Origin: Agarophyton chilense
Lineage: Eukaryota; Rhodophyta; Florideophyceae; Gracilariales; Gracilariaceae
Direction: 5' to 3'
NCBI GenBank assembly: GCA_030374765.1
Contig: JARGXX010000092.1
Span: forward strand, 682,001 to 746,000
DNA length: 64,000 nucleotides
The position numbers and the translations under genes were made by a program. Shown here piece after piece: positions 1 to 64,000 of this stretch. The first letter of the stretch is position 1; every line of letters starts with the position of its first letter. Below the pieces are notes generated by a model, which had not been told where the DNA came from, made no database searches, and saw only the letters and a program-made list of their open reading frames with translations.

Positions 1-870
1 GAAAACACCCTTCTTTGGTGTCTTGACAGGAATAACATACCGATCGTAACGCATGGTGATGATGCGTTCCTGAATAGCATTAGCGTTGGTACTCATGAGC
101 CGATTCAAACGTGCAGTGACATCAAGGCTGGTGGCACGAATATCGGCGCGAACTTCTCTCAAAGGCGCATCATATGTATCAACGACCTGTCCAAACTCGT
201 CAATCAAAGCATTAATTGTAGATTCAACCTTCGGATAAGTTCGCACATCATCGATAAGCTTCTTCAGCACATCAACTTGTTCATCCGGCACAGCATCTAT
301 AAATCTACGTATTCTCCGAGCTGCAGAAAGCGTATCAGCAATTTTTCTCAAATCAGTAGCAGTCAACGAAACGCCCTTCTCGGCTTGCAAGAGCAACCCA
401 CCAATAGCGCGGATGCCGCGAAAATCGATAGGTTTTAACAAGGTGAAGTATAGATAGTGGAGCGCCCTCGTGAGAGCCAAGAGCCTCTCGCTCTCTTGCT
501 GCGACTCCGGGATGGCCACTCCAAGCTCCCGGCGCAGCTGGATGTCCGCCAATTCGGTGCTGGCGTATCTAGCCACTTGGGCCGACACAGCCGGCCAATC
601 CAACAATCGCAATGTTTCCTCAACCGAAGCGCGGGGATGCCATTGAGCGTCGTTCGACCGGGTATCGTTTCCAACGAGAAGCGATACGCGTGCATTTTCG
701 CGGCGCACTTGAGCCGAAGGCGGCGTCGGCGCAACATGCGTGCAATGTGGGACACGGGCTCTGAGTGACTGTGGAGGCAGGCTTAACGTTTGCGATTTGG
801 CTGTTTGCTGTAGAGCGAGTGCCGTGCGCGGCGGCAGCACGACGGGGACAGCAAATGAAGGCGGTGTCAT
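1..870 (-). CDS. mutS2: MutS2-family protein, 5' part (runs off window)
   Basis: A single minus-strand frame stays open from an ATG at 870 to the window edge (290 codons, no stop). After about 90 residues of low-similarity, Pro/Ala/Arg-rich N-terminus it shows the MutS2 N-terminal pattern: a Trp-Pro-x-Val start, an 'ARYASTELAD' helix, 'KPIDFRGIRAIGGLL', 'AEKGVSL', and near the edge 'RYVIPVK', the typical MutS2 signature ahead of the clamp and ATPase domains. MutS2 proteins are ATPases acting on branched DNA or collided ribosomes; photosynthetic eukaryotes carry plastid-targeted versions. The N-terminal extension fits an organelle transit peptide, which is inference. The ATPase and any Smr domain lie outside the window, so MutS1-like alternatives are not fully excluded. 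Confidence 0.82.
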   Translation of the reverse strand, partial: MTPPSFAVPVVLPPRTALALQQTAKSQTLSLPPQSLRARVPHCTHVAPTPPSAQVRRENARVSLLVGNDTRSNDAQWHPRASVEETLRLLDWPAVSAQVARYASTELADIQLRRELGVAIPESQQESERLLALTRALHYLYFTLLKPIDFRGIRAIGGLLLQAEKGVSLTATDLRKIADTLSAARRIRRFIDAVPDEQVDVLKKLIDDVRTYPKVESTINALIDEFGQVVDTYDAPLREVRADIRATSLDVTARLNRLMSTNANAIQERIITMRYDRYVIPVKTPKKGVF

Positions 871-1174
871 CAAGGTGAGTGCGTTTCGCTGACGTGACCG
901 AGATTGATTTCTCAAGGAACAGCAGTAGGGATGAAATGTTGGCGTGGGATTAGTGACAACAGTGAATCATGGGCACGGCGCATGCTCATGCTCAAACATA
1001 TGGCGTGCAGCTCCCGCAGGTTATCCGGCCGGTGTGAGGGCGCCATACGCGTGGCCATTGTGGGCGGACAGCCGGCGAGCGCGTCGCTTCGCGCACCAAC
1101 CGATTCTCATGGAGCCGCCCACACAGGGCTCATGGCGAAACCACACTGTGTATCGTATGTATGATATAGACTAG
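871..1174. other. MutS2 upstream region, no gene seen
   Basis: Intergenic stretch between the MutS2 start codon and the left end of the piggyBac-like element. It must hold the MutS2 promoter, but I see no convincing TATA box or other element. Short ORFs here overlap in several frames and have no recognisable features. Confidence 0.4.
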
Positions 1175-1207
1175 TGTCCATACGACCACTGGCCTCATAT
1201 GAGACCA
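1175..1207 (+). repeat. left terminal inverted repeat with inner palindrome
   Basis: The TGTCCATACG tip is followed by a near-perfect 18-bp palindrome at 1190-1207 (TGGCCTCATATGAGACCA, one mismatch). It pairs with 3991-4028 in inverted orientation and is probably a transposase-binding end. Confidence 0.75.
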
Positions 1208-1639
1208 AAATTACAACATCGATAATTTTTGTTAACTATGTCAATTTCCTTAAATTTTTGTGCCTAGACGTTGTCAACACTCTCTTCTTCTCTGGCGTCA
1301 ACCTCAAAGATCACGAACGATCGTCCACAACCTGTAAACAACATCATCTTTACTTCATTCTTTCATAATTTATCAAATACGTCATCATCTATGGATCCCC
1401 GTCGTGTAGTAAAACACAGACTACACACCCGCGCACGTCTCACCGCATCATAGAGCGACCGTAAACGCTTCTTTGGCACGAAATGCAAGACAAAAGTGGT
1501 CACCGGAAGTGTTACAAAAGTGGAGGTTGTTGTCAAAAACATTCGGAGACACACTTTTGTCACGATGAAATTCGAGCTATCCGGTCGCGAGAAAATATGC
1601 ACACTCAAACTTTGAAATTTAAAAGCCTGTGATCCTGTC

Positions 1640-3507
1640 ATGGTTCAAGAAACTGCTCAAGAATCCATAAATTTCAACGAGGAGGTAGATGGTGCTGCTA
1701 TACCTAATGAAGTTTCGAACAATGAAGAGCAGCATACTGTCACGGATGAAAATCACTGTCACACAATGAACCCGTTAAGCCCTCCTACTGTGACAAACAG
1801 TGACACGCAAGACAGATTTGTGGAAGTTTATTCGACGAAATGGACGACGGAAAATGTATCCTTGACTCTACATGGTCCAGTGCAAACGCATCAATGGAAA
1901 GTCACGGAACCTTTTGGAGATTTTATCTCCGCAATTCATGCATTCTCTTGGGACTCTCTCCATACGATTTCATCATGTGGATTTTTTCAGTAGCTCATTT
2001 GGAAAAAATAGTTCGATCTACCAACTCTCGGCTGGATGAAAAAGAATTAAAGCAGACTACAGGAGGTGAAATTTTGAAGTTTTTCGGTTTAATGGTGTTA
2101 ATGACACGCTTCGAGTTTTCAAATAGAAGATCGATTTGGTCTAAAGACACATTTTCTAAATATATCGAATCTCCGCAGCTCGGAAAGATCATGTCACGAA
2201 ATCGATTTGAACATATACGGCAACTCATCGTTTTCAGTGGCTCTGAAAACGATCAAAAATCAGAAGAATGCAGGTGGTCATGTGTTTCTGAGTTTTTGAA
2301 AGCTATAAATGACCATCGGAAAGCGTTCGTAACTCCGTCACATACTTTGTGCGTGGGCGAAAGAATTTCACGTTGGTATAGACTTGGAAAGAACTGGATT
2401 GAAATTGGACTTTTACACTACACTGCTCTTGATAGGAAACCTGAAAACAGTTGTGAATTTAAGACAGTTTGTTGTGGAAGGAGTGGAATTATTCTCAAAA
2501 TAGAAATCACGATGGGAGCTACGCAACCAGATGTAAAGCCTTTTGAATTAGAACATGCGAATGGAACAGCTTTTTTAATGAGACTTTTTGAAAATTTATT
2601 CGCAACTGATCGAATCGTTTGTGTCGATTCATATTTTTCATCTGTTGAAACCGGTGAAGAACTTTTAAAAAGAGGACTGCGATTTATTGGGGTCGTAAAA
2701 ACAGCAACCAGAAGGTTTCCTATGAAAAATTTTTCCGAACTTACGATGACGGCACGAGGGCAGCACGTGTCAATGGTCTCGAAACTGCCTGAATTGGATC
2801 GAAAGATGATGTCTGTGCTCTGGGTGGACCGCGAGAGGAGATATTTCATCAGCACCTGTAGCAGTACCCAACCAGGAACTCCCATTTTTCTTGAAAGACG
2901 GAGGACACCTGATGGAATAACAAAGAAAATTCCGCTTTCCATTTCTATTCCAGAAGTTTTTGAGGAGTACTATTATTGTTGTTCAAGAATTGATAGGCAT
3001 AATAGGTCAAGTCAAGATGATCTGAATATGGCAAAGAAGTTTGAAGCGAAAGAATGGTCTTTTAGAGTGAATATTTCTTTGCTGGCAATGTGCGTGGTTG
3101 ATGCTTGGAATCTTTACAAGGGTTTATACGGAAACACATTGAATCTTACACCGCATAATTTCTATTTTAATCTCGCAGATGGATTCAAAGATACCAATTG
3201 GGATGCTATTCGAACTATGAAAAGAAAATATAGGGAGGAAGATGAAATACAAAACCCATATATGGCTGGTACCGGCATTCATTTAATGGAGGGAAATCGG
3301 AAAAGAAATAAATTGGATGGTTCTTTGACGTCTCGAACAAATCGAGGACGATACAAAGTTTGCAACACCACTTCCAAATCCAAATTTGTTCGTTCAGAAT
3401 GCAAAAAGTACAATGATGTAGATGTTTATATATGTCACGGTGGAACCGATCGGGAGTGTTTTATAGATCATCTGCGTGACATTCATCACATTTCGAGCAA
3501 CATTTAG
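1640..3507 (+). pseudogene. piggyBac-type transposase (frameshifted near 5' end)
   Basis: The main frame (from 1840, about 555 codons) matches DDE_Tnp_1_7/piggyBac: 'KFFGLMVLM', 'CVDSYFSS' (second catalytic Asp), 'SRIDRHNR' (third Asp region), then the 'NISLLAMCVVDAWNLYKGLYG' helix region; the Cys/His-rich tail (CHGGTDRECFIDHL) may be a zinc finger. The probable N-terminus (ATG at 1640, acidic) is in another frame and runs to about 1990, so one indel near 1900-1980 separates the parts. The usual first catalytic motif, an Asp-Glu pair, reads 'VGERIS' near 2355: Gly instead of Asp, one transition away. Frameshift plus lost Asp suggest an inactive copy. Confidence 0.75.
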
Positions 3508-3990
3508 TCAATAACATTGATAGTCGTGTGTCAACATACGGTTTTAAGGCTTTTCAGAGGCATCAATTAAACGTATAAAGCAAAAGTTCAAATTACCTTG
3601 AGCCCCCCACTAATTCAATCCGCGTTATTCAACTTGCTAGATATATTATGGTCTCTGACGAAACAATCCTTTTAGCAGATTTCACCTTATTCTGTCTGCT
3701 GTTCAAGTGGCCGCAAATGCGTTCTTTGACCATAATAATTTTTAGAATTAGTCGAACTCCTGTAGGAGTTTTCGAGTTACACTGAACTCAGTGAGGTTTG
3801 AACTCTGTTTTTATCAGTCTCCGAGCGGTCGTGAAACCACTGTGCTGCTGTTACTGAAGATAACTGTCTAATGACTGCACTATAAAGCAGGAGGAACATG
3901 CTTAGAAAATTAGTTTTTTACTTAGAAAATAGAATATGCCGCCGCAGTATGGACACCAGCGATTTTTACTAATTTTTTGGAAAATAGAAC

Positions 3991-4028
3991 TGGCCTCATA
4001 TGAGGCCAATCCGCCGGGCGTGTAGACA
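3991..4028 (-). repeat. right terminal inverted repeat with inner palindrome
   Basis: Holds the perfect 18-bp palindrome TGGCCTCATATGAGGCCA at 3991-4008 and ends CGTGTAGACA at 4028, the inverted match of the left end. The spacing from palindrome to tip is 20 bp here and 15 bp on the left. Confidence 0.75.
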
Positions 4029-4032
4029 CTAG

Positions 4033-5900
4033 ATGAAGACCAATAAAATTACAGAGACCCTCCTCGATGTTCCTGCCTACTACTGTATGCCCCGTGGTAC
4101 CCAACTCAATGGCACTATGAGCTCTCCATTTTGCTCTCTCTCCCAATCCCCCGCCCGCACCCATCTCGAGCTCTTTGTAAACCACGTTGCGCCAAATTGG
4201 CGAGCAATTCAAATTACCGGAATGCTCCGAATTTTCACCATCCCCGCATATAGCGCTTGTTCCTCCCGAACCATGACTGTTATCTACAGTTTATGCGCCT
4301 AATCACCTCTGTCAAGATGCCATTTCCACAACGGTACGTCTGGTGTCGTCGTTTATTAGAGGCGCAATAGATCTAAACCGTAAAATGTACACGAACCAAA
4401 CCTTGTCGATAGCAGGGCACCGTCGAAACACGAAAAATCAAACAGCGGGGCAACTAGTTTATACAGTATAGGTAATCGAGTCGGCTATAGGCTTTGACAC
4501 GCGGTAAAAGTTATATATGCTAGTTGCGAGATATTTGACCAAAAATGTAGTCGTCGCCCAAGAGGTGCTTGTTTGTATCAGAATAAAGTGGAAAAGATGT
4601 ATTGTAAACGTCATATCCGTTAAAAGTAGTCAGAGAACACAGCACGGGTGGTTACAACCCAAGGAGACACGAATAGTATGTATGTTCTCGAGAGTACCAG
4701 CCCTGAATTGGGCAAAGAAAAGGAGTCAAAAAAAGAGGGCAAAATGAAGGAGTGTACTAGCTGGAGAGTGCAAATGATAAAATGATCAATATATATGTGG
4801 TAGATAGATTAAAGATATAAAGAAGGGATGTAACAAAATGAAATGTGTAAAGGCCTATAACACGATATAAAAACTGGATGTTTATATGGCAAACGATCTA
4901 GATAATAGTATTTGTTGTTTTTCTGACGCCGGTACGCTGACGATAACTTTTATAATGAACTCGGAGATCGTGAGCTTCGGGAAACCTGATATTTTATACA
5001 CTGCACCAGACGTCGGTATTTTCGTAATAAACGCGTTCGAACTCGTTTTGGTGCTTTTGGCCGTCTTGTTGTACCTCCAATTGGGGCTGGCCTTTTACGT
5101 CGATTCTACAGATGGTAATGTGCTTCAGGGAGAGTTTACGATATGGAGGACGGCGGCGACGCTTCTCACGTTCAGTAACGATTCTAATATTGTAACGGGC
5201 GCGGGGCTTGCGAAGAGGGTCGGGAGATCAGGAAGAGTCGATGAGGTAAGGTGTTTCCTTAGTAATGCTGACTGCGTCTACTTCCGAGTCGGAACCTTTC
5301 ACAGTTGAATATTCTCTCTATGATATCGCAGAAGTTTGAAATATACGCAAGATAGACATAAGTCAGTACCTGCAAACAAAATAAAAGAGAAGTTGGAGTC
5401 ATTTACTCTTGAACGAATGCCAAATGGCCGTAGAGTGTGAGCCTTACGCCGCATCACGCTGTTCTGTTGAAATCAGAAGTTCCCCACCAGTTCCACGTGA
5501 GTGACGGGCTCGCAGAAAAAACAGCGCAGTTGCGGTAGAGAGTGAACTAAATCCCCAATTAAAGAACGAAAAAGGCGGAGGGTTGACGGCAAGATAGAAA
5601 CAGAGTGTCTGAAGAGATGATTTTGGTGCCAATGGTTACAATAGTGCCTCAGGTGAATCTCCGCCGAAGAAGCGTGCTCGCCTAGCTGGGGCCAGTTGTG
5701 GTGGTCCAGTTGGCTCCTCCGGTGATCCTAGTCCCGGTTTCGCTCCTGCAGGTTGCAATGAGGACGACGGAGTTACTCCTGCGGCGCTACAGTGAGTCCT
5801 GTTGGTGTTCCGAGCGCTTCCGCGAACCCTTTAGGTCATGGTGAGGGCTGTTCTACCTCTGTTAGTTGTCAAATAAATTAATGCTTGTGCTTTCCCAAGG
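4033..5900. other. intergenic, old repeat debris, no gene supported
   Basis: Between the piggyBac element and the left side of the gypsy remnant. A diverged repeat lies at 4404-4592. Open frames such as 4886-5308 have no recognisable domain and no composition unlike the surroundings. A Pro/Gly-rich plus-strand stretch near 5660-5800 contains a 'PKKRARLAG' nuclear-signal-like string, but I cannot define a gene there. Confidence 0.5.
4404..4592 (+). repeat. diverged interspersed repeat (copy 1)
   Basis: Reads in parallel with 56196-56385 over about 185 bp. Shared landmarks in order: 'caccgt', a 'gcaactag...tata' block, 'taggtaa', 'ccaaaa', 'cccaag', 'tatcaga'. The similarity is clearly not random but heavily mutated, as for an old LTR or non-autonomous element. 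Confidence 0.5.
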
Positions 5901-6875
5901 TCGTTTTTGTATCTCAAACGGGCGTGCCCAGGGACGGCGTCCAATCTTGAGAGCGTCTCAGGTCTTCCTCAGGTGTCTCTGAAGGACTGACCTTGTTCCC
6001 TGATGCGGGAGCTACGACGAACCGTCGTGCTCCCGCGAACCGTCGTGTCGGGAGGCGGTTTGGGAGGAGTTTGGGATTATTCGGACCAATGGTTGCCCCC
6101 TCCTGAAGGCCGCGCTCCGTGTGACTAATTCTGCGTCAATAGCGGGCAAAAGAATTAGCCGGAATGGTGTGAGGCTCTTACCAAGTGTCTTCGTCAGGTG
6201 TGTAGCCGATCCAACGGACGCTATAGCGCATAGTTCCATCTTCTCCCCGACCGGCGGAGATGATGCGCTATATCACATATTCCGGTTGCTGTTCATTCTC
6301 TGGAAGGAGAGTGTGGTCCAGGGGGGCGAATCCATCGAAGTCGGTTGGGAGCGATGGGTCATAGAAGTTGGCGTTGATCATCGGGTCCGTGGGGCTATTC
6401 TAGTCCGCGAAAACTGCCTTAGGGGGTGTGAAGACTTGAATGTCGACCTGAGGTCGTGGTGCCTACGTTGGGCCAGGGGGCTGGGACTTTGGTGGTTTGA
6501 AGGAACTGGGAGCTCGTGTCACGCGGTCAATACACACGGTGTCCTGTAGGCCGTCAATTAGCAACTTGGTGGCGTTTTCATTGGCCTTTAGGACTTTGTA
6601 TGGTCCCGTAGAGCCGGGTAAGAGCTTCCGCGTAGTGTCCTCGAGTTCCTCAGTGTCCGTCGGTGGCCGGTTCAGGTAAACCAGGTCTCCTTTCCCAAAA
6701 GATCGGTGTATTCCAAACGGCTTTGTTGAAATTGATCTTGTAGAGCCGTTGGGCTCTGGTTAGTATAGTTCTGGCCGATTGGATAAGGCGGTAGATGCGT
6801 CGGCGCAATTAGTGCTTCGCCTGAGTAGAATTCATTCCTTCGGTTATGTCCAGGAGGATGATAGAATCCTGAAGG

Positions 6876-9800
6876 TCAACAGCTATCGGCGGCGGCGCTC
6901 TCGTTAGCGTTAAGGCGAAAGGCGTTGTCCCCGTAGAAGCGTGCACCTGCGTGTTGTAGGCTTAAACCAATGGCCGAAAGTAGTCGTACCAGTCCAATTG
7001 GTGCTCCAAAACGTAGTGCGCCAATCGGTCCAGAAGGGTGCGGTTGAAGCGTTTGGCTTAGCCATTGGTCTGCGGGTGGTACGCAGTGGTGGTCGCATGT
7101 TTGATCCCTAAGGTAGCACAAACGTGTGAGAAGAATTTGGATACAAACTGACTGCTGCTATCCGTAAGGAGGTAGAGTGGCATGCCATATGGGTATACCC
7201 AATGGGACAAGAAGGCCGTGGCGACATCCGTGGCCGTTGTTTTCCGTAGGGGTTGGGCTCGGGTAAGTTTGGTAAACCTATCGCTTATATCCAAAACAAA
7301 CCGTTTCCCATGGGACGACTTAGACAAAGGCCCAAGTGTATCCATTGTGAAAAATTCCATCGGACCTGCGGCGGGGAAGAGCTTCAATTTGGCCTGATGG
7401 TTGGCGCGAGACCCTCGGATCTGTGCGCATGATGCACAGTTCCGTGCGGTTTGCAATAGATCCTGCGCCATTAGTGGCCAGTAAAAGAACTTCCTTAGGG
7501 TCTGGTACATTCGTCGGCCTCCAGGGTGACCAGCAAAGCGAGGGAAATGGGCGAAGTGTAGGAATCGCGCCCTTAGCGAAGTTGGTATTACCCGTTGGAG
7601 TGCGCCATCCAGCGGTGAGCGGCGACATAGTAGTCCAAATCGGTCATAGTCGAATAGGCGTCCTGGGGTTCCCACCAATTGTTCTGTTTCCTTGCTGTAC
7701 TCGTCTTCGACCTGCGCCGGTAGGAGTTTTTCTATAGTTATAGGGAAAAGTTCTTTTTCCTCCGGGGCTATCGCATTAACCTGAGGTGGTGCTAAATTGG
7801 GCGGTACTGTCTCCCAGTCCAATAGGTATACTTCGTTATCCTTTACCTCTGGGTCCTCTGATTACACCCCACCCATAAGGTCATCTGTTTCCGTATAGTG
7901 CAGAGGTCCATCATCTGTAAAGGGGGTGGGAATTAGGTCGTCCAATGGAGTGTCAACGGTTCCGTCGGTAGTGATTCGCGAGAAGGCATCTGCTGCCTGT
8001 TGCTGGATGCCTGGCCTATAGGTGATCTCGTATTCATATTCTGACAGCCTGAGGCGCCACCGAGCGAGGCGACTCGATGCATCGGTCATATTGAGTAGCC
8101 AGCGCATTGAATCATGATCTGTCTTAATGGTAAACCTGGTTCCCTCGAGGTACGGACGGAGTGTCAATACAGACCATACGATGGCTAGACATTCCTTTTC
8201 GGTCGTACTGTAGTTTCGCTCCGCGCTGGTGATAGTTCTGTTCCAGTAGCCAATGGGTCGATAGTCCTTCGGTGACTCCTGTTCCTGTGGCAGTGCACAA
8301 CCCACTTGGACATCAGAGACATCTGTGTCCAGGACGAAAGGCCTATTGGGCTTTGGTAAAGCCAATATGGGTGGGTTCAGCAATTTGTCCTTTAGGGTCT
8401 GAAATGCCTCGTGCTGGTCGTTCGTAAGGGCTTCGAACTCCGAAGGTGTTCCCTTCTTCAGCATCGCGTTGAGAGGGGCCGAGATCTTGGCAAACCCTTG
8501 GACGAACCCTCGGTAGACGTTGCACAAGCCCGAGAAGGATCGTAGTTCCCTGTGGGTCCTAGGAGGCTTAGCCTGGCGAATCGCATTTGTGGTCCGTGTG
8601 GCCACCTTTAGCTTTTCTGGGAGGACGACGTGACCGAGATAGTCCACTGAGGCCTGGAAGAAAGCGCATTTGCAGATTTTGAGTGTCACTCCAGCGTCCT
8701 GTAGGTTTTTTAGCACCTTCTTCACATGGCGAAAGTGTTCCTTTACTGTCCGTGAGAAGATTATGACGTCATCCAAATAGACCAGAGCGAACTTCCATTT
8801 TACTCTGGACAGTGTAATGTCCATTACCCGTTGGAAAGTGGCTGGGGCATTCTTCAAAACAAAGGGCATGCGAGTAAATCTGAACAGATCTTCATGTGTA
8901 GTAAGGCTTGTCAGCCCTCTCGCATCTTCGTCCAAAGGGATTTGCCAGTATCCGGTGTTGGCGTCCAGTGTGGTAAATACGACAGCTTCGCCTAAGTAAT
9001 CCAGACAGTCGCCCATGCGGGGTACCGGGTATGAATCCCTCTTGGTTACTGCGTTCAGCTTCCTGTAGTCGACACAGAACCTGACGGAGCCATATTTCTT
9101 CGCCACGAGGACAATAGGACTTGCCCATTCGGATTGGTTTGGAGGCGCCGGCTCTATAACTTGAGCTTTGCGCATCTTGTTCATCTGGTCGGCGACAATT
9201 TCACTACCTTTAAGGCCGATACGGTATGGGTGCTGGAACTGTGGTCTAGCATCATCGTGATGGTCAATGCGGTGTGTAGGCACTCTGATTGTGCCCAATC
9301 TACCTGACCACATGGCCTGGTATTCCCTGAGGAGATCAAGTACCTGGGGCCTATAGGATTCGAATTCTGCGCCGATGGCGACGGTCCCCTCTCAAAAGTT
9401 GACGTCTTCGTCGGGAGTTGGCCTCACATGGTTATCCATTTGGGCCTTCATAATGGCCACGGGCGCGGGTATAGTGACACCAATCACTTAACCTTTAGGT
9501 AACTGCACGGGTCTATCTCGGAGGTTGCTGATTGTGACCAAAAAGGACCTGTTGGGGTGGATGTCCATTACTTCATTGGCCATCAAGGTAAGGTGCTTCA
9601 AAACCGTTTTTGGGTGGTTCTGAAGCGTTACGAGACCTGAGAACTGGGAATGGACCGATACAGCGATTTGGGTCATCGGGGGTGTCGTTATGGCCTTTGT
9701 CAGGCGAACCTTATTGGAGTACGTGTTTTCGGAGACAACCGCTCGTTTGCGGTTAGCTTCTGGCCCTGCGGTGGAAACAGTTATGGAGATGGAAGGAGCG

Positions 9801-10267
9801 CGGTAGAACGCGACTTTCCTAAGGTCTGGTTAAATGGCCTTAATGTATCGATCGATAAAGGAGGTCCCTAGGATTGCCTTAGCGCCCAAGTTGGGACATA
9901 AAAAGAAACAAGTTCGGACTTTGAATTGTCCTAACTGAAGGTAAAGTGGTACTATCCCTTTAATGTCCATTGTTCTACGTGATGTATAGATAATCCTTGG
10001 GGGCTTCCTTTACTGAACGAAATCTTGCCACCCCAGTGGGGGCAGTTTAGGATGGACCAAGTTGGGACCAGCGCCTGTGTCCAATATGGCTGTGGTCACT
10101 CGAGAGTTGTTGGAAAGAAGTACTACGGTTACTCGAACTTTATAGTTCTCTTTCCTGAGGATACAGAAGGGATCGTCATTGTGTTCCAAATGTGGTTCAT
10201 CCTGAGTGGTCAATCGTGGGTGGTTCACATAGGGAGGTGAGGGGCCCTTTGGCTCATGACAATCCAA
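6876..10267 (-). pseudogene. gypsy pol: protease, RT, RNase H, integrase (nonsense codons)
   Basis: One reading frame carries the whole polyprotein: protease 'ILDTGAGPNLVH' near 10060, reverse transcriptase with 'LVYLDDVIIF' (7862-9313), RNase H ('TDHDSMRWLL'), then integrase with a zinc-binding region ('CASCAQIRG'), a core Asp ('FFTMDTLGP') and 'AYHPQTNG'. In-frame stops occur at 10010-10012, 9830-9832, 9488-9490, 9392-9394, 7862-7864 and 7058-7060; at the last, a Gln codon of the usual QTNGQAER motif has become TAA. Damage is by point nonsense changes rather than indels in this part. Confidence 0.85.
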
Positions 10268-10317
10268 TTGGTTGAGACAGGGGCTTAAAGAGGGAGGATT
10301 TGCCTCGAGTCGTCCAT

Positions 10318-12530
10318 CTAGGAGTTTTCCGATGGGGTTTCCGTTTCTTCCTGAGGATAGGATTCTTCCACGGGGTCGTCCTTAGGATCTACAATGGCGT
10401 AGACCTGTGGGACTTTGATCGGAGTATCCGGAGGCGTGGCATAGCGTGAGCTTCCAGGGGTCCCTGTGGTTCGTTGCTGTGCCCTGTTATACATTCCTTC
10501 GGATCTCCGCACCCGGTAATTCTCTTCCGTTAGGGCTAGGAGGGTTCTACCCGCGTCCGTAGGCAGATACCTCGTACAGTCACAAGGTCGGGTCATGTAA
10601 AGGCAGAGGGAGCAAGCCCTTGGGGAGCGAACAAAAACGTCCTTGCGGGGCGGAAGGAGAGAATACTTTTGTGTGGGTGTTCCTGTAGTCGCTGTAGTTC
10701 CCTGGGAGGTAAATGATGGCGGCCCGGACGGAGGAGCACTGAAATTGACCGCGAAGACATCTCCCTAATCGGTGTAATGGAGTGATTCATCCATATCCGA
10801 CTCTGTAGAGCTATTCAAATGGGCTTGGTTGGGTTTAGGCAATGGAAATGCGTGTCCTCTGGCCATATCAGCGTTACGCCTGGAGGTCCTGTAGGTTTTT
10901 CCATAACCCTCGGCGTAGGTAACTAGCCTTCGGAAGGAGTATTGCGGGGTTTCCGTGTGGGAATTGCGCACATGTGTCCGAGTGCAAGGGAGAAATCCTG
11001 TGATGAAATGAAGTTTAAGCCGTCCTTCGGAGAACACGTTTCCACATCGGTAAGCCTTCTTCCATAGGTTGTCTGCAAAAGCCGATTCGGTCATGTTGGA
11101 GCTCTGCCGAAAGGAGATGACTTCCAGGTGGGCATCCATTATGACGTCATCCGTGGCGTAGGTTTTCAAGAGGTAATGAACAACCTAGGGGTATGAACTG
11201 AGGAGCCCAAGGTCTTTAGCATCCACGAGGTCAGTTGTGCCAGATATCTTAGAAAACACTCGGTCACGCGCCTGTCCTGTAAGGAAGAATTGGAAAAGGT
11301 ACAGAGCGGCGCCCTCGTGGACACCGTTCTGATCGCAGGCCGTACGGAACAAACTGAGAAACTTAAGGACAGCAATGGGATCGGAACCCAAAAACTTGTC
11401 CGTAATGGTTAATTGCATCCTTTCGGCCCATTTAGCGACTCTGCAAGCCACCGAACCAGAATATTGCGCGGACCTGTCGGCCAGCCGGTAATTCCGGTAG
11501 TGGTAAACCTTTAGTAAAAGTTCGTTCGTGGTTGTCAGTGGTCTGAGGCCTCGAACGGCAGCCTCATCCACTTCCGAGTCGGTCGTTTCGGTGGAGGCCG
11601 ATTCGGAATCACTCGTGCCCGAATGGTCTCTTCTTTTACTGCTTCTGTTCTTCTTTCTCCTGCGGTTGCTTCTTTTCTTTCCAGCGTAATGGAGACCTAA
11701 AAGATCGATCTCTCTATCAGATCCAATGGAGCCCTGAGGTCGCTGTACCTCATATAATCCGTTGGGTGGGGCAAGCGGTCTCTCTTCTAGACGCGGAGCT
11801 TCTCTTCTGTTCTTCGCTTGTCCCACCCTTGGATGTTCCTGATGGGCAACCTATCTCTCATCTAGACGCGAAGCTTTCCTTCCGCTCCTAGATTGTCCCA
11901 CCATGGGGTTTTCCTGATAGTATTCCCGGCGAGGGGCGGATAATGCCGCCACTGCTGGGGGTTCGGTAGCGTGTTGCCATATGGAGACCGGATGGTTAAT
12001 TTGTGGTGGAGTGGTCCTAGAGACCAAATTGCCTGCCGGCCGGTTACGGCTCCTTGAACGGCCTGTAGAAGGGAGTCTATGAATAATTCAGACTCCACTA
12101 CTTTAGGTACGATTCGCGTGATGAGGTAGTCCGTATGGTCAGCGATCGCCGTAGCGAGTCGCACGTCCATAATGGAATCCACTTGGGTTGAGCAGATCTC
12201 AAGGAGACGGGGCCAGAGAAGGTTAGAAAGACCTGCGGGCAGGTTTTCTCGAATTCCAGCGGTCTGGGGGGTTTCTCCTAGAGGTGTCTCTAGCCTAGAG
12301 GGGGCCCTGGTGAGGCGTTCTCGTAAACGCGCTGCCACCGTGAGTTCTCGGCGCATCCTTTCAGGGTTATCCAGGGGGGTCAGTACTTCTTGCAGCTGGC
12401 TCCTCGTGCTGCTGCGGTCACTAGCGGTATCAACCTGAAGGTCAGGCGACATCGCCGGCGTTGTAGTCGCACTTTGTTCTGCCGTAGGAGTCCTATGGTC
12501 TGGTCGGTTGGGTGCAGTTCCGGCATCCAT
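10318..12530 (-). pseudogene. gypsy gag (broken)
   Basis: The N-terminal part (ATG likely at 12530) is in one frame to 11862. From 11826 the frame shifts and continues to about 10318 with in-frame stops near 11185 and 10765. The middle carries capsid-like helices ('LTITDKFLGSDPIAVLKFL', 'AYRCGNVFSEG') that line up with the gag at 59152-61182 ('FTGTDPILVLDFL', 'FHRCGNVFPAY'). A Cys-rich remnant near 10590-10610 stands where the zinc knuckle should be. Gag makes the particle coat; this copy cannot give a full-length product. Confidence 0.75.
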
Positions 12531-12634
12531 AATGTCGGTTGCTTCTGTACTTCTGGTCCGTTGGGGAATGAATCTAAAGGTTATAATCCGGATAATTCCT
12601 CGTTTCAGTGGTCCGTTCAATTATTCCAAAGGTT

Positions 12635-12652
12635 TCTGAGTCGGGAGACCAA
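12635..12652 (-). other. primer-binding site of the gypsy element
   Basis: Immediately after the LTR the minus strand reads TGGTCTCCCGACTCAG, beginning TGG to pair with a tRNA 3' CCA end. The donor tRNA was not identified. Confidence 0.55.
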
Positions 12653-12654
12653 AA

Positions 12655-12976
12655 TGTAACGCAATGACGGGTGGGTCAGCGTTCGGGTCTCGACCGGTGG
12701 TAGCATGGTAGAGCGGGTCGTAAGGTTCGAATCCTTGACGGCGGCACTCCTAGAGTACTTGGTGCAATGGGCTGGCGTTTACTGCGTATTTCTACAGGTT
12801 GAAGCTACGGAAACTATGGCTTGAAGACCAAAGGGTGGGACTAATATACTAAAGGGGAATATTTGGTATCCTAACGGTGCCCACCTTACTCTGAGGGAAA
12901 AGCGTCACTCGAGCCAAGTAAATAGTACTGGCGAGGCCCTGAGATCTCCCTGGCACTGTAATGCTAATCTATTACA
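12655..12976 (-). repeat. 5' LTR of the decayed gypsy element
   Basis: On the minus strand it starts TGTAATAG and ends GCGTTACA, so the ends are inverted (TGTAA...TTACA) as expected of an LTR, and it is followed directly by a primer-binding site. A tRNA-like block with an exact B box (GGTTCGAATCC) lies at about 12700-12745. Only one copy is in the window, so the ends rest on the TG...CA pattern. Confidence 0.6.
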
Positions 12977-12977
12977 T

Positions 12978-15480
12978 TAATTAAAAAAAATTAATAATCT
13001 ACATGAGTCCACCTGAGGTCGACCCGTCCACGTGTCGCTTGTAAGATACCTCAGGGCCCGGCGGCTTACAAAGCTCAACCGTTATCATCGCTTCTTCACA
13101 CAAGGTCAGAACAATCTTCAGATCATGGAAAGTCTTCAAGGAATGTTTGTTTCGGCCACTAAGAACCTTCTCCTTCCGTGTTAGAGACGTGAGAGGAGCC
13201 AAACGCTCTCAGAAGTCTTTGATGAAAAGCGTGAAGAACTATACCAAGCCCATAAAACTTCACAACTCTGTCTGTGCCTGAGGTTTTGGCCAATTTCTCA
13301 CAATTCCAATGTTTGAAAGGTTCACTTATAATCCCTCTTTTCCAACAAGAAGCCCTTTAAATTCCGGTTTCTGAGTCAAAAACTGACACTTCTTTGGAGA
13401 GACCTATCGTTCATAAATTCTTAGTCGTTCTAAACAGAACGAAAGTTCTCCAAGTGCTGTTCTCTTGTAACATTGTATACAAGAAGATCATCAATATGGA
13501 CAACAAAGAAGTCATCAATAAAATCATGCATATCCTTGCTCATGGGCGTCTGAAATGTGGCAGACGCATTGTAAAGGCCCATAGGCCTCATAATGTATTC
13601 CAATTGTCCGTACTTGGTATTAAACGGCGTTTTCTCCATATAGGAAGGCTTCATGGGTATTTGATGGAAACCCGTCTTCAAGTCAAGCTTGGGGAAGTAT
13701 TGCTCACGTCCCAACAGATCGATCATTTTATCGCACATTGGTATCGGTGCATTACTATTCTTTTTTTTTTTTGTTCAAAGCTCGAAAGTCTACTACGCCA
13801 CGAAGAGCCTGCCCTGGCTCCCTCACAAAGAATAACGGGGATCCATAGGTAGATTTACCATGTCTTATCTTTCCTCTTTTCAAAAAAGACTCAACATAAT
13901 TCTTAGCCGCCACTAGTTCGATTGGAGAAAGTTGGTAAAGAGGCCGATGGGGAGGAGGGCATGTATGGTCAATTTCAATCGCATGGTACACTTTACGAGT
14001 TGGTGGCAGTCTAGATGGAAGGTCAGCACGAAAAATATCTTCAAATTCATGTAGAAATTAATTCATATCCGAGTCCAGGTGGTCAAAAAGCTATGTCTTT
14101 CTTATTCTAGATTCCTTCTCGTGCGTCTTGTCGGATTACTCTACTGTCATATGGTATATAATGGCATTCTCCCGGTTTCCAGAAATCGTTCTGCGAAACT
14201 CTTTGATACTCATATTCATATCTTTGATTTCATGATCTCTGGATACCAAGTCTGCCTTTAAGGTACAGCCATCAACAGTAATTAATTGAGCCTGAAAACG
14301 TGTATGGGAATTATGCTCCATGTGCAAAGGCATATCAAATCGAACGTCGTATCTACTTTCAGAGACTAACCATGGCGACCTATATATGTGTGCTCTTATC
14401 TTGACCGAAACAATCACCATAGAATTGATCGTTTGCACAGAACCTCCCTTCGAATGGTTTACAAGCATACCAGCCATATCATGAGTTCTTTTGTTTTGCA
14501 AAGCAAATGCCTTTGAAACACGGTTCGTGTTGTATCCATCATCCTCCAAGATCAATACGGGTATTCCATCCAATGTCTCCTTCATTACCATCAATGGTGC
14601 GCATTGCACCGAGCAGTGTGTAGAACTGATCTGGCTCTGAATAAAAACACTTTGAGTTTTACAAGGTTCTTTCGACCGGTGTTTACTTCCAAAAGAACCT
14701 CCTAGTTTTCCACACTATCAGAATCCTCCAGAGAGACATTAGACTCCACTTCAATATTAGCAATGTTACAGTTCTGATTCAAATTGTTACAGCGGTGTTT
14801 GTAGGGACGACAACCGCGCTTATGGTAGGTAAAGCATGTATTGTTCTTTATGTCTTCCAGCAGTTGGTTAGATTTGAAAGGCGAACGACCTTCTGCGTTT
14901 CCGATCTCTATTGAATCTGAATCTATGTCGGGCCCTTCTGCAGCGAGCTGTTATTCGTAAGATGACCCCATGAATGTGGCCTCGACTCTCATGACCGTTT
15001 TCGTTGCTTCCTCGAAGTCAGAACAGTTTTCCTTTCTTCCTTCAAACTGTAGTTTTTCCTTCAAGCCGCTCACGTACTTGTACCGATTCTCACAAGAACT
15101 GATATCAGTAATTGTAAGGACGATATTACGAAAAGTGGAAAAGTAGTTTGAAACGGACGAAGTCTGCTTCAGCTTGCGCAACGTATCTCTGACTCTTCTC
15201 TCATGATCTTGAGGCACAAACTTCTTCTAAGTGGCAGTCACAAATTGCGTTCAAGACTTCGGATTGTTCGGATTATTCAACAAAGTGTATCACCATATAG
15301 CTGCAGTACTGGTTATCAAGTTCGAAGCATACATAAACTTGTTTTCATCCGTGAGGTGGAATTGGGTGTCGGTTTGTACAAGGTTGAAATTATGTTGAGC
15401 TTTATACACTCAAATGTTAACTGTCAGAGAATCACGAACCCCTGAAAACGTTTCTGGTTTGTTCGGCTTCAATATGATCG
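12978..15480 (-). pseudogene. second, older Ty3/gypsy remnant (gag-pol fragments)
   Basis: Minus-strand fragments in the right order. Gag-like helices at 14951-15217; a degenerate zinc knuckle near 14790-14830; a protease-domain relic at 14136-14609; RT start at 13755-13991 ('YGSPLFFV', 'VVDFRALNKK'); RT core at 13430-13738 ('FPKLDLKTGFHQIPM', with the active-site box as 'VHIDDLLVY', His for Tyr); an RNase H entry at 12999-13202 ('APLTSLTRK'). Frames differ between pieces and stops are frequent. The protein sequence is only distantly like the element to its left, so this is a separate family. No LTRs were found. Confidence 0.7.
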
Positions 15481-16700
15481 AGAAAGCATTGGACCGACTG
15501 CAGTGATGTCCTCGAATCTGACCTTTTCGTTACCTGAGAAGCGATAATTACCAATGAAACAAAGGATTTAACTACACTAATTGCTTTACAGCTTGCAGCT
15601 CGTTGAACCACACCTCTTGGAGAAGATTCAGCCAGAGAACTAAATTTAAAAGATGCCGTCTGGCGTCAATACACTGTATGCGCTGATTCCAGCCCCCTAA
15701 TGGGCGTCAGTCATCTCCTGAAATGGCGGGAGAGTTCGAATTCGAATAATGGTACTTGAAACAAGTATAATACAACATTCGCCACAAAATTTCGTGCGTC
15801 TGGATCCTTCCTGGTAACATTTAGGAAACAATTATTTCATAGCAGCCCTTAATTTGAGACAAAAACCATATGTACTCTACTAATTGTACGCTCATACTGC
15901 AACATAAGTTGAGGTTTGTTATTTTGACGCATAACCAGAGTCAATTGAAATACATAAACCTTTTCTGAACATTTAAAGAGACCTCCTGTCGAAATCGGGG
16001 GAGACAATTGGCCAAGGGAAGGTCAATCAGATGCCTGCCCGTCTATCTAGTTTACAATGTGTTCTCTATCACGCCTTAAATCGGAAGTGTGATCCGCCAC
16101 TCGCTATACAACTCAGCGAGTTGGTGAATTCTATGCTAAAATGCCATATACGCTCAACGGCGTATTGGAAGTGCTACCCATGCTGACCTCCTAACCAAAA
16201 AACTTATCAATACCTTTTTGAAAGAGTCCACGCAGCACCAACATTTTTATGGTTCAGCACAACACCTGCTCTTCAATTTTCAAAGCACTTTTGCACACTC
16301 TTTTACTGGAATCATGCCTTGTAGAACAATTGCATCCTCAAAAGAAAACAAAGACTTCATGGCTCTTTTCGGTAAGAGAAAGGTCTACATACAGAAAACT
16401 AATACAGTCAAACGTTCTTAAACGGTATTGAACATCTACGTGAAGTTTTGAACCATGAATTAACTAAAAAGCGCTGTGGTAGTCTTTAAAAATTAGTTGC
16501 CCAAAAATAACGTCGTCTTCAGCGGGAAATAAAACGAACTGGAGAAAGCACGATCATTCTGAAGAGATAGTTTCCATATATCGGTTTCAATTTCAGCTAG
16601 AATACAGACAATGCATGCTGATAATCAATTTGAGCATATGAAAACACACATATATAGTTTTAGGCTAAAAGATACTATTTGGTGGGTGAAAGCTTGCCCA
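15481..16700. other. no gene seen
   Basis: AT-rich stretch with only short, unconnected open frames in all six frames. No domain, repeat pair or RNA gene could be recognised. It probably holds decayed transposon sequence. Confidence 0.5.
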
Positions 16701-16806
16701 TTTAGACTACCCCCGGGGGTGACACTGCCTGTAGGGGTTGTTTTGGCGGTTATCTGTAGGGGGTTTTTTGGGTTGTTTGCACCTGTCACCCCCAGGGTGG
16801 TCTAAA
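16701..16806. repeat. 106-bp foldback (MITE-like) repeat
   Basis: The left arm TTTAGACTACCCC...GGTGACA (16701-16724) is the inverted match, with a few mismatches, of the right arm TGTCACCCCC...GTCTAAA (16784-16806). The loop is about 60 bp and GT-rich. It looks like a small non-autonomous DNA transposon or a strong hairpin. No clear target duplication. Confidence 0.55.
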
Positions 16807-16992
16807 TCTGCAAGCACTAACCCCCCGAATCGTACAATCTCCCATGTTTTTATTTGTAGTATTCTACTATGTCGGGAAATCCGATGGGTTGGGATTTCGC
16901 GAAGTCGAGGTTGGAACTCATAAGTGAGTAATATCATCAGCATTGTGATATGAAACGGCCCACCGCGTAGGATGCCAGGAGGCAGGGTACAT

Positions 16993-17231
16993 TGTTGGAA
17001 CACGGGGCATCACGAGTGGAGTGGCTTGCAACGGCGCATGTAGTGGCGATCCACGTGGCTGGTTTTACTACCCTTTGTAGCTAGACGTCCATTAGGGACC
17101 ATACCCATACTGTGGTTTGGCTGAGTGGCTGACCACTGGGGAATATTTATATATTTATTTGGGCACTCACCCTGGCACACAGTATATAGTGTACCAGAGC
17201 TGAGCGCCGACTCCAAGTAAAGGAGACAACA
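16993..17231 (+). repeat. candidate orphan LTR
   Basis: Begins TGTTGGAACACG and ends GGAGACAACA, i.e. inverted TGTTG...CAACA ends; 239 bp long, with an AT-rich TATA-like stretch near 17150. The 5-bp flanks (TACAT and TGGGC) do not match, and the right flank starting TGGG could be a primer site. No second copy is in the window. Confidence 0.35.
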
Positions 17232-17570
17232 TGGGCATCATGACTATTCTGTTCCTCGCTTAGGATTCCTTAACCGGAGATCCGGACGAGCTATAATTGA
17301 TAGTCAGCCCCTAACCACTTCACGAGCCGTCTCGTACCTACGTCCCATCAACGTTTTACAGTTGCACTGTTCACCCTCGCTGGCGAGTAGTGGCCTTACA
17401 CCCTACTTCCGGCTCGCTGGTGTTGTAGCTCTACCACCCCTTTTACTTCGCCGCAAATGACCCATCGGCAGTCCGAACGCTGTCGCAGGTGTCTGATCTC
17501 TCCGTTAGAGCGGATACTACATTATTCATGACAACTTTACATAAAAATATGTATCTTACAGTTTACCAAG
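17232..17570. other. no gene seen
   Basis: Moderately GC-rich stretch after the orphan LTR candidate, with no open frame of note. It could be leader sequence of a lost retroelement. Confidence 0.4.
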
Positions 17571-17579
17571 CAGAAAAGA

Positions 17580-17960
17580 TGGATATCTGCGAAATGAAAG
17601 ACTCTCGTTTTTCTGGACGAAAAAATGTTTACTTGGGACGGAGCAAATGGATATGCCTCTTATAAGCACTCTATTGGGTCAGAGAATCGAATGTGTTTTA
17701 ATCTTCTAAAAACTGAAGATGGAATATTAGTTTGGGGTTGTTTCATTAGTATTGAACGTCAGTGTTCTCGGAATGCTAGTTCAGTTGTCAAAAAAGGACG
17801 AATTGATATGACCGAAAAACCCGTGAATTTATCCAAATTTGGAGGTGTTAATTTCCGAAAATATTTTCATTCGTTCATTAGTGCTAGTTTGCATGGGAAG
17901 AAAAACTGACACATATCTGCAGTTTTTCTAGTTTTGATGGAGGTAAAACTAGCTTGAATC
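17580..17960 (+). pseudogene. Tc1/mariner-type transposase fragment
   Basis: Frame from about 17600 reads '..DEKMFTWDGANGY..' followed by 'LVWGCF', the DE-K-F-x-x-D-G and V-W-G signature of DDE_3 (Tc1/mariner) cores. Only about 100 residues remain; no N-terminal HTH or final D/E region is visible. A dead fragment just left of the 18-32 kb cluster. Confidence 0.55.
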
Positions 17961-18271
17961 TTTCTGTCGCCGCAGTTTAAAGGCAAAAGTAGAGAAGTGG
18001 TGCAGGAGCAGATTCAATCTTTGTGCGCTCTAGATTGACAGATTAGTACAAACAACCGGTCCCAAAATGGACTTCAAAATAGAAATTGAACATTTAGTAC
18101 CATCCATATCAATCGCAATAGAATCGCAGCCCGACCTGGCAGACCTCACGTGCCTTGCATTCTATATTATTCTCCACCGCCCTCCCTTGTCACGTGCCCT
18201 ATGTGCGCCATACTCTCTCTCCGTCTACGCCCCCTACCAACTTCTTTCCCACCACCTCTCCTCCACCCACC

Positions 18272-21200
18272 ATGCCTTCCTGCTGCTTCAACGGTTGCTC
18301 CTTCTTCGCCCGAGAAATCCCCGCTTTCCAGCAGCACCAGAGAAGGTGCCCTCATCGCCTCTCCGCCAACAAGCGCTTCCTCTCCCCTGGCGGAAATGAA
18401 CCCAACTTCCCCCCCCGCACAAAACGCCACAAGTCCACCTCACAACCCCCCCTCATCCTCCTCCCTCACATCGCCCTTCCGACAACGTCCCTCTCGCACA
18501 CCATGACTCCTATCTCCAAGACCAGCTCTCTCTCTCCCTCCACACCCAGGACGCCATCCACGTCGCCACTGCCCCTCTCGGTTCCCCCTCCTCTCTCGCT
18601 CTCTCCCCCCTCCCTCCTTCCACTCCCCCCCTCGACAACCCCCACCTGGAGAAAATGGTCCTCTACATCTTTTCCATCGCCTCCAAGCTTGGAAAACGAA
18701 AGGCTGACGAACTCATCACTCTCCTTAATGATCCCCACTTCTCCGAATGAACATTCCGGAACTCAGTCTCCTCCGCAAAGCAATGCCTCGAGCTCCAGGC
18801 AGACCTCTTCCACCAGAGAATCAGGTCCATTTGTTTCGCCCCCTCCACCATCTTCGATCCCCACAAACGCTTCTCCGCAACACTCTTCCAGAAAGACGCA
18901 ATCCATGTCCTCAAACAACAGCTCGCCCTCGCACACTTCAAGAACACCTTTTTCCATCCCATCTCCCAAACATCCGCCTCCGGCTCCCCCGCCTTTGCAC
19001 ACCCCATGGCAGCCACCCTCGGCTCAAAAGTAGTCCCCGCACTCAAGACCGCCATCATGCAGTCCACAAAAGATAACATCGTCTGGCATCTCCCTCACTC
19101 CACCGGTATCGACTCCTTCATCGGCCTCGTCCAAATCTACTCCGACAAGTCCTGTACCTCTCTCAAATCTTCTTCCATCACCTCCTACCCCCTCCACATC
19201 ACCCTTCTCAACTTCTCCGACTCCTTTCGCCGCAAATGCATCTCCGACAATCTCACACTCCTCAGCTATCTTCCCACCTCCTTCACCCCAATCACTCCTT
19301 CTCCAGATGCAGATATCATTACCCATTTCTCCTCCATCCCCCGCCAAACAAAAATGGAACTCATACAGCAGACCATCTTCTCCCTCCTTCAACCTCTCTT
19401 CTCTTCCGCCCTCCCCGGTTTCCCCTTCCGCGATGCAGACGGCGTTCTTCGTCAATGCCACCCCATCATCGCCAGCTACTGCGCAGACATTCCCGAGGCA
19501 AAGGATATTCTCGCCATCTCCCACGGCACCCGCCCCCAGCACCCCTGCCACAGATGCTCTGTCCCTCGCTCACAACTCCACCAACACTCTCACGCCCATC
19601 CCCCTCGATCTCTTCCCCTCACCCTTGCAGCCCGCAACAAACACTTCTCCCTCCTCAAGGACTCCGAAGCAGCTCTCCTCGCCCGCAAGCCAAGAGTCTC
19701 GCGCAACTTCAAGGAACAAGCTCTCCAAGCACTCCACTCCCTCTCCCTCGCAAAATACCCCTCCCTCTTCGAGTCTTTCCCCTTTTCAACATCACCCCCC
19801 TCCTCACCCCATACAACATCTTCCCCTTCGAACCCCTCCACAACTTCCACCTCGGCGTTTCCAAACTCATCAAGCTCGCCGCCATCGAACGTCTCAGATC
19901 AGAACACCTCTTCACCACCATCAGCTCCACAAACTCCCGCCGTTCCTTCCACTCCGTCCGCACCTCCATCCTCAAGCACTCCAACTTCATCCTCACCGCC
20001 ATCGAAAATCATTCCCCAGCTACCGGCCTCCACATCGACTTCTCTACTTCCGAAAGCGGGCAGTCCCTCAACGGCTTCTTCACAACTGACGGCGTCCGCG
20101 GCATGCTAGAAGCAAAAGACTACCGCGCCCTCGACATGGTCTTTCCCTTCATCGGCGCCTTTTTCGACCGCTGCTGTGACGAAGCCAATTCCGCTCCCAT
20201 CACAACTGTCTTCTCCAAGTACACAGACCTCCTCCTCACCTCCATGTGCTACAACTCCGTCCCCGAATGGACCACTTCTCGTCTTGCCAAACTCGCCTCC
20301 CAAATCCATTCCTTCAAGCACAGAGCTGTCGATGTTCTCGGTCCATACCATACCTCCAACCTTGGCACCCTCAAATTCCGCCTCCTCGATCACATCGTAG
20401 ACGACATTCGACGCTTTGGGGGTCTCCACTTCAACGATGCAGGCATCTTCGAACAAGCCCATACCCTCTTCAAAGCACATTACTCCCGAACCTCCAAGCG
20501 CAGACCCACCGCGCACAACGAAACCATCCGTGCCATCGAACGCTCCGATGCCGTCAACAATTGGATTTCTCTCTCCGCTGATCCTTCCGTCACCTCATCC
20601 TCCCATGCCCCTCCTCCTCCCTTCCAAGCCCGCAAACCAGGTTTCGTCCGTGATGGCAAGCACACCTCCTTTTCCGATCTCATCACCGCTCACAAATTCC
20701 TTCGAGCAAACCCCCACTCAACAATCTCTTCCCTTCAGGACCTCTTCTCCCCAGACACTATCGCCATCATCTCACAGATTGGAACCCTCGCACTCCCCTC
20801 CTTCGTCACACTCACACTCGAAACACTAGCTCTCAACCAGGACTCCCCCACTCTCCGCCAAACCCGTCTCACATTCGTCAATTCCGCATACGTCGTCGGC
20901 GGCTTCACCCCAACCCTAGACGACTACATCGCCGATCGAAACGAGCTCGCCGTCAAAGATCCCCCTCTCCCACTCATTCAACGTATCTTCGCTGCTCCCT
21001 CCTTCGGTCCCTCTAAAACCCCAAAGTTCTCCCACATCCTCGTTGCCGGTTCCAGCTTCTCCAACCCCACTCCCACCGCCTGGGTCTGCAAGCTCAACTC
21101 TCTTCTTCGCTTCACCACCCCTTCTTCCCCTTCCACTCATAACGAGTTCGCCTTCGTTCAGTTCCTCGAACTCGTTCCACCCCAGGATCAAGTCGATGTC

Positions 21201-21491
21201 TCTCTCAATTGCATCTGCCTCCGATGGGCAACAGACGACGAACAAAACCACACCGCCCACCCCCTTCCTATCTCAAACACTTCCAACTCCGACAACGTCT
21301 CCCCCTGGTTCGGCCTCGTACCATCCTCTTCCATTCTCGGCCCCGTTCATGTACTTCGCCAAAACTACCCCGCACCCCCTTTCACCCCTCGATTGCACTG
21401 GCGCTTCCATCGATTTTACCTCAACAGATTCTACCGAGACCCAACTGCCAAGCCCTACTTCTCCAACACCACCACTGGGTGGCACCCATAA
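18272..21491 (+). pseudogene. large zinc-finger transposase, Plavaka/CACTA- or KDZ-like (broken)
   Basis: N-terminus from ATG 18272 carries a C2H2-like finger (CCFNGCSFF...QQHQRRC). The frame then changes within a C8 run near 18410, continues to an in-frame TGA at 18748-18750 (a Trp codon changed by one base would fit), and runs on to about 19785, where one missing base moves it to the frame ending at 21491. The middle has 'HPCHRCSVPRSQL', the Cys-cluster seen before the catalytic core of Plavaka/KDZ-type transposases, then 'FEPLHNFHLGVSKLI' and an 'EQAHTLFKAHYSRTSKRR' segment. Overall about 1,050 residues. Exact superfamily unresolved. The codon pattern and conserved motifs span all breaks, so it decayed recently or the breaks are sequencing errors or unrecognised introns. 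Confidence 0.65.
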
Positions 21492-21516
21492 TAATACCTC
21501 CCAAGGCACATGATCC

Positions 21517-21522
21517 AATAAA
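21517..21522 (+). terminator. AATAAA polyadenylation signal after transposase
   Basis: AATAAA 26 bp past the transposase stop codon, in the 110-bp gap before the convergent ORF2. It fits a eukaryotic poly(A) signal. Confidence 0.45.
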
Positions 21523-21600
21523 ATAGTCACCGCTGCTTTTCTTCCATAGCCGACCCCCATCTTGCTCCACCTCCTTACCCCCTTATCCCCCCGTACCTTA

Positions 21601-24255
21601 TCACTCTCCCACTCCTTGCCTACTCCCCAACGCTAAGCGCTTGAACCGTGGTTCTTCTGGTCCACATGACGCTATATAGCAATCTAACACCGCTCCAAGT
21701 CTTCTCGTGAGATTCTCCATGAAAAACTCCTCCCTTATCGCCAGATAGATTTTCTCTCTCGACGGTATCCATAGCCCAACCGTCGCGATTCTCTCCTTAT
21801 TCCCACTCACATCTCTACGATTCCCTCCACAGAATCCATCATTCTCAAACTCCTCAGCATACTCATCCTTCACCATGTTCCAGGCAACCCTCAATATGTC
21901 CTCAACAGCCAGTGGCAGAAACCTCCCAAACAGCGTCGAGAACAAAAGTTGCCTTTGGCCTCCCCGCCCAACGTCTCTATCCATCGTGGTCACCACACAT
22001 CCAATCCATGCATCAAGTCGCGCAAGATGCATCACCGTCCCATCCACATACTGCCTTTCTCCATTTCTGTGACTCTCTACCGCGTAGCCCATAAACTCCT
22101 CCAACACTTTCAACGACACCTGATTTCGAAAATACATATCTGCCTCACCAAAGTCCTCCAAGTTCTCAGACACCTTCGATCCAGAATAAGTAATATCTTC
22201 AATCGCACTCGTTCTCCACGCACACAGCTTACCTCTCCCATCCTCCCCCGACCCCATCAACTTCTCCTGCGCCTCCTCAATCTGCTTCTTCAACTCCGCC
22301 CAAAGCTCCGTCCCTTCAGTCACCTTAGCTCGTTTCGCGATCAAATCATATCCAAGCATGGAAAACAGCTTATCACGCGCTGCTCGCTTCCGCACCCCAA
22401 CCACATCGCTCAATGTCTGCTTCATCCTCTGTCTCAAGCACCTATCCGCACTTACATTTTCCACGCACTCCTCTCTCCTCCCCGCTTCCCTTATCGACTC
22501 CCATTTCTCTCCCATTAACTCAGTCTCTACCACGTGCTTCAACAACAAATGGCTCCCGCCCTCTGTCGACGGCGTATACGGTCTCATCTCATATGCAACC
22601 TCAATTGGACATCTCGGAACCATTTCCTTCTCTCCCACCACAAACATACTTTCCTCCCTACTCTCCCCAACCGCCTCACTTCTATTCTTCCAGCTTCGAC
22701 CCACATTCTCGGTGTCGAAGCAAAGTTCCGATGCCTCCAGTTTTGCACAATGAAGAATCCTATCATACACACGACGTGCAAATCCATAAAAGCATTCCTG
22801 CACTCCAATGTCATACTTTCGTCGCCGCGTCACGCCTCCCTCCCCCCTCCCTTCCCCAGCGATTCTACTTTTCAACGCCTCCCTCAAACTCTCAATCAGC
22901 ACATTCTGCTGCTTCATTTCCTCCCTCGCCCGATCCAGCTCCGTTTGGGTCATTTTCAAACTCACCATCACACTGTAGCTGTCTTCCTTCATACGTCCCA
23001 TTTGTCCCTTCAACACATTCATCTTCTCAATTAGCATCGACCGCGGCAACAAACCTATGTCATCATCATTTGCTTCATCTTCCACTATACGGACGGCGTT
23101 CTCCACGACATTTAAATTCGCATTCTCCCCGTTATCATTATTCCTTGTGAATACAATGTTTCTCCTTACTCGCATACCTTCCGGCGTCCTTCGCCTTGCG
23201 TTCACCTCAAACCCTTCAACTCCCAAACCCACCCCTCTCCTCGGTGGCAAACGCTCGACATCTTCTCCCTGATGAGAAAGAACTGCTGCTCTTCCATCGC
23301 CTTCCTCCCCTGAACCACGTGTTCTCCCTCCAGCAAACCCCCTTCTCCCCCCCTCACTCACATGCACTTCTCTGCTTTCCCTTTCGTCTATCGCTCTTCT
23401 TCCTGTAACTCGAACACTCCCCATTCTTTCCCTTGCACGCTCTCTCCTTTCTTCCACGTAATCCAAGTTCGCCCCCTCCCATCTTTCCGCCTGTTCCCCC
23501 GCGGTAACTCCAACACTCTCTCCTTCTGTTCTCTCTCGAACGACTCTTGCGCCCGCGATTAGACCACTACTGGGTCCACCTATTCTACCCTCCCCACCAC
23601 GGCTACTCTCTATTCTCCCTTTCTGTATCTCATCATCACCGTCCTCTTTCCTCATACCCGTAAACGATGCCTCTGCTTCTTCAACGCCTCTGAGGCGGGA
23701 TCCACGTTCTCCGATCATTCTCTCTCCCTCCTTACGCCCCTTCGTCCTCTCATTCGGAATCTCTTCACCTCCTTCAGGTGCAGAGCATGGATTTACCGGC
23801 TCCACATCAGCTGAAGACGTGAGTACAGCACTTAGAGTCCGCTCGGATGCATCCCCTCTCCTTGTCCTCCCTGGAGCTCTGCTCGCCCTCCCCCGCAATC
23901 CACTTCTAGGTACACGCGTGCGGTTGCTTCGCACGCCATCCCGTTTTCCATCGCCGCTCCGCACCATCTCTCCCGTAGGCGACGTGATTTGCTCCGTACG
24001 CGACGTGATTTGCTCCGCACTCTCCTCCGTCACCGTCTCCTTTGCGCGAACAGCCTTTCCTTTGCCCCCACTCGCCTCTCCTTCCCCACCATCTTGCCTT
24101 GATCTACCTCTCAGGCGCACGCCTCCCTTCTCTCCACTCGCGCCCTGGAGCCTACGCCCCTTGTCCCTTCCGCCCTCCGCATCCCCTCCATGCCGCCGTG
24201 ATTTTGTACCGCGCCCGCTAGTGTTCTCGCTTCTCGATTTGCGCTTCGGAGCCAT
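21601..24255 (-). CDS. large coiled-coil protein, unknown (cluster ORF2)
   Basis: About 884 residues from the ATG at 24255 (MAPKRKSR...); an upstream non-Kozak extension to 24360 is less likely, since the next gene also starts MAP. The first ~400 residues are Arg/Gly/Glu-rich and disordered with basic clusters like nuclear signals, and include a short duplicated 'TEQITS' unit. A coiled coil follows ('MNVLKGQMGRMKED' to 'LIESLREALKSR'), then an ordered ~380-residue C-terminal domain rich in Glu/Arg helices that I do not recognise. It converges on the transposase and lies 325 bp downstream of the methyltransferase-SET gene on the same strand. A nucleic-acid-binding or accessory transposition protein is possible but unproven. 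Confidence 0.7.
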   Translation of the reverse strand: MAPKRKSRSENTSGRGTKSRRHGGDAEGGRDKGRRLQGASGEKGGVRLRGRSRQDGGEGEASGGKGKAVRAKETVTEESAEQITSRTEQITSPTGEMVRSGDGKRDGVRSNRTRVPRSGLRGRASRAPGRTRRGDASERTLSAVLTSSADVEPVNPCSAPEGGEEIPNERTKGRKEGERMIGERGSRLRGVEEAEASFTGMRKEDGDDEIQKGRIESSRGGEGRIGGPSSGLIAGARVVRERTEGESVGVTAGEQAERWEGANLDYVEERRERARERMGSVRVTGRRAIDERESREVHVSEGGRRGFAGGRTRGSGEEGDGRAAVLSHQGEDVERLPPRRGVGLGVEGFEVNARRRTPEGMRVRRNIVFTRNNDNGENANLNVVENAVRIVEDEANDDDIGLLPRSMLIEKMNVLKGQMGRMKEDSYSVMVSLKMTQTELDRAREEMKQQNVLIESLREALKSRIAGEGRGEGGVTRRRKYDIGVQECFYGFARRVYDRILHCAKLEASELCFDTENVGRSWKNRSEAVGESREESMFVVGEKEMVPRCPIEVAYEMRPYTPSTEGGSHLLLKHVVETELMGEKWESIREAGRREECVENVSADRCLRQRMKQTLSDVVGVRKRAARDKLFSMLGYDLIAKRAKVTEGTELWAELKKQIEEAQEKLMGSGEDGRGKLCAWRTSAIEDITYSGSKVSENLEDFGEADMYFRNQVSLKVLEEFMGYAVESHRNGERQYVDGTVMHLARLDAWIGCVVTTMDRDVGRGGQRQLLFSTLFGRFLPLAVEDILRVAWNMVKDEYAEEFENDGFCGGNRRDVSGNKERIATVGLWIPSREKIYLAIREEFFMENLTRRLGAVLDCYIASCGPEEPRFKRLALGSRQGVGE

Positions 24256-24579
24256 GGTTGAAGAGAGAGAGAGCGATCGTGGTATGGTCTTCCACGCGTT
24301 GCAATGCGATGGATGGGAGAGAAGCTTCGAAACATTCTGCTTCCAAAAATATACCTCCACCCTTTTCGTGTTCTCAGAAAACCCCCAAACTTTTCAGATA
24401 TTTTAAATATGCGCTCGAACGCACCAGATATTGGGAAAGTATTCTCCTTCGGTGTACATGACTTTCCTTTAGCATATGTACTACGTCACGCTTTGACGTT
24501 ATATGTAGCGACAAACATAGTAAAAGCCCACAATATCTGGTACACTACAATGAAGTAAAGTAACAAAAGCGATGCACTT
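24256..24579. promoter_or_regulatory. intergenic with inverted repeats, likely ORF2 promoter
   Basis: Between two minus-strand genes. The 10-bp arms CCAGATATTG (24424-24433) and CAATATCTGG (24531-24540) enclose a second small palindrome, ACGTCA...TGACGT, at about 24483-24500 that resembles a CRE half-site pair. It could be a promoter or a small foldback insertion. Confidence 0.35.
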
Positions 24580-27500
24580 TTAATCGATTACTATGACTGG
24601 CGTGTTATTCATACTCCAGATATACTCTGTCCCATAATCCGCGAACAGCTCCTCTCCTATTTCTATATCTCGAATTGCTTGCACAGAAAGCAATCTATAG
24701 TCTCTCAACTGAAATGGGGTCCGCCCCGTCCCCGGAGTTCTGATGACCCGAACATTTGCAGTTCGGCGTCTCATTAACCCGTCTTCAACCGCATCCCTGT
24801 CCCTATCCCCTTCCACATACTTGGGGTCGTTAATTGTTCCCCCCAAGCAAAATGGAGCAGGGACAATCCACACCGGAATAAGAGACACCCCACTAATTCT
24901 TCCTGGTAGCTTGTGAAACACTTCCCCTCGGACGCTTATCTCCATCGCGTACTGCCGAAAACGATCAGCAGTCGCTTTCAATAGCCCCCCTCCGTATGCC
25001 TTATGAACTTCCTTCCGCTTTGAAAGATTATGGTACACCAAAGTCCCGTAAAAGTAACAAACAGTCTCACCTTGTATCACCCGGCGTGTTGTGTACACAC
25101 CAACTCCAGCATTCGGGTGCCTTATCGTCGAATTTGCAATCCGACAACCACATACTGTCGCCTCCACTGCCAGAATAGCATTCCAATCCAACAGTGACAT
25201 CTTTCCTTGAAAACTTCTTGGCCACTCATACAGCGCCTGCCGTCGCCCAATCTCCGGTATATTCTTATCCTGCCACATGGAGGAGAGAAAATCCACGATA
25301 TGGGGTGGAAACATCTGATGCTCGGGAAATCCGGTAGGTGTTTTCCAGGACTTCGAACGCTTTATGACGACGTCCGGAAACAAGCATGTCACTCGAGTCA
25401 CAGCGTTCCGAACATCTTGCGTTATATGAATGTCCGTCTCGTTGTTCCGCATGCATGACGCAAATTTCACTGTAGCGGCGTGCTTCGCATGAGCAAAGCA
25501 CTGCGGATCTGGCTCACACCCTAGAAACTGACGGTGCTTTTCCAGTTCCATGCATGCCATGGCCGTTGAAAATGTTCCGGCGAAGAGGTCCACCACTATG
25601 TCTCCCGGCTGAGAAAACCTGCTGATGAGCTCCTTCAGCAAAGCGCGTGACTTCTGTTCCGCCCGCACTTTCTGATACGTAACTGCTCCTTTGGCATTCT
25701 TCCTTCTCCATAGAAGTGTTTCACCATTCGACATGGGAGGCACTTGGTCAATCACGCTATGGTAACCCGGATATCGCGATGGTACATAGCTGAAGTTCTC
25801 ATAGTTCACCATGCCATGTTGTTCGGCGTAGGACAACCCGCTGCGAACTCCATGAATGGCGTACTCTGTTCCGGGAAACAGGGAGCACGAACTACGTCCG
25901 GGATTACGCATCGGATTGCCTTGAGAGCGAATGAAGTGCAGCTGGACCTTGTCCACGACAAACGACCTGCTCTTCTGTCCATTCTCATCCTTTGCACCAA
26001 TTCGACCCAACACTTCTTTCCATTCGTTCACCTGCTCAATCGCGCAGAATATAACGAAATGCCCTCCCGGACGCAGAAGTTTAGAGATGAGCTTCGCCGT
26101 CTTCACCATGTCTTGCCGGTTAAGAACGTCGTACCAGCTGTTTTTCCTGTTCTTCTTCGCACGTATATTATACGGCGGGTCCGTGAGAACCAACTGCACT
26201 TTCCCTATCGGAGAGACCCCATTGCTGCGCAATGTCTCGTCAATCTCCACCAGGTTCTCGAAAGTACAATTGTACATTCGACAGTGCTTATCCATCTCCG
26301 ACTCGCACTTTTGGAGAGACATTATATCATCCAGAGAGGTAAGGTCGTGAGGCGGCAGAATATCCACCGACTCAGATTCGACCGACCTTGGTCCAGCTGT
26401 GGAAGAATGCTGACCAACACCCATGTTCTCTTCCTCATTCCCGGTCCCACCCTCCACTCCCTCTCCACCCTCCACCGCCGGAGCCTCCGAATCTTTCTCA
26501 GGGGGTACAACTTCTATCTCGTCTTCTTCCATAACCATAGTAGGTTCCGCCTTTGTCGCAGCCACCACTTCCACCTCCACACTCCCTCGCAGCTTTAGTG
26601 GCGATATGTATTCCGAGATGGTAGAGATAAGAGAGTTCGAGAAGCAGTCGAATCTCTCCGCAAACACTCTAGGCAAAGTGTATGTAAACGGTTTTAGAAC
26701 GTCCCATCTTTCCGGAGCTGATATAGAGTAAAGCTGCTCATTCACCACCACTTTGTGCAGGTCAGCGAGAAACTCTTTGGCCAACATACGAAGTGGAGTG
26801 TCAACGTACTCCGGCAGGTTCCACGCCCATGGGACGACATCCTCCTCCAATAAAGTACGGTTTCTACCAGGAAGGAGTCGTTGGGCCATGTCCTTGTGAG
26901 AGAACCCATCCCTTCTGTTTCCGATTGCCTGGAACTGCATATCAGAATATCGTAGATGGATAAAGGGCAAAACCATGAATTCCACGCCAGGGAATCCCAA
27001 ATACTGGGCGAAGCTGTCCCACGCGTTATTGACGAGCTGCACACCAAAGCCCACACGCTGAGCTACTGGTTTGTCATAAATCGCCACCTTCGAAAATGGC
27101 GTATCGTAGGTTCTGTCCCGCTTTCTTCGCTTACGGGAGACTCTTCTCTTCTCCATAGAGACCGACTGAATACAAATGAGGAACAGCAACCTCTGGAACA
27201 TTGTCGGGAAGTCGGTCGCGAATGGAGCCCGGCTTTTGCTCGCCTTCTTTCGGGTTGTATCCAGACCTTTGAAGAACTCTGTCAAAGTGACATTCTTCGG
27301 GATGCCCTTGAACTCCACCGCCTCGTACGCGTTCCAAAAGTCCCTCACGCGCCTATCTGGGTCCCCATCCCTTATATCCAGCAACCTCGCCGAGAAATAA
27401 TTCTGACAGTTCGAGCCCCTCATTCCTACAACTCGGAGCTCATCTTCTGTGTAATTGGTGTGGTCGGGACCTAGGAGAGTATAAAAAAACTTCGCGGTCT

Positions 27501-27711
27501 CCGGTAGGATGTGGCGATTGGCAATTGCGAAATCGATGAATGCAGTGTGCCCCACTTTTCGCGGCTCATCTTCCTCCCGCCTCGTTAATGCGTAACGATC
27601 ACGCAAATCCAGACACGCCCTGATAACTTCATCCCCCGTACCAAACAGTTTACCCATTTCGAAGGTGTCTGCCGCAGGCGATGAAGAAGTTCTCGTGGGT
27701 TCTGGAGCCAT
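24580..27711 (-). CDS. DNA amino-methyltransferase / SET domain fusion
   Basis: 1,043 residues, ATG at 27711 (MAPEPTRTSS). Residues 1-400: unrecognised helical domain. About 400-470: acidic linker. Residues 511-514 DPPY (catalytic motif IV of N4/N6 amino-methyltransferases), a target-recognition-like insert, then DLFAGT at 708-713 (SAM-binding motif); this order is that of beta-class bacterial and phage enzymes, which methylate adenine-N6 or cytosine-N4. Residues ~866-1035: SET domain ('GVGVYTTRRVIQGETV', ending 'GEELFADYGTEY', Tyr in DYG at 1025-1027); the usual NHSCxPN motif is altered to a 'GGTINDP' and 'ANVRV' version. SET domains methylate protein lysines. It is divergent from the ParB-like gene across the palindrome array. 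A single protein able to mark both DNA and chromatin protein is the simplest reading. Confidence 0.85.
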   Translation of the reverse strand: MAPEPTRTSSSPAADTFEMGKLFGTGDEVIRACLDLRDRYALTRREEDEPRKVGHTAFIDFAIANRHILPETAKFFYTLLGPDHTNYTEDELRVVGMRGSNCQNYFSARLLDIRDGDPDRRVRDFWNAYEAVEFKGIPKNVTLTEFFKGLDTTRKKASKSRAPFATDFPTMFQRLLFLICIQSVSMEKRRVSRKRRKRDRTYDTPFSKVAIYDKPVAQRVGFGVQLVNNAWDSFAQYLGFPGVEFMVLPFIHLRYSDMQFQAIGNRRDGFSHKDMAQRLLPGRNRTLLEEDVVPWAWNLPEYVDTPLRMLAKEFLADLHKVVVNEQLYSISAPERWDVLKPFTYTLPRVFAERFDCFSNSLISTISEYISPLKLRGSVEVEVVAATKAEPTMVMEEDEIEVVPPEKDSEAPAVEGGEGVEGGTGNEEENMGVGQHSSTAGPRSVESESVDILPPHDLTSLDDIMSLQKCESEMDKHCRMYNCTFENLVEIDETLRSNGVSPIGKVQLVLTDPPYNIRAKKNRKNSWYDVLNRQDMVKTAKLISKLLRPGGHFVIFCAIEQVNEWKEVLGRIGAKDENGQKSRSFVVDKVQLHFIRSQGNPMRNPGRSSCSLFPGTEYAIHGVRSGLSYAEQHGMVNYENFSYVPSRYPGYHSVIDQVPPMSNGETLLWRRKNAKGAVTYQKVRAEQKSRALLKELISRFSQPGDIVVDLFAGTFSTAMACMELEKHRQFLGCEPDPQCFAHAKHAATVKFASCMRNNETDIHITQDVRNAVTRVTCLFPDVVIKRSKSWKTPTGFPEHQMFPPHIVDFLSSMWQDKNIPEIGRRQALYEWPRSFQGKMSLLDWNAILAVEATVCGCRIANSTIRHPNAGVGVYTTRRVIQGETVCYFYGTLVYHNLSKRKEVHKAYGGGLLKATADRFRQYAMEISVRGEVFHKLPGRISGVSLIPVWIVPAPFCLGGTINDPKYVEGDRDRDAVEDGLMRRRTANVRVIRTPGTGRTPFQLRDYRLLSVQAIRDIEIGEELFADYGTEYIWSMNNTPVIVID

Positions 27712-27879
27712 TTATGTACATGTTCAAACAACCTCACGGGCGGTCGTCACGAGAGCCTGAGTGAAAGAGAGCAGCGGGTGCGGGTGGGTGCGGGTGGGTA
27801 CGGAAAGATTGTGAGTACGGTTGAGGAGCGCGCACGGAAGAACGGTTGTTGCGGAACGACTTCGCAGCTATCCTGGTTG

Positions 27880-28630
27880 CATTCTGTCGGCCATCAGAGG
27901 TGCGCTCCGACTTCATCGGGGGTCCCGATGAAGTCCCCGCGCACCTATGTCGGCCGACATAATACATATAATTTTGTAATTATTGGAACGCTCAGGTGTA
28001 CACGGTGCACTCTGTCGGCCAACATCTCAGAAACGCATCATGCGTGATGTTATGGCGTATTTGTCGGCCGACAGGGGTGCCCTGCGACTTCATCGGTCCA
28101 CCGATGAAGTCGCAGCACACTCCTGGCGGCCTACAAATGGCCCGAATGGTGTCCCTACAACATGTTGGTGAATTGTCGGCCGACAGGGGTGTGCTGCGAC
28201 TTCATCGGTGGACCGATGAAGTCGCAGGGCACCCCTTTCGGCCGACAAATACGCCATAACATCACGCATGATGCGTTTCTGAGATGTTGGTCGACGGTCG
28301 GCCGACAGAGGTGCGCTCCGACTTCATCGGGGGTCCCGATGAAGTCCCCGCGCACCTCTGTCGGCCGACAGAGTGCGCCGTGTACACCTGAGCGTTCCAA
28401 AAATTACAAAATTATATGTATTATGTCGGCCGACAGAGGTGCGAGGGGACTTCATCGGGACCCCCGATGAAGTCGGAGCGCACCTCTGTCGGCCGACAGA
28501 GTGCACGGTGTACACCTGAGCGTTCCAAAAATTACAAAATTATATGTATTATGTCGGCCAACAGAGGTGCGCGGGGACTTCATCGGGTCCCCCGATGAAG
28601 TCGGAGCGCACCTCTGTCGGCCGTCAGGAT
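27880..28630. repeat. array of nested palindromes between divergent genes
   Basis: Six hairpin units of about 65-75 bp (near 27895, 28062, 28177, 28297, 28424 and 28553). Each is an inverted repeat with arms built from GACTTCATCGG / CCGATGAAGTC, outer arms GAGGTGCGC / GCGCACCTC, and TGTCGGCCGACA ends. Spacers also recur and alternate in orientation: one ~50-bp spacer (with CGTTCCAAAAATTAC) occurs three times, a second (CGCATCATGCGTGATG type) twice, inverted. Units at 28062 and 28177 are reverse complements of each other around a unique centre at 28136-28176. Open frames here are repeat artefacts. Confidence 0.9.
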
Positions 28631-28719
28631 ATTTCTAATTTTTTAATTTTATTTTCTTGTATCGCCTACCAAGCCAATAGGCGTGTTTGTGATGGAAAGA
28701 GACAAGGAGTTTCTTGAGT

Positions 28720-28771
28720 TTGAAACTAAGCGGACGTAGCTCAGGTTGAAACTAAGCGGACGTAGTTCAGG
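28720..28771 (+). repeat. 26-bp tandem duplication
   Basis: Two adjacent copies of a 26-bp unit (TTGAAACTAAGCGGACGTAG plus six bases) differing at one base, about 150 bp upstream of the ParB-like gene start. Could be a duplicated protein-binding site in its promoter. Confidence 0.75.
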
Positions 28772-28916
28772 CTGATTGCAACGAACTGCTCTCGGGAGTG
28801 TTCCGGATAGTCGCCACCAAAGGAGCTCGATCTAATACGTCTTAGTCTGTATACCATAAAAGGCTCAAAGCGCTCTGCGACCATTTGCAACCTCGACCGA
28901 CTACGATCCGATTCAA

Positions 28917-31451
28917 ATGATGACTCGAGGCAAAGCGAAAGCGAGGGGTACTCCGCGGGGTACTCCACGCGCCACTCCGCGAAAAGCTACATCGGGAAAC
29001 AATCTGGCTGGTGGGGATAGGGTGGCGTTGTTCCTGGCGGATGGGACAGGGAAGAAGAAGGGTACTATGGTTGGCACTGCGGAGTTGAGAGGTGTTGGGG
29101 GCAGTGGAGCGGCCGGGAAGGCGCTTTGCAGAGCGATGCATGGCCATTCGTTGCGCGAGTCTGCGAAGCCGGGAGAGGACTTGGTGGCCATCTGGAGGAC
29201 TGAAATTAAGGAGGGGATCAACTCCAAGTATCCGTACTCCTTCAAGGGAGCAGAGGAGCCGCCGGAGTTGCTGAAGGATATGGTGTCGGCAGGTATATAC
29301 GCATGGGATACCTCGATGATGACACGCGTCTCCTCTGTGCTGACTCCAGGGCCTCCTCGGCCGGAGACTCCCAAAAGCGCGACCCCCTCGAAGGAGTCTG
29401 CTACGCCTTTGAGGGGGAAGAGGGCACAGCCAACAACAGTGCCGCCGGCCATGAAGCAACCCGTCAAGCCGAAAAAGAGGGTGACGATAGTGGATGATTC
29501 TGATGAAGATGTTGTGGAGGTGGGGTTAGCGGTGAATGTACGCGGGGATTCGCACACCGGTTCCGAGTTGGAGTTGTTCGATGACGGCGATGCCGTTCCT
29601 TCGCAGGAAGTGGATAGAACTCTCGTGGAAAAGAAGATCTCTGCTTCAGACTATGACCAGTGCCGCTTGATTGTGGACATAGATGACATACAAATCCCCG
29701 AGAAGACTGTCAGAAGTGTGAATGCGGAACACAAGGCGGCGACGATGGCAAAGTGCAAAACGTTTGGCTGGCTTGCGTCGGCAGGGTCGATTGCTGTTGC
29801 CATCGTCGGGGGAATGGAATTAGATTTCAGTGAAATTGTTCACAATGGGAGGGTAGTGGTGCCTGTCATACTCATTGACGGTCATCACCGCGTCTTGGTT
29901 CTGCGAGATCTGAAGAATGATCCCTCTGAAGGGAGAAAGTGGTTGGAAATTGTGCGGTCTCTTGATGTCGTTCTTTGGAGACGAAAGGACCGGAAGCCTT
30001 TATCGCTGAACGAAGTGCTCGGTCTTGGTAATGTACTCAATGAAATGAGTTCAAATGTGTTGAAGATGAGTTTCGCCGACAAGGTTCATTCGACAGTGTC
30101 CTTCATTTGCAACTTGATTGACGATAAGAGAACCAAGTTGGCTGACCTTACTCCGACACGGATAGATGGGGCGCTGAAGACGAGCGAAGCTATAGGAATC
30201 TACAGCTTGCGCCACTTGAATCGCTATGCGACTCTTGGGTTGAAATTCGTCAGGAGCGAAGGTCTCCTGGAGTTCTTTGAGAACGTATGCAAGGAGGGTC
30301 CAGTGCTAACGCTTGCGCATGTGTCGAGTGACTTGTTGTTAGGACTCGAAGACGAAATATTCCGTTTCGCAATCCGTTGTTTGCAGCTACATGTGAGGGT
30401 GAGGATGGGTTCTACTGGGAATATGGGACGTTTCCAGGAGACGCGAAAGCAGTTCTTCCAATGCGCCATAGGAATGTTCCAACTATGCGAAAGGGCGGGA
30501 AAGGAGAAGGGTCTGACGGCGAGGAAGGTTCTAGACAGCACAATTGTGATGGGAAAGAACGAGGTGTCTTTAAGGGAGTACCTTTGCATGCAAACGGCGA
30601 AGATGGAGCTCAGTGGTCCGAAGCAGTTGTGGCCGGGGTTGGTATCGAAGAGGATGAAAATCGCACAAAGGCGGATTGAAGGTGGTCTGAAAGTGAGTCT
30701 GGCGTCCCCAAGTGCGGAGAAGGATGTGGTAGAGGTGCCACCTTCTGCAAATGTTCCTTCGTCTAGTGCTGGGGAGTCTATACCCCACCAGGAAACCGTG
30801 GTTCGCAGACGCATCACACGAACTAGAAAAGGTACTGAGCGCGGGCTGGATGCTGCGGGTGAGAGGGTGATGGAACCTAGACAGAGAAAGGGGAAGAGAA
30901 AGGCTGTGGTCATTAGTGATGATGAACGCGAGTATGAACAGCCTTTAAAGCGGAAAAGGAAGAGGAGAAAGACGGTGGGCACATCTGCGCCTCAAATACC
31001 GGCTGACGTGGTGGATGTGTTCAAGAAGATGAGCAGGAAAGAGCTGAAGCGCTTCTTGAAGGAACATGTACTCAATGTTTTCTCATCGAGGGGGCAGGGT
31101 GCATTTGTAGGGGACGAAGAGGAGGAAGGTGTGCAAATGCGTGGCTTCGAAGACAATAATCCGGAGGGTGTTCCGAAGGGGCTGAAGAGGGCGGGACCGT
31201 ATGCGGGGGGGTCGGGTATGTCGTGGGTGTACTTGGTGAATGCACTTCCGAGCGAGTGGCCGGCGGGTGAAAATGGAGTGAAGCATCAGCACCTCTGGAT
31301 GCAGATGATTTACCTACGGAACAAGCACAGGGCGGAGTGCTTGAGGGTAGAAGACTTGAAAAGTGTGCACCATGCGGTTTATTGGCGTGCTGCTCATAAC
31401 AGGCACAAGGAACTGGGTTCCACGAACGACGAAGGACCACCCTGTGAATGA
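28917..31451 (+). CDS. ParB/sulfiredoxin-fold domain protein
   Basis: 844 residues from the ATG at 28917. The basic Gly/Thr/Arg N-terminus looks disordered. Residues ~240-340 match the ParB/Srx N-terminal fold: 'VDIDDIQIPE', a mid helix, then 'ILIDGHHRVLVLRDL' with DGHHR at 321-325, the counterpart of the nucleotide-binding box of ParB. The following ~300 residues are helical and unrecognised. The C-terminus has nuclear-signal-like basic clusters ('RKRRKT'). ParB-fold proteins bind nucleotide and often load on palindromic DNA sites; some are nucleases or partners of DNA-modifying systems in phages. The gene starts 290 bp from the palindrome array and overlaps the dioxygenase gene downstream. 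Role here is inferred. Confidence 0.75.
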   Translation: MMTRGKAKARGTPRGTPRATPRKATSGNNLAGGDRVALFLADGTGKKKGTMVGTAELRGVGGSGAAGKALCRAMHGHSLRESAKPGEDLVAIWRTEIKEGINSKYPYSFKGAEEPPELLKDMVSAGIYAWDTSMMTRVSSVLTPGPPRPETPKSATPSKESATPLRGKRAQPTTVPPAMKQPVKPKKRVTIVDDSDEDVVEVGLAVNVRGDSHTGSELELFDDGDAVPSQEVDRTLVEKKISASDYDQCRLIVDIDDIQIPEKTVRSVNAEHKAATMAKCKTFGWLASAGSIAVAIVGGMELDFSEIVHNGRVVVPVILIDGHHRVLVLRDLKNDPSEGRKWLEIVRSLDVVLWRRKDRKPLSLNEVLGLGNVLNEMSSNVLKMSFADKVHSTVSFICNLIDDKRTKLADLTPTRIDGALKTSEAIGIYSLRHLNRYATLGLKFVRSEGLLEFFENVCKEGPVLTLAHVSSDLLLGLEDEIFRFAIRCLQLHVRVRMGSTGNMGRFQETRKQFFQCAIGMFQLCERAGKEKGLTARKVLDSTIVMGKNEVSLREYLCMQTAKMELSGPKQLWPGLVSKRMKIAQRRIEGGLKVSLASPSAEKDVVEVPPSANVPSSSAGESIPHQETVVRRRITRTRKGTERGLDAAGERVMEPRQRKGKRKAVVISDDEREYEQPLKRKRKRRKTVGTSAPQIPADVVDVFKKMSRKELKRFLKEHVLNVFSSRGQGAFVGDEEEEGVQMRGFEDNNPEGVPKGLKRAGPYAGGSGMSWVYLVNALPSEWPAGENGVKHQHLWMQMIYLRNKHRAECLRVEDLKSVHHAVYWRAAHNRHKELGSTNDEGPPCE

Positions 31452-32553
31452 AGAGCAGGCGATATGGATGGAAGCAATGGAGAGGGATGACTTGGCCCGC
31501 GAGTACTTCGCGACTAAGAGAAGTGAGCTGATGGAGAAAGGATTTTGTGTGCTGGAAGAGTTTGCCACGGACGAGGGGATTGCGGATGAGGCGAAGAAGA
31601 GGGGGGTAAACTTCGATGGGGATGTGACTGGGACTTTGCTAGAGTTCTTCCAGACGGATTTCTTGAACCAGCCGGACTTGACGATTGAAGGGAATAGAAA
31701 GAAATGGGACCCTATAATCAACGCTGGTGAGGAGAGAGACGCTGGAGATAGAATGAAGGGAGTTGGGCGGTACATTACGACGAAAGTGGGGATTGTGGAT
31801 TCTGTGGAGGGGGACGAGAACAACGTTTTAATGGTGAGGAAAAGGGCATTGTTGGATGCGAGGTTTGGACAGATTGCGGCCGCTCTTCGGTTGTGCAACA
31901 ACAGGTCTGGGAAGAAGAGGATGTATGCCCCTGAAACAGGGGGGCGAGTGCTGAGTACGGCGGAGGGCTGTCCAAGGCAGGTGTTACATACGGACTTTCG
32001 AGGACTGACCGATGCCGAGAAGAACGTCGGAGAGGTTCCAGGGTTCTTCATGATGGCGTCGGGAGCGAGTTCGTTTATGCTTTGGGTTTGTGAGAGGTCA
32101 CATAACATGTACGTGCCCGACGACAGGAGCTTGAAGCGGCTGTCTCGGACGATGGTAGTGAGGAAGTTCAGGATTCTGCCGTACTCCATTTTTATTGGAA
32201 GAGGAGATGTGTTTCATGCTGGAGCTGGATACGAGGATGCATTGGTTAAGGAAGTTTGCATGAGGTATCACATGTACTTGGTACTGGATGGGTACAAGCT
32301 ACCGGACGCAGTGCATAGGCAACCAGCATTTCGGCCTAAGTTCGAAGAGGATGATTCCAACAAGGGTGATGATGAAGACGTCCAGGTAGATGAGGATGAG
32401 GAGTTGGATGAAGATTATAAAATGGAAGTTGTTGAAAGTGGAGAAGAGGAGTATGAAGAAGAGGATGATGAACCTGGGATGGGTCTCAACTCGGCTAACA
32501 CAGATGGAGACTATGAAGACGGCGGTATGATAATGGATGACAACGGCGACTAG
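31372..32553 (+). CDS. 2-oxoglutarate/Fe(II)-dependent dioxygenase-like protein
   Basis: 393 residues from the ATG at 31372; a later ATG near 31463-31470 would avoid the 80-nt overlap with the ParB-like gene and fits equally. The double-stranded beta-helix motifs are clear: 'VLHTDF' (His206, Asp208), 'GDVFHAGAGY' (His282) and 'RYHMYL' (Arg298), i.e. HxD...H plus the Arg that holds 2-oxoglutarate. The C-terminal ~80 residues are a long acidic tail. Family members hydroxylate proteins, small molecules or DNA bases (TET/JBP). The cluster context with a DNA methyltransferase favours a nucleic-acid or chromatin substrate, but that is inference. Confidence 0.7.
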   Translation: MRFIGVLLITGTRNWVPRTTKDHPVNEEQAIWMEAMERDDLAREYFATKRSELMEKGFCVLEEFATDEGIADEAKKRGVNFDGDVTGTLLEFFQTDFLNQPDLTIEGNRKKWDPIINAGEERDAGDRMKGVGRYITTKVGIVDSVEGDENNVLMVRKRALLDARFGQIAAALRLCNNRSGKKRMYAPETGGRVLSTAEGCPRQVLHTDFRGLTDAEKNVGEVPGFFMMASGASSFMLWVCERSHNMYVPDDRSLKRLSRTMVVRKFRILPYSIFIGRGDVFHAGAGYEDALVKEVCMRYHMYLVLDGYKLPDAVHRQPAFRPKFEEDDSNKGDDEDVQVDEDEELDEDYKMEVVESGEEEYEEEDDEPGMGLNSANTDGDYEDGGMIMDDNGD

Positions 32554-32576
32554 ATAGTATCTGTTACCTATTGAAC

Positions 32577-32582
32577 AATAAA
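32577..32582 (+). terminator. AATAAA polyadenylation signal after dioxygenase
   Basis: AATAAA 24 bp past the dioxygenase stop codon, in the 81-bp gap before the convergent membrane-protein gene. Confidence 0.5.
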
Positions 32583-32634
32583 GAGTACAATTTGAGGTAA
32601 TATGTTGAGTAGTCCCCTTTTCTTGTAATAGTGA

Positions 32635-33474
32635 TCAGTCGTCTTTCAGTAGCAACTCCTGAACAACTGGATTGAAACGCGTGAGAGTAGCACTTGCTTT
32701 CACTTTTTCATAGTGAATGACAACTGTCGAAGATATCAAGATTACGAAATTTACTGTGTTACCAAGCAGTATAGGAACACCAGGTCCCTCAATGCGAGAG
32801 GTGGAGAAGGCGGTTGAAGAGAGTGCAGCGAAAGTGCATGCCAACAGCCTCATACCGAGTAGTCGGAAGGTTACATCCGGACTGGATATGAATAAAGCCT
32901 GTTGAAAAGAGTGGGAGAGGGCGCCAAGCACGAGGTACATAAAAGAGGTTCTCCGTGGTTCCGGGGTCATTGTGAACTTTGTGTTAAGATAGGACTCTGG
33001 AAAGAATGATATAGAAACAAGCTGGAGAAGATATGCCAAAGCGCCAACTGCGGCCCCTCCTGTGGAGAAGGCGATACAATTTGTCTTCACTTCTGATGAA
33101 AGGGTACCGCTGACTGGAATGAAGCGGTGAACGAGGAAAAGTATGGCGTTGAGGGGGATGAGTAGAGTAAGGAGTAGAGCCCCGAATTCCAGAAAGGCTC
33201 GTTTCTTCCAGGTATATCGCTGGTTTGGATTGAACGGCGTAGTTTGTAGAGACCCGTATAACGCGTTTATACATTGTACGCCTCCTTCGATTATGAGAAT
33301 GTGTAGCAGGCTTTGGATAGAACATCTCAATAGCGTTATGAGAATAAACCGAAGGAGAGAGTTGAATCTGAATGGAAGCGTATATTGCAGAGCTGGGTCT
33401 ATAACTCCGAAGAGTGTAGCTAGTGTGATTGTGAACGTTAAGGTCGGTGTGAAGAGTGTTTGCTAACTGAACAT
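32635..33474 (-). CDS. polytopic membrane protein, unknown
   Basis: The open frame from 33462 to 32635 encodes at least six hydrophobic segments (e.g. 'FGALLLTLLIPLNAILFLV', 'GNTVNFVILISSTVVI'). No ATG lies in this frame before the upstream stop. A 48-nt intron from 33467 to 33420 (GTTAGC...CACTAG, containing the branch-like CCTTAAC) would join an ATG at 33474 in frame with the rest through a 7-nt first exon. That intron is a prediction; a larger spliced gene including the ORF at 33476-34102 is the alternative. I do not recognise a family. Convergent with the dioxygenase gene. Confidence 0.55.
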
Positions 33475-33475
33475 C

Positions 33476-34102
33476 TTAGTAAAGGCATTCCGGTTTGCTA
33501 GTCTTCCCTGTACGCTGCACATAGGTAACGATATGATACCGCTCTTTGAACAGTTGTTTCAGAGTATCTTGCTGCTGTAGGGAGTTGCGAGTGGGGAGCC
33601 TCCTGGTGGTCGTACAAATGTCACGAATCTCGTCCATGAGCTCGTTGGTGATATGATTCTGGAACCCTCTGACTTCGACCACATTCTGGGTGGTTAGAAG
33701 TTTGATTTGAAGGACTTCGTCGATGGTGATAACCGTTCGATGTGGAAGAATATCCACAGCTGCTGAGCATTGGACAGAAGAACCAGGGGGTAGGGAAAGA
33801 CGTGCTTCGTAGCGCTGCATGCTTGAGAAGGAGAGGAGAGTGTCGTGTAGAAAGGTATTTGTGAGGGACTGGATACAGTATGTTGAGGGCAATGAAGTAG
33901 GGTGGTCATCGATGGATATATATATGTAGTGATCAAAGTAGTTGTTAGGTTGTTGCCGTATCTCTGTTGCGGAGTTTGAATAATTGTTATGAATGAAAAC
34001 CTTTGATAGACTGTAGGAGCGGTTATTGGGTACAGATTTAATTGCAAAGTTGGAAGATTTATGAAGAGTGGTTGTAGTGATGATTTGTGATGTACGAAGC
34101 AA
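33476..34102 (-). CDS. hypothetical protein, possible upstream exon
   Basis: The frame is open for 208 codons but begins with TTG; its first ATG is at 33820. The middle looks protein-like ('VQCSAAVDILPHRTVITIDE', 'NELMDEIRDICTTTRR') with no known domain. Its stop is one base before the ATG proposed for the membrane protein, which suggests that the two may be parts of one spliced gene rather than two genes. Confidence 0.35.
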   Translation of the reverse strand: MLRTSQIITTTTLHKSSNFAIKSVPNNRSYSLSKVFIHNNYSNSATEIRQQPNNYFDHYIYISIDDHPTSLPSTYCIQSLTNTFLHDTLLSFSSMQRYEARLSLPPGSSVQCSAAVDILPHRTVITIDEVLQIKLLTTQNVVEVRGFQNHITNELMDEIRDICTTTRRLPTRNSLQQQDTLKQLFKERYHIVTYVQRTGKTSKPECLY

Positions 34103-34235
34103 TTCTTAATATCGTTTCATATATTCTGACGTGGTGTCGTGCGGATAGCAGTCTTTATCGAGGCAGCGAAGGAGATGGACATATGCTTTAGAAAGGAGGA
34201 CTTGTTTTTATTGGAAGGGGTATATGAATGAAGTA

Positions 34236-35060
34236 CTACCCATTGAGGAGGACGTTCAAGAAGTTCGTATGGAAAGGGGCGGGGTCACGGTTTCCAATGG
34301 ATTTTTGGGCGTTAGAAACGTTGTAGAAGTAGACGTTCCGGAACTCAAAGTCTGAGAACGAGGTGGGGAACTGTGTAAGTGTTTTTCCGTGGGCCAGAAG
34401 TTTTTGGAGTGTTTCTGTTGTATTGTAGGCGATTCCTGTTTCGGATGTGACGATGGCGAGGAGCTCTTTCATTATGGTTGAAACGACTGTGCGGTGTTGT
34501 ACTGCAACTTCGTGCATTGTGATAAAGCCATAAGAGGAGCCGACGAGATTAAAAGCTGATATCCATACGAGTTTTTCGTAGTAAGCTTTAGAGAAGGAGG
34601 GCTGGTTGACGATATGACAAGTGAGGCCTGCGGTACTGAGGCGATTGGCGAGTGCGGGAGCCCATTTGCCGGTGGCAGTTGTGAGACCATGGGGACTGAG
34701 GAGGGTGACACCGTCCTCGGGGGGTGCGTTAAGGGAGGGGACGGCGAGGAAGAGAACGGCTTTGGTGCAGTTTTGGAGCCCATAGGTTGAAAGAAGAGGG
34801 AGAATGTTTCCGTTCTGAAGGAAGACCAGATCCTCTCTGCGGGAGGAAGGGCAGAATTGAATGACGTCTTCGAGTGAATGATTTCTGCCGCAGAAGAAAA
34901 TGGGGCCGTCGGGGATGTATTGCGCGGAGATGAATTCTTGAGTTGAGAGAAAAGCATCTTGTGGGGTGCCGTTGTTGCGAAGCAAAGTGCCGATTCGGCC
35001 TCTGCGGACAATAACGGCTGCGTCGGAGGTGCCAGGGATGGCAGTGAGAGAGTTGGTCAT
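34236..35060 (-). CDS. ketopantoate reductase (ApbA/PanE)-like protein
   Basis: 274 residues from the ATG at 35060. 'EDLVFLQNGNILPLL' matches the 'QNG' region of 2-dehydropantoate 2-reductases, and 'YEKLVWISAFNLVGSSYG' the conserved 'KLLWNxxFNxxxALTG' helix of the C-terminal domain with its catalytic-site Lys. The N-terminus is short and the usual GxGxxG dinucleotide loop is not obvious ('IPGTSDAAVIVRRGRIG' stands in its place), so cofactor use may differ or the first exon may be missing. Members reduce ketopantoate with NADPH in pantothenate synthesis; this divergent form could have another substrate. Confidence 0.55.
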   Translation of the reverse strand: MTNSLTAIPGTSDAAVIVRRGRIGTLLRNNGTPQDAFLSTQEFISAQYIPDGPIFFCGRNHSLEDVIQFCPSSRREDLVFLQNGNILPLLSTYGLQNCTKAVLFLAVPSLNAPPEDGVTLLSPHGLTTATGKWAPALANRLSTAGLTCHIVNQPSFSKAYYEKLVWISAFNLVGSSYGFITMHEVAVQHRTVVSTIMKELLAIVTSETGIAYNTTETLQKLLAHGKTLTQFPTSFSDFEFRNVYFYNVSNAQKSIGNRDPAPFHTNFLNVLLNG

Positions 35061-35572
35061 GTTGATTGCGAAAGGTGTTTGGAGTGCGGTGTGCTTGGAA
35101 TTGAAGAAGTGGTGGGGGTGGCGAGTGTGGAGATGTGATTAAATAGAGAAGGAGTATGGTTGTGGAGGAATGGGTGTTAGGGGTTTTTGGGAAGGAGGTT
35201 AGATTTATGATATTGAATGGTGTTTATCGTGTTAAAAGTGTAGGAGTGTGTGTTGTTATGGAAGTCATAACGGGAAAGAGGGCTTATGAGTAATCGGCGG
35301 TTTGTGTTACGAATGAGTGTGATTTATTATAAATGAGAAGGCTATGAAATTGGGAGTAGTGAGGGAGCGCTGAACATGATAGAAGGTGTAGGAATATGGA
35401 TGGGAGTGTGTGAGTGAGCAATGAGTGGGGTGAAGGGCATCCGGAGCGTAGATGCAGGGGTGTACGAGGGTACTGAAATTGGGCGAGCGCGCGCGAAAAG
35501 CGGGTCAAAAAAAGGAGATAAAAGGCCGGAGGTGGGCCAGAGGATTTTCGAGGGGGGGTGCTGTGTGGGAGG

Positions 35573-36058
35573 ATGCGGGTACTACTGGCCGCACTAAGGG
35601 GAGTGCGCTTGCGCTTGCGGTGGCTCTTGTCGATAGCTTTCGCGGGCGTTGGCGATGTCGAGCGGATCCCCATGGGGCTGGAGATGGGGAAGCTGTGGAG
35701 GGCGAATGAGGAACTGAAGAGGCGTGTGAAGGTGTTGGAAGTGCACATGGAAGGGGTGGGGGAGATTTGGGGTGCGCGGAAGGTGTTGAAGGAGGTGCGA
35801 GAGGAGAGGGGGAGAGCGAAAGTGTCGCCGGTGACGCCAGGGAGACGCGGGGAGCCGGCTGGGATGAAGAAGGGGAGAGAGGAATGGAAAGGGGGAGGAG
35901 TTGGAGAGAGTCGGCTGAAGAAGAGGAGGGTTGGTAAGGATGTGGAGAAGAAGGGTGGGAATGTGTGTGTGGTGGGGCAGCCGGGTGTGAGGAACTTGAG
36001 CAGTGGGGAGGTGGACGAGGTTGAGAATGCGGTGGTGGACTTCTTCAACCTCAAATAA
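35573..36058 (+). CDS. small basic coiled-coil protein, uncertain
   Basis: 161 residues from the ATG at 35573, in a purine-rich plus strand. A hydrophobic/Arg start, a heptad-like stretch ('LWRANEELKRRVKVLEVHM'), then Lys/Arg/Gly-rich linkers and a short acidic end. No known domain. The opposite strand is also open (35284-36159) but Pro/Ser-rich as antisense frames often are, so I prefer this strand with low confidence. Confidence 0.3.
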   Translation: MRVLLAALRGVRLRLRWLLSIAFAGVGDVERIPMGLEMGKLWRANEELKRRVKVLEVHMEGVGEIWGARKVLKEVREERGRAKVSPVTPGRRGEPAGMKKGREEWKGGGVGESRLKKRRVGKDVEKKGGNVCVVGQPGVRNLSSGEVDEVENAVVDFFNLK

Positions 36059-36490
36059 CCTCCCGGTGGAACGCTGGAGCCTAGTAAGCGAAAGGGCCAG
36101 TAATGAGGTAGAAGGTACTGACGACTGCCTTGGTAAGGATCTCCACCTAGAGCGGTCAAAAGTGACCAGTAAACTGCAAATGCAGATTAAACTGCATTAA
36201 GTGGTCAAAACACTAAGATGCATGGAGTTCTTATTTCCAAAATTTATTTTTTCAGGTGCCGAACTAGCGCACTCTGCAAAATTCTTAGATTTTTTGGCTT
36301 TTTATTTACAAAACTAGCTATCTAGCACACTTATCTATCATTCCGAGAACACAGACGAAAAGCAGGGTGCTAAAACGAAGTATTAAACGTTTACTGTACT
36401 GTTTTCCAAGGAAACAACAGTGGTTCTATATTTTTGATTGGCTCTGGAGACTGTTTTGTATATGATGATGGGCTCGCCGGTCCTATATTT
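36059..36490. other. no gene seen
   Basis: AT-rich intergenic stretch before the Harbinger-like element; only short frames and no recognisable repeat. Confidence 0.5.
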
Positions 36491-36653
36491 GGCGACTCCG
36501 AAAAAAAAAAGAACTCAAAATAAGCATACAAAGTGTGGGTAAAATCTACACAAGTTGTACCGTTTTTGTATGCATAAAGGCATGATTTACTCCACCTTCA
36601 CCGCCGTTGTAGGTTGATATGTGCAGGGACACAAATGTTCGTATCCTTGCACC

Positions 36654-37763
36654 ATGACCACCTCCACACCAACTGGCGCAGCGCATCCCCATCCACTGTC
36701 GCCAAACCATCCGTTCAGAATCCCTGCTCTTCCACACTCGCCGGCCCAGCGCCCCTCCTTTTCTCTTCGGACCACCCGGATGTCGGCGCCGTCGGCTGCG
36801 CCATCCGACTCCGCGCATTCTCCTTTGCAGTCACCCCCAGAAGAGAGTTCAGGTGCTGTTCTCCCCCCTGAGCCGGCAATCAGACGAGTTTCCAATGCTC
36901 CTCACACACTTACACCCCCACACAGATCTAGAATCCCGCCGTCCGGGCGCAAAATCCGACGAAATCGCGGAAATGAGCGACGCTAAGGGCGGCAGAGCAA
37001 AAAGAAAAAGAACCCTGCTGCTGGCGAGCGTGGTGCGACCTTCACTGAGGTGGATCTCGAGTGTTTCTTGGAAGTTCTCCAAGAGCAGTTGCCAGTAGGA
37101 GGGGAAGAGTGGGATGCTGTCTCACGAGTGCATAAGAGGCGGTACCCCGAGGAGAACCGTTCTATCGAATCTCTCCCCCGCAAGTTTACTCTTCTGTATC
37201 GAAAGAAAGTTCCATCAGCCGACCTGCGTATACCTCCAACTGTGTTGTTGGCAAAAATTCGCCAAGACATGACTGCTCGCGTCGATATGGGAGAGGGTGC
37301 AGCGGATGAAGTAATGGATCTTATTTCGAATCAGGATGCAGATAGGGAGGCTGAGGTTAGTGGCGAAGAGATTTCGAAGGAAGAGACTGTGGAGGAAGAG
37401 ACTGCTCCAAGAGCAAGAAGCACGACGCCATCTGTCAGCCCATCGTTCCCGTTGGTGCAAAAAAGTGCACTTCGTACAACAACTAAAGAGGGAGAGTCTG
37501 TGTTGGAGCATTTCAAAGCATCCATGCTTCAGAATAGAGAGGTTCGGGCTGAGGAAAGGGAGCGCCTGGCTCAGGAGAGAGAGGATGGCAGAGTGAGACG
37601 TAGGGAGGCCACTGAGCGGGAGGAAAAAATTCATGAGGAACAGAGACGGGAAAGGGAAGAGGAGGGGAGAGAAGCTTTCGAACAGAACGAAGAAGACCGT
37701 AATGCGAGGGAAGCTTACATGCAAATTTTTATGATAACGTTTGCCAAAGTTTCAAGAAAGTGA
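36654..37763 (+). pseudogene. DUF6818-type (Myb-like) DNA-binding protein of the Harbinger-like element
   Basis: One frame from the ATG at 36654 to 37763, with a single in-frame TAA at 36984-36986. The first 110 residues are Pro/Ser-rich. Past the stop comes a basic patch (GRQSKKKKN), then 'FTEVDLECFLEVLQEQLPVG', 'WDAVSRVHKRRYPEENRS', 'LPRKFTLLYRKK', the pattern I know from DUF6818 Myb-like domains of oomycete and algal transposon-linked proteins. The tail is a long Glu/Arg coiled coil. TAA could be a point mutation of a sense codon, or the upstream part may be leader with translation starting later. Confidence 0.6.
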
Positions 37764-37901
37764 AATGAAACAAAGCTACTTTTGGCAGAAACTTCCAATG
37801 CTATTTGTCTTTAGTGAAACGTCAGTTGTACTAAGGTAAAAAGATGTTTGCCTCCACACTCAACTGTGGCATAAACGATGTAAGAATCTGATTCATGCCG
37901 A

Positions 37902-38843
37902 CTAGGCGAGTCCGCACATTAAACAGAAGAGCAAAAGGTGTAAGATCAGACGCCACTCACCTCTCCCTTCGTAAATCAAGCGATCTTTGAGACGCGGAAA
38001 CGAACCTTTAAACGCACGCGTGCCCCATTCCAATCCCTGCCTAGCAGATGTAGCCTGCAGATCTCTGTGTACCGTTGCAGTGTCTGCTGTCCCCGGCAGA
38101 TCTTGTGCAGACTTAATTAAAAACGGGCATTGTCCCCCACAAAAAGCCGAATCAATCACGCATGTCCCACCAGTCTGATTAAATAATGTTTCTAGTTTTG
38201 TGTATATAGGCCCCCATTCGGCTATTGAAGAGTTGTAAATTGATCCTGGGGCATTGAAGGCACATGCAATTACGACTCCAGAAGGTTCAAATACCAACAC
38301 GTTAGATATATAATGGTCATGTTGCCAACCATTGTAAAAGATATTCTAGATCATGGCATTATTACTCTGATGTGAGTAGAGCTTATAAACGTCTGCAACA
38401 GCATATAAATCAAGATGCAAGAATTATTATGCTGATATGGCCCTCTGGAACGTTCGTACTTCCTCATAAGATGGCATTTGAACTGCAGCTTCTGCAGTGC
38501 TCGTAAGCGCGCGAAGTAGTATATGTTTCCCATAACGAAGAAACGTCGAACACGCTGAACCTTTTAAACCAACTAAAGCTGATAGGACCATCGAGAAACC
38601 GCGCGTGCGGTACAATGCTAACGTTAAACCAAAACAATGAGGCGCTGTCATAGATTGCGGCCGTTCCCTACGTTCACCGATCATCTCACTGATAATGTAT
38701 CCAGTACGTCTATATGAAGTGTATATATCATGTAAAGCGACAAACACACCTAAGATGAACAGAATCGATCGATTATCGAAGCCGCAGAGTGTAAGAAATG
38801 CTTGTTCAGAACTTGAGCAGTAAAACACGGCAAGCGCTGACAT
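37902..38843 (-). pseudogene. Harbinger-type DDE transposase remnant
   Basis: N-terminal part 38843-38427 ('FLTLCGFDNRSI', 'SMTAPHCFGLTLALYRTRG', 'SYEEVRTFQRAI'); then frame breaks and a TAG in 'AMI*NIFYNGWQHDHYISNV'; then 37902-38300 with 'SIAEWGPIYTKLE', 'VIDSAFCGGQCPFLIKSAQD' and 'FPRLKDRLIYEG'. These match the DDE superfamily endonuclease core (DDE_Tnp_4): D in the N-x-W-H-D-H block, D in VIDSAF, E/R in the last helix region. It converges on the Myb-like gene and is non-functional through multiple lesions. Confidence 0.7.
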
Positions 38844-39163
38844 TTGCCAAGCCTGTAGTGCAGAGCGAGTAGTTCTGTGATCTCTTCGGCGACAAGATTC
38901 GAGCGATACGGCTTAACGGAAATAGAGGTGCCGTCTTCGCTTCGAATTTTTGAGATGCAAGAGAAGGTAAAGTTGCTGCATCGTTTATTGTCGATGAGTG
39001 TGATGGTGGCAGAAGTGAATGATTCTGGGAGCGGTTACAAGCTGTGAATATGATATGTGTTTGTGTCGAGGCACCAATCTTGTTTTTAGGACGGAAACCT
39101 TAAATAGTATGCACGAACGCGTACCTATTTATGTACTCGCAAATTGCATTTTTCGGAGTCGCC

Positions 39164-39460
39164 CATTATTGACGCGCACTGTACGATACGCAGTGTGGTG
39201 GTTTCGCCATGAGGCCCCACACAGCGGCGAGAGCAGGTCGGCCACCCCACGTTGCCACGACAAAGACGTTTGTGCGAATCTGGGACGTGGCCACGTGTAT
39301 AGGCTCAGAGCTTGCGAGGCGGCCTCACACGGACAACCGAATGAATGCCGAACACGAATGGCCTGGCGTGGACCGTTGGTTGAAGAGGTGTTGCGTCATC
39401 GGCGGTCGTGGTAGCCCACCGCGCGTTGCGTCGTCTTCGCTATAGCTGTTTCGCGCCATT
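39164..39460. promoter_or_regulatory. IspG upstream region
   Basis: The 297 bp between the transposon end and the IspG ATG. It must hold the IspG promoter unless the promoter lies inside the transposon; no distinct core element was recognised. Confidence 0.4.
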
Positions 39461-40894
39461 ATGGTGCCTACCTTCGTTAATGCCGCGCCTTCTTCTTGGA
39501 GAACCCACGCTTGGCGCCCGTCGATTTCGGCGAGGCATCGGCGTTTGGCGGGAGGGTATGTCGCGCCGCGCATGCACGACGGACCGGCTCGACCGTCACC
39601 TCCGCCGGAATTGGTCAAGGATAAGTCGTTCATGTCCGACCAGTCCGGCATTGCGGGTCTGGACATTGAAAGCGGCGCCATTCAGCGCCGACCCACTCGC
39701 GTGGTGCGCGTGGGCGAGATTCTGATTGGCGGTGGCAACCCGGTGGTCGTTCAGAGCATGATTAATGAAGACACACTTGACATTGACAACGCGGTGAATT
39801 CCATCCGCGAAATGCACGAGGCTGGGTGTGAAATTGTTCGCGTCACGTGCGTTAGCATGGCGCATGCCCACGCGGTGGGCTTTATCAAGGAGAAGCTGCG
39901 TGCGGAGTACAAGGATGTTCCTCTGGTAGCTGACGTGCATCACAATGGACTCAAGATCGCGTTAGAGGTGGCCAAACACGTGGACAAGGTACGCATCAAT
40001 CCTGGGCTGTACGTGTTTGAGAAGCCTGACGTGAATCGCACCGAGTACAACAGCGAAGAGTTTGAGGCGGCCAAGAACAAGCTGCGAGATACACTCGAGC
40101 CTCTCATTGTGAGCTTGAGAGACCAGGGCAAGGCGCTACGAATCGGAGTGAACCACGGGTCGCTGTCGGAGCGCATGTTGTTTACATATGGCGACACGCC
40201 GCGCGGTATGGTGGAGAGCGCTTTGGAATGCATCCGCGTGTGTGAGGACCTTAACTTTCACAACATTGTCATCTCAATGAAGGCCAGCAAAGTGCTGGTA
40301 ATGCTAGCGGCATACCGCATGCTCGCCAAGGTACTGGACGCAAATGGGATGAACTATCCGTTGCATCTGGGCGTGACGGAGGCAGGGGATGGGGAGTACG
40401 GAAGGATTAAGAGCACGCTGGGTATCGGTACGCTGTTGGCGGAGGGGCTGGGGGATACGATCCGTGTGTCGTTAACAGAGGCGCCTGTGAAGGAGATCCC
40501 CGTGTGTTATGGGATCCTGCAAGGGTTGGGGCTGCGCCGGACCATGGTAGAGTATGTGGCGTGCCCGTCGTGCGGAAGGACGCTGTTCAACCTGGAGACA
40601 GTGTTGCACGAGGTGCGCGAGGCAACAAAGCACATGCCGGGGCTCTCGATTGCGGTGATGGGATGCATCGTGAACGGACCGGGCGAGATGGCGGACGCCG
40701 ACTATGGGTACGTGGGCAAGCAGGCGGGCTTCATCTCGCTGTACCGGGGACGCAAGGAGATTCGCACGGTGCGGGAGACGAACGGGGTGGAGGAGCTCAT
40801 CAAGCTGTTGAAGGAGGACGGAGTATGGGTGGAAGCGCCAGCGGCAGAGGGTAGTGCGGTGGGGGAGGAGCGCGTAGCGGCGGTACGTAAATAG
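39461..40894 (+). CDS. ispG: 4-hydroxy-3-methylbut-2-enyl diphosphate synthase, plastid-targeted
   Basis: 477 residues from the ATG at 39461, intronless. It converts methylerythritol cyclodiphosphate to HMBPP in the plastid MEP isoprenoid pathway, using a [4Fe-4S] cluster. The first ~65 residues are Arg/Ser/Ala/Pro-rich, as in a transit peptide. From '[20 protein letters not shown]' the TIM barrel follows ('VQSMINEDT', 'LVADVHHN', 'KVRINPG', 'RIGVNHGSL'), then the reductase-like domain with cluster ligands Cys368, Cys371 and Cys402 and the 'GCIVNGPGE' motif with Glu409. Its length matches cyanobacterial enzymes; the extra ~250-residue domain of land-plant and many bacterial forms is absent. 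Host gene between the Harbinger remnant and the DP gene. Confidence 0.95.
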
Positions 40895-41403
40895 CGTCTT
40901 TGCTTTGTTGTTGCGACGGGTGGCTGGCGCCATTCATTTTGAAAAGTAGGCGAGGAAAATTTGAATTTGCGCCAGCTGTCGCAGGAGTGCGGAGGTTGGG
41001 GGGGGGGTAGGGAGGGGGAGGGGGGGGGGGTTGGTCGTGAGAGTGGAGCACGTAGGAGGTTGGGGGGGGATGAGTGCGTGTGGGGGATGCGAATGACGAG
41101 CGTTCGAGTGTGGTGCGGCCATCGTGCCGCTCTCAAGTCGTGAGAGCGCGGAGGCGAGTCCGCTGCCGCTCTTAAGTGACGCATTTGAGCGCACGCCGCC
41201 GCCGCGTTGCCGTTGGCGCCACTTTCGCTTCGCCTTCCCTCACCCGCAACCCCCCCGCCTCTCCCCCTCTCCCCCTCTTCGCCGCTCCCCCTCTTCGCCG
41301 CTCCCCCTCCCTCTTCCCCCTCACCGTCCCGCCGCCGTCCCGCCGCCGTCCTACTGCCGTCCCCCCTCCCCTTCCCCGCGCTCACGACCTCGTGCCGCAC
41401 CCG
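40895..41403. promoter_or_regulatory. G-rich then C-rich intergenic region before DP gene
   Basis: Contains long G runs (about 40999-41033, several runs of 5-10 G) able to form a G-quadruplex on the plus strand, and a CT-rich run (about 41240-41390) just before the DP ATG. It separates two same-strand host genes and probably holds the IspG 3' end and the DP promoter. Confidence 0.45.
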
Positions 41404-42489
41404 ATGGTGCGTCACCCGCCTGACTGCGCTGCTTGCGCCGCTAACCGCGCCGCGCTATTGCGCAACGCGCCGCCACCGCGCGTGTGCGAGCTCAGTCGTC
41501 GCGAGCAGCACTTACGCTCGCCACGCCCTCCATTGAGACAAATCGCTTGTCCGCAGCAAACGCGTTACGCGCCTCCCTCCCGCGTCCCAGCTCCCTCCGC
41601 CACCCCCTCCAAGCCGAAGACGTTGGCCGCTCGATCGGCCACCTCGGCTTCCGCCGCCATCGCCCCGTATCAGGCCGGTCTCAAAGCATTCACCTCCTTG
41701 GTCGCCGACAAGCTTGTTCGATTTCGAAGCATTCAGCACACCGCCCTGGCCGACATGCTTGTCGCTGAGGCACTTGACGGTTGTCAGGACAAGCCTTGCT
41801 ACGATTCTATGACTATCGATAAGAACATTCGCAGAAGGACCTATGATACTCTCAACGTGTTCGCTTCCATGGGCATCGTCGTTCGCTCCGGTAAGAACGT
41901 CATGTGGAAAGGTCATCAAGCCATCCTGCAGCAGATGCAACCGTGCCGCTGCAAACGGGAACGCCCGTCTCATCCAACCGACCAACCCCGCCAAACGCAC
42001 CTTCCCCCGCGAACCCATCATCTACAAACGTGCCATGTCGCCCTTCTAACACATCTCAAACGAAACGTCCAAACCCGTCGCTCATGTATCGAAACCAAGC
42101 GAAGGTTTTTACAAGCATTGCAACGCCGCCAACAGTCCCTGTGCGCTCTTCTTGCCAGAAACGTCCAGAACGATTCCTCTAGGGTTCGCGCCGGTCGATA
42201 CTCCATGTGCAGCGATTTATCATTCCGCGTACCGTGTCACGCCAATTGTATCGAGATGCCCTTCATCATAGTCGTGTGCAAAGCTTCATCCTCATCTTCC
42301 GACTCGTGCCTTGTAGAACTCAGCGACGATCGCCTCAGCGTTGGATTGAGTTTCGATACTCCTTTCCGTGTGTTGCATGACTATACACTCGTGGACCTCG
42401 TCATGAACTGCTCGCTCAACAAAAGCGCTCACGCCCGCCCCCACACCCAACAAAACCAAAACCTCAACCCCGCCTCTTCAGCACCATAA
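41404..42489 (+). CDS. E2F dimerisation partner (DP) transcription factor
   Basis: 361 residues; the frame is open upstream, but the ATG at 41404 is the first Met. Winged-helix DNA-binding domain at about residues 92-175: 'GLKAFTSLVADKLVRF', 'TALADMLVAEAL', then 'NIRRRTYDTLNVFASMGIV' with the RRRxYD DNA-contact motif and 'KGHQAI', the DP (not E2F) version. A Lys/Arg-rich linker is followed by a C-terminal DP-type marked box ('CIEMPFIIVV', 'LSFDTPFRVLHD') for dimerisation with E2F. DP/E2F dimers control G1/S cell-cycle genes. Its stop lies about 15 bp from the stop of the convergent WLM gene. Confidence 0.88.
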   Translation: MVRHPPDCAACAANRAALLRNAPPPRVCELSRREQHLRSPRPPLRQIACPQQTRYAPPSRVPAPSATPSKPKTLAARSATSASAAIAPYQAGLKAFTSLVADKLVRFRSIQHTALADMLVAEALDGCQDKPCYDSMTIDKNIRRRTYDTLNVFASMGIVVRSGKNVMWKGHQAILQQMQPCRCKRERPSHPTDQPRQTHLPPRTHHLQTCHVALLTHLKRNVQTRRSCIETKRRFLQALQRRQQSLCALLARNVQNDSSRVRAGRYSMCSDLSFRVPCHANCIEMPFIIVVCKASSSSSDSCLVELSDDRLSVGLSFDTPFRVLHDYTLVDLVMNCSLNKSAHARPHTQQNQNLNPASSAP

Positions 42490-42504
42490 ACGGAAGTCTT
42501 ACTT

Positions 42505-43374
42505 TCACCTCTCGTGTCTCCTCCTTCTTTGCTGCTCCTCAAACTCACGTAACAACCTGCTACCAGCACTATTTCCTCCCAGCCGTTCCCTCCCGCCATC
42601 GACACCATGCACACCGCCCAGTCGGTTCGCCTCGCCTCCACCTCCACCAAAGCCACCAGAACGCCCATCATCCACCCGTCGACCCCCCACGTTCCAACTG
42701 CGACCGTCCGCAGTGCGCTGCACCCACCTCATGATTTCCTTGAACTCGTCATCATGTTGGCTACGCTCACAATGCGCCAACTCATGAGCAAATACCTCTC
42801 GCACGCGGTACATATCCCTAAACCCCTGCATGTCATCTGTACGAAGTCGAAGTGAAATCTCCATGCCGCGTCCCCGGTTGAACCCTAAAACGCACACTGG
42901 ATCCACTCCGACCCTTCCGTCGGGCAACATTTCTTTCAGCACGTTGACGCGCCACCCTTTCTGTCGCATACAATGTAAGAAGCCCTCATCCTGTGCCAGT
43001 TGTCTGAGCATTTGTTGTGCCACGTTGGCATTGGGCAAATGCTCCAAAACCTGTATCGAACCGATACGAACGTCTGTCGACGACGACCCAGCCGTGGCCA
43101 AAGTTCGGGGCACGCCACGAGGCAGCGTATAGGACGGCACTCTTACAGCGTGTTCAACGTCACTGAGCAGTACGAGAAACACCAGCGGTGGCGTGAGCTC
43201 AGACAGCAGCGTCTGCCAATTTCGCACATCGCGCCCACGATGAAGCAGCTTCACCCGCTCCGGGTCGGTTTGCAGCACAACGGCCGTCGCATCGCGCACG
43301 TCCCCAAGACACGATGCGGGCGTCAAGTCAGTCAGCTCATGCCTCTTTCCGCGGTGCGAAACTATCACCTTCAT
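42505..43374 (-). CDS. WLM-domain (Wss1/SPRTN-like) metalloprotease with ubiquitin-like N-terminus
   Basis: 289 residues from the ATG at 43374 (MKVIVSHRG); an extension to 43416 starts with GTG and is less likely. N-terminal ~75 residues resemble a ubiquitin fold ('VKLLHRGRD'). The WLM domain follows: 'LEHLPNANVAQQMLRQLAQD', 'VGVDPVCVLGFNRGRGMEIS', and the zinc site 'HELAHCERSQHDDEF' (HExxH plus a second His-Asp). The tail is Gly/Arg-rich. WLM proteases such as Wss1 cut proteins crosslinked to DNA or bound to SUMO/ubiquitin; the Ubl-WLM pairing is a known plant and algal form. Confidence 0.88.
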   Translation of the reverse strand: MKVIVSHRGKRHELTDLTPASCLGDVRDATAVVLQTDPERVKLLHRGRDVRNWQTLLSELTPPLVFLVLLSDVEHAVRVPSYTLPRGVPRTLATAGSSSTDVRIGSIQVLEHLPNANVAQQMLRQLAQDEGFLHCMRQKGWRVNVLKEMLPDGRVGVDPVCVLGFNRGRGMEISLRLRTDDMQGFRDMYRVREVFAHELAHCERSQHDDEFKEIMRWVQRTADGRSWNVGGRRVDDGRSGGFGGGGGEANRLGGVHGVDGGRERLGGNSAGSRLLREFEEQQRRRRHER

Positions 43375-44200
43375 TTCTGCATACAGCCCCCTCGCGCCCG
43401 GTTGGAAGCGTCGCACGCAGCACAGTCGTCAGTCGTGTGGCATATTGTTTTATCTCTCCAGCACATGGGACCAACAGGGCTAGCTAGCTAGCAATCTACC
43501 ATTTACGATGCACTTTCTACGCTGCGTTTTCGAAGCATGACGCGCACATCTGGCGCGCATCCATTGGCGGGATTTGGCATTTGCTTCGAGGCAGCAATGC
43601 TGTGCGGGACTGTGCGATAGAAGCATCGCTGTGAGGGTGAACTGCGAGTCTTACCGTGCCCCCATCAGACTTAGCCATTGCTTGCCTGCGTAGTTCGGGC
43701 CATACATATGTCAGACGCCGAATTAAAGCGCCGTCGTGCACCGTTCTCAAGTAAAGACAAGCACCTTTGCGCCACTTCTTGTTCAGGGGAGGCAAGGCTC
43801 CTAAAAAGGGCTTAGATTTTGGCCCTGGAATCCGAAGCCCAACCCCCAATTGCCTTCACACTCCAATCGCGCCTTCTGGTAACCGGGGGGTTCACCAATA
43901 ATTGGACGCGACACATATAATTGAACGTCCAAATTATATCGAAAATGAAGGGGTTTGCTTTGCAATATCTAGCGAAAGGATTTCAGTTTAAGGTTTCCAT
44001 TGTGGAGATTTCTTCATAAAGTGTGGACGAATATAAAAACCAATCTTTTTAACAGACTCAGAGCAGTTCACAACGGTTGGAACGCGCATATTGGCCAAAT
44101 CAAATCTGGGATCATGCAACTAGATGCATATCTTTGTTGCTGACTTTCTAAAAGTGAGTTATTCTACCACCTATCTTCACCACTATCTTCTCACTCGACA
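43375..44200. other. no gene seen
   Basis: Upstream of the WLM gene (its promoter should lie in the first ~150 bp). The rest shows only short frames; a small inverted repeat TTGGACG/CGTCCAA at about 43901-43935 is present. Confidence 0.45.
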
Positions 44201-44204
44201 ACGG

Positions 44205-44790
44205 CAAACCAATGCACGGAGTCCCGAGAGCTTCACATACAAAACGCTCTTGTTGCATTGGCGTCGAAGCGGTCTTACTGCTCGGTTGAAGAACAGTATG
44301 GCATCTCGCAGTCGACATTGCATTACTGAAGAACGCAATGCTGCGTAGCAAAACCTGTTAGACACCGCGGCCTTACTAATCAGGAAGAAGAAACAATAGC
44401 TTCACTTCTCTTACAGTTTGTAGCTCGTGGCACACCGTTCAAAAACCGTCACGAACGAGAGGGAATTCAACCCTTTGCCCGAACATTCTCTAAAGGAAGA
44501 TTACAAAACTTGCCATTCAACACATCAAAGATCACTGATCACTATCATTGAAGGGTTTAAAAGAGACCTGCAGAAAACCCTTGATTTTCTCGACCGTTAT
44601 CTCAAAAACAAAGGAGGTGAAAAGCTCTTAATCGAAAATCACTCATCCACCACTTTGAAACCATTGCAAAGTTAGGTTTCAAACACAATTTAGATGAGGC
44701 ACGTATCTTTAACATTCGTTCAAGTCATGCACAGGAAACGAGTGCCGCTGGTACTGTGCACTTGTCCCATTAGTTCGTGCAGTCGCATAG
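44205..44790 (+). pseudogene. pogo/Tc5-like transposase N-terminal remnant
   Basis: Reads 'ALVALASKRSYCSVEEQYGI' then 'SQSTLHY' and a stop where a residue is expected. This is the psq/CENP-B-type helix-turn-helix with its usual 'S..EA...Y.I...TL' spacing, followed by 'LTNQEEETIASLLLQFVARG' and frame breaks. The downstream piece near 44650-44760 keeps a shadow of the linker to the DDE core. No TIRs found. Confidence 0.5.
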
Positions 44791-44799
44791 GCACTGATT

Positions 44800-45657
44800 T
44801 GGTTGTATTGGCAGCTGGCGGGTGTGAGAAGCATTTGAGTAGTGAGTAGTGGGGCGCAGTCAGATTATTGTTATCTTCAATGCCTACTGAAAAGGGGGAA
44901 CATTAGCGAAAGATACGGAATACTGGCTCTCATAGGAGCTGAAATTCTGTCTGCGCAAAGTCGGGAGACGAAATCTGTGCAGGAAGTGCAATACTAAAAA
45001 GTTATCCGCACCTTTGGGAAGTGAGCTGGGAAAAAAATATTGTTCAGGAAATGAGTTCGAGGTTGAATATTCCTATTCGGATCGCGCACTGCAACGAAAC
45101 GTTCCCAGGTATCATCATGGCGTGAAGTCGACATCCGATTATGCTCTCCTCTTTTGTGGCTTGGAGAATACTAATCTGAGCATTTATCAAGCCAAGTCGG
45201 CACCAGGAAAAAGGTCCGAAGTATGCACCGATTCGATCTGAACGAGCCAGCGCATGTGAGTTACAGTGCTGTGTTCGACGGGTTCGAGTTTTTGCAGCAA
45301 AATGCGCTTCTTCTGACTCGCGTTCACTCAATGGAGGATATCGGTGGCGTCGTGCATTTGCATCGCAACAGCAGTGTTGCGCGCCTGTTGACCACCCACG
45401 AGCACACCTGGGATGCGTAGGTGCACCCCAAAGCAGAGTGCTGCGAAACTGGGATGAAATAGCGCAACTGCAGCCCAGAGTGGACTGCAGTTTGGATTGG
45501 GATACGGGCATGTGGACTGCGTAGGCCCTCAAAGTAGACAGCTGTTGGACGACAGCGACACCTACGCAGCGCACGCATCATAGAAAATCTATAAGCGCAA
45601 CCCATAAGCTGGTCTTGAAGCATCAGAGACTATTATATAATAAAGATTACCAGACTC
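44800..45657. other. no gene seen
   Basis: Only short overlapping frames on both strands without recognisable domains; old transposon sequence is likely. Confidence 0.4.
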
Positions 45658-45965
45658 TGTTAAGGTGTTTGGGGTCAATCTGACACAACGCAGAACTTCG
45701 ATGGAATAAAGTACACTCAAACGCGGATAATTCTGTGAAGTGTTTACTTGAATTCGTTTTTCTCGACTCAGTCTCTGTTCTTTTGTTATTTTATATTGCT
45801 TTTAAGCACTTCTAAATTGTTCTAAACGTATATCAGTTTGTTCCAAGATAATTCTTGCCTTTGCTACATAAAGATTTATAGAAGCTTTTAGAGTTTTCTA
45901 CAAACTTCTATTACATGAAGCAGTTTCCAATTGCATTCTGAAACCTTGTAGAGGTTTCTACAACA
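45658..45965 (-). repeat. 3' LTR of the copia remnant
   Basis: On the minus strand it begins TGTTGTAGAAACC and ends CACCTTAACA, TG...CA bounded. It is preceded by the polypurine tract GTTGAGAGGGGG (45966-45977), the standard site for plus-strand priming. Confidence 0.65.
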
Positions 45966-45979
45966 CCCCCTCTCAACTT

Positions 45980-47000
45980 TTGAACTGCTGAAGTCCAAGC
46001 ATTTGCACAAATCGTTCGTGCTTCGTTTTCTGAAGAGCCTTAGTAAAAATATCGTTTACCATGTTTTCTGTAGAACATTATTTGATTTCAATAAATTTTT
46101 GTTGCACACGTTGTTGGACACAAAAGTTCTAAATAGCAATTTGTTTCGATTTTCTATGACTTCCTTACTTTTTAGAAATATATATTGCTCACTAATTGTC
46201 CACAAACATAAATACTGGTGTTAATGTGGCACTTTTCATTTCATAAATTAATATCGAGAACCATTTTGCTTCTTAAATTGCGTCACATAATGCAATCAAT
46301 TCGGCTTCTGTAGTTGATAGAGAAACAGAGTTTTGCATACGACTGCTCCACGAAATATAACAGTTTCTATAGTAGCTGGCATATCCTGAAATTGTTTTTC
46401 GCTCTTCTGTATTTCCCTAACTTGTATCACTGAGAATTTATACCGGGTTTTTTTCAATGTATATAAAAGACACAGGTACTTTGTTTTCTATATGTAGCAT
46501 AATACTCTTTTGCAAGCAGCCCGATGTTCATTAGTAAAATTATCAGAATATTGGCTTAGAGTAGTCATTGAACAAGCCAAGTCTGGTCTCGTTCCAAGCA
46601 TCAAGTACATTAAAGATCTAATTAGTTCTCGATATAGAACTGATTCCATTCCTGTTACCATTTCTTTCAGTTTTATAATTTCCTTGTTAGGTTCTAGAGA
46701 GGTATGAATGGGTTTGCTGCTTTCCATACCAACTCTTTTGAAAACTGTTTATGGATACTGTCTCTTCGATAATTTCATTTTTTCTTCTTTCATGTTGTAT
46801 TTCACCTCGATTCCAAGCACATGGATTATTTCCTCCAGGTCTTTCATAAAAAATTGTGAGCTCATTTTCTATTTGACGAAGTTCATTGTTTCGATGTATG
46901 CAGTACAGATGATGAGGTCATCCACATACAAAGCAATAAATATTGGATGTCTATTTATCGTTTGCTTGTGCTTCAGATGGCGCCCAGAATGTAGCAAAGA
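45980..47000 (-). pseudogene. copia RT/RNase H fragment (stops)
   Basis: At 46488-46727: 'YRELIRSLMYLMLGTRPDLA' and 'HRAACKRVLCYI', the conserved copia RT-RNase H junction. Upstream, near 46900, a 'VDDLIICTAY' active-site region; downstream, near 46300, 'NSVSLSTTEAELIALCDAI', the RNase H signature. Several in-frame stops. Confidence 0.7.
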
Positions 47001-47220
47001 ACGAAATAAGACCTTTATTGCATAGTTTGGATCACAAAAGCCTCTTCAGGCGTCGCAGCACTGCTAAGCTTTGACTCTGAAGAGACAGGGAGCCAAGAGT
47101 ATCAGTAGCTCAGCTGGTCGGATGGTGCGAGAAAGAACGTCCAGTTCAAAACCAGAAACCCCGACCCATACACAATTCGTGCAAAGAAGGCGAAGTTCTG
47201 GCAGTGGCTTGTGTATTGTT

Positions 47221-47519
47221 CTAGATTGTGTCGGAAGGCGGGAGTGTCATAATAGAGGATCCTTTTTGTGCATATGGAGAGAAAACTAAGTTCTCTTCTG
47301 TGGTTAGCGTGATCTTTTGGAGAAAGGATCTTCCGTTCGTGAGACAATAGCAAAGCGAAGAAATGGATGCCCAACGCCCATGTAAGGCAATAGTTTCAGC
47401 AGAAGTTTCATTGCAAAAGGCATGCAAGGCTCCGCCAATACGTTCAGAGTGCGATGGAAGTAAGCCTGGAAGCCCAAGAAACTGTGCGGCGTCCTTGATA
47501 TTTTGCAAATAAGCATTAT
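47221..47519 (-). pseudogene. tyrosine recombinase, C-terminal part
   Basis: Carries the catalytic signatures 'LPSHSERIGGA' (HxxR), 'ALHGRWAS' (Gly-Arg-Trp) and a Tyr in 'SLCYCLTNGR' as the candidate nucleophile. The reading frame is cut at its 5' side by solo LTR A, whose target duplication ATTAT lies at 47515-47519. Confidence 0.75.
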
Positions 47520-48435
47520 TGTAGAGCAACGCCCAGTTAGGGGATACTTGAAGATGCAACTCATAGAATGAGGATTGAACCCTCCGAGGGTTGTGACTAT
47601 GATCCCCTCTAAGGTGTGCTTAGGTGGCACTGTTTTCTGGTTAGAGTTCGCCTATGAAGTAAGAATTCGGATGGCCCATGGTTGGATTGGCTCCGTGATA
47701 CACGTGGCTTAATTTTGGCACCGATTTTCGGATATTTGTTAGAACGTTGGACTTTTGGGCCCTGACAGTGGGATCTCCACGTGTATGGCCCTGAGCAGGT
47801 GTGCACTACTGTAGAGTTTAGTTAGTGGGCCCTACTTAGGGAGATGAGATCTGACAGTCCGAAGCTCAGAGTAAATGGTAACCAAGGTTGGTCTTCGATA
47901 CCTTTAGAGGTTCTTCGTCGCCATCTTTTCGGCCTTACAACCCGGAACGGGCTCTGGTTAGCAACGCCTGCGTAAGGACACGACTCCACTTGGAGAGTGC
48001 CCACGTTTGGGTTGCGTGCAACCACCCCCTTGGGACCGCTCAGACGACCTGCGTGCACGATACCCCGTGGGGGTTCTGCTTACTTGTTGCGTGCTTTTTG
48101 TGTTTCCTTTCGAGTACAGGTTTTCGCCCCTGTGTTGGGTTTCTTTTGTTGTTTCGCCCCTTTTCTGGGTCTCGGGTCCGGTGCCTGTTAGTGCCCGACC
48201 CTCGCCCCGTTTTTCCTCTTCGCCGGATTTTCCCCCATTCTTTGGGATACCCATACCCATTCCCGATCCAACGGTTTCTACCCCTCACCTCCGTCGGTAC
48301 TGCCGGAATCCCCCGTGGGAGTTACACCCCACACTACGGGTGGAACGGAGGGCTCTGTCTCTGAGTCTGCCTCCCCCAGGGAGCAAGGCTTCGAACACTT
48401 TGAGAGCACTTCCCGTCGCCGGGTTTTGCTCCACA
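47520..48435 (+). repeat. solo LTR A (gypsy family of 58 kb element)
   Basis: 916 bp, TGTAGAGCAACG...GCTCCACA, nearly identical to LTRs B and C. Flanked by a perfect 5-bp target duplication ATTAT (47515-47519 and 48436-48440) with no internal region, so it is a solo LTR left by recombination. It interrupts the tyrosine recombinase. Open frames inside it are not genes. Confidence 0.92.
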
Positions 48436-48761
48436 ATTATATGTGATGTGGAAGATCGTTTCGGGCCGATGCGCTGCAAGATGTGATGAAAGAAATGACA
48501 CGACGGAGAGGTCATGAATAAGTGTACACTGATTGTCCCCCGTTTTTCCGTGTGCAATTCCAATTCCAACTGATATAGGTGCGCCGATGCTGCGAGTTCA
48601 AATGTCCCCGGGGAGTGCTACATCTTGTCTTCGAATAGAAATCGTCTCAGAAGCAATTAAATAAGCCCCTAAGCTGCTAGAGTAACAGCTGCGTCGTAGA
48701 GGCCTCTCTCTTCGAGCCGAGCTACGATTGCCAGCATAATATGACTGGTTAACGGCAGAGA
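48436..48761 (-). pseudogene. tyrosine recombinase, middle part
   Basis: Between the copia element and solo LTR A. The minus strand gives 'PLTSHIMLAIVARLEERGLY', then after frame breaks 'ASETISIRRQDVALPGDI' (the 'R-x-SE..xLxxxDV' catalytic region) and 'LSSHLAAHRPETIFHI', which leads straight into the C-terminal part at 47519. Contains stops. Confidence 0.6.
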
Positions 48762-48999
48762 TAAGGATAGCCAGTGTCAGATACAGGAAAGTCTGAGTGA
48801 AAGGTGCAGGGTGTATTCAGAGTACAAGCATTCGTCTGTCCGCCCTTGGGGGCTCGTCCGACGTTTACAATGCGGCGGTCTGATATTTGTAGTCAGAGAA
48901 CTTGTTACACAAACAGTCGCCAAGAAATATACATTACAAATACAAATACAAATACAGTGAACTTCACTAGTCCACAAGAGCAACATTCAAACATTCATA
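48762..48999 (-). repeat. 3' LTR of the copia element
   Basis: 238 bp; on the minus strand starts TATGAATG and ends CTATCCTTA. The ends are TA...TA instead of TG...CA if the AGAGA duplication is taken as the boundary. A purine-rich stretch (GAAGAAGGAGCAA) just before it serves as polypurine tract. Confidence 0.85.
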
Positions 49000-49010
49000 T
49001 TGCTCCTTCT

Positions 49011-52000
49011 TCAGCCGAAGTTCTTTTCTGTCGCCTTGGTCTCAGCAACTGCAGTGAAGTCGATGGAAAGCTGGCCAGAGAAAAGAGTCAACTGCAATGA
49101 TTGTGTGAGAGGGCTGTCGCGCTTCGTTAGCGGATCAGCTAAGTTCGTAGTCCCAGGTATCCAGGAAATACTATCCACTGCTCCAGTCTGAAACTCGTAG
49201 CGAAGCGAGCTGACGTCTCCTCGAATTGACTTGTCGATAGAGTTCTTTTGCTTCGAAAGAGAACTGAACAGATCTTTCGAATCGACACAGAGGCGTAGAC
49301 GTACACGGGTAGGAAGCAGTTCGTTGTAGGCATTGCAGATAATCTTTCCATCGTCAATTCCTTCGGCGGCGGCAAAGATTTCAGCAGCAGGGATGCTCTT
49401 AACGGGGCGTTTGGCTTTGTGGGAAACCCAGGATACAACATGGTAGATCGCGTCCTTCTGCATCGGACCAAGGAGTAAACCAGTAACAATGCCGAGTTGG
49501 CCGACGTTGTCAATGCGCGATGCATCAGCAAAAACTAGAACAGAGAGCTCGTAGGCTTTGTCATGCGAAGGGCGTGGATAGGCAATCACAGTGCCAAGCT
49601 TCTTGAGCTTTTGAACGATTGAGGCTTGCTCAACGAGGTGTGAGTCTTTGAGTTCGGGTGCCTTTTGCTGAAGGTAACTCGCATAAAATGAACAGAAAGG
49701 TGTAGCAGTGGTGCCAATCCATCCGATCGAGCTATTGGTTGAAGAAAAGGCTGACTTCTCTAACTTGTTCATCGGTTCTTCGGACTGCTTTCGGCGAATG
49801 CGGGTGAGAGAATATTCAGAAAGAGCGTTAAGCTTGTCTTCTGCGTTGGTTTCAATCGAAAAGTCATCATGTTGCACTGTGTTGATGCCGAAATAGCGGA
49901 GTTTCCCAGGGCCGCTGTTGATTTCGCCAAACTTGAACTTCTTGTCAAATTCTTCTAGAAAGCGGAGAGCGTTGTCCTCAGTACCGGCAGCTTTGCGGTC
50001 ATCCAAAATTTTTGCCACGAGCAGTGTTAGCTTACCATCCTTTTTCTTGTAGAAGAGTTGCGGGATAAACTTGGACTGTGTTAGACCGAGGTCTATCATT
50101 ACTGCATCGGACTGACTTTGCCATTTTGCATTTGCGTTGACCAAACCATAGGCTGCAGTGAGCAAGAGCCAAACATGGGAGGACTTCATAGCGCTTTCTT
50201 TCGGCGGGCGAACGTAAATATCACGCTGAGCTGCGCCGGTTTGTAAAAAGGCGGCTTTGACAGCGGCCTTGTACAATTTCCAACCAAACAGAGAAGCAAT
50301 AGACTCTAGTACGCGCAGACCGGTTGGCGGGCACGTAGAGCAGTCAGTACTCAGGAAATTCTTGAGTGCGTCTTCGTTGCCATGACGTGCGATGCGCGCC
50401 TTCAGTTTCAAGCTGTTATCGTCGTTGTGCTTCAGTTTGTACAGTGTGTGGCTGCTAATGACGTTGGCACCAGGGGGAACGTCGCGGTGATAGACGGGGC
50501 GTACCGTCTTTAGGAAAGTTTTTTCTTCACGTGCGTACGCGTTGACGAGGGAAAACTGGTCGAATCCTTGTACTTGATGGCGCAAGAACGGTTTGTTGCC
50601 GAAGTGTTCGAGCATGGAGGATAGAACAGCGGCTTCAGCGCTTGTGACTTGCAAATTTCTACCGGACAGACTGCTGGTTGCAGCAGCAAGCGAAGTGTGC
50701 TCGGAGTGATTCCAAGGCACGGTTGTCATATGTAAGTCTGCTTCGACTTCACCATTGTCATAATGAATGGTCACGGTACCGTTATCTGCTTGCGAGTGAA
50801 CAACACCAGGGTAAACAACATTGTTTTCGTCCCAGAGTATATCAAGACTATCACCAACTGCAGGTCCATTGTTACCGTCATCAGAAAAGTTGCCGTGGTC
50901 GTCACGGTCGTGGACCAGTAGGTTTGAATCGTCGCGGTCATCCGTGTGATCAGTTGGGGGGATATCACCGAAAAGGTCAGAAAGTGAGGCGTCAAGGGAG
51001 TCAATCCCTTCTTGAACGAGCTGTGCAAAACAAAGTGGGGACATGGCGGGTCGAGTATCTTCAAAGGCTACAGTGAGACATCGGCCGTTTGCACCGGGAA
51101 CGGTGATGGAGCGGGCAGGAAGATCGACCGAGAGCACAGTCTTGGGTTGGGACCATTTGCCACGCTTCTCTTTCTCTTTCTTCTGGAAAATTTCCACGGA
51201 GTCGCCAATGGCGATTGGTGCTCCGGTGAGTGCTTTAGAGCGCATAATGAGTGCCAGCTTGCGACGAGCTTGGAGCTGTTCACGGGCATCAGTGACATCG
51301 ATGGGGACACAAAGTTCAGCAGGCTTTGAATTGATTGGCTTTGTAAACCCTTTCCCCAGTTCAAATGCTGACATGGTATCGTTACCATAGAGGTCGTTTG
51401 AGATCGACACAGATTTGTATGCAGCAAGGACAGCATCGAACTCATCACCACTACCTTCTTTGAGACGGAGAAAGACGGACCGAATAATGTTGTGCTTAGA
51501 TTCGATGGCGTTCTTGTGATGCCGACGAGGCGGAACTGTCTTGATGGGGATGCTGAGTGCATCAGCATAGTCTTTGAATGCGCCGGTGTTGAATGCTTTG
51601 TCACCAATGATTGTGTCAGGATACCAGAACTGCATTACCCAGGTTGCTTCGAAGCCGATTACAGCTTCATGAAGGGCAATTGTACTGACAACATACGCGA
51701 CGGAGTAGCGCGAGGACACATCCATGAAATGAAGGACACACAGGCCTTCGAGGAAGAAGTGATCAACAGATAGCACTTTGTTGAACTCTTTCGACAAAGA
51801 GCTGATAGAAACTTTCCGGGACGGAGCTGGAGGAGAGGTTGACCGACAGGCGGTGCAAGCGTTGACAACTTCAGTAAGGTAGCCAGACACAACACCGTTC
51901 CACAGACCATTACGTTCGAGCAGAAGCTTGTAGTCGGAAAAGGCGGCATGTCCACACACATGCTTATGGATCTTGTCGATTACACTCTTGACCTCAGTCC

Positions 52001-52499
52001 ACGGTGACAGATCGAGGGAAACCGCAGACATGCATGAGAGTGACGATCCAGTGTTAATGTTAGCTGATGGCATAGTCGGAAAAAAACACTCCAGCTTGAT
52101 GAAGTCAAGAAAGTTGTGATTCACAATCGAGATGAAATCTTCTTTGCCATTTGCAGCGAGAACCAATGCATTCCGGCCGATGTTTTCGATGTTTGCCTTG
52201 CTTGTCACATTTCGCCCGACGACCCATTGAGACGAGCCGTCAAGCACCAAGGGCCTGATTCGAACTTGGTTACCGTTGTCGGTGTTGGCCGTAAGAAAAA
52301 TCGACCCAAGAATATCTCGCGGTCGGCTGGAGTGGTTACCAGTGCCATATTGCCAGGAAGTGTATCCAGAAAGTGCGGCAGGAATCGGGTCAAGAGCGGG
52401 GTCGGTTTGCAAGCCAGAGTGGTCAGCGAGCATGTTGAGCTCGACCATACCGATTACCGAGTATGGAGCGCCACTGTCCAAGAGAGGTCCAAAGTGCAT
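49011..52499 (-). CDS. copia pol: protease, integrase, RT, RNase H
   Basis: 1,162 residues counted from the ATG at 52499, but the frame is open further upstream over gag and is probably reached by -1 frameshift. Protease 'LLDSGAPYSVIG'; integrase zinc region 'HKHVCGH' to 'ACTACRS' with catalytic D ('VDHFF'), D ('IGDKAF') and E ('NAIESKH'); RT 'VKAAFLQTGAAQRDIYVRPP' and active-site 'KILDDRK'; RNase H 'VFADASRIDN', 'AAEIFAAAEG' and 'TNLADPLTK'. The first RT catalytic Asp, expected before 'VKAAF', reads Ala ('KAAVKAAF', near 50255), one base from Asp. Otherwise full length and intact up to 12 bp from the LTR. Confidence 0.9.
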   Translation of the reverse strand: MHFGPLLDSGAPYSVIGMVELNMLADHSGLQTDPALDPIPAALSGYTSWQYGTGNHSSRPRDILGSIFLTANTDNGNQVRIRPLVLDGSSQWVVGRNVTSKANIENIGRNALVLAANGKEDFISIVNHNFLDFIKLECFFPTMPSANINTGSSLSCMSAVSLDLSPWTEVKSVIDKIHKHVCGHAAFSDYKLLLERNGLWNGVVSGYLTEVVNACTACRSTSPPAPSRKVSISSLSKEFNKVLSVDHFFLEGLCVLHFMDVSSRYSVAYVVSTIALHEAVIGFEATWVMQFWYPDTIIGDKAFNTGAFKDYADALSIPIKTVPPRRHHKNAIESKHNIIRSVFLRLKEGSGDEFDAVLAAYKSVSISNDLYGNDTMSAFELGKGFTKPINSKPAELCVPIDVTDAREQLQARRKLALIMRSKALTGAPIAIGDSVEIFQKKEKEKRGKWSQPKTVLSVDLPARSITVPGANGRCLTVAFEDTRPAMSPLCFAQLVQEGIDSLDASLSDLFGDIPPTDHTDDRDDSNLLVHDRDDHGNFSDDGNNGPAVGDSLDILWDENNVVYPGVVHSQADNGTVTIHYDNGEVEADLHMTTVPWNHSEHTSLAAATSSLSGRNLQVTSAEAAVLSSMLEHFGNKPFLRHQVQGFDQFSLVNAYAREEKTFLKTVRPVYHRDVPPGANVISSHTLYKLKHNDDNSLKLKARIARHGNEDALKNFLSTDCSTCPPTGLRVLESIASLFGWKLYKAAVKAAFLQTGAAQRDIYVRPPKESAMKSSHVWLLLTAAYGLVNANAKWQSQSDAVMIDLGLTQSKFIPQLFYKKKDGKLTLLVAKILDDRKAAGTEDNALRFLEEFDKKFKFGEINSGPGKLRYFGINTVQHDDFSIETNAEDKLNALSEYSLTRIRRKQSEEPMNKLEKSAFSSTNSSIGWIGTTATPFCSFYASYLQQKAPELKDSHLVEQASIVQKLKKLGTVIAYPRPSHDKAYELSVLVFADASRIDNVGQLGIVTGLLLGPMQKDAIYHVVSWVSHKAKRPVKSIPAAEIFAAAEGIDDGKIICNAYNELLPTRVRLRLCVDSKDLFSSLSKQKNSIDKSIRGDVSSLRYEFQTGAVDSISWIPGTTNLADPLTKRDSPLTQSLQLTLFSGQLSIDFTAVAETKATEKNFG

Positions 52500-52968
52500 C
52501 GGTGACTCCGTTGATCCATCAAAGTGGCCATGTTGAAGGAAAGAGTTTGTTGTTTGGAGGCATTCGAGGACGATGCAGCAGATACAGAAGACGAGCCAGA
52601 GGCTGCTCCTCGGTTGTTAGACTGATTGGACGAGTTGGACGAGTTGTTGCCAGTCGGAACTTGCGGGTTGTCGAAGGACTTCACACCAGGGGCTAAGGAG
52701 CCATCAGCACAATGATTCCGTTTCCAGTGGCCATACTTGCCACAGGTGTCACATGGATACTTCATGGTGGGAGAGATGCGGTTGCGATCAGCGTTCCTAG
52801 AGTTCCTGTTGTTGGAACTGTTGCCAAAGCCACCGGAGCTGGCATTCAGTGTGCTGTTTGTGGTGGGCGAGCGAGAAGACTTGTCGCACTGTTTGATTAC
52901 GGATGCCACGGAGGAATAGGTGACAGCAGACAGGTACTGATCATTGCTAGATTGGGCCCCGAGGTTTT
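52454..52968 (-). CDS. copia gag, second part with zinc knuckle
   Basis: Continues the gag frame after LTR B: 'LGAQSSNDQYLSAVTYSS', then an Asn/Ser-rich stretch with the zinc knuckle 'CDTCGKYGHWKRNHC' (CX2CX4HX5C, one residue longer than usual), then a Ser/Asn tail. Its end overlaps pol, which lies in the -1 frame. Confidence 0.8.
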
Positions 52969-53885
52969 TGTAGAGCAACGCCCAGTTAGGGGATACTTGA
53001 AGATGCAACTCATAGAATGAGGATTGAACCCTCCGAGGGTTATGACTATGATCCCCTCTAAGGTGTGCTGAGGTGGCACTGTTTTCTGGTTACAGTTCGC
53101 CTATGAAGTGAAAATTCGGATGGCCCATGGTTGGATTGGCCCCGTGATACACGTGGCTTAATTTTGGCACCGATTTTCGGATATTTGTTAGAACGTTGGA
53201 CTTTTGGGCCCTGACAGTGGGATCTCCACGTGTATGGCCCTGAGCAGGTGTGCACTACTGTAGAGTTTAGTTAGTGGGCCCTACTTAGGGAGATGAGATC
53301 TGACAGTCCGAAGCTCAGAGTAAATGGTAACCAAGGTTGGTCTTCGATACCTTTAGAGGTTCTTCGTCGCCATCTTTTCGGCCTTACAACCCGGAACGGG
53401 CTCTGGTCAGCAACGCCTGCGTAGGGACACGACTCCACTTGGAGAGTGCCCACGTTTGGGTTCCGTGCAACCACCCCCTTGGGACCGCTCAGACGACCTG
53501 CGTGCACGATACCCCGTGGGGGTTCTGCTTACTTGTTGCGTGCTTTTTTGTGTTTCCTTTCGAGGACAGGTTTTCGCCCCTGTATTGGGTTTCTTTTGTT
53601 GTTTCGCCCCTTTTCTGGGTCTCGGGTCCGGTGCCTGTTAGTGCCCGACCCTCGCCCCGTTTTTCCTCTTCGCCGGATTTTCCCCCATTCTTTGGGATAC
53701 TCATACCCATTCCCGATCCAACGGTTTCTACCCCTCACCTCCGTCGGTACTGCCGGAATCCCCCGTGGGAGTTACACCCCACACTACGGGTGGAACGGAG
53801 GGCTCTGTCTCTGAGTCTGCCTCCCCCAGGGAGCAAGGCTTTGAACACCTTGAGAGCACTTCCCGTCGCGGGGTTTTGCTCCACA
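52969..53885 (+). repeat. solo LTR B inside copia gag
   Basis: 917 bp, TGTAGAGCAACG...GCTCCACA, near-identical to LTRs A and C. Perfect 5-bp duplication GTTTT (52964-52968 and 53886-53890). Solo LTR; the insertion is younger than the copia element. Confidence 0.92.
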
Positions 53886-54446
53886 GTTTTCATCTGAGGG
53901 AGACGCAGCGGCCATAACGGAAACACGTTGTGCGTAATCAATGGAAGCATTGGACAGCAGCATGAGTGCTGTGAGGCATTCTGGCAACTTGGTTGTATTC
54001 GAGATCGAATTAAACTTTGCTACCTGTGCAGAGAAACGGGACTCGAAGTTCTTCATGTTTTCCGAGTTCCCACGACGGGTGTTCAGGAGCACGTTGAAGG
54101 TCTTGTAGGCTTCACTCACGACGGAGAGAGCGTCACGCTTGTAGATTACACCGACGATCAGAGCGACTGAATCTTCTCCAACGAGCTGGGCGTCAGTAAT
54201 TCCGGAACACAGGTCCTTGGCACGTCCATACAGTTGGGACTGGAGACAAACAGCCTGCAACGCTGCAGGAATCTTGTTGTTGTTATTAACGGGGAGTGCG
54301 TTGTGGAACGTCTGCCACAAACTAACAGCATCGCGATATTCTTCCTGGTCTCCTTTGCCCTCAGTCCAAGGCGGAGATTTGGAATCCCAGGAAAACTTGG
54401 GCCTGGAAGGGAGGTCCTTGGGCGAGGGCGTAGCCTGGTGGCCCAT
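53886..54446 (-). CDS. copia gag, first part (interrupted by LTR B)
   Basis: Starts at the ATG at 54446, inside the primer site, and runs about 187 residues to the GTTTT duplication at 53886-53890. 'YRDAVSLWQTFHNALP' and 'NFESRFSAQVAKFNSI' are UBN2/gag-like capsid segments. Joining this to 52968, without LTR B and one duplication, restores one continuous frame, so the gene was intact when LTR B's parent inserted. Confidence 0.8.
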
Positions 54447-54449
54447 AAC
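54434..54449 (-). other. primer-binding site, initiator-Met half-tRNA type
   Basis: Right after the 5' LTR the minus strand reads GTTATGGGCCACC. The part GTTATGGGCC is complementary to the anticodon region (GGCCCATAAC) of eukaryotic initiator tRNA-Met, as used by Drosophila copia, not to a tRNA 3' end. The ATG inside it is the gag start codon at 54446. Confidence 0.65.
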
Positions 54450-54687
54450 TAAGGATAGCCAGTGTCAGATACAGGAAAGTCTGAGTGAAAGGTGCAGGGT
54501 GTATTCAGAGTACAAGCATTCGTCTGTCCGCCCTTGGGGGCTCGTCCGACGTTTACAATGCGGTGGTCTGCTATTTTTAGTCAGAGAACTTGTTACACAA
54601 ACAGTCGCCAAGAAATATACATTACAAATACAAATACAAATACAGTGAACTTCACTAGTCCACGAGAGCAACATTCAAACATTCATA
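54450..54687 (-). repeat. 5' LTR of the copia element
   Basis: 238 bp, almost identical to 48762-48999 (a few substitutions, e.g. in the 54562-54580 segment). Followed directly on the minus strand by the primer site and gag start. Confidence 0.88.
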
Positions 54688-54692
54688 AGAGA

Positions 54693-55146
54693 GGCTTTGT
54701 GAGGGACACAACTTTTCCAAGCTCCGATAGTCCGTCGCGCAGATATGCGAGAGTAAATTCATCATTTACTGTCTTTTTTCAGGTGATGGGTGCTGATTGT
54801 ATGATTGTTCGATGTAGCGGAGGACGGTAAGATCGAGATCTTGGACGGTGGTTGGCATAGTTTTGGCGTACCGAAGGAACGATGAGTAGGCCATGAGGTA
54901 CCGACGACGTGTTTGAGGTTTCAAGCGCCCGGCAAGAAGAGGGTGGGATTGAAACATGGTTGTACCGTATTTGGATAGGTATCTGAGCTCAGGATCACAA
55001 ACAATGGTGGTACTCGATTGAATTGGTTCTCGCGAAGTGATTGGAGGCCATGCTTGTTGCAGTGGTGGTGGATTGGAAGAACGATTTTTCTTTAAGAGGG
55101 CCCGAAGACGGTAGAAGGCCTTATAGGTTTCACTGGAGATGGGCAT
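54693..55146 (-). pseudogene. tyrosine recombinase, N-terminal part
   Basis: Core-binding-like domain: 'RLKPQTRRRYLMAYSSFLRY' and 'VQDLDLTVLRYIEQ', then (next frame) 'EFTLAYLRDGLSELGKVVSL' up to the copia insertion at 54692. The first ~40 residues may be a linker from RNase H. Confidence 0.6.
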
Positions 55147-55152
55147 GTTTGA

Positions 55153-56083
55153 CTACTGGGGGCGTGAGGGAGTGTCAGCTGGGTTCAAGCGAGATTGTAT
55201 GTGTAGAAGACGTGGGGAGAGGTCATTAGCTATTGTGATGGCAGCGAATCGACGAGCAGGTAGAGCGAGATTGGTGTATGAAGATCTGCTTTTTGAAAAG
55301 GCGCCAATTGTAGTGGTTGAATCAGAAAGCAATACCAAAAGTCTACCTGCTATGTTGTGGGAGACGGCCCATTCCAAAGTAAATACGCCTGCATCACCCT
55401 CTAGCCCATCGATGTGTTGGCGGCAACGCCATCTGAGGGAAAAGGCAGTACTCCACTTATAACACTTAACAATGGTGTGTAATTTTTGGGTCTAGAGCGC
55501 CGTGATGAAGTGTCTGCAAGCGGCAAGCCCATGCAAGAATTCTGCGCTTCGCTGAGGAACTGGAGCGAAAGAGACACCCGCAGCGATTTGTCTGACGTCG
55601 AAAGCGACAATAATTGGCCAGATTGCATGGTCGGGACAGACTCTTGCTAGTAGAAGCACGGCTGAAAGTGCGGTAACCTCTCTGCGACCCGCACTCTGGA
55701 GAGCCTTTGAAGGCGGCAAGTTTGGGTGAGTGACAAGAAATATGAGCCTCAGGAAAGAAAGAGCCGCCCTTGTAGCGAGTGCGAGCCACACAAGTCGCCC
55801 TAAGAGACTCCGAAGTTGGACGGGCGTCTTTTGGAAGAAAACAGTAGGCGACATTGCGAGGGAAAGGTATTTGAGAAGCTTCTCGGGATCGGGGCGAACA
55901 ACATTCTCTTGGAGATACCACTCCCATCCGATGAAAGGCAAGGCGTCGATCACGACGGATTCCAGAGGGCTGGACTTTGGCTGTTTTCGCCAAAGACCGT
56001 GGTCGGAAAAAAAATATCACACTCATTATTGAGAAGTATGATATCATTCTCGGGCCAGTTTGCCCCAACTGCATTGATTTCAT
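55153..56083 (-). pseudogene. DIRS-like RT end and RNase H
   Basis: RT/connection frame at 55492-55953 ('FIGWEWYLQ', 'PDPEKLLKYLSLAMSPT', 'LRSLLGRLVWLA') and an RNase H end at 55153-55377 with 'LSDSTTTIGAFSK' and 'HIQSRLNPADTPSRP'. The 'NPADTPSR' ending is typical of RNase H in DIRS/Ngaro elements. Frames differ between the pieces, so it is broken; the RT palm with its active-site box is not preserved. Confidence 0.6.
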
Positions 56084-56110
56084 CTAAGATGTGAAGTAAA
56101 AGCAGGTCCT

Positions 56111-56689
56111 TATGTCGTACAATCACCTCTGGGGTATGCTACTGTCTTGTCTCGGGAGCGTGGTGACGCTCAACTTTAGAAGATAGACGTAATAAGCCTC
56201 GATGGTAACAGAGCACCGTGAAAACCCGCAGGGGCAAACGGCGGAGCAACTAGCCTATACCGTGTAGGTAAACGATGGTAGGCGTCGATGCGCGGGAAAC
56301 CCTGGGTGGTAGTTGAGAAACGATGAACCAAAAGTTATAGTAGTGACCCAAGGGAGGCCTGTCTTTATCAGATTAGGGTGGGGCAGGTGCAGTTCCCTTT
56401 ATGCAGTGGACTGCACTCTCCAGATCACCCGGGAGGGGCCAGCAAGGCACGGTCTCTGACCTACTGTCAGAGACCTGGCCAGCACTGGCTACAGTGCCAG
56501 GTGGCCACTCCACTACTGTACTAAAATAAACATAATTACAATTACAATTACTAACAATTACTCAACCAGAAGGTAAATTTCAACACTACACGTGGCTGAC
56601 AACACCTAGATGGTAGCTCGCCCGGAGCTGCATGGCCGATGGTCCTTTGCATCCATCACCTACAAGGTCAGTGTAGTACATCGACACAC
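56111..56689. other. repeat debris, possible LTR end with primer site
   Basis: No gene. Holds the diverged repeat (56196-56385), then a stretch ending '...GTGGCTGACAACA' (near 56603) followed by CCTAGATGGTAGCTCGCC, where TGGTAGC could be a primer site. It may be a truncated LTR of another retroelement. Confidence 0.35.
56196..56385 (+). repeat. diverged interspersed repeat (copy 2)
   Basis: Counterpart of 4404-4592, sharing ordered landmarks ('caccgt', 'gcaactag...tata', 'taggtaa', 'ccaaaa', 'cccaag', 'tatcaga'). This copy is more GC-rich. Confidence 0.5.
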
Positions 56690-57928
56690 TCAAAGGTCAA
56701 ACCTTCGGGGGGGCACAAGGTCGATCTGACGCATGATGGTCCGTAGCATCGCAGGAATATACCAGATACGGAAATGGTCATGAGCATCCCAGAGGAGGTG
56801 CGCCGCTACGCGGGCTGCCCACTCGGCTGCAACGAGGGCCCAGTATCCCGAGTTCGGGTCGTGCATCAAACGAGACCCGATATAGTAGATGCATGGAGGC
56901 AGTTCAGCAAAGCACCCTCGGGGGACCTCGACCTTACTCCACCAAGCTGGAAGGGGCACGAATCGCCCAACCTTCGCCGTGTTACGGATACGCTCCAGTT
57001 CCACGTGAGGATACGGGACAAGGAACCCGAAACGGGAGCGCGAGCGGCGCTCGAAGCGCACGCGTCGATCGAACCCACACTGGGTAAACTGCCGTTGAAG
57101 GTACCTGAATTCAGCCCGAAAGATGGGACGACTCCATTGGAGCATATCTTCTCGGACAGGAAAACCCGGTCCGCGGAACTCGGCTTCGGGAAAGGCTGCC
57201 AGGTTATCTCCGTAGGAGACCTCACCGTACGTGCGGTAATAGGCGACATCGAACCCGTACTCTGGGGGAACTAGATGGTCAAAGCGTGACCTCTCCAATC
57301 GCTTGTAGGCCAGAGCCGCCATCGCTGCGCGCGCCTTGTCCAGGGACTCCCCGCGACCGCGGTATAGATACTGAGGCTCTATGGATACCCGCGCCCTCCA
57401 ATCGGGAGAACGTACAACCTCGACAGGTAGGCCACCCGGCAATAAGCCGTCCTCCACGTAGGAGTCGATGAGCTCATCGTCGCGAACGGCTGTCGGATGG
57501 AACCACGGAGCGCGGGAATATATCACCGGATCGGTAAGGGGACTCCACCTTCGAAAGGATTCGTTTGAGATCCAACCTCTGGAGTTTGCTACCAAGGGCA
57601 TCGCATGAGCGGAGTTCCACGCCAGCGCGTTAATGTCCAAATCCTCCTGAGGATGTCGGTTGCTCGCCGAGGCGGAAGGTTCGGTACCTGACGGAGCCGC
57701 ATCCAAACCGGAGAAATATCCACCCTGCTGGGGAGCTTCGTTGTCCGCCGGCGCGGAGGCCGACGGCCCCGAGAGTGGGTTTAGAACGTATGGGTTCATT
57801 CCTTTAAGAGGGCTGGTTGAGACTGCTGTTGCGAGAAGTTGCTTATCGCCGAAAGTCGGAGGAGTAGAAGAAAGTTGTACCGATGTGCCGGTTTTGTGGC
57901 GATCCTCAGAAGTGGTGAAGGACCCCAT
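56690..57928 (-). CDS. antisense ORF upstream of LTR C, unknown
   Basis: 412 residues from the ATG at 57928 (MGSFTTSEDRH), no internal stop, in GC-rich DNA with balanced amino-acid use. Ser/Ala/Pro-rich N-terminus to ~100, then a compact Tyr/Trp/Arg-rich region ('GWISNESFRRWSPLTDPVIY', 'WARVAAHLLWDAHDHFRIWY'-like end). I do not recognise it. It lies on the strand opposite to the gypsy family, directly before a polypurine tract and LTR C, where some large plant gypsy elements carry an extra antisense gene. The plus strand is also partly open, so it could still be chance. Confidence 0.5.
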   Translation of the reverse strand: MGSFTTSEDRHKTGTSVQLSSTPPTFGDKQLLATAVSTSPLKGMNPYVLNPLSGPSASAPADNEAPQQGGYFSGLDAAPSGTEPSASASNRHPQEDLDINALAWNSAHAMPLVANSRGWISNESFRRWSPLTDPVIYSRAPWFHPTAVRDDELIDSYVEDGLLPGGLPVEVVRSPDWRARVSIEPQYLYRGRGESLDKARAAMAALAYKRLERSRFDHLVPPEYGFDVAYYRTYGEVSYGDNLAAFPEAEFRGPGFPVREDMLQWSRPIFRAEFRYLQRQFTQCGFDRRVRFERRSRSRFGFLVPYPHVELERIRNTAKVGRFVPLPAWWSKVEVPRGCFAELPPCIYYIGSRLMHDPNSGYWALVAAEWAARVAAHLLWDAHDHFRIWYIPAMLRTIMRQIDLVPPRRFDL

Positions 57929-57996
57929 TGGGAGAGAAGTATATATAGTGACCGGAAAGCGAGACACCCGCGGCTCGGAATGTTCTTCCTCGTCTT

Positions 57997-58009
57997 AAGG
58001 AGGGGGAGA
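57997..58009 (+). other. polypurine tract before LTR C
   Basis: AAGGAGGGGGAGA directly abuts the TGTAGAGC start of LTR C. A polypurine tract marks the 5' side of a 3' LTR, so LTR C also ends an element lying to its left. Confidence 0.6.
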
Positions 58010-58924
58010 TGTAGAGCAACCCCCAGTTAGGGGATACTTGAAGATGCAACTCATAGAATGAGGATTGAACCCTCCGAGGGTTATGACTATGATCCCCTCT
58101 AAGGTGTGCTTAGGTGGCACTGTTTTCCGGTTAGAGTTCGCCTATGAAGTAAGAATTGGGATGGCCCATGGTTGGATTGGCCCCGTGATACACGTGGCTT
58201 AATTTTGGCACCGATTTTCGAATATTTGTTAGAACGTTGGACTTTTGGGCCCTGACAGTGGGATCTCCACGTGTATGGCCCTGAGCAGGTGTGCACTACT
58301 GTAGAGTTTAGCTAGTGGGCCCTACTTAGGGAGATGAGATCTGACAGTCCGAAGCTCAGAGTAAATGGTAACCAAGGTTGGTCTTCGATACCTTTAGAGG
58401 TTCTTCGTCGCCATCTTTTCGGCCTTACAACCCGGAACGGGCTCTGGTTAGCAACGCCTGCGTAAGGACACGACTCCACTTGGAGAGTGCCCACGTTTGG
58501 GTTCCGTGCAACCACCCCTTTGGGACCGCTCAGACGACCTGCGTGCACGATACCCCGTGGGGGTTCTGCTTACTTGTTGCGTGCTTTTTGTGTTTCCTTT
58601 CGAGGACAGGTTTTCGCCCCTGTATTGGGTTTTTTTGTTGTTTCGCCCCTTTTCTGGTTCTCGGGTCTGGTGCCTGTTAGTGCCCGACCCTCGCCCCGTT
58701 TTTCCTCTTCGCCGGATTTTCCCCCATTCTTTGGGATACTCATACCCATTCCCGACCCAACGGTTTCTACCCCTCACCTCCGTCGTTACTGCTGGAATCC
58801 TCCGTGGGAGTTACACCCCACACTACGGGTGGAACGGAGGGCTCTGTCTCTGAGTCTGCCTCCCCCAGGGAGCAAGGCTTCGAACACCTTGAGAGCACTT
58901 CCCGTCGCCGGGATTTGCTCCACA
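58010..58924 (+). repeat. LTR C (5' LTR of the gypsy element)
   Basis: 915 bp, TGTAGAGCAACC...GCTCCACA, a few percent different from LTRs A and B (e.g. GGGATTTGCTC against GGGTTTTGCTC near the end). Confidence 0.92.
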
Positions 58925-58926
58925 AG

Positions 58927-58944
58927 TGGTCTATCGACTTAGAA
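58927..58944 (+). other. primer-binding site of the gypsy element
   Basis: TGGTCTATCGACTTAGAA starts two bases after LTR C; TGG pairs with a tRNA CCA end. tRNA identity not determined. Confidence 0.6.
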
Positions 58945-59151
58945 TTCGCTCTCGGACTTTTGGGTTGGTCATCCACGTGTTGGAATATCTCTTGGAAGAG
59001 GAAGCCCCGTCGTGAACATTTGTTGTAGTGTTCCCCTTTGGAAAGGGTGGAATTGGTTTTTATTTTTGTTTTGTGTTACGTCATCCGTTCTCCGGGAATC
59101 TCGTGATCGAATTTCATCGTTACCCCGAATCGTCATTGTCGTGTCTGCAGC

Positions 59152-61182
59152 ATGTCGCCGCCTACCCGTGGTTCCAGGACTGGATCGAACCGTCAAGCGG
59201 ATTCAGTGCCCCCGGCCCCGCCTAGGCCGAGGAGCTCAATTCCCGAAGGTCGGAACGATTCCGGTATCGATCCGGACACTCGGAGTGCACCCTCAGTGGT
59301 TTCAGGTCCTCGAGAGGTCGTGGCTGTGGGCCCAGCTCCAGTGGTGGAGACCCCCTCAGCAGCACCCCGAAGTCGGGCCGACCCTGAATTACAGCGCCTG
59401 GAGACTCGAATCGATATCGCCAACGCGGCTCACGTCGAGCTCCTTCAGGAGGTTACTACCCTCCGCCTCAAGGTGGAGGACGCCCCGGTGCGGGGAGTCG
59501 CCGATGACCTTCGTACCCTGAGGAGGGATGTGAACTCCCTTTTGGAAAGCTTTGGTACCCCTGGGGCCTTTATCCAGGAGTACCGGAGCCTCGTGGAGGA
59601 ACACCGCGTGCAAGCGGAACGCTTTCGAGCTCGGCTGGACACCCTCGAGGCCATTATCCGTATGGACGGACACACAGAAGCCTCAAACAATAAACCCCAC
59701 GTTTCGGAAGACGAAGAACACCGCTCCGCTAAACGGGACCGCCGCAAGTCCATGAAGAGGGTTCACCTCCAAGAGAATTTATCGGATTCCGATCCCAATC
59801 GCTCGTCATCGAGTTCGACCTCCGAATCTTCGGAAAGTGAAGATGGACGCCGGTCATCCCGGGCGACTCGGTCGAAGGCTACTTACACCTCTCAAGGGGC
59901 AATCCGTACCCGGAAGAAGGGTAGGAAACACCTTGGATTAAGGGAGCTGATGCCGACGAATCCTCTCTATCGGAAGCTGCTATCGTAACGCTATTACCGG
60001 TTGGATAACCCTTCGGGAGATCGAACATCCCGCGGAACAGGTAAGGTCAAGGACTACATCAAAAGGCTGAGCATCACCCTACAGAAGAGGGTGTTCACAG
60101 GAACAGACCCAATTCTGGTGCTCGATTTCCTTGCGAGGTTCGTCCAGGAGGCTGACATCCTCGGTATGAGTGAAGCGCAAGCGTATCTTGCATTACTCTA
60201 TTTCTTGAAGGGGATGGCTGAAGACCAGTTCAACTCCGTCCGTGGATCATCCCGAGCCTCGGAAGGGGGAGTCACGTGCTGGCCCGAAGCGGTGCAGTAC
60301 CTCTTGAGCTCATACGCTACTGGAAATGCGATTCAGGAAGCAATCCTTGCATTATGGGATACGCGGCAGAAGCCGGTGGAAACCGAAACGGTGTATTCAA
60401 CTCGCTTGAATAAAGCGTTTCACCGATGCGGGAATGTATTCCCCGCCTACGAGAGATGCACCATGTTTGTGGATGGTTTGGACCCCTCGATAAGGGCATT
60501 GGTTGCCCGACATCGGGAAGAGAAGCGCAAGCTGACCTACATGGAACTGGTTCAGTACACCCAGGCTGAGGGGGATACTCTCCGTGCCCGGCAGAACCGA
60601 AAGAGTCGGCCGACACGTGCACTCCTCGCCGATGGAGTTAACTCGTCTTCGTCACTCGCAGGAGGCCCTGCCCCTGTGGGGGTCAATGATAACATTCACT
60701 TCATGGGAAGTAACCCCGAATCTATGGGTACGTCTGAGTTGCCGTCGACATCCGCTCCGACTACGGATGAAGACCCTGCGCTCTATACCCACGGACGGAG
60801 GGTGCCAGCCGCATCGCTACCTTTTGCGAATACCGCTGCTCGGTTCTCTCGGCCCGGATGGAGGGATACAGCACCACGTCGCGTGGATTCACGTCCACAA
60901 GCGAACCCGGCAGAGCTGATTTGCTATTTGTGTTACCTCCGTGGTCACAAAGCACCAGACTGCACATTTCCCCTGCGGGAGGGTTCACGAATTATCGCTC
61001 AGTACGAGGCTCTGACCCCTGAGGAAAAAGCTCGAGTCTTGAGTAGGTCCTATAAGGAACAAAGGATACTCCGAGCTCACCTTGCTGACAGGGATACAGA
61101 ACTTGTACCCGCGAACGGGAAACAACCGGTCCCCTTCGAGACAGCTGCACCGAATTCGGTGGGGTCCGCTTCGAAAAACTAA
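59152..61182 (+). pseudogene. gypsy gag with one in-frame stop
   Basis: ATG at 59152; about 677 codons with a single TAA at 59986-59988 in 'YRKLLS*RYYRLDN'. The decayed relative at 11.5 kb has a Tyr-rich stretch here ('KVYHYRNYRL'), so TAA probably replaced a Tyr codon. N-terminal Pro/Ser region, coiled-coil (59400-59660), Ser/Glu-rich linker, capsid helices ('FTGTDPILVLDFLARFV', 'FHRCGNVFPAYERC'), zinc knuckle 'CYLCYLRGHKAPDC' (CX2CX4HX4C). The stop would cut off capsid and nucleocapsid unless read through. Confidence 0.8.
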
Positions 61183-64000
61183 ACTTGGGAGTCTCCCCTT
61201 CGGGAGGGCCGTCTTCTAAGCCGGAGTTGAAGACGCCCGAGGCGCTCCAGCTTCGCACCCCAGCTGTGACTATCCTTTCAAGGAGAACGGCTGACACCGA
61301 CGTTAACTCGGGATACTTTAGTGTCCTCCGTCGCCCGTGGATACGGTCCCGTAATCTCCGTATTCCGGATCGAGTTATGGTAATGGCCAAGCGGAATTAT
61401 AAAGTATTCGCCGACTTCGGCCTGTCCAACCAGTTTATGGTTCGTCAAATATCTGTCCTGGATACAGGAGCCGCTCCTAACTTAATTCATGTTGAATTGT
61501 TACCCCCGCTGCTCCGGGTCCAAGTTCGTACCGGTCCACGTTTGGATATCGCCGATGCGAACAACAACCCGCTACGGACACTGGGTACAATTTCCCTCAT
61601 GGTGAGGTTAGGCTCCTATCTCGTTCAACTAGAGTTTATTGTATGCAAGTCACTTGCAGCACCAGTCATACTGGATTGTGACTTTTGCGACCGCTTCGTG
61701 GAAGCCATCCGTCCTCGGAATAGAACTGTGGAACTCGAAGACGGGTCTATGATCCCAATCGTTCGTAAACCCTTACAGGGAGCAGCGCGAACACGCGTTC
61801 CTCTCCCTGTCGCGCAGGAATCTGTGAAGAAGGACCCAGTGTCTACACGGGTAAAGGTTGCGAAGTCAGTGGCTATCCCGGCAGAAACCCAGGTTTGGGT
61901 CACAGTTGTTACCAAGCAAATTGGTGTGCATGTGGTACAACCGAACCCGTCTCTGTATACGCGGCGTCAACTCGCCCTTGCGAATGGGGTTGTCTCCGTG
62001 GAACCGGATAAACCTTTCAAGGTTTTGGTAGCCATCTTTGGAAAGACAACGCAGCATTTGGTCAAACACCAGATCCTGGGTTCTGTTCTTCCACACCCGC
62101 ATGCGGTCGTACCTACAAAGATCTCTATCGCAGAGGTCCTTGGTGTGGCGGACCCTAAGGAGGGGGAGGACACTACCGAAATCGCGGAAGACGGTGAGCA
62201 TACGACTGCAGCTCCACACGCTGAACACTTTAAACCTCAGAAGGTTACGGCCCCTATCACAGGAGCAGACCAGACGGATCCTGTTCAGGAATTGGAGAAA
62301 TGGGATCTCAACCATGTACCCGCATCTCATCGGGAGAAGCTGAGGCACATGCTTCGTGAATTTACCCCCATGTGGGATGGTTCCCTTGGAACTATTGGGA
62401 TTACAGAACACCTCATCGACTTGTTACCGAACACTCGGCCTATCGCCCAACACCCTTACAGGGCTGGACCGAAAGCTCGGGAAGAGGAGAAATCTCAGGT
62501 GGAGAAGATGCTTAAAGCGGGCGTAATTGAACCTGCCCAGTCCGCTTGGGCCTCACCAGGGGTGTTAGATCCGAAGCCGGATGGATCGTGGCGTTTCTGC
62601 ATCGATTACAGACGCCTGAACGAGGTAACAATTAAGGATGTGTACCCGATCCCTCGGATGGACGAATACATCGACTCCCTTGGGAGCGCTACTGTTTTCT
62701 CTACCCTCGACGCCAATTCGGGCTACTGGCAAGTCCCTATTAGGGAGGATGATCGAGACAAAACGGCGTTCGTGTGTCATCAAGGGCTTTTCCGATTCCG
62801 GAGGATGCCTTTTGGGTTGACAAATGCCCCCGCAACGTTTCAACGGGCGATAGACATTCTGTTGGCTCCCTTCAAGTGGAGGACGTGCCTAGTGTATTTA
62901 GACGACATTATTGTCTTCTCCGACAACCTGGATGACCACCTCGAACACGTCAGGGACGTAATGAAGATACTCCGCGACGCGGGAATCACCTTGAAACTCA
63001 AGAAGTGCGAGTTTTTCACCGATTCGGTTAAGTATCTGGGTCATATCATCCGTCCCGGACAGCTTTCAATCGATGAAGTACGAGTGAAATCCTTGAAGGA
63101 AGCAAAACACCCGAAAACTCAAACGGAGTTGCGATCCTTCTTAGGTCTGTGTAACGTGTATCGCCGATTCGTCCCGAACTTTGCGGATATTGCCACCCCC
63201 CTCAACAGGCTCCTGACGAAGGGACAACCAGTTGAACTGGAACCTTTTGGCGACGCGGAAGCGTCTGCCTTCACGGCACTGGTGAATGCCGTAACATCAC
63301 CGCCAATCTTGGCTCTACCCAATCCTGGGCTCCCTTACGAAGTGGACACCGATGCTAGTGCAAACCAAATAGGGTGTGCACTGTTCCAATCCTCTGAGGA
63401 TGGTGAACGTCACCCTATTGGGTACTGGTCACGTTCCCTGAATGTCCATGAAAGGAACTACTCGGTCTCCGAGAAAGAATGTTTAGCCGTTGTGTGGGCC
63501 TTAGCTACACTTCGCCCCTATCTGATGGGTACTCGTTTCAAAGTCCATACGGACCACGCATGCTTGCGTTGGCTCCTGGAGATCTCCGAACCCTCGGGCC
63601 GCCTTATGCGCTGGCGTCTCCGACTGTCGGAATTCGACTCTGAGATCCTGTACAAGAAAGGGAAGCTGAACACTCCGGCTGATGCACTATCCCGCTTGGG
63701 AACCACAGCGGAAACGGAACCCTACGAAAACGATGACATCCCATGCTTTATGGTATCGGACCTCGAGGGAGGAGCTCAACCGCTGACGGATGATCTTTGT
63801 GACGATATACTCGTCAACGAGAGTCTGGATTCGCCGACCGGCTCTTTTATACCTATCTCTCCAGAGGAGATGATACGCGAGCAACAGCTCGACCCATTCT
63901 GTACACGGATTCGGGCTCGCCTCAACGGAAGATTTCAGTTACCTTTCGAGGACGACGATCAGGGTTACCTAATCAGGACCGTTGGACCTCGCCCGAGGAT
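61173..64000 (+). CDS. gypsy pol: protease, RT, RNase H (3' end outside window)
   Basis: Open in the -1 frame relative to gag from before the gag stop to the window edge, about 940 codons without a stop. The shift can occur at GAAAAAC, directly before the gag TAA. Protease 'VLDTGAAPNLIH' (Asp codon at 61461); RT 'WRFCIDYRRLNEVT', 'FSTLDANSGYWQVP', 'YLDDIIVF' (62895-62906); RNase H 'EVDTDASANQIGCAL' and 'HTDHACLRWLL'; connection 'TPADALSRLG'; then the start of the integrase region ('EEMIREQQLDPFC'). Catalytic residues are all present, so this part looks functional. Confidence 0.92.

Follow-up and report, generated by a model that had tools for sequence, protein, structure and literature searches.

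Does a compact cluster that joins a transposase with DNA- and chromatin-modifying enzymes form one mobile element, and could such an element control its own chromatin? The question is raised by a stretch of 64,000 nucleotides from the red alga Agarophyton chilense (the window, meaning the whole of the DNA analyzed), which also contains other transposons. The original prediction, made from the letters alone, placed at 18150–32640 a zinc-finger transposase, an amino-methyltransferase fused to SET, a ParB-fold protein, a 2OG/Fe(II) dioxygenase-like protein, an 884-residue protein and a palindrome array.

The cluster is a single mobile element

We confirmed that the cluster is a single cut-and-paste mobile element. 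The predicted parts lie at about the positions given, but the true unit is longer and extends beyond the predicted span by roughly 0.4 kb on the left and 3.7 kb on the right. Its boundaries are as follows.

17757–36357, unstranded: complete Plavaka-type DNA transposon, 18,601 bp, with ends common to five other copies
17755–17756, unstranded: left target-site duplicate AA, a 2-bp match across the element
17757–17779, + strand: left terminal inverted repeat (TIR) CGTCAGTGTTCTCGGAATGCTAG, 23 bp
36335–36357, − strand: right TIR, CGTCTGTGTTCTCGGAATG... on the − strand, 23 bp
36358–36359, unstranded: right target-site duplicate AA, a 2-bp match across the element

Similarity between copies ends at both element edges, and the five other copies measure 18.0–18.8 kb. 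Terminal repeats and target duplications, which were to be looked for at copy edges, are present: the 2-bp target-site duplications (TSDs) agree in all six copies read at both ends (AA, TA, TA, CA, TG, TA). The TIR pattern, allowing at most one mismatch, was matched 316 times, while the same pattern read backwards as a control gave 0 matches. Gene order is also kept, with the transposase, ParB and 2OG parts on the expected sides and strands at 41 of 63 methyltransferase-SET loci. The genes are thus not found singly at unrelated loci without common ends, and the view of one selfish element is borne out.

The transposase is of the Plavaka class

18272–21513, + strand: Plavaka transposase, frameshifted in the window copy and assigned by PF18759 on the ORF of copy C117
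21601–24255, − strand: 884-aa protein, basic and coiled-coil-like by eye, convergent to the transposase

In copies C117 and C10 the transposase is one 1087-aa ORF, whereas the window copy carries indels of −1, −1 and −20 nt. The Plavaka domain matched the C117 ORF with E = 1.2e-22 (Pfam; 81 bits against a cut-off of 26.3). Motifs recognized by eye were YSDKS at 290, ADIPE at 405, CHRC at 426, HLLDH at 704 and GIFEQ at 725. The element has the TIRs and 2–3 bp TSD of the Plavaka (CMCT) clade, and its sequence identifies it as an autonomous-type Plavaka (CACTA-like, CMCT clade) transposon. A transposase was correctly predicted, but it is frameshifted here and is not of the KDZ class: PF18759 was its sole Pfam match, and the TSD is 2 bp rather than the 8 bp of Zisupton. 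The termini, CGTC..GACG, rule out membership in the described fungal lineages PlavakaA and PlavakaB, for which the available excerpt of PMC12730594 gives TGT..ACA or CATCA..TGATG.

The predicted 884-residue ORF was found as listed. Its C-terminal 300 aa have relatives at 52 diverged loci (38–76% identity). Since a convergent PF18759 match lies 2.5–3.3 kb away at 15 of these 52 loci, the 884-aa protein is probably the product of a second core gene of Plavaka. Only one of the 52 showed a methyltransferase or SET relative.

Putative writer, candidate eraser and palindromes

24580–27711, − strand: DNA amino-methyltransferase with a C-terminal SET, 1043 aa, single ORF, assigned by Pfam
27878–28650, unstranded: array of inverted-repeat palindromes with units of about 74 bp, lying between the divergent genes
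28917–32553, + strand: ParB-2OG protein, a single gene with ParB/Srx-like DGHHR and 2OG-Fe(II)-like HxD..H..R motifs, split in the window copy
32635–33330, − strand: membrane-like ORF (by eye), with no Pfam match at E ≤ 1
34236–35060, − strand: 274-aa ORF, reductase-like, with an ApbA_C match below threshold

Sequence evidence supports the N6/N4 methyltransferase-SET fusion well, and for this protein the prediction that a transposase is joined with a DNA/chromatin-modifying enzyme was right. One ORF gave both Pfam matches: N6_N4_Mtase (PF01555) at E = 3.4e-18, and SET (PF00856) at E = 8e-5 for the whole protein (23.4 bits against a cut-off of 22.4; 27.7 bits with the piece). The SET part contains ELFADYG and, by eye, reads ND at the position of NHS, the usual SET active-site motif. 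In the methyltransferase part DPPY (511) stands before FAGTF (710), which is the permuted beta-type order, and a PDB sequence search gave adenine methylases as the nearest entries (best E = 8.9e-10). Given DPPY, 6mA is likelier than 4mC as the predicted mark. Among phage records, 54 matched the fusion, every one at less than 60% identity. No relatives were found for the fusion in plasmids at E ≤ 1e-5, for the methyltransferase domain in the genome contig collection, or for three queries in viral contigs.

The ParB-fold and dioxygenase-like proteins had been described as two. Motifs of both kinds are present, but the gene is single: the ORFs at 28917–31451 ("ParB") and 31363–32553 ("2OG") are its halves. 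A stretch of 26 nt at 31426/31427 is absent from the window copy but present in all seven other copies read, and the uninterrupted 1228-aa frame in C117, C10 and C86 rules out separate genes. HxD..H..R is the motif of 2OG-Fe(II) dioxygenases; here its residues fall at 1041, 1043, 1117 and 1133 (HxD-x73-H-x15-R).

The palindrome array, also correctly predicted, is 0.8 kb long and fills the region between the two divergent genes. Exact palindrome cores are confined to this region, with 1–7 per copy in the eight copies read, and the arms are 87.5% complementary over 36 positions (37 palindromes). The 274-aa ORF matched ApbA_C (ketopantoate-reductase C-terminal) at E = 0.038, with 14.8 bits against a cut-off of 22.7. 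Its counterparts in other copies have a GxGxxG motif by eye, and a search for constraint among copies gave no sign of it.

The copies are similar and broken

Eight copies differ by 0.45–1.92% over 16.1–18.7 kb, and this low divergence points to recent spread. All four large ORFs are uninterrupted in none of the eight; the window copy is broken in both the transposase gene and the ParB-2OG gene. Private changes of single copies are near neutral in each gene (omega 0.84–1.52), and comparison within the family thus gives no hint of selection on the cargo. Low polymorphism in the methyltransferase is an ascertainment effect, because the eight copies were chosen by methyltransferase similarity. C>T change at CpG is 1.28 times the non-CpG rate, and CpG observed/expected is 0.86 in the element, 1.05 in a host-gene stretch and 0.90–0.91 in two retroelement stretches. 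CpG decay in the element thus appears weak, with no strong 5mC-type decay that would need countering.

A possible self-directed modification module

We propose that the element is a Plavaka transposon with a self-directed modification module, a reading to which we give an even chance. Transposition would be carried out by the transposase together with the convergent 884-aa protein. The methyltransferase-SET protein would write an amino-methyl mark on DNA, and its SET part would methylate a histone lysine of that chromatin. The ParB-2OG protein would dock at or close to the palindromes that separate the two divergent promoters, where it would oxidize a methyl mark. Such a module could keep copies expressible or damped independently of host silencing; in this sense we infer that the element may control its own chromatin. 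For this reading speak the structure of the element, its recent spread, the retention of the whole set at 41 of 63 loci, the older association with 884-protein loci, the protein-level conservation in a second family, the confinement of the palindromes to the divergent promoter region, and the precedents of transposon-borne TET/JBP in fungi and of an amino-methyltransferase coupled to histone marks in bdelloids. Against it speak the motif-level ParB and 2OG labels, the near-neutral private changes, the interrupted ORFs in every copy read, the diverged 884-protein loci that mostly show no ParB, 2OG, methyltransferase or SET relative, the weak CpG decay, and the related pair near contig ends.

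Related pairs occur near contig ends

Alternatively, the methyltransferase-SET and ParB-2OG genes could be a separate cassette, selfish or useful to the host (for example at chromosome ends), that travels in Plavaka as a passenger with no role in transposition or in the element's chromatin. We consider this rather doubtful. A diverged version of this gene pair, likewise in divergent arrangement, occurs near contig ends with a single orientation and may be subtelomeric. (By eye, the terminal 400 bases of C70, a contig that shows no contig-end unit, contained no telomere repeats.) This second family keeps long ORFs (1130–1141 and 1316 aa). Identity between families is 39% for ParB, 45% for SET and 61% for 2OG, the 2OG motif segment being best conserved, which suggests conservation at the protein level. 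A PF18759 match lies within 30 kb at only 1 of 32 contig-end SET copies, so the pair may have other uses. Two further points favor a passenger cassette: at 42 of the 52 diverged loci of the 884-aa protein neither ParB nor 2OG was seen, and the reductase-like ORF suggests an element able to carry passengers. Against it, diverged ParB and/or 2OG recur on the expected side and strand by the Plavaka core gene at 10 of the 52 loci (about 0.5 expected by chance from density arithmetic), and the whole set is kept at the 41 of 63 young loci. The lone Plavaka match by a contig-end unit (C95:2973592) is 10 kb off, and its side and strand are those that an element would have. Its absence at the other contig-end pairs is weak evidence, because only 123 of 235 candidates were scored.

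A broader reading, which we offer as decidedly speculative and think unlikely, is a portable cassette of methyltransferase-SET opposite ParB-dioxygenase with a variable array between them. It would occupy two niches within a single genome, a Plavaka transposon that spread recently and polar, homogenized chromosome-end copies that set subtelomeric chromatin. The ParB-like protein would recognize its own lineage's array, a eukaryotic echo of ParB-parS.

The ParB and dioxygenase labels stand at motif level

The self-directed module also depends on what the 1228-aa protein is. "Eraser" and "ParB" are labels by motif: Pfam gave no match for the ParB or 2OG pieces, and PHROG and PDB sequence searches with both gave nothing significant. 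No TET/JBP profile was recognized: the 176-aa and 327-aa 2OG pieces had no Pfam match at E ≤ 10. Searches in phages and plasmids found no relatives of the protein, and AlphaFold models from single sequences were unusable (mean pLDDT 34 for the 2OG part and 37 for the ParB part). These results would suit a Plavaka that carries only a writer; the 1228-aa protein would then be neither ParB nor dioxygenase but a different partner of the methyltransferase, either structural or binding DNA. Several features make this improbable in our judgment. DGHHR sits in a hydrophobic-strand context, with a non-significant PHROG endonuclease match (E = 0.13) over the region, and HxD-x73-H-x15-R falls in the segment best conserved between families. 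A ParB-like domain is also reported, in the excerpt of PMC3089641, for a prophage adenine methyltransferase.

That the cluster is an integrated virus, or a giant element resembling one, is very improbable. Size and enzyme content do recall viral islands, and giant repeats flanked by Plavaka have been reported from Amoebidium (PMC11244446, in part). However, the ORFs run through Pfam showed no capsid, packaging or polymerase family, and a single pair of TIRs with 2-bp duplications, together with a Plavaka transposase, explains the ends. That these are chance neighbors in a repeat-rich region, as the other transposons in the window might suggest, has next to no chance and is refuted by the ends, order and orientation common to many copies.

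Comparison with known systems

Retrotransposons with their own cytosine methyltransferases exist; like them the present element has its own DNA methyltransferase, but theirs are 5mC enzymes on retrotransposons. Iyer and colleagues reportedly described TET/JBP genes with KDZ transposons and also eukaryotic adenine methylation.

TET/JBP dioxygenases ride fungal DNA transposons, Plavaka included, and one fungal TET acts on 6mA (Kojima 2025, PMC12730594, from the excerpted text). The TET+ Plavaka elements described there share with ours a Plavaka transposase, a short TSD and an element-borne dioxygenase, dioxygenase-like by motif here. Unlike them, our element adds an amino-methyltransferase-SET writer and a palindrome array, has CGTC..GACG termini, and combines ParB-like and dioxygenase-like motifs in one protein with no Pfam Tet_JBP match.

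The bdelloid amino-methyltransferase N4CMT has a chromodomain and is coupled to histone marks, with SETDB1 expanded (PMC8885841, in part). Both cases tie a bacterial-type N6/N4 methyltransferase to eukaryotic chromatin machinery, but N4CMT is a host gene acting on transposons, whereas here the enzyme is transposon-borne with SET in the same polypeptide. In the Wolbachia prophage the ParB-like domain is N-terminal to the adenine methyltransferase (PMC3089641, in part). That mobile element, too, brings the two together (ParB-like by motif here), but in one protein, while ours has two divergent genes and a ParB-like part fused to a dioxygenase-like part. The Amoebidium repeats are likewise large and multigene with a Plavaka transposase at their flanks; they are highly methylated and carry tyrosine recombinases, and the excerpt of PMC11244446 mentions no methyltransferase-SET for them.

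No element with such an enzyme set was found among the matches listed in the open-licence PMC literature. Dioxygenase-bearing Plavaka is already known in fungi, and the methyltransferase-SET plus ParB-2OG set appears to be a new variant.

Implications for a possible self-set chromatin

Dioxygenase-carrying transposons are thought to escape silencing. This idea is hard to test where transposons only remove host marks. The element described here seems to carry its own writer, for both DNA and histone, together with a candidate eraser and candidate docking sites. Compact and recently mobile, it would be a natural test case for self-set chromatin: whether chromatin is self-written becomes a direct sequencing question, that of 6mA or 4mC at and near the palindromes in young copies. 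The relatives near contig ends prompt one more question, whether chromosome ends are shaped by this cassette too.

Boundaries and copies of the element

Alignment of the window copy with seven other copies in the host genome assembly (80 Mb, 135 contigs) showed similarity starting at window position 17757 and stopping at approximately 36357, with flanking DNA that differed from copy to copy. A 23-bp inverted repeat is found at both ends. In six of the six copies with both ends read, a 2-bp target duplication matches across the element; the other two copies are that on contig C12, which is missing its left end, and that on C86, which was read without its right end.

Target duplication in each copy, by contig
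Window: AA
C117: TA
C10: TA
C105: CA
C70: TG
C2: TA

The end pattern had 316 matches in the assembly at ≤1 mismatch, while the control, the pattern read backwards, had none. Among the 100 matches listed there were 32 correctly facing end pairs, 30 of them spanning 3.0–18.9 kb and two, at 26.8 and 39.7 kb, perhaps containing insertions. In the C12 copy, sequence matching window 56717–58924 stands in place of the left end (about C12:353998–356207), and since a left-type TIR lies at C12:334864, a retroelement may sit inside this copy. Some other elements with the same ends instead have a palindrome approximately 777 bp from the right end (C3:203756–222462, C25:1014693–1017734, C3:97010–101522 and C2:1514922–1520793), and are either internally deleted forms or another subfamily.

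Among the neighbors in the window are piggyBac-like, Gypsy-type and Copia-type transposons, and also a GcpE gene, as would suit a plastid-bearing eukaryote. Three 0.92-kb repeats, ~98% identical, surround the Copia-type ORF (window 47516–48435, 52965–53885 and 58010–58925) and probably represent the LTRs of elements that are nested or lie in tandem. Within the element, GC skew reaches extremes that most of the window does not show: −0.56 across the transposase (window 18001–24000) and +0.52 close to the right end (window 34001–36000).

Coding capacity

The transposase belongs to Plavaka (PF18759, E = 1.2e-22, with the 1087-aa ORF of C117 as Pfam query); the window copy is frameshifted by indels of −1, −1 and −20. 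In the methyltransferase-SET protein (1043 aa), a DPPY precedes an FxGxx motif. Pfam matched the protein to both N6_N4_Mtase and SET, and its closest PDB sequences are adenine methylases. The original prediction counted ParB and 2OG as separate proteins. They are instead parts of one 1228-aa ORF in C117, C10 and C86; in the window copy this frame is split, 26 nt being missing there that are present in all seven other copies read. Searches against Pfam, PDB and PHROG found no significant support for the ParB and 2OG labels, which rest on motifs, and structure models of both parts failed; these outcomes count against the mechanism proposed below.

Full-query, stop-free rows among the best candidates numbered 13/44 for methyltransferase-SET, 9/44 for the transposase and 7/39 for ParB-2OG. 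Among the eight copies that were read, C117, C10 and C86 have all three of these genes uninterrupted. A single long ORF for the 884-aa protein is present in only two (the window and C2, 877 aa), so that the four large ORFs are intact together in none of the eight. Copies whose right part was read share a reductase-like ORF (window 34236–35060), which shows no sign of constraint, and the ORFs of 32635–34102; these are apparent passengers.

Sequence divergence

Copies differ pairwise by 0.45–1.92%. Changes private to single copies are near neutral, with omega at 1.00 for the transposase, 0.87 for the 884-aa protein, 0.84 for methyltransferase-SET, 0.85 for ParB-2OG and 1.52 for the reductase-like ORF; shared changes were too few for such an estimate. 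C-to-T changes occurred at 0.041 per CpG site versus 0.032 elsewhere, and the element has a CpG o/e of 0.86, compared with 1.05 for a stretch of host genes and 0.90–0.91 for two retroelement stretches. By these two measures, no strong 5mC signature was found in the element.

The palindrome array

Divergent start codons lie 1.2 kb apart, with a 0.8-kb inverted-repeat array between them. The repeats have arms of ~35 nt (outer TGTCGGCCGACA, inner GACTTCATCGG), and in 37 palindromes from eight copies, complementarity between the arms is 87.5% across 36 positions. Within the inner arm, one position switches A/G symmetrically on both arms; several others change on one side only. In the strings read from the eight copies there were 1 to 7 exact cores per copy and none outside the intergenic region. 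The assembly holds 74 exact-core sites (control, 0).

Gene order and age of the association

The pattern expected if there were no single element, with genes placed singly and ends not in common, was not found. At 41 of the 63 methyltransferase-SET loci of the near-identical young family, transposase, ParB and 2OG all lie on the expected side and strand. The rest have the transposase only (10), ParB and 2OG without transposase (3), transposase and ParB (2) or none (7). Conversely, methyltransferase-SET is at the expected place for 53 of 123 Plavaka matches (the best 123 of 235 candidates).

A C-terminal 300-aa piece of the 884-aa protein had at least 132 matching rows (best 131 of 289 candidates), including 52 diverged loci at 38–76% identity. 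A Plavaka match lies ≤20 kb away at 16 of the 52, and at 15 of those it is convergent and 2.5–3.3 kb off (14 at 2.48–2.67 kb). Given this convergent arrangement, the 884-aa protein is probably another core protein of Plavaka, with a role comparable to that of the CACTA accessory protein.

ParB and/or 2OG relatives occupy the expected side and strand at 10 of the 52 loci (8 ParB, 6 2OG), where density arithmetic gives about 0.5 by chance; a methyltransferase or SET relative does so at only one. The association of ParB/2OG with the 884-aa protein thus predates the young family. The other 42 loci have neither among the best-scored candidates, through loss, limited scoring or original absence. Of 38 diverged ParB rows, 22 are followed on their own strand by a 2OG row no more than 5 kb downstream.

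A diverged contig-end family

A PF01555 search revealed a second methyltransferase group, with frames of 1130–1141 aa, which also has SET, 45% identical to that of the window. Its 32 SET copies lie on 28 contigs, 28 with an identical score, and 15 face a ParB row ≤16 kb off. The ParB ORFs reach 1316 aa or slightly more and also hold 2OG (identity 39% for ParB, 61% for 2OG).

Contig-end units outside the window, examples of methyltransferase-SET facing ParB-2OG
C95:4128–14997
C95:2983754–2993078
C33:3586–12137
C96:3093–11643

SET and ParB lie between 5.0 and 11.5 kb apart, a spread that points to an intergenic array of variable length; the exact-core matches listed include none at the units of C10, C25, C32, C33, C34 and C76. 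Among the matches listed, a Plavaka match lies ≤30 kb from one of the 32 SET copies (C95:2973592, 10 kb off, on the side and strand expected of an element), and no diverged 884-aa row lies within 30 kb of any. All 14 plus-strand copies are 1.5–49 kb from the contig start; for three of the 18 minus-strand copies the distance to the contig end is known (14.4, 16.7 and 58.7 kb). Random breakage of contigs should not leave the copies in a single orientation, so a subtelomeric location is tentatively favored. At C21:639414–667010, six tandem ParB-like rows, 4.8–5.6 kb apart, lie beside methyltransferase-SET copies.

Relatives and proposed mechanism

In fungi, TET/JBP enzymes are reported to be carried by Plavaka, KDZ, hAT, Harbinger, EnSpm and Helitron elements (PMC12730594). 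The PlavakaA and PlavakaB termini given there differ from the CGTC..GACG of our element, so we file it as a Plavaka of neither lineage. The nearest parallels for its enzymes are bdelloid N4CMT (PMC8885841) and a ParB-linked methyltransferase of Wolbachia prophage (PMC3089641). The open-licence papers listed by our literature searches showed no element with this enzyme set.

The mobility structure, gene set and conservation are shown. The original prediction further proposed that the element controls its own chromatin. In the mechanism that we propose, methyltransferase-SET would write DNA and histone marks, its DPPY favoring 6mA, and ParB-2OG would dock on the palindromes and oxidize a mark. 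An enzyme that erases an amino-methyl mark by oxidation is conceivable, since 6mA as well as 5mC is a substrate of a transposon-related TET in fungi (PMC12730594, section 4.2).
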